A stretch of 64,000 bases of DNA from Cystobasidiopsis lactophilus. Its lineage: Eukaryota > Basidiomycota > Agaricostilbomycetes > Agaricostilbales > Chionosphaeraceae. Shown piece by piece: positions 1 through 64,000 of this stretch. Each line of letters begins with the position of its first letter. Positions within the stretch are counted from its first letter, which is position 1. The notes beneath the pieces are model-generated. The model ran no database searches and was not told where the DNA came from. It saw nothing but the letters and a program-made list of their open reading frames with translations. The translations under genes and the position numbers were made by a program. The stretch lies in contig BCIO01000001.1 in the NCBI GenBank assembly GCA_001599975.1, positions 5,019,631-5,083,630 of the forward strand, given 5' to 3'.

Positions 1-899
1 CAGGTCTTGTGAGATGCTGTTGATTCTCTGCCAGTGAGAGGTAAAGCCAAATAGGGGCATGTCGCCAGCAATTGATACCAGCTGAGCGATGTTGCTGACC
101 TGAACGGAAGTGGTGTTCTCTTCGCCAGGCAAGAAGGCGATGTAAGCTTGTGAAGCTGCATTCATGAAGTCGCCTGCGGCATTTGCACCTGCGTCTTGAT
201 ATTGCTCACGATTGGCGCAAAGCGGGCGAGCTCACCAGGATTGTTGCCCAACAGCGCTTGCTGTTGCAACATGCTGTTTAGCGCAGGAATGTTGTCTGCG
301 AGCCTCGGGATGGGGTATATGTTGCTCATGTTGAAGGCCACGGGGCTGGATCCGAACGCGTATTGGGTGCCCGCAGAGAATTGGTTGTTGCAGAGGAAGA
401 TGACAAAGACCAGGAGTGTGGTGAGGGAAAGGCTGAAAGCGGGCTTGTTGAAGCCGGCCAGGTTGCTGAGGTGGGAGTATTGCAGCAGCGGCAAGCCTTT
501 GGCGGACAGGGCCTTGACGCGGATGATGTGGCGAACACCTTGTGCCGCGCCAAAGGTGACCACGACGCCGACGATGGAGGCCATGTTACCGATGAGACCG
601 TTGTAGTTGTCGGCCAGCCCGACGTTCTGGAAGTAGTTGAGAGGCAGGACAAATTTGGCCTTGGCGAGGCAGCCGGCGGCCACCGTCCAGACGAGCAGCA
701 GGGTGACAGCAAGGCCCATAACGGCAAAGTCTAGCCAGTTGCGACTGGTCCACTTAACTGAGCTGGAGGTCGAAGCGGGGCCCTGGAGCGACGCCTTCTG
801 GCTGGTGTAGGAGGAGCGCGAAGTCATGGCTGGCGACGGCAGGGCGGCCATGCCTGGCGGTGACATGTGTCCGTCCACCGAGACGTATGGAATAGACAT
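1..899 (-). CDS. multi-pass membrane protein, unknown function (partial)
   Basis: Start codon at 899; exons 899..236 and 188..<1, joined by a 47-nt intron (189..235, GTGAGC...ACGCAG) whose removal brings the downstream frame into register. The gene continues past the left window edge. A Ser/Pro-rich N-terminus of about 55 residues is followed by at least three hydrophobic segments (about residues 57-80, 103-120 and 152-170), then a loop rich in Asn and Gln. The layout is that of a fungal integral membrane protein of plasma or internal membranes. I do not recognise the family and see no catalytic motif. The last visible exon contains a second non-helical, probably extracytoplasmic stretch. Strand, intron and membrane character are well supported; function is not. 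Confidence 0.7.
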
Positions 900-1476
900 A
901 GTTTAGGAGCAGGCCGTGAGTGCTGGACTAGGGGCGTCAAATATGAGATCGGGCACAGGCACCAAGGCTTCACCAAGCAGAAGCCGACGAACACTCACGG
1001 CAGGGAATTGGGGGTTGTTCGATGGTCGCAACAAATGAAAGCACGGATGGCAATCTTGGATCGCAGAGAGGCTATGAAGGGCACGCCCGACCGAAAAAAG
1101 ATCAGGCTATCATCGCGTTGGCCAATCCTCGACATTGATCGCCCTCCATGTCTCGGGCTCGGTGGCTAGCCCAAAGAAACTTTGGGCAGTGTGTGAATAT
1201 GAGACTAGATAACCAAATGGCAGGAGGATGAACACTGTAGATGGCTCTAGAACGCAAGAAGGCATCGTTCGGCGAGACACGACTTCAACGTGAGTCACCG
1301 ATCAATGCCAGGCGGAGTGGACATGTGCTATACGCAGGGATCAAATTCACAGTCGTAGCAGCAGACCAGAAGCAAGTCTCGCCACCAGGCAGGCATCACA
1401 GGACGGCGAAGCAAGTGTGGAAGTGCTCGTCCAGCTCCAAACTTGAGTGGCCCCAAGGCGGCGGCTCTGTGAAGCG
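900..1476. other. divergent intergenic region
   Basis: Space between the membrane protein on the minus strand and SLD2 on the plus strand, so it must carry both promoters. Short open frames on both strands lack coding character or conserved neighbours. I see no repeat, RNA gene or clear TATA box. Confidence 0.5.
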
Positions 1477-2991
1477 ATGGCGGACGCGTCTGTGGCAACG
1501 CTCAAGGCTGAGCTCAAAGCGTTCGAGAAGCAGTTCAAGGCTGCACACGGCCGCGCGCCCACCGCAGCGGACATCAAAGCAGACCCTGCGATTGGTTCGT
1601 GCTTGCCTTTGCTCGCGTCACTGTGCTGTCCCGCTCAGTAGCAGCGGCTTGTGTCAACAGCTGCCAAGTACAAGCAATACAATAAGAAGGGCAGCAGCAA
1701 TGCAGCGGCAGCAGCACCAGCGCCCACACGAGCAGCGCCAGAACCGTCCGACCCTTTCGCTGCCTCCACCTCGGCCCGGCCCGCGTCCAAGCTGCAAGAG
1801 CAGTTCAAGGAGTCCACCAAGGAGTCGGGCGCCCCCGCGTTCGACTATGCTCAGTCGCCCTCGCGCCTCAAATCGATGATCTCAGCCCGCTCGTTCACCG
1901 GCTCGCCCAACCGACCCACCAAGGGCAACAACCCGTTCACGACCAAGGACACGCCCAGGACCAAGGCTAGGAAGTGGCTCAGCGGGACCGGGGGCAGCCC
2001 GATTAAGGAGAGCTGGAGGCAGGCCGACTCCACCTTGGCCGCTGGCACCACCGTCGCCGCCGAGGAGGCCTCGCCCGTCAAGCCCATCAACGGCAAGATC
2101 AAGACCTTCCAGTCGCTGTTTGACGCAGAGGTCGACGACAAGCCGGCCCCGTCCAAGCCGGCTCCAGCGCCGCCTGCCTTACCCAAGGCCTCGTTCGGCA
2201 ATGACGCTTTCAAACCCCCTCCCACCGCCGCCGAGCTCCCAGCTAAGCAACCGCGCCAGTCCAAGGCCAGCATGGTTTCGGATCTCATGAGCGCCAAGCA
2301 GAGGGACTCGACCGCTTTCGAGGCCGAGAAGAAGCGCTTCATAGCAGAGGTCGAAGGCGCCGAGGAGGCGGCGACGGCGCCAAAGGCCAAGAAGGCGCGA
2401 ACGAAGAAGGCTGGAGGTGGCAAGGGCAAGTCGAAGCAGGTGGTCGAGGACGACGAAATGGAGATGGAGGAGGAGGAGGACTTGGGGCCCAAGCTCAGGG
2501 TGGGCGCCTACCAGCCATTCGCGCGGTCCAGGAAGCGCAAGGTGGTCATCGAGGACGAAGACCACGATCAGGCCGAGTACTCGGACCCTGAGGAGGAAGA
2601 TTTCAACCCCGCCCAACTCCAAGCTCAGCAACAGCAAAGCCCGGCCAACGCCCCCGGCGACGCTGCCACTTCCGAGCAGCTCCCAGCCCATCTAGCCACC
2701 GTCCTCTCCTTACAAGCTTCCCCGATCAAAAAGCACCGCGCCGTCGTCCAATCCAGGAAGGACCAGCTGGTCAAGAAGATCCTCCAAGAGCCCACCTTCC
2801 TCCGCGACACCAAAGCAAAAGCTGGTCTGGAGGACTTGCAGGACGATTTGAGCGATGGCGAGTCGGGCGAAGATGGCGGGCATGATTGGGATGGGGACGA
2901 CGATTGGGAAAGTGAGCCGGAGGGGTGGAAGGGTTTGGACGGGGAGGACTTGATCGGGCTGGACGAGGACGAGGAGCGCATGGTGTCTTAG
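1477..2991 (+). CDS. SLD2: DNA replication regulator Sld2-like protein
   Basis: Exons 1477..1594 and 1661..2991 (482 aa), intron 1595..1660. The first about 50 residues match the conserved Sld2/DRC1 N-terminus: a helix with the pattern LKAELKAFEKQF, then GRAPTAADIKADPAI, then, across the intron, KYKQYNKK. In yeasts this region binds Dpb11 partners and DNA during helicase activation at origins. The rest is low-complexity, rich in Ser-Pro and Thr-Pro sites as expected for a CDK substrate, with a Lys-rich stretch (about residues 245-270) and an acidic tail. A late Leu/Lys segment (around residues 365-390) recalls the conserved C-terminal block of animal RecQ4/Sld2. The intron falls inside the conserved motif, which fixes the model. 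Family assignment rests on the N-terminal motif. Confidence 0.85.
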
Positions 2992-3055
2992 TACCTGCAA
3001 GTTCATCATACCAAAGTTTTGTTTGGCGTTAGCACTCGTTCTTTTAGCATCTCAT

Positions 3056-4065
3056 CTATTGGAACGCTAAAACTTGCATGTCTCTCGAGTTGTTCTGGGA
3101 CGGCTGGCGGATCTTCTCGAGGTTCTTGTGCACCATGTCCGCCGCAGCGATGTAGGAGTTGCGAACATCTTTCAGGCGCTGTCGGCTGTGTCGCAAATTT
3201 GACGTGAGAAGCAGCGTTTGTCACTGTGAGAGCAGGCGACGAACCACATGAAAAACTGGTTGCGGTCGTGTTCCCTGACCGAGAGTTGGTATTCGCCAGA
3301 GTTGGGGTACTTGAGGAGCTCTGTGAAGCGAACCTTTAGCCGTACGCACAACGAAATTAAGGACGCAAGTCGCTCACTGCTAACGAGCTTGCCCCGGACC
3401 TGAGCATACTTCAGAGTTGCCTCTGACAAAGTCAAGGCGGTCTCTTGAGCTCGACTGATCTCAGATAGGCACTCTGTTTGCTCCTGCGCTCAGAATCCGC
3501 TTATCGAATAGCAGAGCGACGGCTCACCTTCCAAGATTTGCAGTCCAACATTTCCACCATCCTCGCTTTTGGGGATCTGCAAGATGAGGTACCTGGTAGA
3601 AAACCCATCGATCAGTGCTGTCACGAAGTTTTGCGGAAGATTTCGAGCTAACAGTTTGATATGGTCCATGTGTTCGCCCAATTCCTGCCATTCGTTCTGA
3701 AGCAGTTCCAAGATAGAGATGACTTGAGGCGGTGGGCTCGACGCAGTGTAGTACTTCACACCCGAGCCGGATCCAGCTGCTGGCGCGGCCACTCCGACAT
3801 TGTCATCCTCCAGTTTTCTCTTTTTGCTCCTCGATCCTTCCGCTCCATTCTGCACATCAGTCAATGACGGAACAGAGGATATGCTGTTGAGCTGGGACAG
3901 GTGGAAGGGCGAATTGGGGTTGGACAGGCTTTCGGCAATTTGCTGGTTGAGCGCGAGCACTTTCGCAGGGAGGGTCACGTTCAAGCACTCCTGGGCTTTA
4001 GCAATGATCGAACGATGCCACTCTGAGAGCTGTTCGCGCGCAGGGCTAGCTGCGTCGGGCCACAT
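3056..4065 (-). CDS. proteasome activator PA28 (REG-gamma type)
   Basis: Four exons on the minus strand: 4065..3528, 3473..3378, 3320..3245, 3185..3056 (279 aa). Introns are 54, 57 and 59 nt. PA28 forms a ring that caps the 20S proteasome and opens its gate. Family marks: the central LQIPKSEDGGNVG segment, the helix-turn before a K-x-P-N motif, EHD, then DVRNSYIAAADMVHKNLEKIRQP, the activation-loop and C-terminal helix region. Splicing restores the exact spacing of the family between RG and the K-Y-P-N turn. A Lys/Arg-rich KKRK stretch (about residue 85) suggests a nuclear form, like REG-gamma. The first ATG in frame is at 4065; an upstream TTG is not used. Length is close to animal PA28 (about 250 aa). 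Confidence 0.88.
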
Positions 4066-4244
4066 TGTAGATCCCAAATGAGTATGAGTCGTCGTCGCCG
4101 CGGCGCAAGAGCGAACTTCTGAGTCCCGCGAGCGGCGTGCGCGGCTGCAGCTCGCGCTGGTGGAAAGTGTAGAATAAATTCATTATTGTCATCAATCAAT
4201 ACAAATGCGCGATCACGAAGCCAGAGCGGATATGAAATCCCAAG

Positions 4245-6079
4245 TCAGAGCCTTCGAAGAGGGCGACCATCGCACCACTGCGTCCCTCGAAACGCCCTGA
4301 GCCTATCCAGTCTCCAACCAGATACATAACCTTCGGCAGGCTGTCCAATTCGGACCACGGAGAAGCCAAGCTGGCACTTGGGGCTTTGGCTCGAGGTTCC
4401 ATTTCGCCACTGCCAGGTCCAACAAGTCTCTTCTTCTTCACACGCTTCCTCGCAAGATCTGACATCGTGGATGTGACCCTTTTCAGGATGCACATCCATC
4501 CAGCTAGCATCGTGCGGCCAATCCGGTGCATCGATGATCCAATCCGACGCAATGGCGGCACCTAGACCATGCTTGTAGTTGGCCAACAAGAATGGGGGAG
4601 CCATGGCCATGAAGATATCCGTATAGCGGACGAAGTCGTTGGGAAACAGTTGGGGGAAGAGAGATGCCTCGAATTGATGCAGCTGTGTAATCTCCGCGTC
4701 GTTGACGTGGTGCCAGGACAGACTTGGTAGGCACCAGTCCTTGGCGACAAACTCGTGGTTAGAGGGCTGATGGCCGTTGAACAGAGCGTAAGAAAAGTCG
4801 GCAGGCTTGGCGATGTGCACCTCGTCAGTGCTGTACAGCGCCGCCGCCAATTCCCAATCGCCACAACAGGCACCAGCCAAAGCTTCGTTCCGGGTCGTAG
4901 TGATCTGATCTCTGTGCTTTCCAAAAGCAACGTCCATAAGCCTTTTGGAGAGCACGTATCCGCTACCTGATATCGCTCAAATCGATTGGCTGTTCCAAGC
5001 GTTTGAAATGAAGGCTCACCTCCGTGCGCAAAGATGGGGCTGGTGAAAACGCTGTTCCCTAGATAGCTTTGTGTCCCAGGATCGATGCCGGCCAGCCATC
5101 GTGCCAGATTGGGCAAATGCAGAAAAGTATCGGCATCCATGCTGACAAACCAGCGGGCGGCTGGGAAGCGGCGATAGGCATCCTGCGCAGATATTTGACA
5201 ACGTCCAGTAACAAAGGGTATTCCTGCCGCTCACATCGTGCAAAGGGATGAATTTGTCTGGGCCAGATTCATGAGCGCGAGAGATGGCATAAAAAGAAAG
5301 CTGAGTCTCACATTTATCAAGCCACCAAGCCCTTGTCGGGTCTTTTAAATGATCGCCTCGGTCCAAGGCTGCCTTTTGATCGTAGTAAAACTGGAAGTCG
5401 TGTTGCTCTTTGATCTGTTGCGAAACGTTTGCGAGGATGTCGACGACTTGATGACCTCTGAAGTCTTGGGCGTAATCAGAGTAGATTTGTATTGGATGAG
5501 GGAAGTTCGCGAGTTCGCGGTCGAAGTGCACGCCAAGGCGGTCGTCGATAACGCTGGCTCCGCTCTTGATCAAAAGCACGATTTCGCCAGGTAGGAGTCT
5601 GATTAGCCTCGTGTCCAATCAGGTCGCGTCCTGGCCCCTCAGTAAAAGTACTAACGTATCTTCGGCGGCCAGACCATACAGTTGAGAGGTGGCAACGGGC
5701 TTATTGATGATATAGAGTAGAATTGCGGAGGGCACGATCAGGGCGCTAATGGCACAAAAACATAGAAGCTGATTGGGGACTATTAGAATAATGCCTTGCG
5801 GGAAGGGTGAAGACTCACAAGGTGCCTGCGAACGGAGTGCCACCATGGTAATGGCTGAGGCGGCCAATCCAACTCGTCCATCTCTTCCGCTTGGGGGATC
5901 GTCAAGTATGCGAGGGTTCCCATTCCTTGTTGCTGATCCAGAGGAGATGGGGTACCAAAGCTTGCAGTTTTCGGCTTGGCAGGATGGAACGAATGCGCTT
6001 GGACGAAAGCGCCCGCAATAAGCAGAGTGGCTGCATTCCATAGAAAGACTGCGCGGGCGAACGAATGACATCGAGGCAT
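4245..6079 (-). CDS. GT31-type glycosyltransferase, copy A
   Basis: Six exons on the minus strand: 6079..5819, 5768..5656, 5598..5312, 5257..5235, 5182..5020, 4966..4245 (522 aa). The protein has a type II layout: short cytosolic part, a membrane helix in exon 2, then a lumenal domain. It carries the fungal GT31/core-1-galactosyltransferase-like signature: W-LDK-(intron)-KF, a DAD metal-binding motif followed by TFLHLPN, and FAHGGSGYVLS. A Cys-rich stretch near the C-terminus (C-x3-C-x5-C-x-W-x-W) resembles that of fungal GT31 relatives. A 54-nt intron within W-LDK...KF is a multiple of three without a stop, so it is easily missed. Acceptor and donor sugars are unknown. A paralogue lies directly downstream in the minus-strand upstream direction (6762..8477). 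Confidence 0.8.
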
Positions 6080-6761
6080 GGCCTGAAACCCAAGGCAAGC
6101 AGAGTCGACGGCCCGGTGAACAACCTCCCGAAACCGCTTCTGAAAGTCGCAAATTGGCCCCGCGGAGCTTCGTGCGAGGGGCAGCCTATCATAGAGGACG
6201 GGCGAGCCTTCTGTATTTGAAGAGCAACGTAGCACAGAGCAGAGCAAGCTCAGAATCAGAGCTCGGCGCGAGGAGGGGTGCACTTTTGGCGCAAGGCGAA
6301 CGTCAGCGAGTCTTTGTCGGCATGAAACGGGCAGGAACAGGCTCCGCAGCTCCTCCTCGACGCAACGAGTGCAAGAATGTTTCATGAAAACCCGTTCAAA
6401 CCTTTGGTTGCAGCGAGGAGGGTTAAACTGAAGGGCACCAGCCCGGCACGCTGTTCAAACTTGTTCAAGTCGGACTTGGCCGAAGGCGTCGGACACTTCA
6501 AACAAGCGGCATCTCTGAAAAAGACAGAGTCGTGCTTCTAGAGTAAAGGAGGCCATATGAACGTAGATGCATAAGAGCAGATGGCATTGGTGGTCGCGGC
6601 CAAGTCAACGCGCCGGATTTCAACTTGGTGGCGAATTTAGGCACTCGTCAAGATTTAAGCTGGTTGTGGGTTCCGAGTGACGAGGAAGCCAACTGGAAGA
6701 TAACAAGGTGCTCAAATGGGCACTTATGCGAATACAAGAAAGGGAGAACAGAACCGAAAAT
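6080..6761. other. intergenic region between the GT31 paralogues
   Basis: Holds the promoter of copy A and the 3' end of copy B (both minus strand). No further gene, repeat or RNA signal was recognised. An open minus-strand frame extending upstream from the copy A start is taken as leader sequence, since homology to copy B and the membrane topology begin inside the called gene. Confidence 0.5.
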
Positions 6762-8477
6762 CTAAGGCTTGCGCAGAGGGCGACCGTCGCACCACTGCGT
6801 CTCTCGAAACGCCCTGAGCCTATCCAATTCCCAACCAGATACATAACCTTCGGCAGGCTGTCCAAATCGGACCACGGAGAAGCCAAGCTGGCACTTTTCG
6901 CCTTGGCCATGGGTGCCATCGTGCCACTGCCAAACCCAACACGTCTCTTGCTCCTTGCAAGCTGCCTCACAAAATTTGGCACTGTGCATCTGTCCTTCCG
7001 CGGGGAACGCTTCCGTCCAGGTAGCATCATGCGACCAATCCGACATCTCTATTATCCAATCCGACGCGACGGTAGAACTTAGCCCATGCGAGAGTCGTTC
7101 TAGCAGAAAAAAAGGAGCCATGGCATCGAAGACATCAGAAAACCGAATGAAGTCGTTCGGATATAGCTGTGGAAAGAGAGATGCCTCAAGTTGATGTAGC
7201 CGAATGATCTCGAGGTTGCTAACATGGTGCCAAGAGAGGCTTGGGAGGCACCAGTCAGTCGCTACAAACTCATGAATAGAGGGTTGATGCCCATTGAACA
7301 GGGAGTGAGAAAAATCGGCGGGTTTGGAGATGTGGACCTCGTCGGTGTTGTAGAGAGCCGCTGCCAGTTCCCAGTCGCCACAGCAGGCGCCGGCCAGAGC
7401 TTCAGTCCGTACGGTAGTGATCTGATCTCGGTGCCTTCCAAAAGCAGCATCCATAAGGCCTTTGGAGAGCACGTAGCCACTGCCTGTAGTGCAGGAGCGC
7501 CCAACGCCGACTGAGCATCAGAGTCAAGAATAGCAATCGTACTTACCCCCGTGGGCAAATATCGGATTAGTGAAAACGCTGGACCCAAGATAACTCTGAG
7601 TCCCAGAGTCTATACCCGCCAGCCAGCGGGACAGGTTGGGCAGATGGAGAAAAGTATCGGCATCCATGCTAATAAACCAGCGCGCGCTTGGAAAACGTCG
7701 ATAGGCATCCTGCACGCTGATTTAGACTCCAATGGAAACTAAGCGATGGAAGTGATCTACATCATGTATAGGGATGTTCTTGTCTGGATCGCATTGGGTC
7801 AGTTGGTATTCGGTCAGCTAGAGCGAGGTGCCGTTCACATTTGTCAAGCTTCCAGGCCTTTTGAAGGTCATTAAGCCTACGCCCTCCATCCAGGGCCTCT
7901 TTCTGGGCGAAGTAGAATTGGAAGTCGGGCTGCGCTTGGATTTGCTGCGACGAGTTTGCAAGGATGTCGATGACTTGGTGATCTCGGAACTCTTGGCTAT
8001 AGTCGGAATAGATTTGAATGGGGTGTAAGAAGTCATTGAACTCGTGGTCGAAGTGAGTGGCCAGGCGCTCGTTGATGACACTGGCGCCCGTCTTGACTAG
8101 GAGCACAATCTCGTCCGCCAGCAGACTGACTGCCGGCTTGAGAGAGGCTTATGCACCTTCGAGCAAGAACAGACGTTTTCTCGAGGGCCAATCCGTGCAG
8201 ATGAGAATTGTGAACAGCTGTCTGCCAGAGATGAAAAACGGCTGTGCTGATGACAACCGTAGCAAGCGAGCAAGCAGTCCAGCAGACCAAAACAATCTGG
8301 GAGCATAATCAGACCTACAAGACGACGCTGGAATGGAGAGCGCCCTACATAGTGTTTGACCCATCGCTGGCAGGACGATGATTGAGCATGCCAAGACAGC
8401 TGCTCCTCTTCGTCCAGCTGAGACAGCTCTTTGTAAACAACTCCCCCAGTCCAGTCGTGCCGGAAGAAGCCAGGCAT
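6762..8477 (-). CDS. GT31-type glycosyltransferase, copy B
   Basis: Six exons on the minus strand: 8477..8349, 8296..8175, 8125..7839, 7783..7761, 7709..7547, 7483..6762 (481 aa). The last four exons have exactly the lengths of copy A (287, 23, 163 and 722 nt), while the first two, coding the cytosolic tail and membrane anchor, differ. The catalytic region keeps DAD, the LPNLSRW block, FAHGGSGYVLS and the Cys/Trp-rich C-terminus. Protein similarity to copy A is high throughout the lumenal part and low before it. A 55-nt intron at W-KLDK is at the same position as in copy A but is not a multiple of three, which proves that the matching stretch in copy A is also an intron. Substrate unknown; a lumenal cell-wall or glycolipid role is likely. 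Confidence 0.8.
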
Positions 8478-9382
8478 TGGCGGGAAACTGCCCTGGAAAT
8501 AGGGAAGGAACCCGAAAATTGGTAGTTCAGCGTCGACAGGGCGGCGTGGACCTGGCCTCGGGACTACGGAAGGGCACCAGGGAAATGGACGAGCAAAGAG
8601 AACCTGAAATGGAACACGAGCGACAAAATGTTAGGCTCGACGATACAGAGACAAGAAGGCCATCTCTGGACCGTCCTTCTTGAGGCAACGTTCTGGGCGA
8701 TTCACATAGGTTTCAGGAAGTATCAGAAGACATACTGGCAAGGGAAGGAAGGTCAATGGACGGGAGCAAAGCAGATGCATTCCTGGCCTCGAAAGCTCGT
8801 GTGCTGCCAGGATCCCGCTCCCGCTTCGCTCGAAGACGCCCTTGATGTCCTTAGCACCACCACCAAGTCTTTAGCGTCTTGAAACCTGTCACAGTACTGC
8901 ACCCTTCGATGTTGTTTCAGAGCCATGGTTCAGAAGGCGTGGAGACGAGGTCCAAAGACGCAGGCAGCCTTCCAGTTGACCCGGGGCCCGTGGGCGATTC
9001 TGTCTGTGCTCGAAATAGTAGCCAAGAGCGAAGAGGGTATAACGTGCAGATTTTCAATGTCTCCACATCTTTCAGCGAAAGCGACCGATTGATTGACGTC
9101 TGCCAGTGGCTTCGATGGGCAGCGGGCAGGCTGGCGGGCGCGGCGGCAGCCAGGCAGATGGCAGCAATGAAAGCAATCCGGCTCACTCTCAAGCATCAAA
9201 GCAGCAAGTAGTCAAATAAGGGAGCCTCTCGATCTCTAGCGCAGCATTGGATGGAGAAGGAGCAACCTGGCTCTGGTCGCGAAGAGGTCGAGCCGGCGAG
9301 TTCAAGAGGTTGTGGGTTTCAGTGCATTTAGGGGTATCTAAGGGCGTGTAGAAAGCGCATTACGGGAAAGTCCAACCCGGTC
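8478..9382. other. long intergenic region, no gene found
   Basis: About 900 bp between copy B of the GT31 pair and the end of the PIN-like carrier. Open frames exist on both strands but have no convincing start, splice pattern or motif. One minus-strand frame looks like a signal peptide but has no ATG (see rejected items). It should contain the copy B promoter. Confidence 0.45.
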
Positions 9383-11519
9383 CTAGAGGACCTTGAGGGA
9401 GACCGCCACCAATGCCGTGCCCGCCAACGCCATGAAGAGGCTGCATCGCGACCCAAATCAGGCTCAGGAACACAAACAAGATAGAAGCAAGCTCACTACT
9501 GGTAGAGTAAGAAGGAGGAGAGCGTGTCCAGGTCGTGCTCGCCAGAGTAGAGGTTGGAAACAACGAGTTGGTTGACGGCCGAAGGCGTGCCGGACAAGAA
9601 GCAGATCACGAACCGTAGAGGCCAGTTATTTCGATCCACGAAGCCGACCTTGACGAAGCCTTGGACCATGAGGATGCCGATGACAGGCATGAGCACCATT
9701 TTTACTATCGCGACTGTGTTGATCGACACCCATGGCAAGCGGCTCAGCGGGCGGGGAACTGATCGACCAGTCATCCATCAGAAATAGACTTCTCAGAAGA
9801 GGAAGTAGGGACGAACTGTGCATGCGCCCAAAGCAAGACCCCAGCAGGAACACGCCGAGCGGCACGGCCACTGTCAGAATCGACGAGACAAAATGAGACG
9901 CTTGAGTATCAAGACGGAAGCAGAAGATACTGACTGTTGCCCAAGAAAGTGGCCGTCGTCATGACGAAAGCCAGTGGCGGGTCCCCATCGGGCGCGTGGA
10001 ATGCTGCGCCTCTGAGATTAACCAAACGCCAAAGCGACTCTAGGTAGCAAATCACGCACTGTAGCCAGGGGTAGGCGTGAATAGCGCCCTCAAAGGATTT
10101 ACGAGCGCGATGGGCAACGCCACCACCATGGACAGCGTGACGGGCGAGAGGAAAGTGAGCATGGCATTCTTCGACAGCGCCTTGACCTGCTGCCACCTCG
10201 TCTTGTGCTTCGCGGGGTCCAAAGGCTCCGGTTCAGGCGGGAAGCAAATCGCCGCGTCTTCCGGCGTCGCAGGTCGCTCCGTGGCGGTTTGCCGGCGTTC
10301 TAATGTGGAGGGCCCGTCTAAGGGAGTTGGAGGGCCAGACGAAAGCGAGTCATCAGTGAAAGTCTTGCGTTGGACCGGCTTGGGTGATTGGTCGTCTAGT
10401 GGGAGGTCGGCGTCGTGGTGCGCCGGGTGGCGGATAGTCTGGCTGAGCTTGAGCATGGCGTGCGCCCACTTGCGCTCTTTCAAAGCTGTGAACAGACTTG
10501 AGGATCACAGCAATGTTTCTGAAACATGATGCCACTCACGAATGTGAACTTCAGCCTCTCGGCCATGCGGCACCCCAGGCTGTTTGGTAGCTGCTGTCAG
10601 CTTCAAACGCAAGTTTCGTTCACCAAGCCTACTCTAAAATCCCAGCTCAAGCTCTTGGCTGCTCCGAACACCCAGACTGAAGAAGGCCAAGCGAACAACA
10701 TAAGCAAAGTGGTGCTATTTTGGTCGTACTCGCCCAACTCACAGACAATGTTGTAGGCCAGAATAAAGACTGAGACATAGCTGAGACCTAGTGCTGGGTC
10801 TGTGGCTGGATTGAAAGGGGCTTGGGAAAGGACGGATTGGACGACGAGAAGCGGCAAGTTGCCCTGTGGGACGCCAAAGGCACATCGCTTAGACACCAAA
10901 CCTGCCACGGGTTTCGGCACGCGCTCACCCAGTTTGAGAGCATGCTGGCTACCAAGATGCCTTGTCGAAAGTCGAGCGGCACGTAGGTCAGCTCGCGAAT
11001 GACGATGCCGAACACCAGTCCGAGCCTTCATCCTGCCCATCAGTGTCTCCCCAGTCCGACGACAGATTGGCACCGCTCACACTTGATAGACCATAGCAGA
11101 CGCAAACAGAGGTCCCAAAGCCCCAATGTTGCTATAATAAGATGATCAATTTACCATCCCGAAATCCCCAGATGCAGGGTTGACTCACTTGGTGTTGAAA
11201 GCAGGTACGATGTTCGCAAACAGCAAAGCTGGCAGTGCCACATTGATGGCTAGTTGACTCGCTCCTGTTTCTCCGAGCCTTATCAGCATCGGGAGGGGGG
11301 AGTTAAGCGGAGGGAAAGGACCTTTAGTGGAAGACTTGGGGAAGCGGCCCGTCTTGGTGAGAATGAAACCGAAGAACATGGTCAGGTAGGTCGTCAGCAG
11401 TGGGCGGATCGAAGTCCATATTAGCGAGCCTTTGCAAGCCCAAGGAAGAAACTTTTGAGTCAAGCGCGAGTTGGTGTGGAGGGTCAGATTGGCTCACCCG
11501 CGCTGTCGCCGGTTGTCAT
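9383..11519 (-). CDS. PIN-like auxin efflux carrier family transporter
   Basis: Thirteen exons on the minus strand (475 aa): 11519..11498, 11429..11322, 11264..11189, 11131..11081, 11025..10929, 10863..10743, 10676..10633, 10579..10540, 10485..10060, 10003..9935, 9870..9817, 9758..9497, 9440..9383. All junctions keep the frame; the acceptor of the tenth exon could also lie 6 nt earlier. The protein has the membrane-transport-protein (PF03547-type) plan: five N-terminal helices with LPALLFANI and the GLVFG/IREL block, a hydrophilic central loop of about 130 residues rich in Pro/Ser/Thr, then five helices including a GTPSAVNQL motif. Fungal members sit in the ER or plasma membrane, and their substrate is not settled. 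The high intron number is unusual even in this window. Confidence 0.85.
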
Positions 11520-11687
11520 GGTTGGGAAGTTCTAGTAATAGTTTGCATAAATTTAAGTGAAATTGGCAGTCCAGAGCAGAGTGGGTGTTCGAGTGGATCG
11601 AAGTGGAGGTTATTGAGCCTCGACAAACTCTCCGCGTGCGCTTGCGTTGTTGAAGGCGGACAGCGAGCGCCAGTTGTTGAGCCCAAC

Positions 11688-13830
11688 ATGTCTGAGTGAG
11701 TTCTGGTTGGACCTTGGACAGTGTTTCTAGGTCGGCTGAAAGGTTGTCACAGCGATGAGTTCATGCTGTAAGCTCGTCTTGAATGCGCATTGACAGCTGC
11801 TCGCTCACTCGGTTTGGCCTGCGCAGTGACGCTGATGCAGAGGATGTGCGCTGGCCATGCACTTTAGCTATGTGTTACAGAGCTGATAGCCGCAAGTCGA
11901 GCACAGGAGGACTACGGCTTCGACTACGAGGACGACGACGAGGAGACGGGCGGCGTGGACCTGGAGAACGACTATTACACTGCCAAATGTTCGTGGCCGG
12001 GCCTCTACACCATCAATTGTATCGATATTGATGCCGATTCAACCTCTACGAGCAGCTAAGAAGCAGGACAACGCGGAGGAGGCGATCAAGGCGTTCGAGG
12101 CTATTCTGCCCAAGGAAGGGGACGAGCAGGGCGAATGGGGCTTCAAGGCGCTCAAGCAGCTCACCAAGCTCACCTTCCGCCTCAAGCGCTTCGACGACTC
12201 GCTCGCCTACTACTCCAAGCTGCTCCCTTACACCAAAAAAGCCGTCACCAGAAAGTGCGTTGCCCTCCGCTCTCACGTTTGACAGGCTTTGGTCTCACTC
12301 GGGTGGTGCGATCACACAGCGTCTCTGAGAAGGCGATCAACGGCATCCTCGACTACGTCTCCGCCTCGGCCGACCTCGACCTCTCCCTGATGCAGCGCTT
12401 CTACGAGGAGACTCTCACCAGCTTAGCAGAGGCCAAGAACGATGTGCGTCCTTGTCCTCGCTTTAGAAGCTTCTAGGTTCTTATTCGGTAAGGGGGACTG
12501 CACAGAGGCTCAGCGTGAAAACCAACTTGAAACTGGCCAAGCTCTGGCTGGACCGCAAAGAATACGCCAGGTTGACCAAGGTGGGCAAAGCTTTCCCCTT
12601 GATCCTTGTTTAGGATAAGCCATGAACGAATTCCCACAGATTCTGCGAGAACTGCAAGCTTCGATCGCGATTGCAGAGCAAGGGGACACCGAGATGACGG
12701 GCACGGCGGACAACACGCGCGGCACCCTCCTGCTCGAGATCTACGCGCTCGAGATCCAGATGTACGGCGAGACGAAGAACAACAAGAAGCTGCGCGAGAT
12801 CTACGACAAGACGACGACGGTCAAGTCGGCCATCTCCCACCCCAAGATCAACGGCATCATCCGCGAGTGCGGCGGCAAGATGCACATGGACGAGAAGCAG
12901 TGGGCCAAGGCGCAGGTCGACTTCTTCGAGGCGTTCAAGAACTACGACGAGGCCGGCTCCAGCCAGCGCATCCAGGTCCTCAAGTACCTCGTCCTCTCCC
13001 ACATGCTCATGGGCTCCAAGATCAACCCCTTCGACTCGCAAGAGACCAAGCCGTGCGTTTTTGCCCACCAACTGAGCTTCTCTGTCTCAAGGGCCGTCGT
13101 GTCGCGCACAGATACAAGAACGACCCGCAAATCGTGGCCATGACCAATTTGGTGGACGCCTACCAAAACAACAACGTCCACGAGGCCGAGAAGCTCATCA
13201 AAGGTGGGCTGCCTGCTCTTGCTCTAGGCTTTTGAGCCCAGGCCAAGTGCGCATCCGCAGACAACCGGGCCACCATCATGGACGACCCTTTCATCCAGTC
13301 TCACATCGCCGAGGTCTTGCGTTCGTTACGGACCCAGTGGATCGTGGACATCATCAAGCCCTATACCCGCGTCGAGATTGGATACCTCGCTGATGTTCGT
13401 CTTGCTCCCTTTCCCTCACGAGCTGTTCTCATCCGCGAGTTGTGTGGCGAATAGCAACTGGGCATCTCGGACGACGACGTGCAAGACATCCTGGTGGCTC
13501 TCATTTTGGACGGGCGCGTGCAAGGCCGAATAGACGAGACGACGCAGCAATTGGAGCTGGACCGACAGTTCGTGATTTTTCACTTTTACAAGAAGTCTCC
13601 CAATTCTAAAACATTCGCTCAGCAAACACTTGGACACCAAGCGCTACAACGCCCTCTCGCAGTGGACAAGCGAACTGCGCCGCTTGCACAGCGCCATTGT
13701 CGCCAAGGCCGCCCAGACTGGGCCGGGCCAAAACGTCGGTGGCGGAGGGGGCAGCGGACCGTCGATGGGCTTTGGCTCGCACGGCGGCGGCATGAGCATG
13801 TTCAGCAGCCGCATGGACGACGAGTGGTAG
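11688..13830 (+). CDS. CSN2: COP9 signalosome subunit 2
   Basis: Ten exons: 11688..11695, 11897..11988, 12056..12254, 12320..12443, 12506..12580, 12640..13052, 13112..13203, 13261..13394, 13455..13567, 13623..13830 (485 aa). The product aligns almost end to end with animal CSN2: acidic start, [88 protein letters not shown] and the PCI/winged-helix end. CSN2 is a core subunit of the complex that removes Nedd8 from cullins. The first coding exon is only 8 nt and is followed by the longest intron of the gene (about 201 nt), so that first junction is the least certain. A Gly/Met-rich tail follows the PCI domain. The stop lies 6 bp from the stop of the gene on the other strand. Confidence 0.92.
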
Positions 13831-13836
13831 ATTCTT

Positions 13837-14528
13837 TCAACTTAGAGAGGGCTCGTCCAAGGCGACGGTGACGGCTGATGTGCGCTCGTGCTCGGCCATG
13901 GCTTCCGCTGTTGACGCTTCCTCCTCCACTTGCATTGGCTCATCCACTTGCTCTTGTACAACTACCTCTTGCTTCACTTCCGGCTCGATATCCATGGGAA
14001 CTGGCGGCGGCGGCGGTACAGCTGCAGCCAGCGGCTCTGGTTCTGGTTCTGGGATTGGAGGCGTGGGCTCCGGAGTTGGCTCGACGGACTGCTGCTGCTG
14101 GAGCTGAGAGGGCGGCGGCGCAGGGTGGGTCGGCATGGGAGTGGAAGGCTTGGTGTTGGAAGCAGAGGGCGCTTCAGAGGGCATGCCGGACGCGCCAGGC
14201 GTGTCGGCGGACTGGAGGCCAGCCAAAGTTGGGGCCATGTTGGCAGCGGCCTGGTTCATGTAGACTTCTTGCCGCTCCTCCTCCTCGCTCTCGAGCACTT
14301 TGACCCACTTGCACACCTTGAAGCCGTTCGTCACGCTCCCCGCGCTCGGCGTCACCCACTCCTTCTTCCACTTGGTCACCGGCGCCAACAAGGCCGACTG
14401 TTGCCCTTGGTTTGAGCGTGGATTGCGCAGTTAAACGGGCTGCAACGCACCCGCTGCTTGGTGAGCTGAGCTCGAGAGGAGAACTGGCCGCCCCGCTTGT
14501 CCTTCTTGCCGCCAAATCCCAAAGACAT
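13837..14528 (-). CDS. BCL7-like protein
   Basis: Exons 14528..14451 and 14397..13837 on the minus strand (212 aa), intron 14398..14450. The N-terminus ends in the BCL7 family block: a K-W-K-K-E-W-V-T segment followed by a short loop and KWVKVLE, equivalent to KWEKKWV...KWVPV of animal BCL7 proteins, which are small subunits of SWI/SNF remodellers. The remaining about 140 residues are Pro/Glu/Val-rich and disordered. The 3' end converges on CSN2 with only six bases between the two stop codons, so the transcripts must overlap. The N-terminal 26-residue exon is Lys/Arg-rich, similar to the Arg-rich start of BCL7. Assignment rests on one short motif. Confidence 0.72.
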
Positions 14529-14706
14529 CGTGTTGGAGCTGGTGGACCAAGTCTGACCCTTGTTGTGCTCATTTCGTGTCGCTCGCTTCGCTGCTTTTGG
14601 TTTACTGCACGCTTTCTGAGATGCTATAAATGCTGCTAGGACGCCTCGCTACGGGCCGGAGAGCCTTCCGCCGTCTCGTGGATGTGTTCTCGACTTGCTC
14701 AGAATT

Positions 14707-15034
14707 TCAAAGCGCGCTCGCCACTTGGGCGGCAAGACTCCCAGACTGTACAGCAGATGGCTCCCTCCATATGTTTTGTGACTCTACAGTACCGATGGAC
14801 GAGAGGTATCAGCACAAAGCGGCGCTGAGAGGAGGAGAGCGGCAACTTACGTTCGAAAGCAGGGAGTTGGCTACTTGCTACCGTGGCAGGAGCACTTGCA
14901 GGTGGTGCTGCAGTTGGAGCACTGCGAGGCAAATGCTGTGTGAACGGTGGCAAAGAGTCGTTCGAGAAAGAGAGGCTCACGGTGGTGCACTTGCCGTTCG
15001 AGATGAAGTTGATCAGAGCTTTGATGCCGAGCAT
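14707..15034 (-). CDS. small protein with two competing splice forms
   Basis: The first exon (15034..14981) codes MLGIKALINFISNGKCTT. Model 1 uses the nearest acceptor: exons 14935..14851 and 14783..14707, giving 71 aa with an Ala/Pro/Ser-rich middle. Model 2 skips to the next acceptor, 14 nt on (second exon 14921..14871), and gives a 34-aa protein whose last part has seven Cys in 15 residues (C-T-T-C-S-N-C-S-T-T-C-K-C-S-C), like fungal copper metallothioneins. Model 1 is favoured because it uses the first AG and a further canonical GTAAGT...TAG intron. The Cys-rich reading may be a chance product of Ala/Pro codons read out of frame. A strong TATA box lies upstream, and a probable 5'-leader intron (about 15046..15111) has good splice sites. 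I cannot name the product. Confidence 0.5.
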
Positions 15035-15192
15035 GTTGGTTAGCGCTTGAAAAGATGTGTCTGATCAGAACTTCATTGATGTGCCCCAGCCAGAGAGGAG
15101 TGAGCTCACCTTGCTTCTTGGAGTTTGGGTCTAAGGCGAGGTGGCGAGAGGAGATGGCTTTTGGTAGAAGGAGACCAAGAAGCAAAGGCGCC

Positions 15193-15200
15193 CTTTTATA
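15193..15200 (-). promoter_or_regulatory. TATA box
   Basis: TATAAAAG on the minus strand, about 160 bp upstream of the small-gene ATG at 15034. A likely leader intron between them shortens the spliced leader to well under 100 nt. An inverted CCAAT-like element sits about 30 bp further upstream. Clear TATA boxes are rare in this window, which hints at high or inducible expression. Confidence 0.6.
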
Positions 15201-15578
15201 GGCGTGTCTCCACAACCCTGCGGTGCCCAATAAGCTCGCCCACTCCGAGGGATGCTTCATTGGAGAGTGCGGTGAGTCTGGTCATCCGCTTTACGAAAGT
15301 GCCCCGAAATCTGACCCATGTCGGCGTTGGCCAGCTCTATTCTTGTTCAATGCCTGCCCACGCTGTGCTTTGTGCCGATCGGTGTGATAGTCCGCGCTTG
15401 TTGCGATTGTAGAGGAGCGGAATTTTGCTCTCCCAATTTGTGCCGCCGCCACAAGACGAGGTCTTGTGGCCTTGAGTGTCCCAGGAATGCGCCAGCAGCT
15501 ATGAACTATACTCAGACTAGTAATGATGCAGTAGCACTTTCGCATTAGGTATTGCAATGGCAAAGCTTTGGCCGGCCT
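15201..15578. other. intergenic region
   Basis: Upstream sequence of the small TATA-driven gene and the 3' flank of the adenylate-forming enzyme. No other gene or RNA was recognised; short frames here have no supporting motif. Confidence 0.45.
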
Positions 15579-17714
15579 TTAGTCCGAAGAGCAGGATATA
15601 GGAAGCTTCGCAAGATTGGCAGTCAGCCCATAGAGTGCTTGCTCGAACAATGACTTCTTGAGCCGCTCTGCGAAGCTCGTCATCACCGTGTCAGAATCCA
15701 CTTGACCGTCCGCCTTTGGAGTCATTATGAGGGAGGTGGCAAAGAGGCGGCTTTGGGGCAAACTGACCTTCCGTGGTAGTTCGAAGGACACAGCGATGCG
15801 TCTGTAAGAGTCTTAACTAGACTTTGAGCTTCGTAGTCCAGGCAAAAAACAAAATGTGGACCATACCGATGCGAAAGGTACAGGCGCGTTTACGTTCGAA
15901 GCTCACCCAGCGCTGGAACACCTCCTTTCGGACTTCGTTGTATTCAAGGCTGCAGTCTGGTGCTCTTTCGACGATGAGCGCGAAGCTGTCTAGCAGTTTA
16001 GAAGGAACGCAAGAACCAAGCTGACACCAGTCTCACTTTGGGTTCGCCGTGCCAATCAACACAGCCGATGAAACCAGATCGCCACAACCATCTTTTATAA
16101 AACCGTGGACCAATCTAAAAAGACATGTAAACCTAATTGTACCGCTCTCTGGCCAGAAGTGCTTACGCAAAGTCGTTGAAATGCAGTTGCACTTGCGCCA
16201 TTTCGTGATGCTCTTCTTCTTCAAAATGGTATTTGAAGGTCTGGTGGCCATCAACGTAAGGGCCGTTGGAGAAACTGAGAGAGCCAGTGACCTGTGAGAA
16301 CCGCCTGAAGTCATCTGGCATTCGCCTCACAAGCAACCCGTCCAATGCTCGGGACCTTTGTTCGGCTCTACCACGCCAAATCGGACCGGAGGACAATCTC
16401 GGGTCAGGACCAACTGCCGAAGGTGCGATGGAGGATTGGTGTCCACGAACCGCATGCCGGCGTAGCATGGTACGAGTGCCTCGGGTACATCAGCGTGAGA
16501 GATGAACAAAGGAGAGGTTTGAGCTGTGCCAATCAGAGTGCGGACGTCCAGGCACTGAGTTGAAGTGGAGTCGAAGGCAGAGCCGGCGGACCAGCCTCCC
16601 ACTATCACGACCGTAAATCGGCAGAATTAGAAAATCTAGATCTGTACGCACAAACAACAAATTGGATTGGCCGGAGAACGTCCAGCCTATCTAGAGCAAT
16701 GGCTTCTTTGGCCAGCTTTTCTACAACGGTGCGCACAGTGGACATCCGCCTGATGACGATCCCCCGACGAGTCATGTTGATGATTTCTGGCAGTATCTGA
16801 GCTGTGATTCCTTCTCAGTAGGATAGACAAGATAGACACACCGTTCAATGTGTCGTCGAATTGAAAAGGGATGGCACAACTTTGGCCGAACCAGGTAGCG
16901 CTCAAGACTGATCCCACAAGGCCCAAGCCAGAGGTCAAAGGGCCAGATAGCAAGACAACAGCAGGAATTCCACATGCACTGTGTCCTGCGCCCAATGCCT
17001 GCGCCAAGTACGCAAACGACCATTTCACCAGCCTTTTTTCGCGTGTCAAGTTAGTTTATTAATGCCAGGTAACAAAACGAGACAGGTTAGTTACGGAGTA
17101 TTGGCCGGACTCTGTGATGCTTTTACAGGCGAGGAGTAAAGGCATGGGGCGCTCGTGTCTTCAGCAAGCCGCTTAAAATCGAGATTTTTGGCGCGGTGGT
17201 ATGTACTCAAGAAGTTTGGAATATGAATGGTAGGGATATTGGTGGATGTGCGGGCGATCTGATAGAATTCTGACGAACACAGAAGGGCAAGCGGACAAGA
17301 CGTCGCAAATAGCTTGACCAGGTCGGAAGGGGAATGCGTTGGTGGGTTCACGGGCATTGGAAGAAACTGCACCACAAAGGATGCTTTCCACAAGCCAACC
17401 AATGTCACCACATCCAGGTATTTGCGGCCAACAGCGTATACCTAGCCGCCCAAGTCAAAAACCACCAGCCCGCGTGCGCGAAACAAACCTACAGCAACGG
17501 TCGAATACGGGGGCAAATTCAATAGATTGAACCAGAATGCTGCAGCTAGATCCGTATCTTCTTCGTACTGGGCAAAGCTGATGCGTTCCCAGTTCCGGCC
17601 AAAGGAACTGTGGCAAGAATTCGATTCATCGGGCGAGAAGAACGCAGTCCGCGCGGGTTCCGTTTTGGCAAAGTGCCTGATGGCATCCAGATAGGAATCG
17701 GGCATGATGGACAT
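15579..17714 (-). CDS. adenylate-forming (ANL superfamily) enzyme, multi-exon
   Basis: Start ATG at 17714, stop at 15579. First exon 17714..17493, a 51-nt intron, then exon 2 from 17441; roughly eight introns in all, later junctions not all resolved. The N-terminal part reads like the start of fungal AMP-binding/NRPS-like adenylation domains (TVAVYAVGRKYLDVVTLVGLW). Later blocks match the order of that fold: LLSGPLTSGLGLVGSVL, a core beta-strand block ending in EHWTG, a GDLV...TANPK segment in place of the usual G-R-x-D-D...NP motif, and a C-terminal lid. I could not find the Ser/Thr-rich nucleotide loop (TSGTTG-PK) in any splice form. No carrier or reductase domain follows. It may be diverged, non-catalytic or decayed. 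Confidence 0.62.
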
Positions 17715-18087
17715 GTCCTACTTCACTGATTGGGGATGAGGGGAGCTGCAATTCGAACGCTGGGGCGTTTCCTCAATTTGAAGCGAATGGCATCGCATCG
17801 CAGCGGGTGCGCCGGGTTCCGTTGCTCGAAACGCATGCGCCGCATCTGGTGCTATCGGTTGAATAACTCGAATGCGTGGATCTGGCAGATGTGTGGCCCC
17901 AGCTCGCGAAACAAATTCGAGAGAGCACAATCCAATCCAGCCGCATGAAAGACCGGATTGTACTTTCGGCGGCAACTGCGGGAGCTTGGAGCACGCTGTT
18001 CCTTTTAACAATCCATCCAAGCGAGAGGAGCGACGTCGGGAAGAGAGCCAATTCAGTCGTTTGATGGAAGCAAAAAAAGAAGATCAA
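17715..18087. other. intergenic region
   Basis: Promoter side of the adenylate-forming gene. A T-run downstream of the tRNA fragment (about 18070..18080, minus-strand Ts) looks like a Pol III terminator. Nothing else was recognised. Confidence 0.45.
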
Positions 18088-18174
18088 TGCCCCCGTGCGG
18101 GATTGAGCCGCAGACCTTTGGTTAAATTTGTATGTGAATACAAGACCAACGCTCTACCACTCTGTTGAATTCGT
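18088..18174 (-). pseudogene. tRNA-Thr(UGU) with intron, lacking its 5' segment
   Basis: On the minus strand, everything from position 14 of a tRNA onward is present. The D-loop and 3' D-stem read AGTGGTAGAGC. The anticodon stem TTGGT/ACCAA is perfectly paired, with anticodon TGT and a 15-nt intron one base after the anticodon. The variable loop is AGGTC, the T-stem TGCGG/CCGCA has loop CTCAATC, and the 3' acceptor strand CGGGGGC is followed by A. A T-run follows as terminator. The 13 bases that should form the 5' acceptor strand and D-stem do not pair at all with their partners. It is either a truncated pseudogene or something odder. A complete tRNA would start GCCCCCG. Confidence 0.7.
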
Positions 18175-18474
18175 TAGAGAAAGGCAGCAAAAAACACGAC
18201 AATCGAGACTCACGAGCTACAAGGGCCGATTGATTTCCTTCCAAAGGCCCTTTCGCGCGCCCCAGCCCGGGCAACTTTGGCTCGATCTATCAGCGTGTGG
18301 TCCACTTCCGCCCATTTCACATGCAAGAAGAATGTGCTGTGTTTCGCGGGCTTCTGAAGGTAGGTAGCGAAGAAGGATTACAAGTAGTCCAGCTGGAGTG
18401 AACAGGCTGGCTCTCAAACGAACCCACACCCAACAACAGTGACCAACTTGGTAAAGGAGCCACGCTACTGCCCA

Positions 18475-19662
18475 CTAGATGTGCTTCAGCCTGTGATTTG
18501 AACGCCTGATTTGAGAGTCGAGACTGTGATAGCATTCATCTCAGTTTCCAAGCAGAAGGTAAGTAAAAGGAACGCACGCATCCATCTTGTCGCCCAGGTC
18601 ATCGATGACTTCGTTCTGCGCCTTGACTTCCTCATAAGTTGCATTCGCCATCACTTTGAGGCTTCTGGACACGTCGGACAGCTGGTCCAAGTTGCTCTCG
18701 ATCTGTCGCTCCATTTGGTGGTCCTCTTCGTCCGCTTCGAATTGGTATCGTCTATGAGACACGATCAGTCAGAGCAGGATCTGAAGCAAGAGACAGCTCA
18801 ACCTACGACCGACTGGCTGCTTTTGCTGGACCAACCCTATATTTGCTGGCAAGGACCGCGCTGCGATCGTCTGAAGCGGACGAGTCGGCTGCTTTGAAGG
18901 CACTCCGCATCCGATGTTGGGCTTCGTCTGCCTGGCGCTGTATATCCTCCCTCTGCTCTCGCTCTGCATGATATCGAGCCATGATGCGCTCCTCTTCGGC
19001 GTCCCTCTTCTTCGATTTATTGAAGTTGAAGTTGGGCCGGAAGATCGACTTGTTGAGCGCTTCGACCTCCTTGGTCTGGTCTCGCGCGCGGTCATTGTAC
19101 ACCTTGGTGTTGCCCACGGCCAGCCCTGTGTTGATGAGATGCTCTGTTGTTCCAAAACTCATGAGCCTAAGTCGACAATGAGCTGAGACCAGGAATTCAA
19201 CTGACGTCGCTGATCGCCCAACTTGGTGAGAGTACTGGCAGCAATGGCTTGCGCTTCGCGCCCAACCCGCAAAGCGTTCTCTGTCGAGGCAAGGGATTCG
19301 GACTTGGTAAGCTTGATCTGCTGGCTGATCGCTTCGACCTCGTCCTCCTCGTGGAGTATCCGTCCGTGATTTTCGTAGTCGGGTTGGTCGTATGAGGCCC
19401 CTTGATCAAGATCGTATTGGCCAAAGCCGGCATTAGGTGCCTTCGCCTCGCGAAAGAGCTCTTGCCGTCCTCGCCAAGAGCCTGGAACTGGAGAACTGGC
19501 CACATCGCCCCTGAGCAGTTCTTGTCGGGCTTCGTCGTAGCTTTGAGGCACATTGGCAGCAGCCGCTCTGGACTCCGAGGTCGATCCGCTTCCAGAGGCT
19601 GTGAGCGGCGCCGCCACTGGAGGAATCTCAACCGGTTTCTTGCTCTTGCTTAAGAAGCCCAT
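18475..19662 (-). CDS. SEC9: SNAP-25-type t-SNARE Sec9
   Basis: Four exons on the minus strand: 19662..19202, 19157..18807, 18751..18578, 18523..18475 (344 aa). Introns are 44, 55 and 54 nt; the first acceptor has a nearby alternative. Sec9 pairs with a syntaxin and synaptobrevin in exocytosis at the plasma membrane. Two SNARE helices are visible. The first (about residues 110-180) runs through LTKSESLASTENALRVGREA and ends with LNKSIFRPNFNFNKSKKR, the linker typical of fungal Sec9. The second begins RYQFEADEEDHQMERQIESN and closes with LDSQIRRSNHRLKHI. There is no membrane anchor, as expected. The N-terminal about 100 residues are Ser/Ala-rich and disordered. Divergent from the aquaporin gene. 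Confidence 0.9.
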
Positions 19663-20161
19663 GTTTTCCTGGTACTTGAGACTGTGAGAGAGTGGAAAGG
19701 TGGCCGATTGCGGAAGAGGAAGTCAGAACCGAGGGAGGATCGACGCCAGCGCCACGCACTGCCTCTCTCAGCTTGCCCGCGACCTCCATCCAATTGGCCC
19801 GCCAACGCGAAATATATGGCACTTGACGTCTCTTTTAAGCTCGAGTTGCTGTTTGAGCGTCCCACAAGAAATGCCTTCCCTCAGTTGCCCCAGGACGCGC
19901 CTTAAATTAAACTTGGCCTTGCCTGCCTGCTCCTCTTCCCTGTGAAATGGCCGGCCGGCCTGGACACAAGTGCTTTGCAAATGCTCTGTTTAAAGGCCAT
20001 GCTAAATGACGAAAGACTCTTGGAAAGCAAAAAGAGGATCGAGAGTGCCGGAGCCCACGTCATGAGGAGCTCCCGCAGGCAGCGCTCCCGCCGAGAGCTT
20101 GCTTGCTTTCTTCGATTGTTGCTCTGCGCTTGTGTCCTGCTGCCTTTCTGACCTTGTTAAA
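19663..20161. other. divergent promoter region (SEC9 / aquaporin)
   Basis: About 500 bp separating two divergently transcribed genes. No RNA gene or repeat seen. A minus-strand TTTAAG-type AT-rich patch lies near 19830 but is not a convincing TATA box. Confidence 0.5.
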
Positions 20162-21611
20162 ATGGCTATCAAGCATGATCTGGTCGCTTTCGTGGGCGAA
20201 CTGGTCGGCACGACGCTCTTCCTCTTCCTCGGTCTGGGTGGCATCCAAACAGCACTCAACTCAGAGACGCAATCCCAACTCGAAACTGCCTCTTCTATTA
20301 GCTTATCAAATCAGACTATCATGTTCATCTCGGCTGTAAGCTCTGTTCGTGCTATAGCCTTGGAGGTCGTCTCAAACCTTTGAAACAGTCCATGGGCCTC
20401 TCGCTGCTCGTCAATGCCTGTGAGCCTTATTTACTCGTACATCGACTATCCCATGGTGTTGAAGCACGCCGCAGGGGTTTTCTATCGGGTCACCGGCGGC
20501 CTCTTCAATCCCAGGTTGGTGATCCTCCACAATTGTTTCAGGGTTTGCCTAACGTCTGCTTGTGGAGTGTCACCTTGGCTCGTAGGTTCTCATTTTGACC
20601 CGTGGGATCTTCAATATTGATGCGCTGGCGGTCACACAGTCTGGTTGATTGGCGGCTTGTCGAACCTACGCGCTGTTCTCTTGACCGTCGCCCAAATAGC
20701 CGGAGGAATTCTAGGCGCAGGATTAGTACAGCTTTTGACGCCATACGACGTCAAAGTCACGATTACCACCTTGGCGGACGGCATGAATAATGCTCAGGGG
20801 CTCTTCCTCGAAGCTTTTTTGACGGCGATGCTGGTCTTTACCGTCCTTATGCTGGCTGCCGAGAAGCACAAGGCCACCTTCATTGCGCCCATTGGTATTG
20901 GTCTGGTGCTGTTTGCGTGTCAGCTCTTCGGGACCTTGTGGACTGGGTATGTGATAGACTTTTGGGTTGGAGTGTCCCGACGTTGACACCCCATTGTGTC
21001 TTTAGATGTGGTTTAAATCAGGCCAGGGCGCTCGGCCCCTCGGTGGTGGCGCGGTCCTTTCCGAGCTGTAAGAACTTCACTGCACCCGAAGCCGCTGCCC
21101 ACTGAATGAATCTGGGATAGACCATTGGATCTACTGGGTCGGCCCTTACATTGGCAGCTTGATCGCCGTCGCCTTCTATGTCATGCTGAAAGCCTTCGAC
21201 TATGGCGAGGTGGTCTTGGGGCAAGATTCAGCCGATGATCAAAAGTCGCCCGTGCCGGTCTACGCCAAGATGTTCCACCCTTTCAGCAAGGCTCAAAAGG
21301 ATGAGCTGGAGAATGCTGGTGTGTCTGCAAACCAGGTGGATATGGCGGAGAAAGGGATGGCGCAACCTAATGGCAAGAATCGCCACTCGAGCGCATCGGA
21401 TGCCACCGTTGTTGACGGCTCGCCCTCTGACTCTCGCCACGTCAAGGTCAGGGAGCCTCGGTCTACTTCGACTCCTCGACGCAGCAAATCAGGAAGAGCC
21501 AAGCCGCCAATCGCCAAGGATGTCGTTACAGATCCGGCCGGCCAAGATGTCGGCGCAATCGCCTCTCCTCACACCCACCCTGGGTGCGATACGAACCTCT
21601 GCAGACGCTAG
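20162..21611 (+). CDS. aquaporin/aquaglyceroporin-family channel
   Basis: Seven exons: 20162..20335, 20389..20419, 20475..20514, 20568..20581, 20640..20946, 21006..21067, 21121..21611 (372 aa). Six hydrophobic helices with the MIP layout: an N-terminal GELVGTTLFLFLGLGG helix, NAWVFYRVTGGLFNPSVTLALW around the first pore loop, AQIAGGILGAGLV, and GCGLNQARALGPSVV at the second pore loop, followed by HWIYWVGPYIGSLIA. The two pore motifs read NPS and NQA instead of NPA/NPA. The arginine after the second motif, part of the selectivity filter, is kept. Exon 4 is only 14 nt and lies inside the first pore loop. The C-terminal about 130 residues are hydrophilic, rich in Ser/Pro/Lys and probably regulatory. 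Water or glycerol selectivity cannot be told. Confidence 0.88.
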
Positions 21612-21892
21612 TACATTGTTCTAACCTACTCCTTTTACAGCATGGGCCTCAAAAAGCTGTCCGGCGTTGCCCACAAATGATTTTGAACGACCTCCTCCAC
21701 GCTCGCACTTTGGCACAAACACGACCCTTGCTAATGTTATTCTGTATGTATTTTGGTAGACCTTGGATGTAGATGTAACGCCCAATGCAATGCACGACTG
21801 CCCTCTCCACTGCAAGAAGCGGTCTGGTGGACCGAACCGTCGCACCGCTTCTGAAGCCCTCTCTCGCAGCTCTCCTTGCTCCCAAACGACCA

Positions 21893-22756
21893 ATGAACTC
21901 GCCAAGTACCCCCCCGCCATTTGGTGCTGACCCCAGCTTTTTCGCAGAGCGGCGCCAGTCGAATGGGCGGCCACCTGAGCCGCCGCCGCCGCCGCCGCCG
22001 CCGCCATTGATGAGCGAAGCGGTGCCGCCGCCACCGGAGCGCATCGTCTCCTACTTCCGCAATGTGGGCGATGAGAAATTCCAACCGCGAAAAGTTTGAA
22101 CTGAAAGAAGGAGGGAGAGTCGCAGTCATTGGCGCAGGAGAACTTGCAGGGCGTTCGAGAGGGCCGGGAGCCGCTCTTTTCAGGGCCGGAAGACCTGGAG
22201 CAAGCTGCCCAGGCTTTTGCGTCCGCGCAGCTCGAGTACTTGAAAGCACAAGAGGCCAGTCAGCGGCAACAGCAAAAGCTAGCGACGCCGAAGGAGGCGC
22301 ACCTGGCCGAAGAGAAGGAGAGGCGCTTCTCGATGGGAGGGGTTCCGCCGGCTTCTGAGGTTCCGCTCTTTGACCCACGAGTGCCAGTTCGGCCCTTGCT
22401 CTTTGCGCTTCTTGATGCGTTGCTGAACAAGGTGACAGCAGGCCAGCGATTACACCAAAACGCCACTGCCGGCTGGGATGGATCCGTACCGCCCGCATCC
22501 GCCAATGCATGCGACGTCTTTCCCGAGCCACAGCCGGCCTTCCTACGACGGGCAATTCGTGCAACCACCATATGGGCATCTCCCACACCATTACCCGGGG
22601 ATGCAAGGAGGAGGGCCGGAGACTGACGGGGCGTGCTTGTTGTGCTGCTTGTCCATGCTAGGGTGTTGCTGCTTGGAGCAGGAGAGTCTGGCCTGGCGTA
22701 GTGGGAGGAATCGGGTGCCAAGGCCAAGGGGTGCAATACAATGGTGGAGGCTTTGA
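21893..22756 (+). CDS. CYSTM-like Cys-rich tail protein
   Basis: Exons 21893..22093, 22138..22359 and 22439..22756 (246 aa); introns 44 and 79 nt. The N-terminus is Pro-rich with a run of nine prolines. A middle helical part is Glu/Gln/Ala-rich. The later region is rich in Pro, His and Tyr and leads into GACLLCCLSMLGCCCLEQ, a Cys-rich hydrophobic segment like the CYSTM module that anchors small stress-related tail proteins in membranes. In known CYSTM proteins this module is the very C-terminus, whereas here some 25 further residues follow, so a last intron or an earlier stop may have been missed. Start chosen at the first ATG giving a continuous Pro-rich frame; an upstream in-frame ATG at 21785 is possible. 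Confidence 0.6.
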
Positions 22757-22800
22757 ACATGAAAAGGTGTGGGATGCAAAATGACAAGATGGAAAAATCT

Positions 22801-24158
22801 TCAGGTGGCCATGTCGACATCTTGGTCGCTGTCCTCGTCTTCCCATTCCGCCTCGCTGTTGTCGTCCTCGTTGGGGTTGGAGTGAGGCACGCCGTGCTGG
22901 TACAGGAGCTGGAGCATGTGCTTGACGTGCTCGACCATCTCTTCGTCCTCCTCGTCCTTGTCGTCGTTTTGATGTTGGATCTGTGAGAGACGACATCAAT
23001 TGGGGAGCTCGATGAGCTACATCGAAAGGGTCCGCTCACGAGCAAGCAAGCCGTAAAGGCGTCCCTTGCATCGCAGGCCAGATTGAGCATGTCGCCCTCC
23101 AGCGCCGGGGCGGCCTCGAAGACGGCCTCGATGCGGAGGAACAGGTTCAAGCCGAGCAAGTACTGAATCTGAGCGTCCTCTGCGTCCTCATTCTCCAGGC
23201 CGACGAGCACGTCGTGGGCGGAGGCGTGCTGGGAGGTTTCGATGAACAGCTTGGCCAAGGCGATGCGGGATGCGAAAGGCGGTATTAGCGGGCTGCCTGT
23301 AGATCTCGACATGACGCTCAGCAACACCATTGCTGTCGTATGCGGCAAGACTCTTACCCTCTTCCAAATCTTTCCACAAAGACCAGGCTCGGTCGAGCGC
23401 ATCCAAAGCTTCCGGCTCCCGGTGCTGGCTCAACCGCACGGAGGCCAGGGTTTGGTAGATCTCCGAGTCGGACGGGTCGACGGCAGAAGCTAGCTGGAGG
23501 TACTCCTCGCACTTTTGCTCGGCGTCCGCTTCAAAGCTGTGCTCTCACGATGACCTTAGCCCACTGCAAGAGCTAAAGGGAGGCGGCGACGCACCAAAGA
23601 TCGGTCAAGTAGAGTTCTGTCATGCCAATCAACGCCCGGCTGGCGCTGCGGCGCACCTCGGCCTCGGTGGAGCCAGCGTCGAGCTTGGCCTTGAGCAAAG
23701 TGAACGCCTGGCCAAAGTGGGTGAGCGCTTCTTGGGCGTCCGAGATCTGGGCCAAGTAGAGGAAGATGGACGGCGCGGGGTTGGGCAGGGCAGCGGCTTG
23801 AAGCAGGTGCTGAGAGGGACACAAGCCGAGTGAGCAAAAAACTTGGGCCTTGCTCGTGAAATGGGCAGCGGGAGCTCACAGCTTTGGCGGCCTCCTCCTG
23901 CTCTAGCTCCAGCTCAACCACAGCGATCGTCTCCAAGCCAGCTGCGTGCTTGGGCTCGAGCTGCAGCGCCCGCGCGCAGAATTGGTGGGCGAGCTCGAAT
24001 TCGCAGGTGGCCACCAGCTCGTCCGCCTTCTCCAGCAACTCGGCCGCGCTGTACGGGCTCGCCGTGCTCGTCGTGGCAGCTGCTGTTGGCGCTGGCACAG
24101 GTGCAGCGGCTTGGGCTGCTTGCCGCTTGGCTTTTTGGCGGGCGACGGAGCGGCCCAT
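22801..24158 (-). CDS. ACL4: Acl4-like ribosome assembly chaperone (TPR protein)
   Basis: Five exons on the minus strand: 24158..23880, 23809..23595, 23536..23358, 23296..23040, 22980..22801 (369 aa); introns 70, 58, 61 and 59 nt. The protein is helical with tandem TPR-like units from about residue 40 (LLEKADELVATCEFELAHQF, then repeated 34-residue patterns). It ends in an acidic tail with many Asp/Glu. Length, the basic N-terminus (KAKRQAAQ), the TPR block and the acidic tail match Acl4, the dedicated chaperone that escorts ribosomal protein L4 into pre-60S particles in the nucleus. A general TPR protein is the alternative. The 3' end lies 44 bp from the convergent CYSTM-like gene. Confidence 0.78.
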
Positions 24159-24390
24159 TGTTTTCGTTCGAGGTCAACAAATTTTTGTGGGAGCATGACG
24201 ATTTGCGAGGCGGGTTTATTCATGGGTTTTGGTATCCTTAAAGTGCTACAATTCGTAATATGCAATGTCCAGTCTAAGCCAGCCCTTGAGCCAGGTGTGG
24301 AGCATCTTCGCGAAACGAACTGTGAGCCTGGTTGGTTCAACGGATGGCCCTGCCATTTGAGAGGTCAACTTACTCACGAGAGGGACACTG

Positions 24391-27300
24391 TCAGCTCATG
24401 AGTGCCTCGCCGACAACGAACAGCAGGGACATGAAGGCGATCAGCATGTTGGCGATGGCAAAGTGGGAGATCGACTGGCCAATCTCCAACCAGGACCCTT
24501 GATCCGTAACCAGATGGAAAAAGTTGACCGTCAAGACGTCGCTGATGGTTAGTGAGATGAGGAAGATGGCGAAAGGGGGAAGGTGTAAAGCCTTATTGAG
24601 GGCGCAGGTGACCGACGCCACCACCAAGAACGGCACAAAGATCTTGTAGAGCAGCAAGGCGGCCATCAGGAAGGGCGAGAAGACGGGCACCAGCCGGAAG
24701 ACGGACTCGAGGTAGAAGGACGAGATGGACGCGATGTTGCCCGTGCCGAAGAAGCCGACGTGGACGAAGAAGAGGAGGAAGAAGGCCATCCGCACCTCTT
24801 GCAGCCCTATCGTCCCCCTCGTCGTCGCACCTTTGTCCTTACTTTGCGACACAGCACGTGTCTCTGTGTAGAGGCGGGACTCAAGCTGGAACCAGAGGAC
24901 CAGCACGCAGGAGAAGGAGGCGTAGAACAGCGTTTCGTAGGAGAGCGTGAGCATGATGTAGGAGGGCGCCAAGGACCAAATGAGGCCGATGAGGCGCTGA
25001 GTGGGCTGCTTGAAGATCCTTTTCGAGGCGTAGGCGCACCCGAGCGAGGAGGCTGTCCACTCGTTAGTGAGGCCCTTCGCCGCGACTTGCGCTTGACGAC
25101 CTACCCAAGATCAGCCATCCAGGCACTTGTACCCACAACGGTAGGCCAGTCTTGTCTCTGAGAGCCGAGGAGCCGAAAGTGACGATGATGCCGGCCACAC
25201 TTGGCAGAGAGATCTTGGCATCAAATCAGTCCAAACCCCAGCTCATGGAAGATTGCGCTCCACTCACCAACGAAAGGACTAGTATCATAATGTCGCTCTG
25301 ACCAAGACTTGCTGGAAGCTTGAGTGAAAGCAATGGGGTCGCGCACACCCAAACGAAAGGGGAGAAGCAAAAGACGGCCGCCCCTGCTTGGCTGCGCACT
25401 CAGACGGCTTTCAGTACCTTCAAGACAAACTCAGGACAACACCAACGCACACACGACTAATGTTTTCGCGCAGCACAGCCGATTGGCGAGGGTAGTCAGC
25501 AGTGGCCAAGCAAGAGACAGCCCAGCTCAAGACGAGCAGTTTGTGTCGGCGAAGGAAGGACCACGGCATGCCTAGAACCGGCCACGCAACGCCAAGTAGA
25601 ACCAACCCAATCGACCACGCCTCGCGCTTGAAGTATCCCACAACCGAAAGTTCCAGCATGGCCACCAGGAAGATTGCGGCACCGGAGAGCTTGAGCAAGG
25701 ATGGAAGCCGTACCCGCCGCCACACTCGCCAAAGCCCCCCCACGCATGACCAAAAGAAACACGGGAAGACGGAGTAGACGTAGTAGGAAAAGGGAGCTCG
25801 TTCGGTGACAAATTTGGCGATCGCCACCACCAGGACACAAACCGGGAGCAGGCAAGCTTTGTAGTCGAAGACCAGCGAATTTTCCGAAGGTCCTGCAGCA
25901 ACAAATTGATAGAGAATGAAAGTAGCGCTGAACGCCATCCAGCCCCAATAACCGAGAAGCACAATGGTCTCCAACAAGAGCCAATCATAGTCGTGAAGGT
26001 ATTTGATGCCGTCTAGTGAGGCGGTCATGAGATCTTCGATCTCGGACATGGCCGAGGAGTAGCTTTGCTTAGCCAATTGTTGGTCGATGGACTGGATCCG
26101 GGACTGAATCGACTTGATAGACGTCTTGTCGAGTGGAAGCTCGGCAAAGGGTTGATAGCGCAGAGTATGTGCCACCTTGAAAGCCTGTTTGGTGAGGAAC
26201 TGTTCCAGCACGCCCCTGGCGTTTGCGAAGGCCACATGAGCACGGTCAGACAGAGGCGCCGCAAGGTAGTCCAGTGGCACTTTGCCAACTGAGTTTCCCG
26301 GAAAGCGATTGCCGAGAAGAGCAGTCTGTGGTCGTTGTCAGATCTTCCAGGATGGGCGAGAGGATAGTATCGTACGGCAAGGGCGGCCACATCAGCTTGT
26401 TCGACGTCAATCTTAACATTCAGCGTAGAGTTCCATTCTGTCAGAAAAGGGTCGTCTGCTGGGGGTTTTTGAAAAGGCTGCACTCCAGCGCCCCAGGCAA
26501 TTAAAGGCGTCCGCGTGTTGTCACTGTTCCGCTTTATATTCAGAGACGTACGGGCCTGGAAAAGACACGCTTACGGGTGCCCATCACCGTGATTGCCGAT
26601 CTCACTTTGCGTTCGTCAGCTGTAGCTCCTGAGAAGTACGGATTTCGGGACTCACGACATCCCATGATCTGCGGTGAAGAGGAACGCTGTGCGCTCATCG
26701 TTGAAGAATTCCTCAAATAGCAGCTCCACCTTTTGCACAATAGCATCAACAGCTTGGATGTTGCGGTAGTACTCGGGCGAATGAGGGCGGTAGGCGTGCC
26801 CCGTTGTGTCCAACCCTAGCAGGTGCAGGAAAAACAAGTTGCCCGTCTGAGACACGGCCGAGCGCAGCTGTGGGTCGGAAGAGGCATTGGCGAACAGAGT
26901 TTGGACATGATGCAGAACCCAAATGTCCAAGTTTACCGCATCTGAGAGCAAAGTCAAACGTCAGCAAACCGGCCCTAGTCAGCCGGCGTGAACTAACCTT
27001 GAGTGAAGTCTTCGACGTGAGCATCGTAGCACCACATGTCAACCTTGCCATGATCTGCTCCGTGCACAAACATTGGGACAATGTCCGGCGATCCGAAGCC
27101 ATAGGCCTTTGTACTCTGATTGAAGACGGAGTCAAAGTGCACCGGATTCACTTTCCACCCTGTGTAATATGCATCAAGCAATAGGCGTTTGCATGAGAAT
27201 TACAAGAGTCTCACCCCTCAACACAGCCGAAGGGTCTTCGTACATCCCGGCGAGCAAGGCAACATGCCCAGGCCTGCTCTCGGTGGGCACCCGCGTATGA

Positions 27301-27893
27301 GACACGCCCCAAGCTGCCTTCGCGCCCAACATTAGCGACTTTAAGTAAGGCGCTGGGGTGGTGTAGCCTGGTGGAGCGACAGAGGATTTGATGGATGCAC
27401 CGCGGGCGAGTTCGAGTGGAAGAGTGGCCAATCTTGCGAACGGCGGATCTGGTACGACATTGAACAACTTGTCTGCTCTTAGACCATCGCCTGGATTCGA
27501 CAAGACGAAACGTATCAGTATTGTGTTGGCAAATCGATAGGCAGCAAGCATGGAGCGCGTTCAGTAAAAGTTGACTTGGTCTAACCACGGCCAAGAGCCG
27601 AAGCTCTCGGCATCTTCAATTAAAACATAAAAAATTGATATGCATCATGTGTTGAGAAAGAAGTTTGTCGGAGAGGAAGAAAGGAGCGAGCAGACTTTGA
27701 AAAAGGAGCTCTCACCGACAATGAACACCAGCCGGTCCGCCAGGGGCTTCGTCAGAGCAGGTTGGTATCGCTCTGAGACGTCTACAACGGGAGACGAGAA
27801 GTAAAGATCGAAAATGGACCAGAGGAAGCAGGCATGAAAAAGGACCGAAAGCAGCACGAAAATCGGCACAACACTCTGCGGTCGCGACGCCAT
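24391..27893 (-). CDS. MCD4: GPI ethanolamine phosphate transferase 1 (Mcd4/PIG-N)
   Basis: Start ATG 27893, stop 24391, minus strand. Well-supported exons: 27893..27716, 27490..27215, 27159..26998, 26941..26656, 26604..26575 (30 nt), 26523..26376, and a long exon from 26325; the exons downstream of about 25500 cover the C-terminal membrane domain but their junctions are not all fixed. It adds ethanolamine phosphate to the first mannose of GPI precursors in the ER. Signs: N-terminal membrane anchor, [51 protein letters not shown]...[32 protein letters not shown], then many membrane helices ending in a [12 protein letters not shown] block. The metal-binding D and H residues of the phosphatase-like fold are present. 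The first intron is about 225 nt, far longer than the rest. Confidence 0.9.
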
Positions 27894-28218
27894 GCTTGCT
27901 GAAGACTGCTCCGCGTGTACAGAAGCTGCTGAAGGCACCCTCACGACGGTCACCAGGACTCAATCATGAGTAAATGCGTCGGCGCGAGATCAAAAGGGGC
28001 GGTGAGACTGTTCAAGTTGATCATGAATTTCGAGACTCCATTTTTTGGGCACTCTTGGTGCACTTATAGCTCTCTATATACACGTCCAAAAGTCAAACGC
28101 GATTTACGCTGTTATTGTGATCCACAACCAGCAAGAAGCGCCCTCCACCCTCTAGGTCAGAGCTGAGCAACTCTGCTAAAAGTGGGCGGTGGCGAAAGCG
28201 AGTGCTGACTGTGGGACA
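27894..28218. other. intergenic region upstream of MCD4
   Basis: Promoter region of MCD4, with an AT-rich TATATAG-like patch on the minus strand near 28070..28080, plus the 3' flank of the next minus-strand gene. Nothing else recognised. Confidence 0.5.
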
Positions 28219-28828
28219 TCATCTGTTGTATTCGCAGTGAATGGCCTCGCCGTTAGACCCATCGAACCGCAAGGTCCATTGCCAACCACCAGCGTCCGCA
28301 GAAGAGGACGTGGGCAGCACCCTCCCCATCGAGAGAAACAGCGGAACAAGGAGGTCAGGAACCACCAGGACAAAGAGCTTTATTCGGAGCCACTCGTTCG
28401 TCTGGCTGTCACGAAGGAGGAACGGGAAGAGCGCGCTGCCAATCGAGGTGGCCGGCCCGCCAATGATAGTGGCGATCTGAACGCCAGCGTCTCTTTCGTT
28501 GACGTGAGGACGATTGGCTTCTGGGATGGAGTCCAAGAGGGTCTGTAATCAGAGAGCCGTGGAGAGTCAGAGCTGATTGTCGGGAGCTCTGGCAAGAAGA
28601 ACTTACTTTAGAAACAAACGCTCCGCTTCCTCCAGCGATGCAGATCCCAAAAGAACCGTCCGTGTCTCCAGAGGGAAACTCTAAACGACCCAGAAGGTTC
28701 GGACTGTTGGCCATCGACATGATGGAGGGGTCCCTGAAAGCCGTCGCAACAGTGAGACCCCGGTGGGTGTCGTCGTATACAGTTCGGATTGGCGGACTCT
28801 GAGCATAAGACGGAGGAGTGTTGGCCAT
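28219..28828 (-). CDS. small membrane protein, unknown
   Basis: Exons 28828..28607 and 28542..28219 on the minus strand (181 aa); the 64-nt intron (28543..28606) has GTAAGT and TTACAG ends. Residues 1-60 are Ser/Pro/Thr-rich. A Gly-rich hydrophobic segment FGICIAGGSGAFVSK is followed by two stronger membrane segments (about residues 95-120, with IATIIGGPATSIGSALF, and 130-150, with LFVLVVPDLLVPLF). No family recognised. The frame could start further upstream (in-frame codons to 28933), but the called ATG is the first of two plausible starts and the region upstream is Arg/Gln-rich without pattern. It is the first of three minus-strand orphan membrane genes in a row. Confidence 0.55.
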
Positions 28829-29387
28829 GGTGCGTTGCGTGGCAATTCTAGTCTGTCGCCGAGGCTGGTCAAGAAGAGTCGGGCCTTCTAGTCTTTTCTT
28901 TTGTGAGGGCGGGTTAAGAGCTCGCGGAGTCAACTTGTGGGCAGTGGCGAGAAGGCGACAGCTTGTTATATGGCAAGGATAGCGTTAGGGAGAGGGAAAT
29001 TATGCGGTTGCTCAGATATTAGTTCTGTGCAGTCAGCCTGAGCGTTGCGCGCCAAAAATTGGCAAAATATGAGCGCTGGATCGCTTCCTCACTCTCGTTG
29101 CACCCCTTTTCTCTAACCACAACAGAATGCACCATACTCCCCCACCGAGCTGCTTTCAAACACTCGGCCTCACCGAGTCCGTGTGAATAGGGATGCGCAA
29201 AATATGGGCAACCAACTCTAATAAAGGTGGCGTAGGTGAATCGCATCCCGTTCGAAAAGAGGCGGGTCACGAAGTCACGAAGAGCAAGGCCCGAAGAAGA
29301 AACCAGGACGGTGGAGATGCGCTGGAAAGGCAGCTAGAAGCAGAGTTGTGGCACGAAATGCGCATCAAGCAACAACAGCCTGACCCC
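28829..29387. other. intergenic region
   Basis: About 560 bp between the small membrane protein and the first of the paired orphan membrane genes, all on the minus strand. Includes an AT-rich patch around 28970..29050. No repeat or RNA gene recognised. Confidence 0.45.
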
Positions 29388-30005
29388 TTAATACACAACA
29401 GAGCGATCGGGCACTTGCGGCGGTGGGGCAGCGTAAGAGCCGTAAGAACCTTGCTGAGGTGCGAAGGATCCGGGAAAGAAAGGGTGGAACGCAGGATTGG
29501 GCTTGCGCCGACAAGACCACCACATCAGGCCAACGAACGCGAGGAATCCTACGATGGCTCCTATCATGTACCATTTGCTACGAGGACAAATATCCGTTAC
29601 TCTCTTCCAGGATGTCTTGAATGGCAAGAAACGCCTTACTACAAACGATAGCTGGCGAGTCTTCGTCATTAACAATCACCGCGACGTCCAAACCGCGGCG
29701 CAGAAAGCTCACCATGCTTTTGTGCCATATAGACCTAAACGTGGGCACATGCCCATGCATATCGTTACGTCAGCATGGCAAAGGCGAGACTGCATCGGCG
29801 ACATGTCAATGGAATCGTCGTCGTCGGGATCTTCGCTCCTTCGGATAATGCGCGGTATCGGACTAGGTGAGGGAAGTCGTGCCCCCTTCGCGGGATTGTC
29901 TGCCTGCGTCGGCGTCGGCGTCGGCGGCTGGCCTCCCGGCGGTCGAAACTTGGCAAGACAGCTGGCAACGAACCAGACGATAACAAGAAAGGGCAAGACT
30001 CTCAT
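29388..30005 (-). CDS. orphan type I membrane protein, pair member B
   Basis: Exons 30005..29713 and 29577..29388 on the minus strand (160 aa), intron 135 nt. Layout: cleavable signal peptide (MRVLPFLVIVWFVASCLA), a Pro/Thr-rich and then Asp-rich linker, and a conserved module S-P-M-Q-S-R-L-C...C-M-G-M-C-P ending at residue 97. Across the intron comes a membrane helix (KWYMIGAIVGFLAFVGLMWW) with a basic stop-transfer sequence, and a cytosolic tail with F-x-P-x-G-S-Y-G-S-Y and PQ-P-RS. The neighbour at 30393..31020 has the same order of parts and intron position. I know no family with this Cys module. A short extracellular sensor, adaptor or cell-surface antigen is possible, but function is unknown. 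Confidence 0.7.
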
Positions 30006-30392
30006 TTATTATGCGACCACTGCGTTGGTAGTCCAGGTATGAGTTGGCGTTTAGAAGACAGACGTCGGTTCGCTTCCAGGAATGCCAGCTGTCGAAACGA
30101 ACGCTAGAACAAAGGGACCAAGCAACACAAGGTGTGGGAGATAATGACAAAGTAGTGTTAGTGTTGGTGCAGTGGAAACGCCGAGCAGTGGCCACAAGGA
30201 GCGGATTGAATAAAAGGGCATCGGCCAGTGAACGGCAACATCCGTGGTGGGCTAACTGCCCCGTGCGAAACGTCAGCGCCTCATCTAAGGACAATACAAA
30301 TGTCATCCATACCGCCTCCGGGAGCAGGACCCAGGCAGAATACAGAGGGCGTAACAGAGTAGCGGCCGAAAATCGGTGCTCCAGCCAGACAT
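30006..30392. other. intergenic region inside the orphan pair
   Basis: Promoter of member B and 3' flank of member A. An open frame on the plus strand runs through it but is a shadow without start context or motif. Confidence 0.45.
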
Positions 30393-31020
30393 CTAGTAAT
30401 ACCCAATGGAGCGATTTGGAATCTGTGGAGCTGCCGCACCGTATGAGCCGTAAGATCCTTGGGCGGGACCAAAAGACCCTTGAGGGGCGGGTTGGAACGG
30501 AGGGTTGTGTTTACGCCGCTGCCGATACCACACCAGCAGGCCAACAAAGCCCAGGAATGCCACAACGCCTCCTATCATGTACCATTTGCTACGAAGAGAT
30601 AGTTCTTCAGCTATCTTTTTCTGAGGCGGCTGGCCCAAGAGCCTTACCCCCCAAAATAGTAGCTGACCCATCTCCCTAAGCATTCATAGAGTCGTCCCAG
30701 ACTGCGACGGAATAAACTTACCACAGTCGAATGCCATCTGTTCCCATCTGTGGGCACATACCCATGCAGAACGTCACAGTATTGCCGCAAAGGCGGGACT
30801 GCATTGGTGTCATATCGTCGTCGTCGTCGTCGTCATCGCGCTTTCTGATGAAGCGGTGGAGTGAAGGAGGCCTTCGTCGAGGGAGAGAGTCCTGAGGGAC
30901 ATTCAGGCCAAGGTCAATACGGGGCAGCGTCGGCGTTGCCATTCGAGGTGTTGGCGGCAAGCATGCTGCAAGACCGAAAGAGGCGAACCAGACAGCGCTG
31001 GCCAAGAGGGCAACTCTCAT
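30393..31020 (-). CDS. orphan type I membrane protein, pair member A
   Basis: Exons 31020..30722 and 30588..30393 on the minus strand (164 aa), intron 133 nt in the same place and phase as the 135-nt intron of member B. Signal peptide MRVALLASAVWFASFGLAAC, Pro/Arg-rich linker, a run of eight Asp coded by a GAC/GAT repeat, then T-P-M-Q-S-R-L-C...C-M-G-M-C-P. The membrane helix starts KWYMIGGVVAFLGFVGLLVWY, followed by RQRRK and a tail ending in G-S-Y-G-S-Y...PQ-PNRS. Similarity to B is strong in the Cys module, helix and tail and absent in the linker, which suggests an old tandem duplication with constraint on those parts. Function unknown. Confidence 0.7.
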
Positions 31021-31833
31021 TTACTGTCGTATGTAAGTCGACTAGACGGAACCTAAAGACGGACCGACGCCTATTGCGAGGAAGGAGAAATGCGAAGGTG
31101 TCTGGCAGGCGTTGGCGAAGTTGGGCAGCACAAAGGGACCACTTCGGCAGTTGTGGGAGAGTCATCTGGGATGCAAACATGATGAGCTTGCATATTAAGC
31201 AATGAACGAGAGTTTGCCGAACCGCGCATGCTCCTTGGTGGCGACAACATCAGCCGGCGAAGCTCAGAGCTAAAGGCAGTCCTTTCAAGCGCACCTAAGT
31301 AGAGCTAGTCGCTTGATTCTACACGATCTGTGGAACACCAGGCGGTGCTTCGACGAAATCAGCCCCATTGCCCATAGCAAAAAAATGCGGAGAAGAGAGA
31401 GTGTGGTTCAGGGCAAAATGATGTTGTCTGTAACCAGTGTCGCGAGCCGAAGCTTGCACGACGACTTATAGAAATCTCAAGTATTAAAAACGTGGTTTGC
31501 ATCATGTCCGGAGCGCGGAAGTCGGCGCATCGGCAGCAGAACGAAATATGAAGGGCGGGCCCTCACCAAGGATGCAGGCACAGGCGATCGATAGAGACGA
31601 TTCTGGTGTACTAGAGCAAAGCCAGGTGAAGCAGAGAGGAAGGCCGAGGAGCAAAGCAGGGGAAACAGCGCGGCCAAAGCGAGAATGAGAATCCGGGGAA
31701 GATCGTCGTGCGGCGCAAAGTTGTCGAGACTCAAAAGGTCGAGCGATTAGGCAAGGCAAAGTGTCGCTCAAGACATTCAAACAAGGCCACAGGAAGCAGG
31801 CCTGAAGGACATGAGGGTAGTCCAGGCCGCACA
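31021..31833. other. long intergenic region, no gene found
   Basis: About 800 bp. A minus-strand open frame near 31500..31840 has short stretches that recall the MCD4 start (ACFLW) but no sustained match. No repeat, RNA or mobile element recognised. Should hold the promoter of orphan A and the 3' flank of RSM10. Confidence 0.45.
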
Positions 31834-32451
31834 TCAAGCGGCGCTTGGTGGTAATGCACTGTCCATTGTGTCTCCAGGCGTCGTGGCCTCCGGCGCGGGC
31901 TGCCCTTCAAACTGTCGAGCCAGCTCTTCAGCTTGAGCTGAGATGTCCTCCTCCGTCGACCGTTTGCCCCTTCCTGACCTCGCCTCCCCTTCCAACGCCG
32001 GCAGACCGGCCTGCTGCCCATCCGCCGCGAAGCCCACCGGCCGGTGGACGAACTGCTGCGTCTTGTAGCCTATCCCCGGCACCGAGTGGGCCTGTAGGTA
32101 CTGCAGCCACACGCTGACCACGGCCTCGTCCGCGTCCCAGAGCTTGAGCAGCCTTTTGTGCGTTTTGCGCTCGAACGTCTCTTGCGACTTTTTGTGGACA
32201 AAGGCGCCTTTAGGGACCGCTTGCCGCTCTGTCCGGGTTGGCAGGTGGACGACGTTGGAGCAGGGGATGTTGAGGGCCGCAGCCGCTCGCCGGGCGAATT
32301 CGACGGCGAGCTCGAGCTCGGCCCTGCTGTCGCCATAAGAGCGCATTTGAACGGACGCCACATGGACGCCGTGAGACTGAGGGACGATGGCAGGCGGACG
32401 GTGGCCCAACAAGAGGCCAGACGTCGGGTTGGCCGGGTTTCTGTGGCGCAT
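31834..32451 (-). CDS. RSM10: mitochondrial small-subunit ribosomal protein uS10m
   Basis: Single exon on the minus strand (205 aa), ATG at 32451. The S10 core is clear: VASVQMRSYGDSRAELELAV (start of the fold), then AALNIPCSNVVHLPTRTE, a loop with KGAFVHKKSQETFERKTHKR, and WDADEAVVSVWLQYLQAHSVPGIGYK. Fungal Rsm10 belongs to the mitochondrial 37S subunit. The about 30 residues before the core are Arg/His/Pro-rich and serve as a possible import signal, although short; an upstream exon cannot be excluded. The C-terminal about 70 residues are Glu/Gln/Ala-rich, absent from bacterial S10. It is divergent from the orphan X1 gene, and the intervening space contains the first 187-bp repeat copy. Confidence 0.88.
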   Translation of the reverse strand: MRHRNPANPTSGLLLGHRPPAIVPQSHGVHVASVQMRSYGDSRAELELAVEFARRAAAALNIPCSNVVHLPTRTERQAVPKGAFVHKKSQETFERKTHKRLLKLWDADEAVVSVWLQYLQAHSVPGIGYKTQQFVHRPVGFAADGQQAGLPALEGEARSGRGKRSTEEDISAQAEELARQFEGQPAPEATTPGDTMDSALPPSAA

Positions 32452-32534
32452 TAAATTTTGAGCTTCTCAAAACAAGCGAACCCAACCAAGCGGGCAACGC
32501 ACAGGCGAGGAGCAGCAGGGGCAAGCGCGGATGT

Positions 32535-32721
32535 AGACGCCACTGAGGACGCCTGTCGCTGCAGCAGTTTGGGCAGTCGGTTCATCATCGCCGCTAGGCT
32601 CGAGGTCGACTTGGGTCAGGGAGCGCGGGTCGCCTTCGCTCGGCCAGGGTCGCTGCCTGCTCGCTGCCTTGTGGTCGCTCTCGTATGCTGTTTAAGACCG
32701 TGGATGCTGCCTGAATGAGTC
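32535..32721 (+). repeat. 187-bp direct repeat, copy 1
   Basis: Runs without gaps against 34751..34937; by hand count about 19 of 187 positions differ (roughly 90% identity). The best-kept part is the last 70 bp, from CTCGCTGCCTTGTGGTCGCT to the end (GAATGAGTC), and a shared CATGG-containing patch follows shortly after in both copies. It lies between RSM10 and orphan X1, upstream of the X1 start by about 280 bp. Confidence 0.85.
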
Positions 32722-33004
32722 TCCCGCGCCTTCGCTGCCTTATCCATTCGTGGCCATGGAATTGTGGCCTGGTCCAGTCACGGCTCTAGCATTTCCTGCT
32801 CCATGTTTAGGCATTGGCGCTTTCCACAATGCTCTCGAGCCGCATAGGGACCTACGGGGCTCGAGTAAACCCGTCATATGACACTGCCTCGCTGGGCCCG
32901 GAAGACGACTGTTTCCCTGTCCTCTCTATTCTATCCCGGTCCTCGACTGTTTTGCCCAAGCCCTTGCTCTCAACCGTTCTTCTCAACCGTTCTTGAAAGA
33001 ATCT

Positions 33005-34516
33005 ATGACTATGTTGAGTAAAGCCGAGTCGTTCTACGATGTTGAGCAGAGCACCCTGGCTCTCCTGCGCGAGTTTGTCAACGCCCCGAATGTTTTGTCA
33101 AGTTTTGGCTGGCATAACGTAGAAGAATCTCTCGACGAGAAGATACGCATGCTCGGTAGCTCTGCCGACCAGCGACTCGCCGCAGAAGCAGAGCCAGGAC
33201 CATCCCGTCTCCAACCGAACAACCCACCGACCCAGCACAGCTCTCAGTACAGTCTGCAACAGGCGCATCTTCGCGTCATCAAGAAAGAGATCTCCGCAAC
33301 CCGTCATGCCAAGTTGGAGGCCGTCAACCGCGCCGTCTGGAAGTCCCTCGAAAAGGCCGCAGCAACAGCCAAGACGCCTGCCCACGAGCTTGCCTTCCTG
33401 TCGCTTCTCTGGAAAGGTCATCACCTATTTCATCACATCCTACTTGATCCCCGAAGAGTTCATGTGGGTCCTTTAATCTTCTTACAATCAAAGAGCGCTT
33501 CGCCGATGCTGGCGGCTGCTTTCTCCTTAGTATTACGATTCGTTCGTGGAATGCTTGACGAACAGTCTCCCCAGCAATCACAGATTCACGCATGCTCAAA
33601 CCCTGGCGCCATTCCTTGCGCAACACCAGCCGCAACAAAGAACGGAAGCTGTCCTTGTTGCCACCATTGAAAGTAAGTCCCTGGCGGGTCGCAAGGCTGG
33701 TCTGCGTGCCGATTTTTATGTATCTTTACAGCATGGGCATCAAGTCGCAGTCTGGCCCTGAACAACCTCAATATGGAAGGCCTCGTTGCGTCCGCCGCGG
33801 GGCATCCTCTCCCGCCTGCAAATTCCGGATATTGGCGCTACTTTGACTCGCTTGTGCAGTCGCTCGAAGAGGGCAACAGAAAAGTGGGATATTCCCTCTA
33901 CATGCCCCTAATTGTCGGACAAGCGCAACGCCCCGATCCAACGAGCGAATTCCGCCCGTTGTTCGACTTTAATCAGGCAGTCGGAAAATGGATCGAGTCT
34001 CTAAGGATTGCCATTTTGAATCGCTGTGACAATGCTCTGTCTGGCCGCAGCGGTGGTCTTCAACGCGCGTATAGTCTGCTGGGCCTCCAAAAGAGGCAAA
34101 CCCAGCGATTTGGGTTCGCCTTGGCCAAGAGAATTTGGGAAAGCAGTGATGTCTCTCACATCGGCGATGCAAGATCGGTACGAAATGCGTGCTTTGCAGA
34201 CTTGAAGCTCCTGCTGCAAATTTCAGCTCACTTCGACCGTGGACGCACGGAATACGCTCTTCGAATCATGCGGGTATGTAGGCCTCCAGACCACCAACAA
34301 AGTCCACTCAACCGAGCTCTACCCAGCCCTACGAAACCGAAAAACTGTTCGTTGAGATGCAGACGGCTCTTAAAGAATGTGCTGTTGCGGACGTTAGCCA
34401 CACGTGAGCTCTTTTACAGAGTGCTTTCGCTCGGCCTCTTCTCATCCACACTTTAGCTTTACCACACTTGTGACAGCAATTGGAAGTCACCAAACTGCCC
34501 AAAACTCTTACTTTGA
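33005..34516 (+). CDS. orphan protein X1 (tandem paralogue of X2)
   Basis: Five exons: 33005..33457, 33531..33672, 33732..34273, 34327..34392, 34457..34516 (420 aa); introns 73, 59, 53 and 64 nt, all phase-consistent. Soluble, largely helical, no signal peptide or membrane segment. It shares exon structure and patchy sequence with X2: LAFLSLLWKGHHLFHHILLDPR against VAFLQRLWLAHFAYYEIIPDPK, TWASS against TWANN right after the third exon junction, and KWIESLRIAILNRCDNAL against KLMRSVRTRIQERCHQHL. It ends in a short Cys-containing exon (CDSNWKSPNCPKLLL). No known domain recognised. The long divergence in sequence combined with retained introns suggests fast evolution. Confidence 0.65.
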
Positions 34517-35407
34517 CGGCAACCCAAATGACCGCCATGAACCGATCGAAGCCAGCGTTTTCCTCGATCGGAACCATTACTTGCGCCCTGCAAGCGGCCT
34601 ACTGTACTCAATGCGTAATTCGTGATGCTCTGCTGGTTTGGATGGCCCGAAGAGAAGATCCGATGTGCTTTTGCTAAATCCAACCGCCACTGCTCTGTCT
34701 TACTTGGCCATTCCGCGCGCTCCTAATTTTCTACAGCCCTCCTTTAAAATAGACGCCGCTGAGGACGCCTGTCGCTGCTGCAGTTTTGGCAGTCGGTTCA
34801 TCCTCGCCGCTGGGTTGGCGGTCGATTCGGGTCAGGGAGAGCTGGTCGCCTTTGCCCCGCCAAGATCGCTACCTGCTCGCTGCCTTGTGGTCGCTCTCGT
34901 ATGCTGTTTAAGACCGTAGATGCTGCCTGAATGAGTCGAATGCGTGCCGCGCCTCACTGCCTTTTGATTCGTGGCCATGGCAATCGCTGACCTGCCCTTC
35001 TCTTTTCCCTCCTTTCGTCTTTCGCCCTTTGCCTATCGTTATAATGTAAAGAGTTTACGTTTTCGGCACTCCTGGCGTCCAAGATGCTCCTATCTTGCAA
35101 CTCAAGTAAATGGACGCCGTGTTCTGCTCGTCTTGGGTGGATATGCAGTGCAGGATTGGCGCCCTAACGTTGCTTGATGCCTTGTGCCGGTTGCCTTCCT
35201 CCTCTGAATCCTAGGCACTGGCTCGGAGTGTTACTGAAACTGGTTCGACCCAGAGGCGTGCCGTACGTTTAGAATCGGTGACGTTCCGCTCCGTTCTCTT
35301 CTTCTTCTCCGACCACGGCTCAGCCGCATTGAACGGCAAGGATACTCGAGCATCTTTGTCCTCTAAGCTCCGCTACTACCCGGTTCACTTCAGGAATACA
35401 TCCCAGG
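34517..35407. other. intergenic region between X1 and X2
   Basis: About 890 bp with the second copy of the 187-bp repeat (34751..34937). The rest, some 470 bp down to the X2 start, holds no recognised gene. A pyrimidine-rich tract (about 34995..35040) follows the repeat. Confidence 0.5.
34751..34937 (+). repeat. 187-bp direct repeat, copy 2
   Basis: Same orientation as copy 1 and 2216 bp away, about 470 bp upstream of the X2 start. Equal length and no gaps imply that the two were one sequence duplicated together with the gene next to it. Copy 1 also sits in front of the divergent RSM10 gene; copy 2 has no such neighbour. Confidence 0.85.
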
Positions 35408-36912
35408 ATGTCTGCACCGCACATAGATCTGGCGCTCTTCAGTTTCTTTTTCCACGAGGACTGGAGAGCCTTCGAACATCGTATTGACGCCATGGAATCA
35501 CCATCAAGCTTCTTTAAAGTCATCAACGATGTCAAGGCCAGAGCTGCCAGGCTGCTTGGGGCAGAGCTACTTGCCTTCGCGCAAAGTTCTTGCCCTGACG
35601 ATGCCCTTGTGGCGTTCCTCCAACGACTCTGGCTCGCCCATTTTGCCTATTACGAGATCATACCTGATCCGAAGCCTAAAGTAAGCGAGGTCGATGCGCA
35701 CTTTGCGGCCCTGCGTTGCTTACCGTCGCGAAGACCTTTCTGGCGTCCTTGGTCGAATTGCTCCAAATCGCCCGAGATAAACGGCTTAAGACCGCCAAGA
35801 AGCCCGATACACCCGCTTCAGTTTTCACCTCAATTCTTGAGCACGTACAACCACTACCCCAGCAGGAGCACGACATGCCAGAGAACATCCGGCAGTGCTT
35901 GCAAAGTATGCCTCTAATTTCAAGGCTAGCGAGAAGAAGAATGACTGGGAAGTCTAGCCTGGGCTAACAACACTTGGAACCAACGCGAGTGGTCGACTCG
36001 ACATGGAGCTGAAGGTCCGAACTTCGCCGAATTTGCGCCAGTCCTTCTGTCCAACCATCACCTGCCTCAACCTTGGTCTCGCTTCTGGGACCAAGTTTTC
36101 TTCCCGTTCATCAGACCTCTCGAGGAGTGTTTCCAGGGCAGGTTCAACCAATCGCTTTTCATGTTTCTGGTGATAGAGATGGCTCTTCCGCGTGGTGATC
36201 CAGCCGGAGAGGCACTGCAGCTCAGCCATGCATTCTTCAAGCTCATGCGCTCCGTGAGAACGAGGATCCAAGAGAGGTGCCACCAACATCTCACCCCGAA
36301 GCCCACCGACGTACCCGAGAGGCCTCCGAGCCCGCTGCAACGAAGGGCATCAAGGGCATCTCAGCTTGCCGGCCCCCTCTTGCGGAGGTCTTCCAACATT
36401 CTCAAACCGGATAGGGAAAGCAAAGCTGCTTTATTTCGCGACATCGCGTTGGCCTTGGAGATTGCAGCCATCATGGAGCAAGGCAAGCGCGAGTGCCCAA
36501 AGAACTATCCAAGGTGCGCTGGACAGATCGTCTCTTCTTGGTCTCCCGAAATTGTTGTAACGTGACAGTGGTTTTGTAGCCCATCGAGTCGATGCATCTG
36601 CTCCAAGCTATTCAAAAGACTTCGGAGCCCCTTCGCCAGCTCAGTGGCTCAGCTCGGGAACTTGTCGACAGAATCTACGAGCGTCATCGTGTCCATCATG
36701 AAGCGTATATGCCCGGTGGGCACAAAGGGGAAGTGGCAACCTTTTTCGACCACCAGCCAGCGCTGGCGCCGGCGACCGACATCCTCAACCTCTTTGCGCA
36801 GAGCAAGAAGGAGAGCGCCAAAAGTGCTGTATTACGACTTCCCAACATATGGGGCCAAAGAATTCTCCAAGGCAGGCCACCACTCGTTCATGACCAACTG
36901 AGACCAAGCTGA
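35408..36912 (+). CDS. orphan protein X2 (tandem paralogue of X1)
   Basis: Exons 35408..35680, 35734..35905, 35958..36529 and 36580..36912 (449 aa). Introns are 53, 52 and 50 nt, at the same places and phases as the first three of X1. The N-terminus is shorter than in X1. The third exon gives TWANNTWNQREW, PWSRFWDQVFFPFIRPLEECF and the helix KLMRSVRTRIQERC; the fourth begins PIESMHLLQ where X1 has PYETEKLFV. The 3' end is uncertain: the neighbouring frame reads LYYDFPTYGAKEF before a stop at 36901 and resembles the last X1 exon, so a fourth intron may exist. No known domain, signal peptide or membrane segment. Function unknown. Confidence 0.62.
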
Positions 36913-37192
36913 GCTGAAGTTCAGGCTTTGGCGGGACTTGATGCAATATGCAGTGGTGTGGGTTTCAGAAGAAGCTCCAGCGGTTGTCCTAAGGGGGCTT
37001 CAGAGGTGGTCCATTTTGGATGCGGCCCATTCAACGCGATTCAGCGGGGTGCATCAAACCGGAGGTCCATCAGACCCTAAAAACTGCCATTGTATCTTGT
37101 CTTCGATTTATAGAAGTTCCCTCTTGTGCAACGAATCCGGCTTGCCCATTTACGCCACAACTCGAGAGCTAATCAAGCCAAGATGGCTATCA

Positions 37193-37943
37193 TCACGCCG
37201 TCCTGAGGATGAGGTGCAGGCCGCTGTCGGTCTCGACAACGTCGCTCATCTGGCCGACGTCCAAAGCGAACGAGGCGTCTTCGAAGGGCTTCTGCATGGC
37301 GCCCCGGCCAAACATTCCGAGGTCGCCGCCGTGCGAGTGGGAGCCGCAGTCCGAGTTGTCGGTGGCGAGCGCGGTGAACTTGGTGGCGAGCTCCGAGCCG
37401 GCCAAAGGGCGGAGTTGGACCTCGTAGGTTTGCAGCTTGGCCAGCGCGTCCTCCTTGGACAAGCTGATGGCTGGCTATAAGATCACACCAAAAAACACCA
37501 GCTCAGTTGAAAAGCGACGAGAGATGAACGAAAAGGGAGCGTGTCCTCACGTCTCTCCAGGAAGCGGGCCTTCGAGATCCGGACCACTTGACCAGCAGGT
37601 GGCTAGCTCGGACTTGGCCGGCCGACTGTTTGCTCGCCTCGCCGCCCGCCGACGCTTTCGAGCTGGCGCCGCCGCCAATGAGCAACTCGGCGCCGGGCAG
37701 GGTAGCCAGCTGGTCGTCCGTCAAATCGCTCGGTTTATCCCAGATAGAGGTCCTGTCCAGCATTTTACCTCTTAGCCACGCTGTAGGGAACGCGAGAGAG
37801 GGAGAAGGGGGGCGCACCCAGTGGAAGCCTGGAAGAAGTAAGGCCGCTTCTTGCTATTGCTCCAGCGCACTTCCCAGTCCGCCTGCGCGCTCGTTTGAGC
37901 TCGTGTACACTTTGCGAACTTAGACCAAGCTCAAACTCACCAT
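37193..37943 (-). CDS. ESS1: parvulin-type prolyl isomerase Ess1/Pin1
   Basis: Four exons on the minus strand: 37943..37941 (only the ATG), 37882..37818, 37752..37551, 37474..37193 (183 aa); introns 58, 65 and 76 nt. The WW domain DWEVRWSNSKKRPYFFQAST...SIWDKP has both signature tryptophans, and a Ser/Gly/Ala-rich linker separates it from the parvulin domain. There SHLLVKWSGSRRPASWRD, SDCGSHSHGGDLGMFGRG, MQKPFEDASFAL and SGLHLILRTA carry the catalytic Cys/Ser/His set and the basic phosphate-binding loop. Ess1 isomerises pSer/pThr-Pro bonds, notably in the RNA polymerase II tail. The intron directly behind the start codon is the odd point. Confidence 0.93.
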
Positions 37944-38255
37944 TTCGTCAGCTGCTTCGCTGCAGCTGAGCAAGCTGCTCTCAACTCCTCTGACGCTTTT
38001 GCTGCGACAGATGTCCAAAGATTTCACAGAATTCCGACTTGGCTGGAATTCTGTCTGTTGGGGTTAGTTCGGCTAGAAGCTTTATAATTGCCAGCTGCGG
38101 CGACCTCAGCGAGGCCTCAGCCACCTGCGAGCCCGGTGTCCGGCGCGCGGAATCTGTGATTCTCCTGGGTCAGGCCCAGTCGAATCAATTTTGGGGGCGC
38201 AACAATCCGCCTTCCGACCCTCTGCAGCGACCAGCAAGCACGCGGTCATTAAAGC
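37944..38255. other. divergent promoter (ESS1 / PTC7)
   Basis: About 310 bp shared by two divergent genes. No TATA box or repeat stands out. Confidence 0.5.
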
Positions 38256-39973
38256 ATGTCCATGTCCAAGCCGTCGCTGATCCGGTTGGGCAAGCGAGCG
38301 GCCAAAGGAGCGGCGGCCTCTGCGTCGCCCATCGTCAAGCAGTACTCCCACGCCGCCGCCCTAAACCGGTTCAACAGCCAAGGCGGCCTCTTCGACCCGT
38401 CCTACCACTCTGGGTCCACCTCAGCCAGCAGCTGGGCGTCCGGCTCGTCCCCTAAAGATGGCGGCCCGTCCTCAGGGGCGGCGATCTCGTTCGACCTGCT
38501 GCTCCATCACCCGGCGACCACAGCGTCTACGTCGACGTTTGACAGCCCGTTGCCTTTGTTCACCGCTTCGTTGGCCTCCCAGCACAACCCGGCCTTGACC
38601 AACCCCTTCTTGCCACTCTACGCACCCGTGGCTTCCTCATCCAAGCGCTCCTCCAACAACGACGCCTTCTTGCCTTCCACCACCACCCCACAGCGCACCG
38701 CTACCCCGAATCTCTGCTTTAGACGGAACGGCGCTTCCGGGATAGCCAAGAAGCCAGGCCACCCCACCGACTCGCGCGCACCACCTCCCAAACCCACGCC
38801 GGCCGCCACTTTGCCGGGCTTCGAAGCGGCCGCCATCCCGCCCGAGTTGGCCAGCTTGGGCAAAGGGAACGAGTTCCGGAGCGTGCAGGTCGGCGAGGAT
38901 GCGTACTTCATCAGGAACGACTCGCTCGGCGTGGCCGATGGCGTCGGAGGATGGCAGGGCAAGCGCGGCGCCAACCCAGCTTTGTTCTCCAAGCTGCTCA
39001 TGCACTGTGCGTTGCTCCTACCCGACCAATTAAAAGCTGTAAAAGACTCAATTGAGGTTCATTTTGATCCGCGCACAGACTGCGCGGTCGAGTTTGAGCG
39101 GTACGAGGACGTGGACGACCCGCTGTTCTTGGACTACTACAACGTCGACCCCATCGACGTGCTCTCAGAAGCCGCCGACCGCTGCCTGGCCGCCGCCAAA
39201 GCGCAGGCCATCGTCGGCTCCTCCACCGCCCTTTGTGCCGTCCTCCGCCGGGACATGCTCCGGGTGGCCAACCTAGGCGATTGTAACTGCTCGTTCGTTG
39301 CCCTCTTTTGACCCCATCTGCTTTCACGCCGAAGCTGATCCCTTGTCGACTGCAACGAACAGAATAATCCGAGGGACGGACTACCTCTTCCGGAGCAAGG
39401 AGCAGCAGCACTCGTTCAACTACCCGATGCAAGTGGGCACCCAGTCCAGGGATCACCCTCGAAACGACGCCCAGCGCTTCGACATCAAAGTCCAAAAAGA
39501 TGACGTGCGTTCCGTCCCCCAGCCGCCCTCTTCAGGAAGGCTGATCTATCAACGATCGCACAGATCGTGATTCTGTCTTCGGACGGCTTGATCGATAACC
39601 TGTTCGAGGAAGACATCCTCGAGGAGGTCCTCCGCTTCTCCCACCCTTCCTTCGACCCGGTCACCTCAATGTCGGACCCCAACTACGCCCAGCGCATGGC
39701 TGGCAAGCAGGCTACCTTCTCACCCCAAGCAGTCTCAGAAGCGCTCTGCGCTAGAGCCCGAGCCGTCATTGAGGACCCGCTCGCCGTCAACTCGCCGTTC
39801 CAACAACGAGCGGTCGAGGAGGGCATGTGCGTCGACTCTTCCCTCTTGATCTTCCTTGCGATGCTCAGAGTTTTGGTTTCTTGCACAGGTACTATACGGG
39901 CGGCAAAGCAGACGACATCACCGTTTTGGTGGCGGTCATTGGCGAGGAGACGGACACTCCCAATCGCCGCTGA
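38256..39973 (+). CDS. PTC7: PP2C-type protein phosphatase Ptc7-like
   Basis: Five exons: 38256..39006, 39079..39292, 39363..39504, 39564..39826, 39889..39973 (484 aa); introns 72, 70, 59 and 62 nt. Ptc7 is the mitochondrial PP2C phosphatase that acts on coenzyme Q synthesis. Metal-binding motifs are present: GEDAYF at the start of the fold, GVADGVGGW, then LGDC (for the usual LGDS), SSDGLIDNLFEEDILE and the last metal-binding GGKADDITVLVA. The first about 200 residues are basic, then Ser/Pro/Thr-rich, with an N-terminus fit for mitochondrial import. In this gene the LGDC segment crosses an exon end and reads LGDCNCSIIRG. The catalytic core agrees with the family; the N-terminal extension is much longer than in yeast. 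Confidence 0.9.
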
Positions 39974-40149
39974 TTCCATCTCTTTAGACGACTCCACTGT
40001 AAAAGTTCCTCACTCCCATTCGTAACGACCTTCTATTGTATGGCATTTCTGTGTTGCAAGGAGTATAGACCCCGCCGCATCATTTTAGACTTCTGAGTTT
40101 CCTCTGCCCGGCTCTTGACGCCCATCAGCCGAGTCAAGCTAGGGACCTG

Positions 40150-42150
40150 ATGGACGCCCGCCACCGCCTAGGCACGAATGGCCTGCTGAACCGCATCTTC
40201 CAAAGGCCGCCTGCGCCGGCGGACGACGACGAGTGGGACGAGGGCGAGGACGAGGAGGACCCGAGGCCGGAGGAAGCCTGGTCGACGTGCTCCGAGTCGA
40301 GCCCGATTTCGACTGAAGGCGACTACGACTGGCTGGAGCCTCCTGTGCGTTTGGGCCCCACTGCAGCGCGGGCAGCCAATGACTGAACAAGGTGTGCAGG
40401 CTCGAGGGGGCAGCCCGCTGTTTGATTGCCCAGATGAGATCCTCGACGAGATCATCTCCCACCTCACCCTGCCTGTCCACGCCGAGCCTTTGCCTGGCGA
40501 CCTATCCGCGCTCATTGCGCTGTCCATGGTGCACTCCCGTTTCCGGGCCTTGACCTTCCCGCTGCTCTTCCGCTCCGTCGTCATTCGCATCCCCAAGCGC
40601 GTCGTCCTCAAGGGCCTGCCCAATGCCCTGCGCCGCAAGACCGACCAGATCCAGTTCTTGATCAGCTCTAGGGCCGTCCGCTTCGTCCAGGGCCTGTGGA
40701 TTGATGTCATGCCCACCCGAGGCGGCGGCGACATCCTGGCGCCCATCGACCTGCTCCTCAGCGCCGCCAGCCCCAACCTGGTCGCGCTCGCCATTGACGG
40801 CTGGCCGGCGACGCCGCAGGGCCTCAAGAGCATTTGCAGCGCACCCAAGCTGGAGTTCCTCCGCATTGACGATGGCTTGTTCGTTTCCTGCCCTCCCTTG
40901 CCGCTCTAGACTTTCATCTTACGTCTGTTGTTTCTTTGGCGTGGCGAACAGTGTTGCTGCACCTCAATTAGCATTGTGAGACCGCCTGCATCCCGTATCT
41001 CTTTCAAGCTGAGATGCTGTTTTTCTGACGGCCACAGACAACTTGCGGGCGGCCAGTTTGCCGGTTTCCAAAAGCTCGACTCGGTTTACTGCTCTATCAA
41101 CACGGGCCAATCAGCGTCGGCCGTGCCGTTCGCCATGATTAGGAGGATCAAGGCGTTAGATAAGCTGGTGGTCAGAGGTGCGTTTTCGCAATCTTTGACA
41201 TGCTTGGCAGGTCTCAGCATCGCGCCGCCACGCACAGGTTACCGAGAGCGGTTTCCGGCAGGGTTCTTCCAGCAGCAACTATGGTCCACGCTAAGGGTGC
41301 TGGCGCTCGACGCCGGTGGCGCGAACCGGCCGAAGTATCCAGAGCTGTTTGCTGAGTTCAAGGTTCGGCTTGAGGTTCATCTCTAGACATTTTGATATGT
41401 CTCATTTGAAAATCGTCAATGTGAACAGAGCTACCGGCAAGACAACCTCTGCCCATTAGAAGAGGTCATCCTCGAGACGCGCTCGCCCGAGCCCAACGAG
41501 TTTGAAAAGGTCATCTCTGCGCTCAAGGGCCACACCAGGCTCAAGAAGCTCTCCCTCATGGTCGTGCCCTCGGTCGACCCCGAGTTCTTGGGCTTTGTCG
41601 GCTCCAACTTGCCCCACCTGGAAGAGCTCAACGTGGTCGCTCACGCTAGCGCTTTCCTGGCTTGGATTGGGTCCATTGTGCGTGGTTTACCTACTTTGAC
41701 GGACTTACGGACTTCAAACTTGTCTGAACGCATCGCCACTCGCACAGGAGGGCTACGCTTCAGCCTTGGCCTCCTTCCCCCAGCTGCGCTCTTTCGGCTG
41801 GAACGGCCTCCCCTCCCCGACCCCAGTGCAAAACCGAACGTCGGACGGGGTGATGCAGATCATCTCGACGACCTACCGCCGCATCTTTGACCCGTGCAAG
41901 ACGCTGCAAAAGTTCATCATCTTCAAGGACTTTGGCGACACGCACTACCATGGCTCGCAATACTCTCTAGGGCCGAGGAGGCCGGACGGCAAGCTGGATT
42001 TGGAGGGCGATGGCTTGGACGGCCTGCTGTCCACGCAAGGCAATCGGGTCTCGTTCTTTCCTCTAAGTGAGCTCCCGTTCCCGTTTGGAAACCACATCCA
42101 CGGGCTAACGGTATATCTGGCTCACAGCGGATGGTGTGATGGTCATGTGA
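40150..42150 (+). CDS. F-box-type protein with leucine-rich C-terminus
   Basis: Eight exons: 40150..40344, 40400..40878, 40952..40975, 41038..41177, 41238..41362, 41429..41677, 41748..42066, 42128..42150 (517 aa), all junctions in phase. An acidic, disordered N-terminus is followed by LFDCPDEILDEIISHLTL and LIALSMVHSRFRALTFPLLFRSV, the pattern of fungal F-box domains (about residues 70-125). The remainder shows irregular leucine-rich units (LKSICSAPKLEFLRIDDG, FQKLDSVYCSIN, LKKLSLMVVPS, LEELNVVAHA) as in substrate-binding parts of SCF ubiquitin ligase receptors. Exon 3 is 24 nt and the last exon 23 nt. Substrate unknown. Confidence 0.78.
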
Positions 42151-42561
42151 ATTGGTTGTGCCATGTACAGAGGCTCTGTTCAGCCGTCAGCTTTGTACCT
42201 CGTCGCGCTTGCGCTGTCGCATCCTGTTACGAACTGCGACGAAGACATCTTCTGAAACGAACGGCTTATATCTCATTGGCGTCCTCAAAAGTCCACAACT
42301 AGTGTCTTTGATCGCTTCAGACTGTGTCCCTCGCTGGGCGCGGGAGACAAAGTGTGGTGGGCGAACGAGGGTCGAGATTATGCATTACAGCGATGCGAGC
42401 GATGCCCTCTTGAGCCAGGGATAAACCCATGCGAGATTGCGAGTTCTAAAGGAAAAAGTCCGTCTATTGATGCCTTGGTGAGAGAAAACGAGCGATTGCG
42501 AGAAGAGCGGTCGCGGCAGCCTTGCGAAAAAGGGCGCCATGTCGGGGTATATGAAGAGCTC
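42151..42561. other. convergent intergenic region
   Basis: Space between the F-box gene and the SLATT-like gene ends. It holds the two terminators; no gene or repeat recognised. Confidence 0.5.
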
Positions 42562-44632
42562 CTAGTAAGGATGCTTGGAGGGTCCGGGGACCGCCTTGAT
42601 CTCCGAGTCGTCGTCGTCGCGAACCACAGCCTTGCCTTTGCCGACAGGTTGGCTCTGCGTGCGAACCATTTCGGGAGCGATATATCCACGGTCGTCATCG
42701 GGAGATGAGGGGTTCAGGTCCTGCATTTCCATTGGAGCAGTGCCAGCGCCGGAGTTGCCAGGGCGGTGGGAGTCATCGGGAGACAAGGGGTTCAGGTCCT
42801 GCATTTCCATTGGAGCAGTGCCAGCGCCGGAGTTGCCAGGGCGGTGGGAGTCATGGGGAACCGAGGGAGCAAGGCCAGCGCCGGAGTTGCCAGGGCGGTG
42901 GGAGTCATCGGGAAACGAGACGATGACATGGCGAGGCCGGGCTTCAGAAGTGCGTCGAGTGCCATCGCCAGTCTGGGTGACAGGGGTAGCCATAGTGGCG
43001 GGCCTGGCGGGCCTGCGGCTGGTGACGAGGAGGCCGCCCACATTGGTCGTGGTAGGCTGATTGGCAGCGCTGGGGTTGGCATTGACCAAGGAGCCCCAGG
43101 TGACGGCGGAGTTGCCTATGGCCTTGCTTTCCAAACCGCGCCACTGAGCTAGAAGTTCGAAAGCGGTAGCGTTGGCGTCGTCAACCTGAGTATAGACGGC
43201 GTAAGAGGCCTTCGTGGAGCTATCAACACAAGTATGATGAGGCTCACGTTGGTGAATCCACACTCGAGCATGCCGGCGAGGTTTTTGATGTCGCGCTGGA
43301 AAGTCTTGATCTCTTGGTAGAGCTTTGAAGTGCGCGAAGCTGTAGAACGCTCGTCATTCGCCGCTTTCCTTGTCAAAGGTGGGTCATGTTAGCTACCCAA
43401 GCCTGTGCCGCGCATCAACCCGAGGACACCAGCAATCTGTTGAACCTGGGTAGGAGGTGGCCTCTCCTGTGCAGGGTTAAGCAGAACTCACGGCAGTCGA
43501 GGCGATGCCAAGGCCCAGCACGCTGTTGCCATTCGAGGTCATGACCGAGAGGGCGATGCCGACGGCCAAAGAAGCAAGAATGAGCATCACTTCCATGACT
43601 GAGATGCACTATTATCGAGCCCCGTTGCCATGAGTCCTCGAATCGTTCACACTAATAAAGAGGCGCAATTCATGGACACACCGTGGCTATGCGTTCCATT
43701 TTGTGGGCTTGCTTGATAGACGAGGAGTAGGGCTCCCACAAGAGCCTGAGGCAATTGTGCTCGCTGTTTGGGAGGCGGTTCTTCATGGATGTTTCGTCGT
43801 CACCTCTGCGGAAAAAGAACCTCTGGGAGGCCTGGGCCTGAGGGGCGCCACCGCCGCCAGCGCCGTGGTTGTTGACGGGGCCGCGGTTGCCGTGGTTGTT
43901 CTGGCCAGCGTTGTTGTTGACGGAGCCGCGGGTGCCGTGGTTGTTCTGGCCTCCGTGGTTCTGGCCGGCGTGGTTGTTCTGGCCAGCGTGGTTGTACTGG
44001 CCGGCGGCGTGGTTGTTCTGGCCGGCATGGTTATTCTGGCCGGCGTAGAGGGAGTCTTCCTCGGTGGAGTGGTGCTCGCCGTTGGGGTCGATGGTGTTGG
44101 GGTCGCCGCTGCCCTGGAGAGTTCTGTGGGTAACCTGCGTGTCGGTTTGGACGTGGATCTGCTCCGCAAGGTGGTCTCTGTTGGGCGAAACAGGCGCGGC
44201 AGCGAAGTCGCGGGCGGGTACACCTTTGACGGGACTTCTCATGCCACGAACGTGGACGGCGACGGGCTGGGCCACGGGAGGAGACTGCGGCTTGGCGTTG
44301 CGGTTGTGCCTCCCAAAGTTGAAGAGGCCTTTGGAGGGCTGCCGATTGGACTGCGGCACATCCGTGTTCTTGGGGGTGGGCTTGGGCAACGGGGGCTCAT
44401 CGTCCCTGCGATTGGCCGCGAGAGCAGCGCGCTGGGCCGCCTGCAGCTTGGCCGCGTCCGCAGCAGCGGGACTTTCATCGTTCAAGTCCGGGATGGAGGC
44501 GATGGAGGGAGGCACGGTGTTTCTGTGCTCGCCTTCGAGGTATTCGCTTGAGCCGTCCTCAACTCGGTCCTTGGGCTTGGACCTGTCTGGTATGACAAAG
44601 GGAGGCGTTTCTTCGGGCAGGTTCATCGACAT
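42562..44632 (-). CDS. SLATT-like 2TM protein with internal repeat tracts
   Basis: Five exons on the minus strand: 44632..43678, 43598..43492, 43436..43397, 43339..43248, 43185..42562 (605 aa); the first intron junction is the least certain. Residues about 200-270 are a degenerate AGQNNH repeat (Asn/Gln/His/Gly). Next comes LRLLWEPYSSSIKQAHKMERIATV, two membrane helices (MEVMLILASLAVGIALSVMT and VLGLGIASTAIAGVLGLMRG), and a coiled helix (SKLYQEIKTFQRDIKNL). That order and the sequence around the second helix resemble the fungal SLATT 2TM domain, known from bacterial conflict systems as a suspected membrane effector. The C-terminus has two full 26-residue repeats and one partial copy of DSHRPGNSGAGTAPMEMQ. 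No linked nucleotide cyclase or SLOG gene is seen. Family call is moderate. Confidence 0.6.
42711..42910. repeat. 78-bp coding minisatellite
   Basis: Two nearly perfect 78-bp units (period measured from 42713 to 42791) and a third partial one within the last exon of the SLATT-like gene. Each unit codes 26 residues, so copy-number change keeps the frame. Confidence 0.85.
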
Positions 44633-45592
44633 GCGAGGCAGCAACTCCGGCGAACGAGCGATGCGGCTGTCGGTGAGAGAGCGAGCGCTGAGGTGGTCTA
44701 GGGAGAAGCTAGGGCGCGCTTGAATGAGCGTGAGTCGGTAAAGAAGGTACTGGGATAGCAAGGAGCGTCGTTCAGACAACTTTGGACAGCTTGTTGGCAG
44801 TTTGGGAGCAAGCTCGGTGACCGCGTCCAAATGGCGCAAACTCGAACGCCACCAGTTTTGGGCGCCATGGATCTCAGATCAAAGCATTAGAGCTGACTTA
44901 TAGCTCCCGTTTGGTACCAGGATGAGACCTCGACCGTCAAAACTGGCCGAGCAATGTGTCGTGAAGAGGCATTTCCAAGCTTGCTCTTTGTGCGGCCACA
45001 GGCGCTCCCAGGGCTGCGAAGAGTTCACGACAGACTCAGATTTGCGTTCAGGCTGCAAAGTGGAGCTACGGTCAAAGGCCCATACTCGATGCGCTAGGGC
45101 AAGAAGCTGTATTCCTTTCAATTGCCCTGCCCTGCTCCGCCGACTCCCTCCTCTTCACCTTGCCAACTCGACAGCGTGAAATAGATGTCTGTTGAGATTA
45201 AGTGCGGCACCGTTCGTGGGATTCGACTGGTCTGCCCGGTTCATTGTCAAACAGAGATTCCTTTCAGCAAGGCATCTTCATCTGGCATCACTTCCCTCTA
45301 AGGTGCGCTCGTATTTTGACTGACTTTCTTTGCGCTGCATGATGTCGCTCTCTAGAAGGGTCTTTACCACCTGGTGGGCATGAAGCAACCAAAAGGCGTC
45401 GAATTCGCCCGCGCTCACGGCTCTCCAATTTGCGGGTTGTGGCAAAACGAAAGCAGTGAACCGACATCATCTGCAGCAGAGACCAAAAAATACCAAGAGC
45501 AGAGGAGGCGTCAAATATGTGAGAACGGTTATCAGGCAAATGAGTCGACATAGTGATGCAGTAGAATGGGAGACAATAACGGAAGGACCCGA
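44633..45592. other. intergenic region, no gene found
   Basis: About 960 bp between the SLATT-like gene start and the end of secreted protein S1. The SLATT-like frame stays open upstream to about 44839 but begins at a TTG, so this is taken as leader. A plus-strand Cys-containing frame at 44922..45179 has no signal peptide or known motif and is not called. Confidence 0.45.
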
Positions 45593-46330
45593 TCAGTATT
45601 TCGAGGCACATGGCCTGCACACAAGCTTGGCCAAGCCCGAGTCGTAAGTGACCACGAATCCCTTTTCGCAGCCATCGGCTTGCAAGCTGGATCCAGTGAG
45701 AAAGATCATCTGAAATTGCTGCATGTCATCGCAACTGTAGCAACACCATTCGAACGCTCAGCCACTGAAACGTAAAGAAAGACAAAGACGAATAGATTCG
45801 TGATATTGTTCCAAAGCTGCAGAGTATTGGCGCTGGCGTCGTCGAATTTGACGTCCGACTTGACTTTTCCGTTGATAAGAGGATAGATCTGGCCCTTCTC
45901 CATATCGGCTGTCATGTATCGGCCGCTATACATGTTGCGAAAAAGGGCGCCATTGGGCTTTGAAATGACTGCGAGACAAGTGAGAGTCAGACGAATAGGG
46001 CTGCGCCTACAGAGATGCTCACCACACCACATTCCTTGGAGATGTTGCTTGTCATTGGTCGGATCAGTGAACGTGAGTTGTTCTCCAGCTTTATCGGTGG
46101 CGTCGAGGAGGCACCCGTGCCCGGTGCAGTAGTACCACTCAAAGCCGCCCTGGTCGCCGCATGATGGGGCGTCTCGATGGACAAGACCGCCTTTGCGTTA
46201 CATCATGTCAGTGCCTGTTCTTTTGCTTATGAAGAGCTGTCATACTTTCAAGGTTCGTTGAACCTCCCGCACGGGGAAGGGCGACGGCGCTCGCGACGGC
46301 AGGAATCAAGATAGCAACAACGAATCGCAT
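45593..46330 (-). CDS. secreted Cys-containing protein S1 (orphan, tandem with S2)
   Basis: Four exons on the minus strand: 46330..46246, 46190..46023, 45968..45790, 45718..45593 (185 aa); introns 55, 54 and 71 nt. N-terminal signal peptide MRFVVAILIPAVASAVA. Mature part: an early Cys pair (C-G-D...YYCTGHGCLLD), then GALFRNM...YMTAD, LQLWN, LTGS and a closing C-R-P-C. These features recur in the same order in S2 (46531..47252), with N-terminal signal peptides that begin identically (MRFV). Probably a small secreted or cell-wall protein with one or two disulfides. Not recognised as any known enzyme, lectin or effector family. Confidence 0.68.
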
Positions 46331-46530
46331 TGGGAAGGAGTGGTTGTTGGGAAGGAAAGGGCGTGTTTGGGCTTGGAGCCCGACAGCAAACGAGGAAGAA
46401 CAAAGGGCTTCAGTGGAGCCATCCCATTCCCTCTGAGCATTCTTTCTCTTGGAATCGCCACTGCGCGCACAGAACATCCAAGCTACCACAATACATGTTG
46501 TGGTCCAAGGCGAGGGCAAAAACAAGACAT

Positions 46531-47252
46531 TCAAACGCAAGGCTCGCACGTAAGGACGGCCAGACTACGTTGGTATGCGACCACTAGACCCGCCGCGTTG
46601 CAAACAGAGTCTCTCCCTCCGGATCCAGTGAGGAGGATCATTTGCAGGCCCGTGAGCCCCGAACACCTTTGCACAAGAGTCAGTCTAAAGTTGTCACAAG
46701 CTTTGGATAGGTTAAGAGATTCACGGGTTGGAGATGACGTTCCACAGCTGCAGGCCAGACGGGTCGTCACGTCGCTCGTCGGATATGATCCTGCTGCCAT
46801 TGATGCCGGAGGTGTGACCGGTGTCAACGTCGGCTGTCATGAAGTTTCGAGTGACCATGTTCCGATGCAGAGCGCCTCCCGGAAGCGGAATGACTTCGGC
46901 GTCGCCCTTAGTATCGGGCTCTCGCGGAAGACTAGGCAACCCACTGCACCACCATTCTGAACCATCATCATAGCTCTTCGAGAATCGCAGCTGGACTCCC
47001 GGTGTAACGCTGTCATCGACCAGGCAGCCAACTGCGTCGGTGCAATAGGCCCATTGGAAAGCGCCCTTCTCGGTGCATCCATCATCTCGAGGGACAAGGA
47101 GGCCTTTCCAAAACCTTTCTGTCAGTATAAAAGACCCGTTGCGATGAAGGGAACAGCCTACCGTTTCGGTCCAGACGCGGGAAGCCGACGCCTGATGGGC
47201 TCAGAGCAAAGACCACGGAAACAGCAAGGAGAATCGAACAGACGAATCGCAT
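46531..47252 (-). CDS. secreted Cys-containing protein S2 (orphan, tandem with S1)
   Basis: Three exons on the minus strand: 47252..47162, 47103..46725, 46666..46531 (201 aa); introns 58 nt each. Signal peptide MRFVCSILLAVSVVFAL; mature protein with DDGCTEKGAFQWAYCTDAVGCLVDD, GALHRNM...FMTAD, LQLWNVISN, MILLTGS and the C-terminal TCEPC. Compared with S1, the first and last introns are kept, while one intron in the middle is missing (S2 exon 2 spans S1 exons 2 and 3). The spacing of Cys residues is preserved. Function unknown; the pair sits beside the SLATT-like gene but nothing ties them together beyond position. Confidence 0.68.
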
Positions 47253-47841
47253 TTGGGCAGTCGTGGTTCAGAGAGGAGGGATCGCGAAGAGGTACTGACG
47301 TCTCTTTGACATCCGTACGGAAGCACAAGAACAAAAGGAAGATCCGGTCTGAGGACGAAGGCGGGCCTAGGGACCAGGCAAAGACTCAGAGCCTGGTCCC
47401 CTAGATGCACACACAATCCTAAGTATCCAGTCATAGACACAACATGAAGATGAAGGCCTGCAGCTGAGTCCGAGTGGGCAAGCAAAATCATGCAGGCCAA
47501 GTTCTCCGTTCAGACTCGAGGGCAAGTCGGGCCAGGCTGCTCAAGCAGCATTGTCATAAGGGCAGTAACAGCATGTTGTGCTGTCAACGGACCGAGCAGC
47601 TTCTGGGGAAAGACATCGAGTTCGCGGACGAACAAGCGATTCGAATCGAGCGCAGTTGAAGTGGCGAACTCGGCTTGGTGGCGCGCTACAGGTGGGTCAA
47701 GGGGGTTAACAACGAAGACATGGCAGAATGATGAGTATGAGGAGATTGCACAAGACAAAGCCTTTACAATAAAACAGCCCGCACAGAGGCAACAAGCAGG
47801 AAAAGAAAGTGGAAGGTGAGAGAGAAGTGTCCGTGGTTGTT
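47253..47841. other. intergenic region upstream of S2
   Basis: About 590 bp: promoter of S2 and 3' end of the PalI-like gene, both minus strand. No other gene recognised. Confidence 0.45.
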
Positions 47842-49837
47842 CTACTGGTACCCCGAGTTGTTCCGCATCCCTCTTGGTCCCACAGGCCGGATGGACTGGG
47901 TTCTTGACCGCCCAGGCGTCTCAACCTCTTGGTCTTGGGAGTAGGCGTTCCAAGAGCCGTCGTTTTGGGATTGGTGGAGTTCCTCTTGCTGCGAATAGTA
48001 GTGCGACTGGGGGTCATAGTCGTAGTACTGCTGCTGCTGGGAGTGGGAGTCTGGCTCGTCGGTGTGGTAGGTGGGCGGACCGCGAGAGGGAGCGTTGTAG
48101 GCGTAGTTATTGAGGTCGGTGGCGGAGTTGCGCTCTTGCTGATGCTGGCCGTCATATTCCGAGTAGAAAGAGACGATGGAGGGCTGGCGATCGTCGCGAG
48201 CGGTATGGAAGGAGTCCATGCCGGTCGAGTAGCCGGTGGTGAAGCTGGACTGGTTGTTCAACCCGGGCGGACTGAGGAGGCTGCCGCCGAGCTGGTCTCT
48301 TTGTGGCGCGTTGAAAGGAACCGCTGAGGGTCGAGGACCAGCTTGCAGCGAGTTGGGCCGCCCCGAGTCACCAGGCTGGCTGATGGAGGGCACATTTTGA
48401 GCGTAGGCCGCCGACGAGTAGGCGTTTTGTGGGATTTGAGTAGTCGAGTTCGCATTCGAGTAAGGATCAGAAGTGGGCGGGTACATCGAGGTGAAGGGTT
48501 CCTGTGCAATTGAGGCCACAACTTTAGACCGATGCACATCTGACTGGAAAGAACGCAAACGTACGGTATTGCCTGTGCCTTGAGAGCCAGAGCGGATGGG
48601 AGGAGGGATGGTGCCGCTCATGCGACTTTGGCGAGCGCCCATGGGTGTTGACTCGTTGCCGGCCGCGCCTTCCGGATAGCGCCTGCCATAGCCCACTCCC
48701 ACCCCGTCCAACGCCGTCTTGTCATAACCCGTGGTGGAGGTAGTGCCATTTTGGTAGTGCTGGGCGGCGCCATACGGCTGCTCGCCAAACTCGGACGCCT
48801 CGCCGTTCTCGTACTGGCGCAGCGGCACCGTCTCGTGAGCGTGCTCGACAAAGTATGGCAGGCCAGTCTCGACGGAGGAGCCGTTCATGCTGCGCCTTTG
48901 ATCGGCCTGCAGCCTGGCGGACTCGCGGGCATTCTTGGCGTAGGCCTCGTCAACGGAGGGCCTGAGCGCCTCCGAGGCGAATCGCTCGGCCTTCTTTCGC
49001 CTGGCGTAGCGGCGGCCAATGTTAAAAGCGATGCCGCAGAGGAAGAACAGGATCCAGCCGGCCAGCGTCAGCCAGATGGCGGAGCCGTAGGCGGCGTCCG
49101 CGTTGATGGTGACGCCATCCGTGTTTGAGGCCGCGCTGTTGAGCCGGTTCTTGGCAATGGTGAAAGCGACCATGTCGAAGATGAATGCTAGCAGGGCGAA
49201 GAAGGTGGCGAACGAGGCGAACCAGGTGGCCATGATGGACCAGCAGTGGGCCAGGTTGGACGAGTGGGCTACCAAGCCGCAGATCATGGCCAGCAACCCG
49301 AACCCGGCGGCTGTTGCGCCATTGTCTAGCATCAGGAGGCTGTTTGTATCAACCAAGCAGGTCAAACGGCGAACCTATTGGGTGCAGGATGAGGACATAG
49401 CTGGCAAAGGTAGATCGTCAGTCGTGTTCACCGCCACTCATTCAGTGGCAATAAGACTCACGTCAACCAGTGGATCAGCGAGTTGGGAATGTTGGTGAAG
49501 GACAGGACGACAGTCAAGGCAGGGATGTCGGCTGTGGGCAATCACACGAGCAGGTACGATTTGAGCCAAGCCATCCTGCAAATTTATGCCGGCCACCCGA
49601 AAACGCACTGAGCGAGTAGCCCAGCTTGACTGGGGTGCAAGTGTCATCGACGCAGAAGCCAAAGGTGCCCATCTTCAGCTGGCCAGACTGGCTGATCGTG
49701 CCGCCCGAACCGGACACATTGGCTCGCAGAAAGTACAAGCTCTTGACGATGGGAGCATCGATAGTAGCCAACAGCAGTAGCGCAAACCCGGAGGTTGCGA
49801 AGACTGTCCCAAGCGTGGCGGCCTTCAGGAGCGGCAT
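47842..49837 (-). CDS. PalI/Rim9-type (SUR7-like) membrane protein
   Basis: Five exons on the minus strand: 49837..49609, 49531..49462, 49400..49375 (26 nt), 49310..48565, 48501..47842 (576 aa); the last intron (63 nt) is in frame and could be retained. N-terminal helix, an extracellular loop with the family pattern G-x-F-G-x-C (GTFGFCVDDTCTPVKLGYS), then three helices: AAGFGLLAMICG, WFASFATFFALLAFIFDMVA and WLTLAGWILFFLCGIAFNI. A basic RRYARRKK stop and a cytosolic tail of about 350 residues rich in Ser, Gln, Tyr and Pro follow. PalI/Rim9 proteins are sensors of ambient pH or eisosome-linked. The very long tail matches basidiomycete PalI-domain proteins. Confidence 0.8.
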
Positions 49838-50713
49838 CGGTTACTGAGGCATTGCGAGTGAGTTGGCTGGAGCGGGAAGAGGGGCGCTGAAAAGAGACGG
49901 CCGCCGCGGCCAAGCCGGCTGGAATAACGACTTGTTCGCCTCTTGCGCTCGCGCTACCAGGCTTTGCAGTCGCCTAGAGCTCGTCCTGGAGCTCGTTGAC
50001 TGAACGAAGGCGCCGCTGCTGTGCCTGAGCGATTTCGCCCCTGCTGCCCCTGACTGTTTTGTGTCAATGCGCTGATGACTGGAGCCCGGGTTGCTGGTTA
50101 TACCCTTGATATGTGCTGTCCTGCGAGTTGCACGATGATGACAAGACGATTTGACCGCCGCTCGGCGCGAAATACTGTATAGACTCTTTTGGAGCCGACA
50201 TGCCAATCCGCGCTCGCCACCGGTAGTGAACCGGAATCGCTCACCAGCTGACTGATTTTCCTCCGACTATCATGGCTAAATCTATACAGCGCTGCGCTTC
50301 GGAGTGGACATAATTGGCAAAGATTCTGTAATAAGGCTTCTTTAAGCCCGAGGACCACTCTCGACGCGGTTTCAGCCCTGCTGTTGCTCTAGACATCTCA
50401 GAATGGCTATGGAGGCTCTCTGGCTTTCGTATTTGCTGCTAAAATCGCGCTTCAAGCCCAGCGCAGTCTTGAGGGTTTGAGTTTTCTGGTTCATCCCTCC
50501 AGCAATTCCCCAGACGAGTGCAACTGAGTGCTTCTTGCAGGTTCATACACTGGCTTCAAATGCATCTACGCTTTTTCGATAGACCAGACTGGACTTGCGA
50601 CTGCCGCATGCGTGCTTCGAGATTTCACCCCCTCATCGCGCCACCGCTCCGGTCGCCGACAGCGCTAGCGACACGAAGCCTCAGAAACGTCGCCATTCGA
50701 GATAGTTAAAGCC
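49838..50713. other. long intergenic region
   Basis: About 880 bp between the PalI-like gene start and the small mitochondrial-type gene end, both minus strand. Open frames near 49841..50206 lie in the leader or promoter of the PalI-like gene and have no coding signs. No repeat or RNA recognised. Confidence 0.45.
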
Positions 50714-51164
50714 TCACTTTTCACCAGCACGAGTCTTCTCCAGGCCCTCGGCGTGCTTTGCCTTTGCAGACTCGCTCCCACTGGCCGCTTTCCTGGCTCC
50801 GTCCGGCGAAGGGTGGGAGTCTGGCTTGTCGGCTCCTCCAAATTGAGTGGGTCTAATGAGCGCATTGTTTTAGTTCAACGAAGAGAGAAAGCAAAGGGGA
50901 CGGATGAGCCCACTGCGAGTGTCCGTGCGCAGAATTGGCGGCGGACTGCTCCGGAGTTTTATTGAACGTGGTGGAAGCAGCAGTAGCACGCTCTTTGTCT
51001 GGCCGGAATGCAAAGTAGGCAACTAAAGCCACCGCGCTCAATGCCGCCGCCGCTCTGGCCACCGCGACTTGAGATGAGCCTTCCTTGGGCTCTGTGGCGT
51101 ACGCCCGCCTCGCAATTAACGGCCGCGTTTTGAGGAGCTGTGAGCTGCGAGATAGTCTGAACAT
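50714..51164 (-). CDS. small single-pass protein, probably mitochondrial
   Basis: Exons 51164..50914 and 50852..50714 on the minus strand (129 aa); intron 61 nt. The N-terminus MFRLSRSSQLLKTRPLIARRAYATEP has the Arg/Ser pattern and RAYA-type cleavage site of mitochondrial import signals. One hydrophobic helix follows (VARAAAALSAVALVAYFAF), then a hydrophilic tail rich in Ser, Ala, Lys and Glu. Typical of small inner-membrane-associated proteins of basidiomycetes. No family recognised. Confidence 0.6.
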
Positions 51165-51842
51165 GATTGACTTGAGTCGTCGTTCGCGAGAGAGACTTGA
51201 ATCTTGGAGAACATCATCGACCCCGGATGACGCACAGCCTGCTTAACCTCGATGCCTGTCTACCTGCGCGTTTTTGGTGTGGTTTCGTGGCTTATAGTGT
51301 TGTTCGAGGAGGCGAGCTATCTGACTTGGCATAGCGAGCGGAAATACCCAAGTTGCCGAGGTCCAGGAATCTCCAGTCAGGACTGCAGCGGCGGAGCGTC
51401 TCATTGTCCGGTGCCTCCATCGCGTGCATTCACCTTAATACAACACGCTGGTCCTCAGGCTGTGACTGTGAGATGCGCTTTCCGCCCGCGGAGCTCGAAT
51501 TGAGCGGAACTTTGACTGCGTCCTTCGTCTTCGACCTTGAAGCTACACTGTGGTTCAACAGAAACGTTAGTTCTCTACTAATCTGAACTTCAGCAACGAT
51601 TGTCTAGCATAGACAAGTCCTTGATTCAAAAGGTCATTAAGGCGAAGCGGTGGGAAGAGTCTTCCAGCGCGCGAGGACCCCCGGTTTGTTAGGCTTCGAC
51701 TACCAGTCTGGACATCCGTTCGGGCTACTAGCGCAGTCCTGATACTACTCCCCAGTCTTTGAGCGACTTAACGTGCACCTTGTCTCCTCAACATTCGCCG
51801 TCGCCGCCGCGTGCATTCTTTTGACTCCTTCGACCGGCTTCG
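51165..51842. other. intergenic region
   Basis: About 680 bp of divergent promoter between the small mitochondrial-type gene and orphan X3. No further signal seen. Confidence 0.45.
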
Positions 51843-52545
51843 ATGACAGACGCTCCCCAGATTAGGATTCCGACTCCCGTGCTCCAGCCACACCCTGACA
51901 AGCACCTGTTGGCCCTGGAACAGAAAGCCGGCCTGCCACCTGGAACCCTGGGCGAGCTACTGGAAATAACCTTCGACTACGGAGACGGCGGTCTTCACAA
52001 GTGCACCGTCTACGTGCCATTCCCCGCTCAGACTCTCCGCCATAAAGCCGAATGCGTTGAAGCTGGCGCGTTTGCTACCATGTTGGATGCCATTCTTCGC
52101 CACCATGTCAAGAATGGCAGCTTTGTCCTGAGCCACTTCTCCCTGGTTAGTCAACCGACCCCCATTATGTTACTTTGGGATGACTCTGGGTGTTCAGGAG
52201 ACTCTAGTCGACTTTCACAAAGACCAGATTTCAGCGTTCGGAATGGCAAAGATTCGAACCATCATGCTTGACAACAAGCTCGCCGAGACGTGCGATCCAA
52301 GATGCCAATTCATCTTGGATGGCTCACTCGACCCTACGCTCTGCTGGCAAGAACATCAAAAAGGAGACCAAGAGCCCATCAGTCAAGCCTTGCCTACTTC
52401 TCGCATGGGATTTCCCAAAGTCAATTATTCCGAACTCCGCGCGTTCGTGCAAACGTATCACCAGCAGATGCTGAAGACCCGCTTTATGAAGGCTTTTCGA
52501 GATCGAGTTCAAAAGGCGATAGGCAATGGCAATGATCGCGAGTGA
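51843..52545 (+). CDS. orphan protein X3
   Basis: Exons 51843..52145 and 52198..52545 (216 aa); intron 52 nt with GTTAGT and TTCAG. Soluble; N-terminal acidic stretch with FDYGDGGLHKCTVYVPFP, a helix-rich middle, and C-terminal helices with a basic ending (TRFMKAFRDRVQKAIG). Four Cys lie in the second half, two as CDPRC. No signal peptide, membrane helix or known domain. The basic C-terminal helix is loosely similar in style to the end of X4 (RKWAAIRKAIEPQ), but this is not enough to call homology. Confidence 0.5.
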
Positions 52546-53239
52546 ACTCCCAGTGCTCAGCTTATACCCAGTCACTCCTCTTGTATACAAGACAATATTG
52601 AACTATTTTCTGCTTGCTCCTCTTCACTTCCTGCTTGAAGGGCACAGGCCACTGCGCATGTCATGTGCGTTGCGTCCATGCGAGGTGATGGCCGGCCCGG
52701 GCCATTGTGATCTTGTTCGATTGTAAGATCCTGACAACGACATGCGTCCTCAACCTCGAAGATCTGCACTGCACATCATGTGCGAAAGAGGTTTCCTCTG
52801 CCCTGTGCCTGTTCTGGATAGTTTCAGCCGCCAGCCAGCTACAATACTGGCAGACTGCCGCGGAATCAGACTGCGTCAGCTTTAAGTTCATGCCCTTGGC
52901 CCTCAATTCGAAGATGGTTTGCGCGCTGCCCTTCTTGCTGCCTTTCAAATGCTATACCAAGTAATGTTCAGAGCTGCGGACGGCGTCGTCTTGAAGATTC
53001 GGCGAGTCCAACCAAGCCAAGACGCGTCCCAAGTCGATTTGACATCGATCGCCATCGCCAACGCGACCGATCTGCAAGAACGAAAGGCTAGATTCCGATA
53101 GGCCTCTTTTTCCGATGACAGCGACGGCCGAACAACGTCCAAGGCTTCTTCTGAGCTTCTTCTGGGGCGAACCGAGCGCCTTTTCTGGTAGGCTTGGCGC
53201 CTGTGCCTTTCGCTGAATCGGCCCAAGGGGACACCAAAG
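52546..53239. other. intergenic region
   Basis: About 690 bp between X3 and fucosyltransferase-like F1, both plus strand. A minus-strand open frame has no support. The pyrimidine-rich end near 53195..53215 is probably the F1 start region. Confidence 0.45.
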
Positions 53240-55271
53240 ATGGCTGGACTCGGCTACACTAAGCTGCTCGACGAAAAGGAGGCCATAAACAACAACGAAA
53301 CGCGATTTTCCATTGAAGAAGAAGAAGGAGCGCCCCTCGTCCACTCAAAAGAGGCTATCTTGTCTCCTCCACATCATCACCACACCAAGCAGCCACGCGT
53401 CCGAGTGTCCATTTTCTACGTGGTGATAGGGACCGTTGGCGTCCTGCTCGCAGTCTTCATTTTCTTCCCCGAGGCGTGGCCGATTCGGCGGGAAGAGAGC
53501 GGAGGCCTGGGCGAGCCTGCCTTGCCTCAAGGAGAGGTCCTAACAGCAGCAAAACAAGAGGGGGAAGATGCGCTACCACCGATCCAATGGGGCGACGACA
53601 GGTTCAAGATGCCAAGCCTGGCAGCGACCCGGCCGCGACTTTCAGCAGCAGAGGCGGACGCCAAGTTCTGCCCTGGCGGCAACTGCAAGTTCCTCTTCCC
53701 GGCAATGCTCACTGACCAAGAGACTGGCGCCGCTCAACACCTTTACTCGATGGGCATCTTGGCGCATTCGCTAAATCGAACTTTGGTCTTGCCACACACG
53801 CGTCACTCTCGCCTGGGGGCTTGTTTCAACAACCCTTTCACAGAATATTATGCGGAACACGCGTTGGAGGCACTGGGATTCACAACGATCCTTCAAGATG
53901 GTGGGCACCATCTCTTCTGCCATCGGATGAGCTGCTGACCTAGGAAGCAGACCTCTTCGAGTGGATCAACGTTCGAGATAAGGAATCTACTGGGCAGATC
54001 ATTGAGCTCGGGCGGCACGGCGTCACGACACCTCCTGGCGGCTACATGGTGCACACCGACATCCCTGGCAGCTTTTTCCCCGTGTACGGCCATGAGTTCT
54101 GCATCCAGCGACCTTACTCCTACCTCTGCTTTGATGATTACTCGCCCATCAGCTTCTTCGTGGGGACTTTTCCTGCTTGCCTTTGTGAATAAGTCTCATT
54201 CTTTGCCGGCAGCCACCACCTGGCCGCCTCCTCTACCAAGAAGCAATAGACTACGGGTCTTTCATTATGAACACGTTGCGCTCTCCGTCCATTTGGGAAG
54301 AATCTAGGCGACCGGACGCTCACTCTTCCGGCCCTTCGCCGGATGTGTTGGTGGTCAACTACGAGAACGGCCAACTGGACCTGCGCTCGCTCGCTGGCGT
54401 TCGAGCGCCTCCAGAGATCGACACGTCCTCGATCTTGCCCTACGAGCACTTTGCCTACTCAGAAAACTGGTCCTTGCTGGCCAAGCACATTTCCCACCGG
54501 CTCGGCAGTTTCATCGCGGTCCATTGGAGACAAGAGACGGTCGAGGTCACCAATCTGGCACCTTGCGCCGAGTCTTTGCTGGACATGCTGCGGCGCTTCA
54601 AGGCTCAATTCCCAGTTCTCACGGCCGTCTACCTATTGACCGACTACCCCTTTGAGGTTCTGGAGCAAGGAATCGAAATTGACCAAGGCCACTCTGGAAC
54701 ATTTCATCACCTTGGTCCAGAGCATCACTCGGCCATGCGGAGGTTCCTAGAGGCGTTCGCAAATGGGGAGATGGAGGGATTGAGGTTGAGCACTTTGGAC
54801 CGCGAGCTGCGCTCAGGCCTACTGGGAGCCGCATCAACGGTCAGGTTTGAGGACCTGGAGGTGGGCGTGGTGGGGATCATCGACAAGGAAGTGGCCATTG
54901 ACGCAGAGGTCTTTGTTGCTGGGTTCGTCGTTCTCCCTCTTCTCTCTTTCTTTTGACCAATCTAACTTGAGCATCAGAGTGCACCCTTATTGCGCACGAG
55001 ACAGCGCGTTTACGAGGCAAATCAATGACGAGCGCGTCGGGTTGATGGTCGACCAATCTTTGCCCGACACGCCGCGGCTGCTGCAAGAAGGGCTGGCTTG
55101 GAACTCTGTTCGGGTGCGTCCACAAACCTCGCTTGAACTTTTATTCTAATTTGATTTGAACAGTACTTTGGCTACAACGAGACCGACGTGGCCGAGACGC
55201 AAGCCCGGGAGTGGGAGCGAGAGGCTGCGAAGTACGACCTGCCCGAGGACTTCGTGCTGTCCCTGCTGTGA
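53240..55271 (+). CDS. O-fucosyltransferase-like type II membrane protein F1
   Basis: Five exons: 53240..53900, 53951..54159, 54213..54922, 54978..55113, 55164..55271 (607 aa); introns 50, 53, 55 and 50 nt. Cytosolic tail with His/Lys stretches, membrane helix (VSIFYVVIGTVGVLLAVFIFF, about residues 55-75), stem, then a lumenal domain. The signature QHLYSMGILAHSLNRTLVLP recalls the start of PF10250-type O-fucosyltransferases, and HWRQE occupies the place of their catalytic HxRR-like motif. Further blocks: CIQRPYSYLCFDDYSPISFF, FAYSENWSLLAKHISHRLGS and LTAVYLLTDYPFEV. The next gene F2 is a tandem paralogue. Donor and acceptor are unknown; a cell-wall or protein glycosylation role in the Golgi is inferred from topology. 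Confidence 0.62.
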
Positions 55272-56210
55272 TGCGGTCCACTACAGTCACTTGCCTGATC
55301 TCATCAACCTCATCCACCTGCGAGCGTTGTTCTTTTGGTCGAGTTCTCTGTCTGCGATGGGTGGCGGCAATGGCTTTCCCTTCCTTCGCGCGTTGTATTG
55401 TGTCGGATATGAGCTTGTTATAGATATAGAACCATAGACTGTACTAGGTGTAAAGGCGGCTAGTTTGGACCACAAGACCGTGAGCAGACTTTGCGCCACT
55501 GCACTCCCCGAAGATTTGGCCTTTGCTCCCATTCTTCCTAGGACTTTGCCTTGCAGCGTTCTGACGTGGCCTGCGCCATGTATTTCTGAGCCGGAGAGTA
55601 CGCGCTCGCTGTCTGCTGTCAAAACTGGGACCATCCAATGCCTCTCAATTCGAGAAAGCGCGTTCTGCAGTGGATGGGCTGGACGAAAGCTTGCTGCCCT
55701 TCTTGCCCAACAAGTGCCGCTCTCCAACGAGATATTAGATGTCTGATATGCTCCACCCATTGCTGCCTACCCGCATATAAAGGCCGGTTGCGCTCCATTC
55801 GAGAGCGAGTGATGCGCGTCCCCATTTTTGCCCCTGCCACCTTCTTGCCCTTCTCGCTCCGTTGACACTTCCTCCTCTCGTGCTGTTGAAGCGTTTGCTT
55901 TCGTGTCTCGATCGCATGGCTAGAAAGACGCAGGCGAGGAGGCCCGAGGAAAAGCGCACCCTTCTTCGAACTTGCCAGCTGTCCATTTCGGTTCCGGACT
56001 TGTCGTTGTGAACGTCACCATGCACACCTACAGAGGTGTGTATAAGCATGCTGAAATGGCTGGACTGTGCTCTTTTCCATTTCATTATTAACCTAATTAT
56101 ATCTTGCTAATGAAAGCAAGGATCAACATCTCCTTGCGGATCGCCCTTGTCTTTTCTCAGCAAAACCGAAGTGGACAAGTTGATTGTTTTTAACCAACAA
56201 GTCGTCCAAC
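55272..56210. other. intergenic region between F1 and F2
   Basis: About 940 bp. A TATAAAGG patch (55776..55783) lies about 430 bp before the F2 start, and a 17-codon frame beginning at 55812 follows it; both may belong to the F2 leader. No repeat shared with the F1 upstream region was seen. Confidence 0.45.
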
Positions 56211-58249
56211 ATGCCCAGCCAAGGCTACATCAAGATACCAGGCGAAAAGGAGGCAGCAGAGGAAGGCCAACCCCCAATCCGAGATGAAGTGGCGACCGTC
56301 AACTCAAAAGAAGATGTCCCTTCTCGCCCACAGCCCATGCAGCAGCGATTCGTCCGAGTGTCCATCGTCTTTGTTATCATCGGAACAGTCGGCTTCCTGC
56401 TCGCAACTTACGTCTGGTACAACGATGCGCTTTGGCCCACTGTCCACTTTGAAGAGGCGGCGACTGCCACACAAGTTCTCGAGCAGCCGACGGTGCCTCA
56501 AGTGGAGCCTGTGGATAAGAGCATACAAGAGGGGGCGGCTTTACTGGCATCACTCCATTTGGGCGACCACGGCTCCAAGATGCCCAAGCTCTCCCGGAAA
56601 CGCCCTCGACTGCCAGCTGTCGAAGCTGACGCCACGTTCTGCCCGCAAGGCAACTGCAAATTCCTTCTTCCAGCCATGCTCACCGACCAAGAGACAGGCG
56701 CCGCCCAGCACTTGTACTCGATGGGCATCTTGGCCCACGCCCTCAACCGCACCTTGGTCCTGCCCCACACCCGCCGCTCTCGTCTCGGAGCGTGCTTCGA
56801 CAACCCATTTACAGAGTACTACGCAGAGCATGCTTTGGATGCGCTTGGCTTTACAACGATTCTTCAAGATGGTGCGTTTCGTTGCCTTTCTTTCTCTCTC
56901 CTTATGATCGTCTAAAGGAGGAGCCAGACCTCTTTGAGTGGATCAACCTCCGAGATGCTACTCCAACCGGCCAAATCGTCGAGCTCGGACGGCACGGCAC
57001 GGCGCCGTCCAATGGCTACACAGTGCACCACGACGTCCCCGGCAGCTTCCTCCCCGTGTACGGCCAAGAGTTTTGCATCCAGGCCCCTTATTCCTATCTG
57101 CGTTTCGATGCCTTCTCACCCATCAGCTTCTTCGTGAGTGCATCTCAGCTTGCCGACGCAGGTCAAGTTGGTCTGACTCAACGCACATAGCCTCCCTCTG
57201 ACCCACACGCAACGGGATACGGCTCTTTCATTATGAACACATTGCTCTCCAAGTCCGTTCTGGAACAGTCTAGGCGCCCTTCGGCTTCGGCATCCTCTTC
57301 GTCAGCTGGTTCGCCAGACGTCCTGATTGTCAACTATGAAGCCGGCCAGTTGGACTTGCAGTCACTGACTGGCGTCTACACGCCCAACAGAGTCGATGTG
57401 TCCGCCATCAAGCCCTACTCGCATTTTGCCTACTCGGAGAACTGGTCCTTGCTAGCCAAGCTCATCTCCCACCGCCTCGGCAGCTTCGTGGCCGTTCACT
57501 GGCGACAAGAAACCGCCGACGTGATCAACATGGCACCTTGCGTCGAGTCCCTGCTAGACATGCTTCGGAAGATCAAGGCTCAGTTCCCGGTCCTCACGGC
57601 CGTCTACCTCTTGACCGACTACCCTTTGGAAGTCTTAGAGCGGGGCATCGAAACCGAGCAAGGTCATTCCGGCACTTTCCATCATCTCGTATCTGAACAC
57701 CACTCGGCCATGCGCAGGTTCTTGGAGGCGTTCGCAAATGGCGAGATGGAGGGTCTGAGGTTGAGCACGTTGGATCGGGAGCTGCGGTCCGGGCTTTTGG
57801 GAGAGGAGTCGGCGGTCAAGTTTGAGGACTTGGAGGTCGGCGTCGTGGGCATCATCGACAAGGAGGTGGCCATTGATGCGGAAGTCTTTGTCGCTGGGTT
57901 CGTTTCTCTTTCCCCTCGGCCTTTTCGTCCCTACGATCTGACCTCTGCGCTCAGCGTGCACCCGTATTGTGCACGAAATAGCGCATACACCCGCCAGATC
58001 AACGACGAGCGTGTCGGCTTAATGGTCGAGCAAACGGCGCCCGACCGCCCGCGTCGACTGCACGAAGGACTGGCGTGGAACTCTGTTCGGGTGCGTTCTC
58101 TTCTCCTTAATCATGTTTGTGGCTCTTATCGTTTTGTCTAGTATTTTGGCAACGATGAGGCCAATGTGGCTCAAACTCAAGCGACCGAATGGGCACGTCA
58201 AGCGAGCAAGTTTGCCCTGCCTGACGATTTTGTGCTGTCGCTGTTGTGA
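56211..58249 (+). CDS. O-fucosyltransferase-like type II membrane protein F2
   Basis: Five exons: 56211..56871, 56928..57133, 57191..57897, 57955..58090, 58142..58249 (605 aa). Exons 1, 4 and 5 have the same length as in F1 (661, 136 and 108 nt), exons 2 and 3 differ by 3 nt each, and all intron phases agree. The lumenal domain is nearly identical in the key blocks (LNRTLVLPHTR-SRLGACF-NPFTEYYAEHAL, HWRQE, LTAVYLLTDYP, SAMRRFLEAFANGEMEGLRL); the cytosolic tail and stem are much less alike. The upstream ATG at 56184 is in frame, but homology with F1 starts at 56211. Same membrane topology as F1. Confidence 0.64.
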
Positions 58250-58961
58250 GGTAGCTTGTGATCTCCGTCGCTGTACTTTCTCGTACTTTCTCAAGCCGGT
58301 TGGGTCCCAACCTTTCGGCGAAGCGAAATGGTGGCAACATCATCTGCTGGCCTTTCCTTCCGGACCTTTCGATTTCCCAAGGCAGCTCTTTATGTTTAGT
58401 TCAAAGGATATGCTGCGGACCATTCCTTTGTAAACTGCACCACAAATTCTTCTAACGCATCGGCATCGCATTTCACTGGGCAGTCACGAAAAGATCTCCT
58501 TCCCTTCGTCTTCCACTTAGGCGCTATTGGACAGGGGAGAACAGGTCTTTCTGAACCACTGCTGGGAGAATTTTGTGGTCGTGCGATTCGCGACGGCCGC
58601 CAAAGACTCGCTACAAAATGAATGCCCGGCGCTGTGGATTCTTGAGCTCACTTACTCCGTCGCAAACGAACTACCGCTTTGCCCTTCAAAATTGCTGCAC
58701 TAGTGCTTTCTTCATTACTCATGCTCACTATGAATCGCTTCAGGGCATCCTCGCTGAAACCGGGAGAAGCTTACCTCTGACTCCTTCTCCAACGCTCTTG
58801 CGCAACCTCGGCTTAGATTCCCAGTTCCCCGAGGCTCCAGTCTGAAGCTTGAAACTCAGAATCTGTCCCAACGTCGTAGCGTTTCGTGTTACGGGCTGGC
58901 CACTGAAGAAGTGGCCCGCTTCTTGGTCTCCCTCGACCACGACAGCGGCCTTTCTCATGCT
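58250..58961. other. intergenic region upstream of X4
   Basis: About 710 bp. The X4 frame stays open upstream to 58911 without an ATG, so an extra 5' exon in this region is possible. Nothing else recognised. Confidence 0.4.
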
Positions 58962-60542
58962 ATGAATCCAGGTCACGTCAAGATCCTGTTCAACAACCCT
59001 CCTCCCTCGCATCCTTTCGGCCTCCCAGCCTGCCACCATCACGGCTGTGCAAACAACGATGTCGCTCTGCATCGCTGTCAAGGTTGGGACCAAGTCCCGC
59101 ACCGTACTGCGCCGCAGCAAGCTGTACTGCCTCCACAGTTCGCTAAACACTACTACGCATGCCTAGAACATGGTGGCGGCCACGACTGCAACGAAGCCGG
59201 CTGTCGTGTCGCTAACCGAGAACCCCAAGCTCAGGACTATGGAAGTGCTGAGGAGCACCAAAGGGCACTCCTGCATCATGCGATCGAGAATTTCCACGCC
59301 AGTGCAGCCTGGAAAGAACATTGGAAGCATCCTTTTCGAATCCCGCGTGCCATCCCGGAAATCTTCCAACCATTTCTGTCCGACGACGGTGATTTTGTTT
59401 TCCCCCCAGGAGCCCCGAGAATGACACTCAGACAGGCACCAGAGCTCGCGCAGGCTCCCAGTACCCTCGAGTCCTTCGCGGTTGCGCATAAATATCTGCG
59501 AGAAATTGGATTCTTCGCCGACAATGAAAGTAAGTTGCTGGATGATTGTATCAGCCGCTTTTCGATGGGGCAATTGTTGACAGATGTGGCAGCCTGTGTT
59601 CGACTGTGCACAGACCGATCCCTGAACCCCGATCACAGATACGATCAGGCGCCCGTGCTTCTGGATTCGGCGCCTGAAGGCGCGATCTTGGGATCTGGGA
59701 ACAATTGGCGCAGTGTTCACAAGTCTGGTTCCGGTCGCTTTGAGCCGCTACCTTCTTCAGAAAACAAACAACTCGCGTTCACTCACTGGACGGAACTTCT
59801 GCTCTGCGTCGAGACGAGTCGTTTGTTGAAGGTAGACACTCTGTGAAGGGTCGCACGCGTGTGGCTAACACTTTGCTGCCAGATGCCCGCTGGCTGGTTC
59901 CGAGCCTACGATCCTGTATACAACCACTTCGACGTCACCATTCTTGCTTTGTTTGGATTTCATGCCTTCACAAAAAACGACCGCCTTCAACGTCAACACT
60001 GGTTCAAAACCCCCCTTAAAGCACCGTTGATTTTGTCAATGACTGGCTATGAGATCTCGCCTCTTGTTACTTATATGTTGCGGTTGGTGCCGGAAGGCGA
60101 TGCAAGGGAGCGTCTTCTGATGATCACCAAGGAAAATATGGCCAAACCCCTTGGAGACCAACCATTCCAAGAACAGGTCCACAAACTCGCGAATGCCTCT
60201 GGTAAGCATTTCGCAGTTGCTTGCCTCACTCGACCGGGATCTGATGATCTTAGCAGTCAGAGGCCTCAAAACCTTCTCAGGGTACACCCGATCTTTCAAC
60301 AACAACGAGCTCCCTTTTGGTTTCATCTCGAAGAACCTTCTGCCTTTGGGATACAACTTTTCGTGGCAGCGGCACAACAACCTCAAGTGGCCCTCTTTGC
60401 CTGCAGGTAAGTAGATGGCTTACTGAAGGAGCGCGTGTGAACCGCACACCGAGCAGAGAACGACGTCCTTAGAACGGCAGCGCACGCCAAATGGAAGTTG
60501 CGCAAATGGGCGGCCATCCGGAAAGCCATCGAGCCTCAGTAG
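58962..60542 (+). CDS. orphan protein X4
   Basis: Exons 58962..59831, 59883..60201, 60257..60406, 60457..60542 (474 aa); introns 51, 55 and 50 nt, all in phase. The N-terminus is His/Cys/Pro-rich (HHHGCANND, YACLEHGGGHDCNEAGC), which may bind a metal, followed by WKEHWKHPFRIPRAIPEIFQ and a helix-rich centre (FTHWTELLLCVETSRLLK, YDPVYNHFDVTILALF). The third exon has a polar NFSWQRHNNLKWPSLPA segment; the basic end reads KWKLRKWAAIRKAIEPQ. No membrane helix or signal peptide. I do not recognise the family. The ATG used is the first in the long exon. Confidence 0.55.
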
Positions 60543-60759
60543 GCTGAAAGGGGTTGCTCCGTTTCTTTTATAGTACTATTCTAGACCTGTAAGATCATAC
60601 GTTGCCATTTCAAATTTTTGCCACCACCCAAAAGTCCCTCTTTGCCCTGGCTGAGCAGAAATTCCTGCGGGCGCACCTCTCGCCTTGCTCTTCGCCCGTC
60701 CCCAGCCCAGCCCGGCCGCATTAGCCAGCAGCCCGGCATCCTAAGGGCCAAGCGAGCGG

Positions 60760-63700
60760 ATGGACGACGCTGAGCAGCTGCTGTTGGAGGACGACTCTGG
60801 GGAGATTCGCTGTTTATGCGATTTGACCGAAGACGATGGCTTCACTGTGCGTTGCTCCCCTGAGCCCTTAGCCCGGCAACAACCAGGCTGACCCATGGCT
60901 CAGATCCAATGCGACGTGTGCTCAGTGTGGCAGCACGCTTTGTGCGTCGACATCTCGCCGGAGCAAGTGCCGGACACTTATGTGTGCGAGTTGTGCGACT
61001 TGAACCTCGACTCGCGCTCGGCCAACGTCAACCGCGACTGGGCTTTAGCTCGTCAGGCTCTGCGTCGACAGGCGGAGGAGGACTTGAGGCTCGACTTGGC
61101 CCTGTCCGAGGACTCGATCCAGCAGCGGGCCCGCGACATTGCTTTTGGTTTGGACCTGGCCGCTGTGCTCGCTGCCAAAGCCCAGAAGACCCAGGGACAG
61201 GGCAGGAAGCGGAGCAAGCAGCATTCCGTGTCCGGCATCATCGTCCCGCCCGGCGGTGGCGGCGCGCAGGAAGGCCAGCGCTTGACCAGGCAGGGTTTGC
61301 CACCGCCGCCCGCCACCCCAGCTTCGGCGCTGCTGCAGGCTTTGGACGAAGACGACGAGGACGACCGGTTGGAAGGCTGGCGGTTCGAGTACACGCCGGC
61401 CGAGCACTGGGCCTGGTCCTCCGACGCCCTCGTCGAATCCACCCGCTCCGCCCTCCAGTCCTACTTCAACAGGCCGAACATCCCCTCCGACTCCTCCTCC
61501 TCCGCTGACGATGCCCCGCCCGTGCCCAAGAGCAAGAAGAAGAAGGTCGACCTCAAGTATTCGGTGGCGGCCGACTTCAACCCGCTCTCGTCCCGCGTCA
61601 AATTCAGCCGCCGCCGGTTGAAGTCTTACCACCCCAAAGAAGGCGACGACCCGCACTTTCAACGGTATGACCCAGAAGAAGACGAGGGCTACACCGCTCC
61701 CGTCGGGTTGGTCGAGCTGAACGACTTGCCCAATTCTTCAAGGGTGGCGGTCAAGCAGGTGGCCTCAGCTACCATGTCCCTCGCCCCGCCCATTTCCACC
61801 CCGTTTGCCTCTGCGTCAATGGGCACGCCGTCCATGTCCATGCCTTACCCCCGACCCATCATCCACGCCTTGTTCGCCCAAGTGTCCATCTCCCAAGGCG
61901 GCTTCATCTGCCCCATCTTTGGCTCCCTCCTTTCCTTAGACGAGTACAGACAAGACCCAGTGAACCAGTACTCCACCCTCGGCATCCCCAAACCGGGCGT
62001 GCACGGCGTCTCCTACCCTTGGTCCTGCGCCATCGACACGCGCCAGTTCGGCTCCGAGGCCCGCTTCGCCCGCTCCTCCTGCCACCCCAACGCCGTCATC
62101 CGCCCCATCCTCTACCGCCTCAAGTCCACCTCCAAACTCACCGAGTCTTTCGAGCTCGGCTTTGGCTTGCTGGCGCTCACCGACATCTCGAAGAGGGAGG
62201 AGATCGTCCTGCCGTGGGACTGGGACGACAGCCACCTCATCCACTCCCTCCCCGCCTTGCTCAACCTGCCCACCTCCCTCTGGGTGCTGGACCCCAGCCC
62301 GGACCTGTCGAGGAAAATGGCGGCCGTGTCGTCCACGCTCTTCGGCTTGGGCGTGTGCGCGTGCGAGAAGCGCAAGGACTGCGCGGTGGGCTGGATGTGG
62401 AGGCTGGCGTGCTCCTCCCAGCCGTCGTCGGTGGGCGGGAGCAACAGGCGGGAGGTGGAGAAGGACGAGCAGATCAAGGAGCGCATGGTCGTTTCTTTGG
62501 GCATGGGCGCGAAGAAGGGCGTGGGCAAGGGCAAGAAGCAGCCGGATCTGGGGCCGATGATCGAAGTGGTCAGAGGGTGGCTGGAGATGCCGCCCGCAGA
62601 GGAGGAAGCGCTGGAAGAAGTGGCGGAAGAGGAAGAGATGCAGGTTGATGTGCGTCCTTCTCGTCTCAAGCTGTTTAAGAGAGAGCTAATCGATGAAGTC
62701 GTCGCACAGGAGCCGCAGTTGGAAATGGTCCAGCCTCCACCGCCTCAAACTCCAATCACCCAGACAACAGAGATGGAAGTCGACCCTCCCGCCCCTCCAG
62801 TGGAAGACCTCCCGCCTCAAACTCCAGAGAGGTTCCACCATCCTCTACCACCTCATCATTTCGACCACCCTCAGCCTTTCCCGGCCACCCCTCAATTCGG
62901 TGGCCCACCGCCAATCATGACTTTCCAACCCACCACCACCCCGCAGTACCCTCCACCACCTCAAGCCTACTTCTCGCCTCAGTTCGGCTCGCCCCAATTT
63001 GCCTTCTCGCCCCAGCAAGGCTTCCAGCCTTATCCCTCGCCTTACCTCCAGCAGCAATACGCGCCGCAGCTGGTGGCGTCCACCGACTCGCCGTTCGATT
63101 ATGGCGTGCCGCCACAACCTCCCATGCCCGAAGTCTACCCACCTCCGCCCGCGCCAGTGGAGCCGGAGAGAGAGCCAACGCCACCTCCACCGCCCAAGCC
63201 CAAAACGCCCAGCCCGCCACCGGTGCCTAGGGCCAAATTGTCATTCGCGGACTACAAGAGGCGGATGGCCGAGAAGAAGGTCGAGCCTGAGCCCGCTCCC
63301 GCCCCCGTGGAGAAGGTGATCGAGGAGGAAGAGAAGCAAGTCGTGGACTCACCGAGAAGTCGGACCCCGCCTTCCGAGCGCAAAGAGAGCGAAGAGGCCA
63401 GGGTGGCTTCTCCCTCTTACTCGCCGAAAGCGCTCGATTCGCCCGAAGCGCCTCGCGAGCAACATTTTTACTCGCAGTCAGCTTACCAGCCTTCCAGAGC
63501 TGCGCTTTCGTTGCGAGAGCCTTCGCCCACCACGCCGAGCGAGACCCAGTCGGCTTGGTTGACGCCTTCAGCATTGATGATGGACACCCCTCAGCCTCAA
63601 ACTCAGCAGCAGACGTCTTACTTTCCCTCGGCCTACTCGATGTCCTACGAGCCCCAACGAACTTATCGCTCTCCTTCGGCTGATTCGTACAAGGCAGACT

Positions 63701-64000
63701 CGCCGCCTCCCGGAGCCCAGTATCTGTCGCCCGTGGAGCAGCCGCAACAGCAGCCGCAAGGACCGGTCATCCATGAAGCCCGGAGAGCGCAGTTCACTGC
63801 GTCCGTCGGCAGCAACAGCGGCGGGATGGAGGAGAGGAGGTTGCAGCCGCCTTCCGAGCCAAGTCGGTTTAGGCGCACGCCCGACTCTCAATCGCAACCT
63901 CTACCACCTCAGCAACCTCCTCTGGTGCCAACTGGACCGCGAGGTATCTACAACCGAGTGCCAGGTCGGGGCGCCAATGTCCGAGGTCGAGGCATCAACC
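60760..64000 (+). CDS. PHD finger / SET domain protein, Set3-like (partial)
   Basis: Exons 60760..60846, 60904..62649, 62710..>64000; the gene runs past the right edge. The second intron (60 nt) is a multiple of three and has no stop, so it could be missed. A PHD finger starts at residue about 17: C-L-C-D...C-D-V-C...H-A-L-C...C-E-L-C, with the His and seven Cys in order and its first intron inside. The SET domain (about residues 340-460) reads RQFGSEARFARSSCHPNAVIRPILY and FELGFGLLALTDISKREEIVLPW. The usual NHSC-xPN motif is degenerate (RSSCHPN), as in Set3/Set4, which act without known methylation in a histone deacetylase complex. The very long tail is Pro/Gln/Ser-rich. Confidence 0.82.

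What the first reader, a model, noticed from the sequence alone, without database searches (positions are those of the whole stretch)
32535..36912. Tandem orphan genes X1 and X2, each with its own copy of a 187-bp upstream repeat
Two adjacent, same-strand orphan genes share intron positions and phases and only patchy protein similarity, while the 187-bp sequences in front of them remain about 90% identical with no gap. Regulatory DNA that diverges less than the protein suggests a conserved control element, a non-coding RNA, or recent gene conversion of the upstream part. No known domain is visible in either protein. This is the best candidate in the window for an undescribed family.
Basis: partly seen in the sequence, partly recalled or inferred. 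Interest (0 to 1): 0.75.

Follow-up and report, generated by a model that had tools for sequence, protein, structure and literature searches.

The report
Diverged gene twins, near-identical upstream DNA
Two neighbouring fungal genes of unknown function, probably old tandem copies whose proteins have drifted far apart, still carry almost the same stretch of DNA in front of them, most likely because that stretch was copied or evened out between them later and may serve as a shared on-switch.

Summary
Copies at 32534-32721 and 34750-34937 match at 169 of 188 bases without a gap; similarity continues, with three indels, to about 32759/34980 (86%). Searches of the 22.1-Mb genome found only these two. 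X1 and X2 are homologous multi-exon genes (29% protein identity, third codon positions 72% different); exon 3, introns, leaders and 3' flanks show no DNA similarity above shuffles. Three other tandem pairs in the window keep alignable gene DNA; in two of them similarity stops 3 nt before the start codon. A structured RNA, coding exon or dispersed element is unlikely. Best reading: old tandem duplication, with the promoter-proximal segment homogenised later (gene conversion or local copying), perhaps kept as shared control. Constraint alone is the main rival; without relatives the two cannot be separated. No known family matched, but X1 and X2 share no 5-residue word, so the protein search could not link even them: 'orphan' is provisional. 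Fission-yeast wtf genes are a precedent for a conserved upstream block, not a family claimed.

The parts
32534..32759 (+). Upstream repeat, copy 1 (ungapped core 32534-32721; gapped tail to 32759, ending at a GGCCATGG); lies between divergent RSM10 (-) and X1 (+)
34750..34980 (+). Upstream repeat, copy 2 (ungapped core 34750-34937), between X1 and X2
32656..32721 (+). Most conserved block of copy 1: 1 mismatch in 66 nt; holds short ATG-initiated frames present in both copies (MLFKTVDAA, MLPE)
   Evidence: mismatch list; frames
33005..34625 (+). X1, exons 33005-33463, 33531-33672, 33732-34273, 34327-34403, 34457-34625; 462 aa; hand-made in-silico model
35408..36912 (+). X2, exons 35408-35680, 35734-35905, 35958-36529, 36580-36912; 449 aa; hand-made in-silico model with a weak donor at intron 3
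31834..32451 (-). Left neighbour: mitochondrial ribosomal protein S10 (RSM10); its start codon lies 82 nt from the repeat, so copy 1 also lies in its upstream region
   Evidence: Pfam PF00338; fungal rsm10 homologues
37193..37474 (-). Right neighbour: part of a parvulin-type peptidyl-prolyl isomerase, convergent with X2 (exact gene bounds not determined)
   Evidence: Pfam Rotamase PF00639 on 37196-37474

Best explanation
X1 and X2 are products of an old tandem duplication of a fast-changing, probably mainly helical and soluble protein gene together with its upstream region. After the coding parts, introns and 3' flanks had diverged, the promoter-proximal segment (about 190-226 bp) of one copy was copied onto the other by gene conversion or a local duplication. 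It probably acts as the shared promoter and start of the leader, keeping the two paralogues under the same control while the proteins specialise. Shown: two copies and no more found, their extents, gene homology, loss of DNA similarity outside the repeat, absence of coding-phase, RNA-fold or dispersed-element signatures. Inferred: that the copying came after the gene duplication, the promoter role, co-expression, and solubility (hydropathy only).
Against: Mismatches are not spread evenly: 14 of 19 fall within one 60-nt stretch (reached by 0.24% of 20,000 random placements; the window size was chosen after seeing the data), and the last 66 nt hold one. That is more natural under selection on parts of the element, or needs several conversion tracts. 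The longest mismatch-free run is not significant (0.066). No relatives or population data were available, so no conversion test by phylogeny was possible. No expression data.
Confidence: 0.52

Rival explanations
1. The repeat dates from the same duplication as the genes and has been held by purifying selection alone as a long, dense control element (promoter plus leader, possibly with translated short upstream frames).
For: Uneven mismatch distribution with a 66-nt block holding one mismatch; the block keeps the short frames MLFKTVDAA and MLPE in both copies, and the single change in it is synonymous in the first of these.
Against: Silent sites look saturated, yet nearly every position over 188 nt and its spacing would have to be constrained; one synonymous change in nine codons is no statistical evidence; codon-phase counts of the 19 mismatches are even (6, 7, 6). 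In pairs Y and Z no upstream DNA similarity was found.
Confidence: 0.28
2. The repeat is an inert local copy (DNA-repair patch) with no shared function, and X2 or X1 may be decaying.
For: Only two copies, adjacent; X2 needs weak splice sites; codon-usage support for both genes is weak (0.03 and 0.08 log units per codon in frame), and one reverse-strand frame of X2 scores 0.01.
Against: Second codon positions differ far less than third (46 vs 72%), which needs selection on the proteins for much of their history; the in-frame score is the highest of six frames for both genes; copy 2 stands to X2 as copy 1 stands to X1, on the same strand.
Confidence: 0.14
3. The repeat is a structured non-coding RNA gene, a mobile element or a small protein-coding exon.
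For: Length and conservation are compatible; open stretches cross parts of it.
Against: Rfam: 0 matches up to E 1; no tRNA or tmRNA in the window (bacterial settings); folds less stable than the shuffle mean on both strands of both copies; 2 copies only; stop codons in all 6 frames of both copies and even mismatch phases.
Confidence: 0.06

Closest known systems
Fission-yeast wtf genes with their 288-bp conserved_up sequence (PMC5478263, passages seen)
   Same: Fungal genes that carry a nearly identical upstream block (288 bp shared by cw9 and cw27, conserved before many other wtf genes); rapid diversification of wtf genes is stated in an abstract seen in a listing (PMC13160552).
   Different: [quoted passage not shown] here two tandem copies, no stretch that looks membrane-spanning (highest 19-residue Kyte-Doolittle mean 1.06 and 1.27; that wtf proteins are membrane proteins is recalled), and no sequence link was tested or is claimed.
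Tandem paralogues homogenised in part by gene conversion (general phenomenon, recalled)
   Same: Adjacent same-strand copies, a bounded block of high identity next to diverged sequence.
   Different: Conversion is better known for coding parts (recalled); here the coding part diverged and the upstream part is alike. Direct proof by phylogeny is missing.
The other tandem pairs in this window (Y, W, Z)
   Same: Adjacent same-strand duplicates in the same 64 kb.
   Different: Their genes align at DNA level (62-72%), and for Y and Z the similarity stops 3 nt before the first ATG: the mirror image of X1/X2. W was not resolved at its 5' end.

Membership tests
wtf meiotic drivers (S. pombe) | The conserved_up sequence upstream | not tested
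   A block of similar size and place exists here, but its sequence was not compared with conserved_up.
wtf meiotic drivers (S. pombe) | Multi-pass membrane proteins (recalled) | tested here: not met
   Highest 19-residue hydropathy mean 1.06 (X1) and 1.27 (X2); no dedicated membrane predictor was run.
wtf meiotic drivers (S. pombe) | Dispersed multicopy family | tested here: not met
   Only X1 and X2 in the genome above noise. LTRs were not searched for specifically.
Any Pfam family | Score above the family cut-off | tested here: not met
   0 families for X1 and X2 at E up to 10.
Structured RNA of a known Rfam family | Covariance-model match | tested here: not met
   0 matches up to E 1 in 30000-40000.
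Gene-converted tandem paralogues | Within-species copies more alike than orthologues between species in the converted tract only | not testable with these tools
   The own genome has no relatives held.

The most novel reading that the evidence does not exclude
X1 and X2 are a lineage-specific pair of rapidly diversifying proteins in genetic conflict (for example self-recognition or a drive-like pair) that must be expressed together, so that recombination or selection keeps one common control element while the proteins change; the organisation would be a small-scale counterpart of the wtf conserved_up arrangement in an unrelated protein family.
Probability: 0.06. Interest if true: 0.75.

Novelty: new member of a known kind. 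Interest (0 to 1): 0.36.

Why it matters

Tried and rejected
Structured RNA: rejected. Coding exon or conserved peptide in the repeat: no support from mismatch phases (6, 7, 6 of 19) and stops in all six frames of both copies. Dispersed or mobile element: two copies only. A possible third family member at C4:2288801 (E 0.1 with a stop inside) was fetched as L011 and rejected: its re-test by tblastn gave E 0.53 there, and the best match anywhere in L011 was E 0.39. Homologous proteins: X2 alone and the X1+X2 alignment gave none at E up to 10 among 7997 and 7996 scored candidates; X1 alone was not searched. A control with the neighbour RSM10 gave 45 proteins, the best-scoring 59% identical and unnamed; those with an organism named are Mortierella relatives plus one Basidiobolus, none a basidiomycete, so fungi are in that database but perhaps no close relative of this species. 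X1 and X2 share no 5-residue word, so such a search could not link even these two. The X1+X2 profile against PDB sequences gave 6 matches up to E 10: the designed protein KWOCA_60 (E 0.008, a 71-position stretch) and five chains of the phosphatase PTPN3 (E 1.7-1.9); I take all as chance. Structure: exon 3 of X2 with exon 3 of X1 as a two-row alignment gave mean pLDDT 42, helices only; no fold search was made, as so poor a model gives meaningless matches. A longer gene start at the GGCCATGG at the end of the repeat (ATG 32756 and 34977, frames of 41 and 66 codons) was considered by eye: for X1 a frame-keeping intron can be drawn, for X2 none of ordinary length was seen; not adopted, and not tested by script. 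Bacterial-type promoter scan: no promoter-like site (not suited to fungi). Papers: five searches, of which one search found none; listings only, except PMC5478263, of which I saw passages. By titles and starts of abstracts, wtf was the only fungal case of the kind in those listings; a plant paper on conserved blocks upstream of rbcS genes (PMC1852302) touches on it. That is no proof of absence.

Full report
Setting. The window is bases 5,019,631-5,083,630 of contig 1 of an unnamed 22.1-Mb genome in 8 contigs. Short GT-AG introns and a mitochondrial S10 whose organism-named homologues are all fungal say fungus; the group was not established (the rRNA request did not complete). X1 and X2 lie on the + strand between RSM10 (31834-32451, -; PF00338) and a parvulin-type isomerase (37193-37474 at least, -; PF00639).

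The repeat. Two copies, 32534-32721 and 34750-34937, agree at 169 of 188 positions without a gap. A gapped match with three indels carries on to 32759/34980 at 86% overall; both copies share ATTCGTGGCCATGG at its end. Genome searches found nothing else: copy 1 as query (2 candidates, both scored, both these), copy 2 (the same), a 28-mer with up to 3 mismatches (2 hits, reversed control 0), and a 20-mer with up to 3 mismatches (4 hits: these 2, and 2 with three mismatches against 2 in the reversed control). The tool warns that counts of repeats are lower bounds and very common words are skipped.

The genes. With hand-placed GT-AG introns X1 reads as five exons (462 aa) and X2 as four (449 aa). 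Three introns agree in position and phase. The splice sites were partly chosen by comparing the two proteins, so this agreement is not independent, but the proteins align well beyond chance (score 143, best of 300 shuffles 65, made with an earlier reading of the X2 C-terminus) at 29% identity. In six-frame genome searches, which use no splice model of the target, X1 finds the large exon of X2 (E 0.0012) and X2 that of X1 (E 1.8e-4). Codon positions 1, 2 and 3 differ at 57, 46 and 72% of 380 aligned codons: the proteins have been under selection for much of their history, and silent sites look saturated. Codon usage supports the chosen frame best of six in both genes, but weakly. Neither protein has a long strongly hydrophobic stretch. 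Pfam gives nothing for either, nor do PDB sequences for either alone; the two-row profile gave 6 PDB matches that I take as chance. The low-confidence model of exon 3 is helical (pLDDT 42).

The contrast. Between the two units the only DNA match at E up to 1 is the repeat. The leaders after the repeat (score reached by 245 of 300 shuffles), the 3' flanks (42 of 300) and the three shared introns (182, 75 and 111 of 300) show no excess, and exon 3 DNA scores 18 against a best of 20 in 100 shuffles. The window offers a yardstick: a self-comparison shows three more tandem pairs, at about 4.2-8.2 (W), 29.4-31.0 (Y) and 53.2-58.2 kb (Z). In each, the DNA match covers the genes at 62-72%. In Y and Z it ends 3 nt before the first ATG (alignments; ATGs read from the translations); in W the match ends at 5696/8215 and the start codon was not determined. 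So of four tandem pairs, X1/X2 alone has an upstream match without a DNA match in the genes.

What the repeat is not. Mismatches are spread evenly over codon positions (6, 7, 6) and all six frames of both copies hold a stop, against a coding exon. Rfam gives no match up to E 1, and all four folds (two copies, two strands) are less stable than the mean of dinucleotide shuffles (z +1.88, +2.31, +1.65, +1.10), against a structured RNA. Two copies only, against a dispersed element.

Homogenised or constrained? If the repeat were as old as the gene duplication, selection would have had to hold 188 positions and their spacing while silent sites saturated. Promoters normally keep short islands (recalled), so later copying of this segment from one gene to the other is the simpler account. 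Against it stands the uneven distribution of the 19 mismatches: 14 lie in one 60-nt stretch (reached by 0.24% of random placements; window size chosen after the fact) and only one in the last 66 nt. Selection on part of the element after the copying, or several conversion tracts, would explain that. I therefore favour copying plus some constraint (0.52) over constraint alone (0.28). The decisive test is a phylogeny of both parts across related species; none is held here.

What it may do. Position and orientation, the same in front of both genes, suggest a shared promoter and the start of the leader, hence co-expression. Copy 1 also lies 82 nt from the start codon of the divergent RSM10 and could serve both. 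The best-conserved block carries the same short ATG-initiated frames in both copies (MLFKTVDAA, MLPE), and the one change in it is synonymous in the first: a lead towards translational control, nothing more. None of this is shown by expression data.

Known parallels. The wtf genes of fission yeast share a nearly identical 288-bp upstream sequence, conserved_up; the authors presume that transcription of the long, antidote-coding isoform of cw9 and cw27 requires it (PMC5478263, passages). The arrangement is similar; multicopy dispersal is not met here, the sequences were not compared, and membership is not claimed.

Verdict. A real and somewhat unusual pattern in a pair of genes without known relatives. 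It is a good test case, but as a kind of thing (tandem duplicates with a homogenised or constrained promoter) it is not new.

Noticed in passing
window 29376-31023 (-): Tandem pair Y of small proteins (first ATGs near 30005 and 31020); 62.5% DNA identity that ends 3 nt before both.
   Followed up: partly
window 4242-5696 and 6758-8215 (-): Tandem pair W, 71.5% DNA identity over about 1.5 kb; the 4278-4955 stretch has a sub-threshold PAN_4 match (E 0.00056, 20.3 bits against a cut-off of 27).
   Followed up: partly
window 53237-55271 and 56208-58249 (+): Tandem pair Z, 70.5% DNA identity over about 2 kb starting 3 nt before the first ATGs; no Pfam match for 57233-58060. With X, Y and W this makes four tandem pairs in 64 kb, which seems dense; no genome-wide comparison was made.
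   Followed up: partly
window 42734-42787 and 42866-42919: 54-bp direct repeat, 92.6% identical; a minus-strand open frame 42562-43263 spans it.
   Followed up: no
window 25423-26280 (-): Part of a PIG-N (GPI-anchor pathway) gene (PF04987, E 7e-37).
   Followed up: no
window 32756 and 34977 (+): The repeat similarity ends within a few bases of a GGCCATGG in both copies, opening frames of 41 and 66 codons; an alternative start for both genes cannot be excluded without transcripts.
   Followed up: partly
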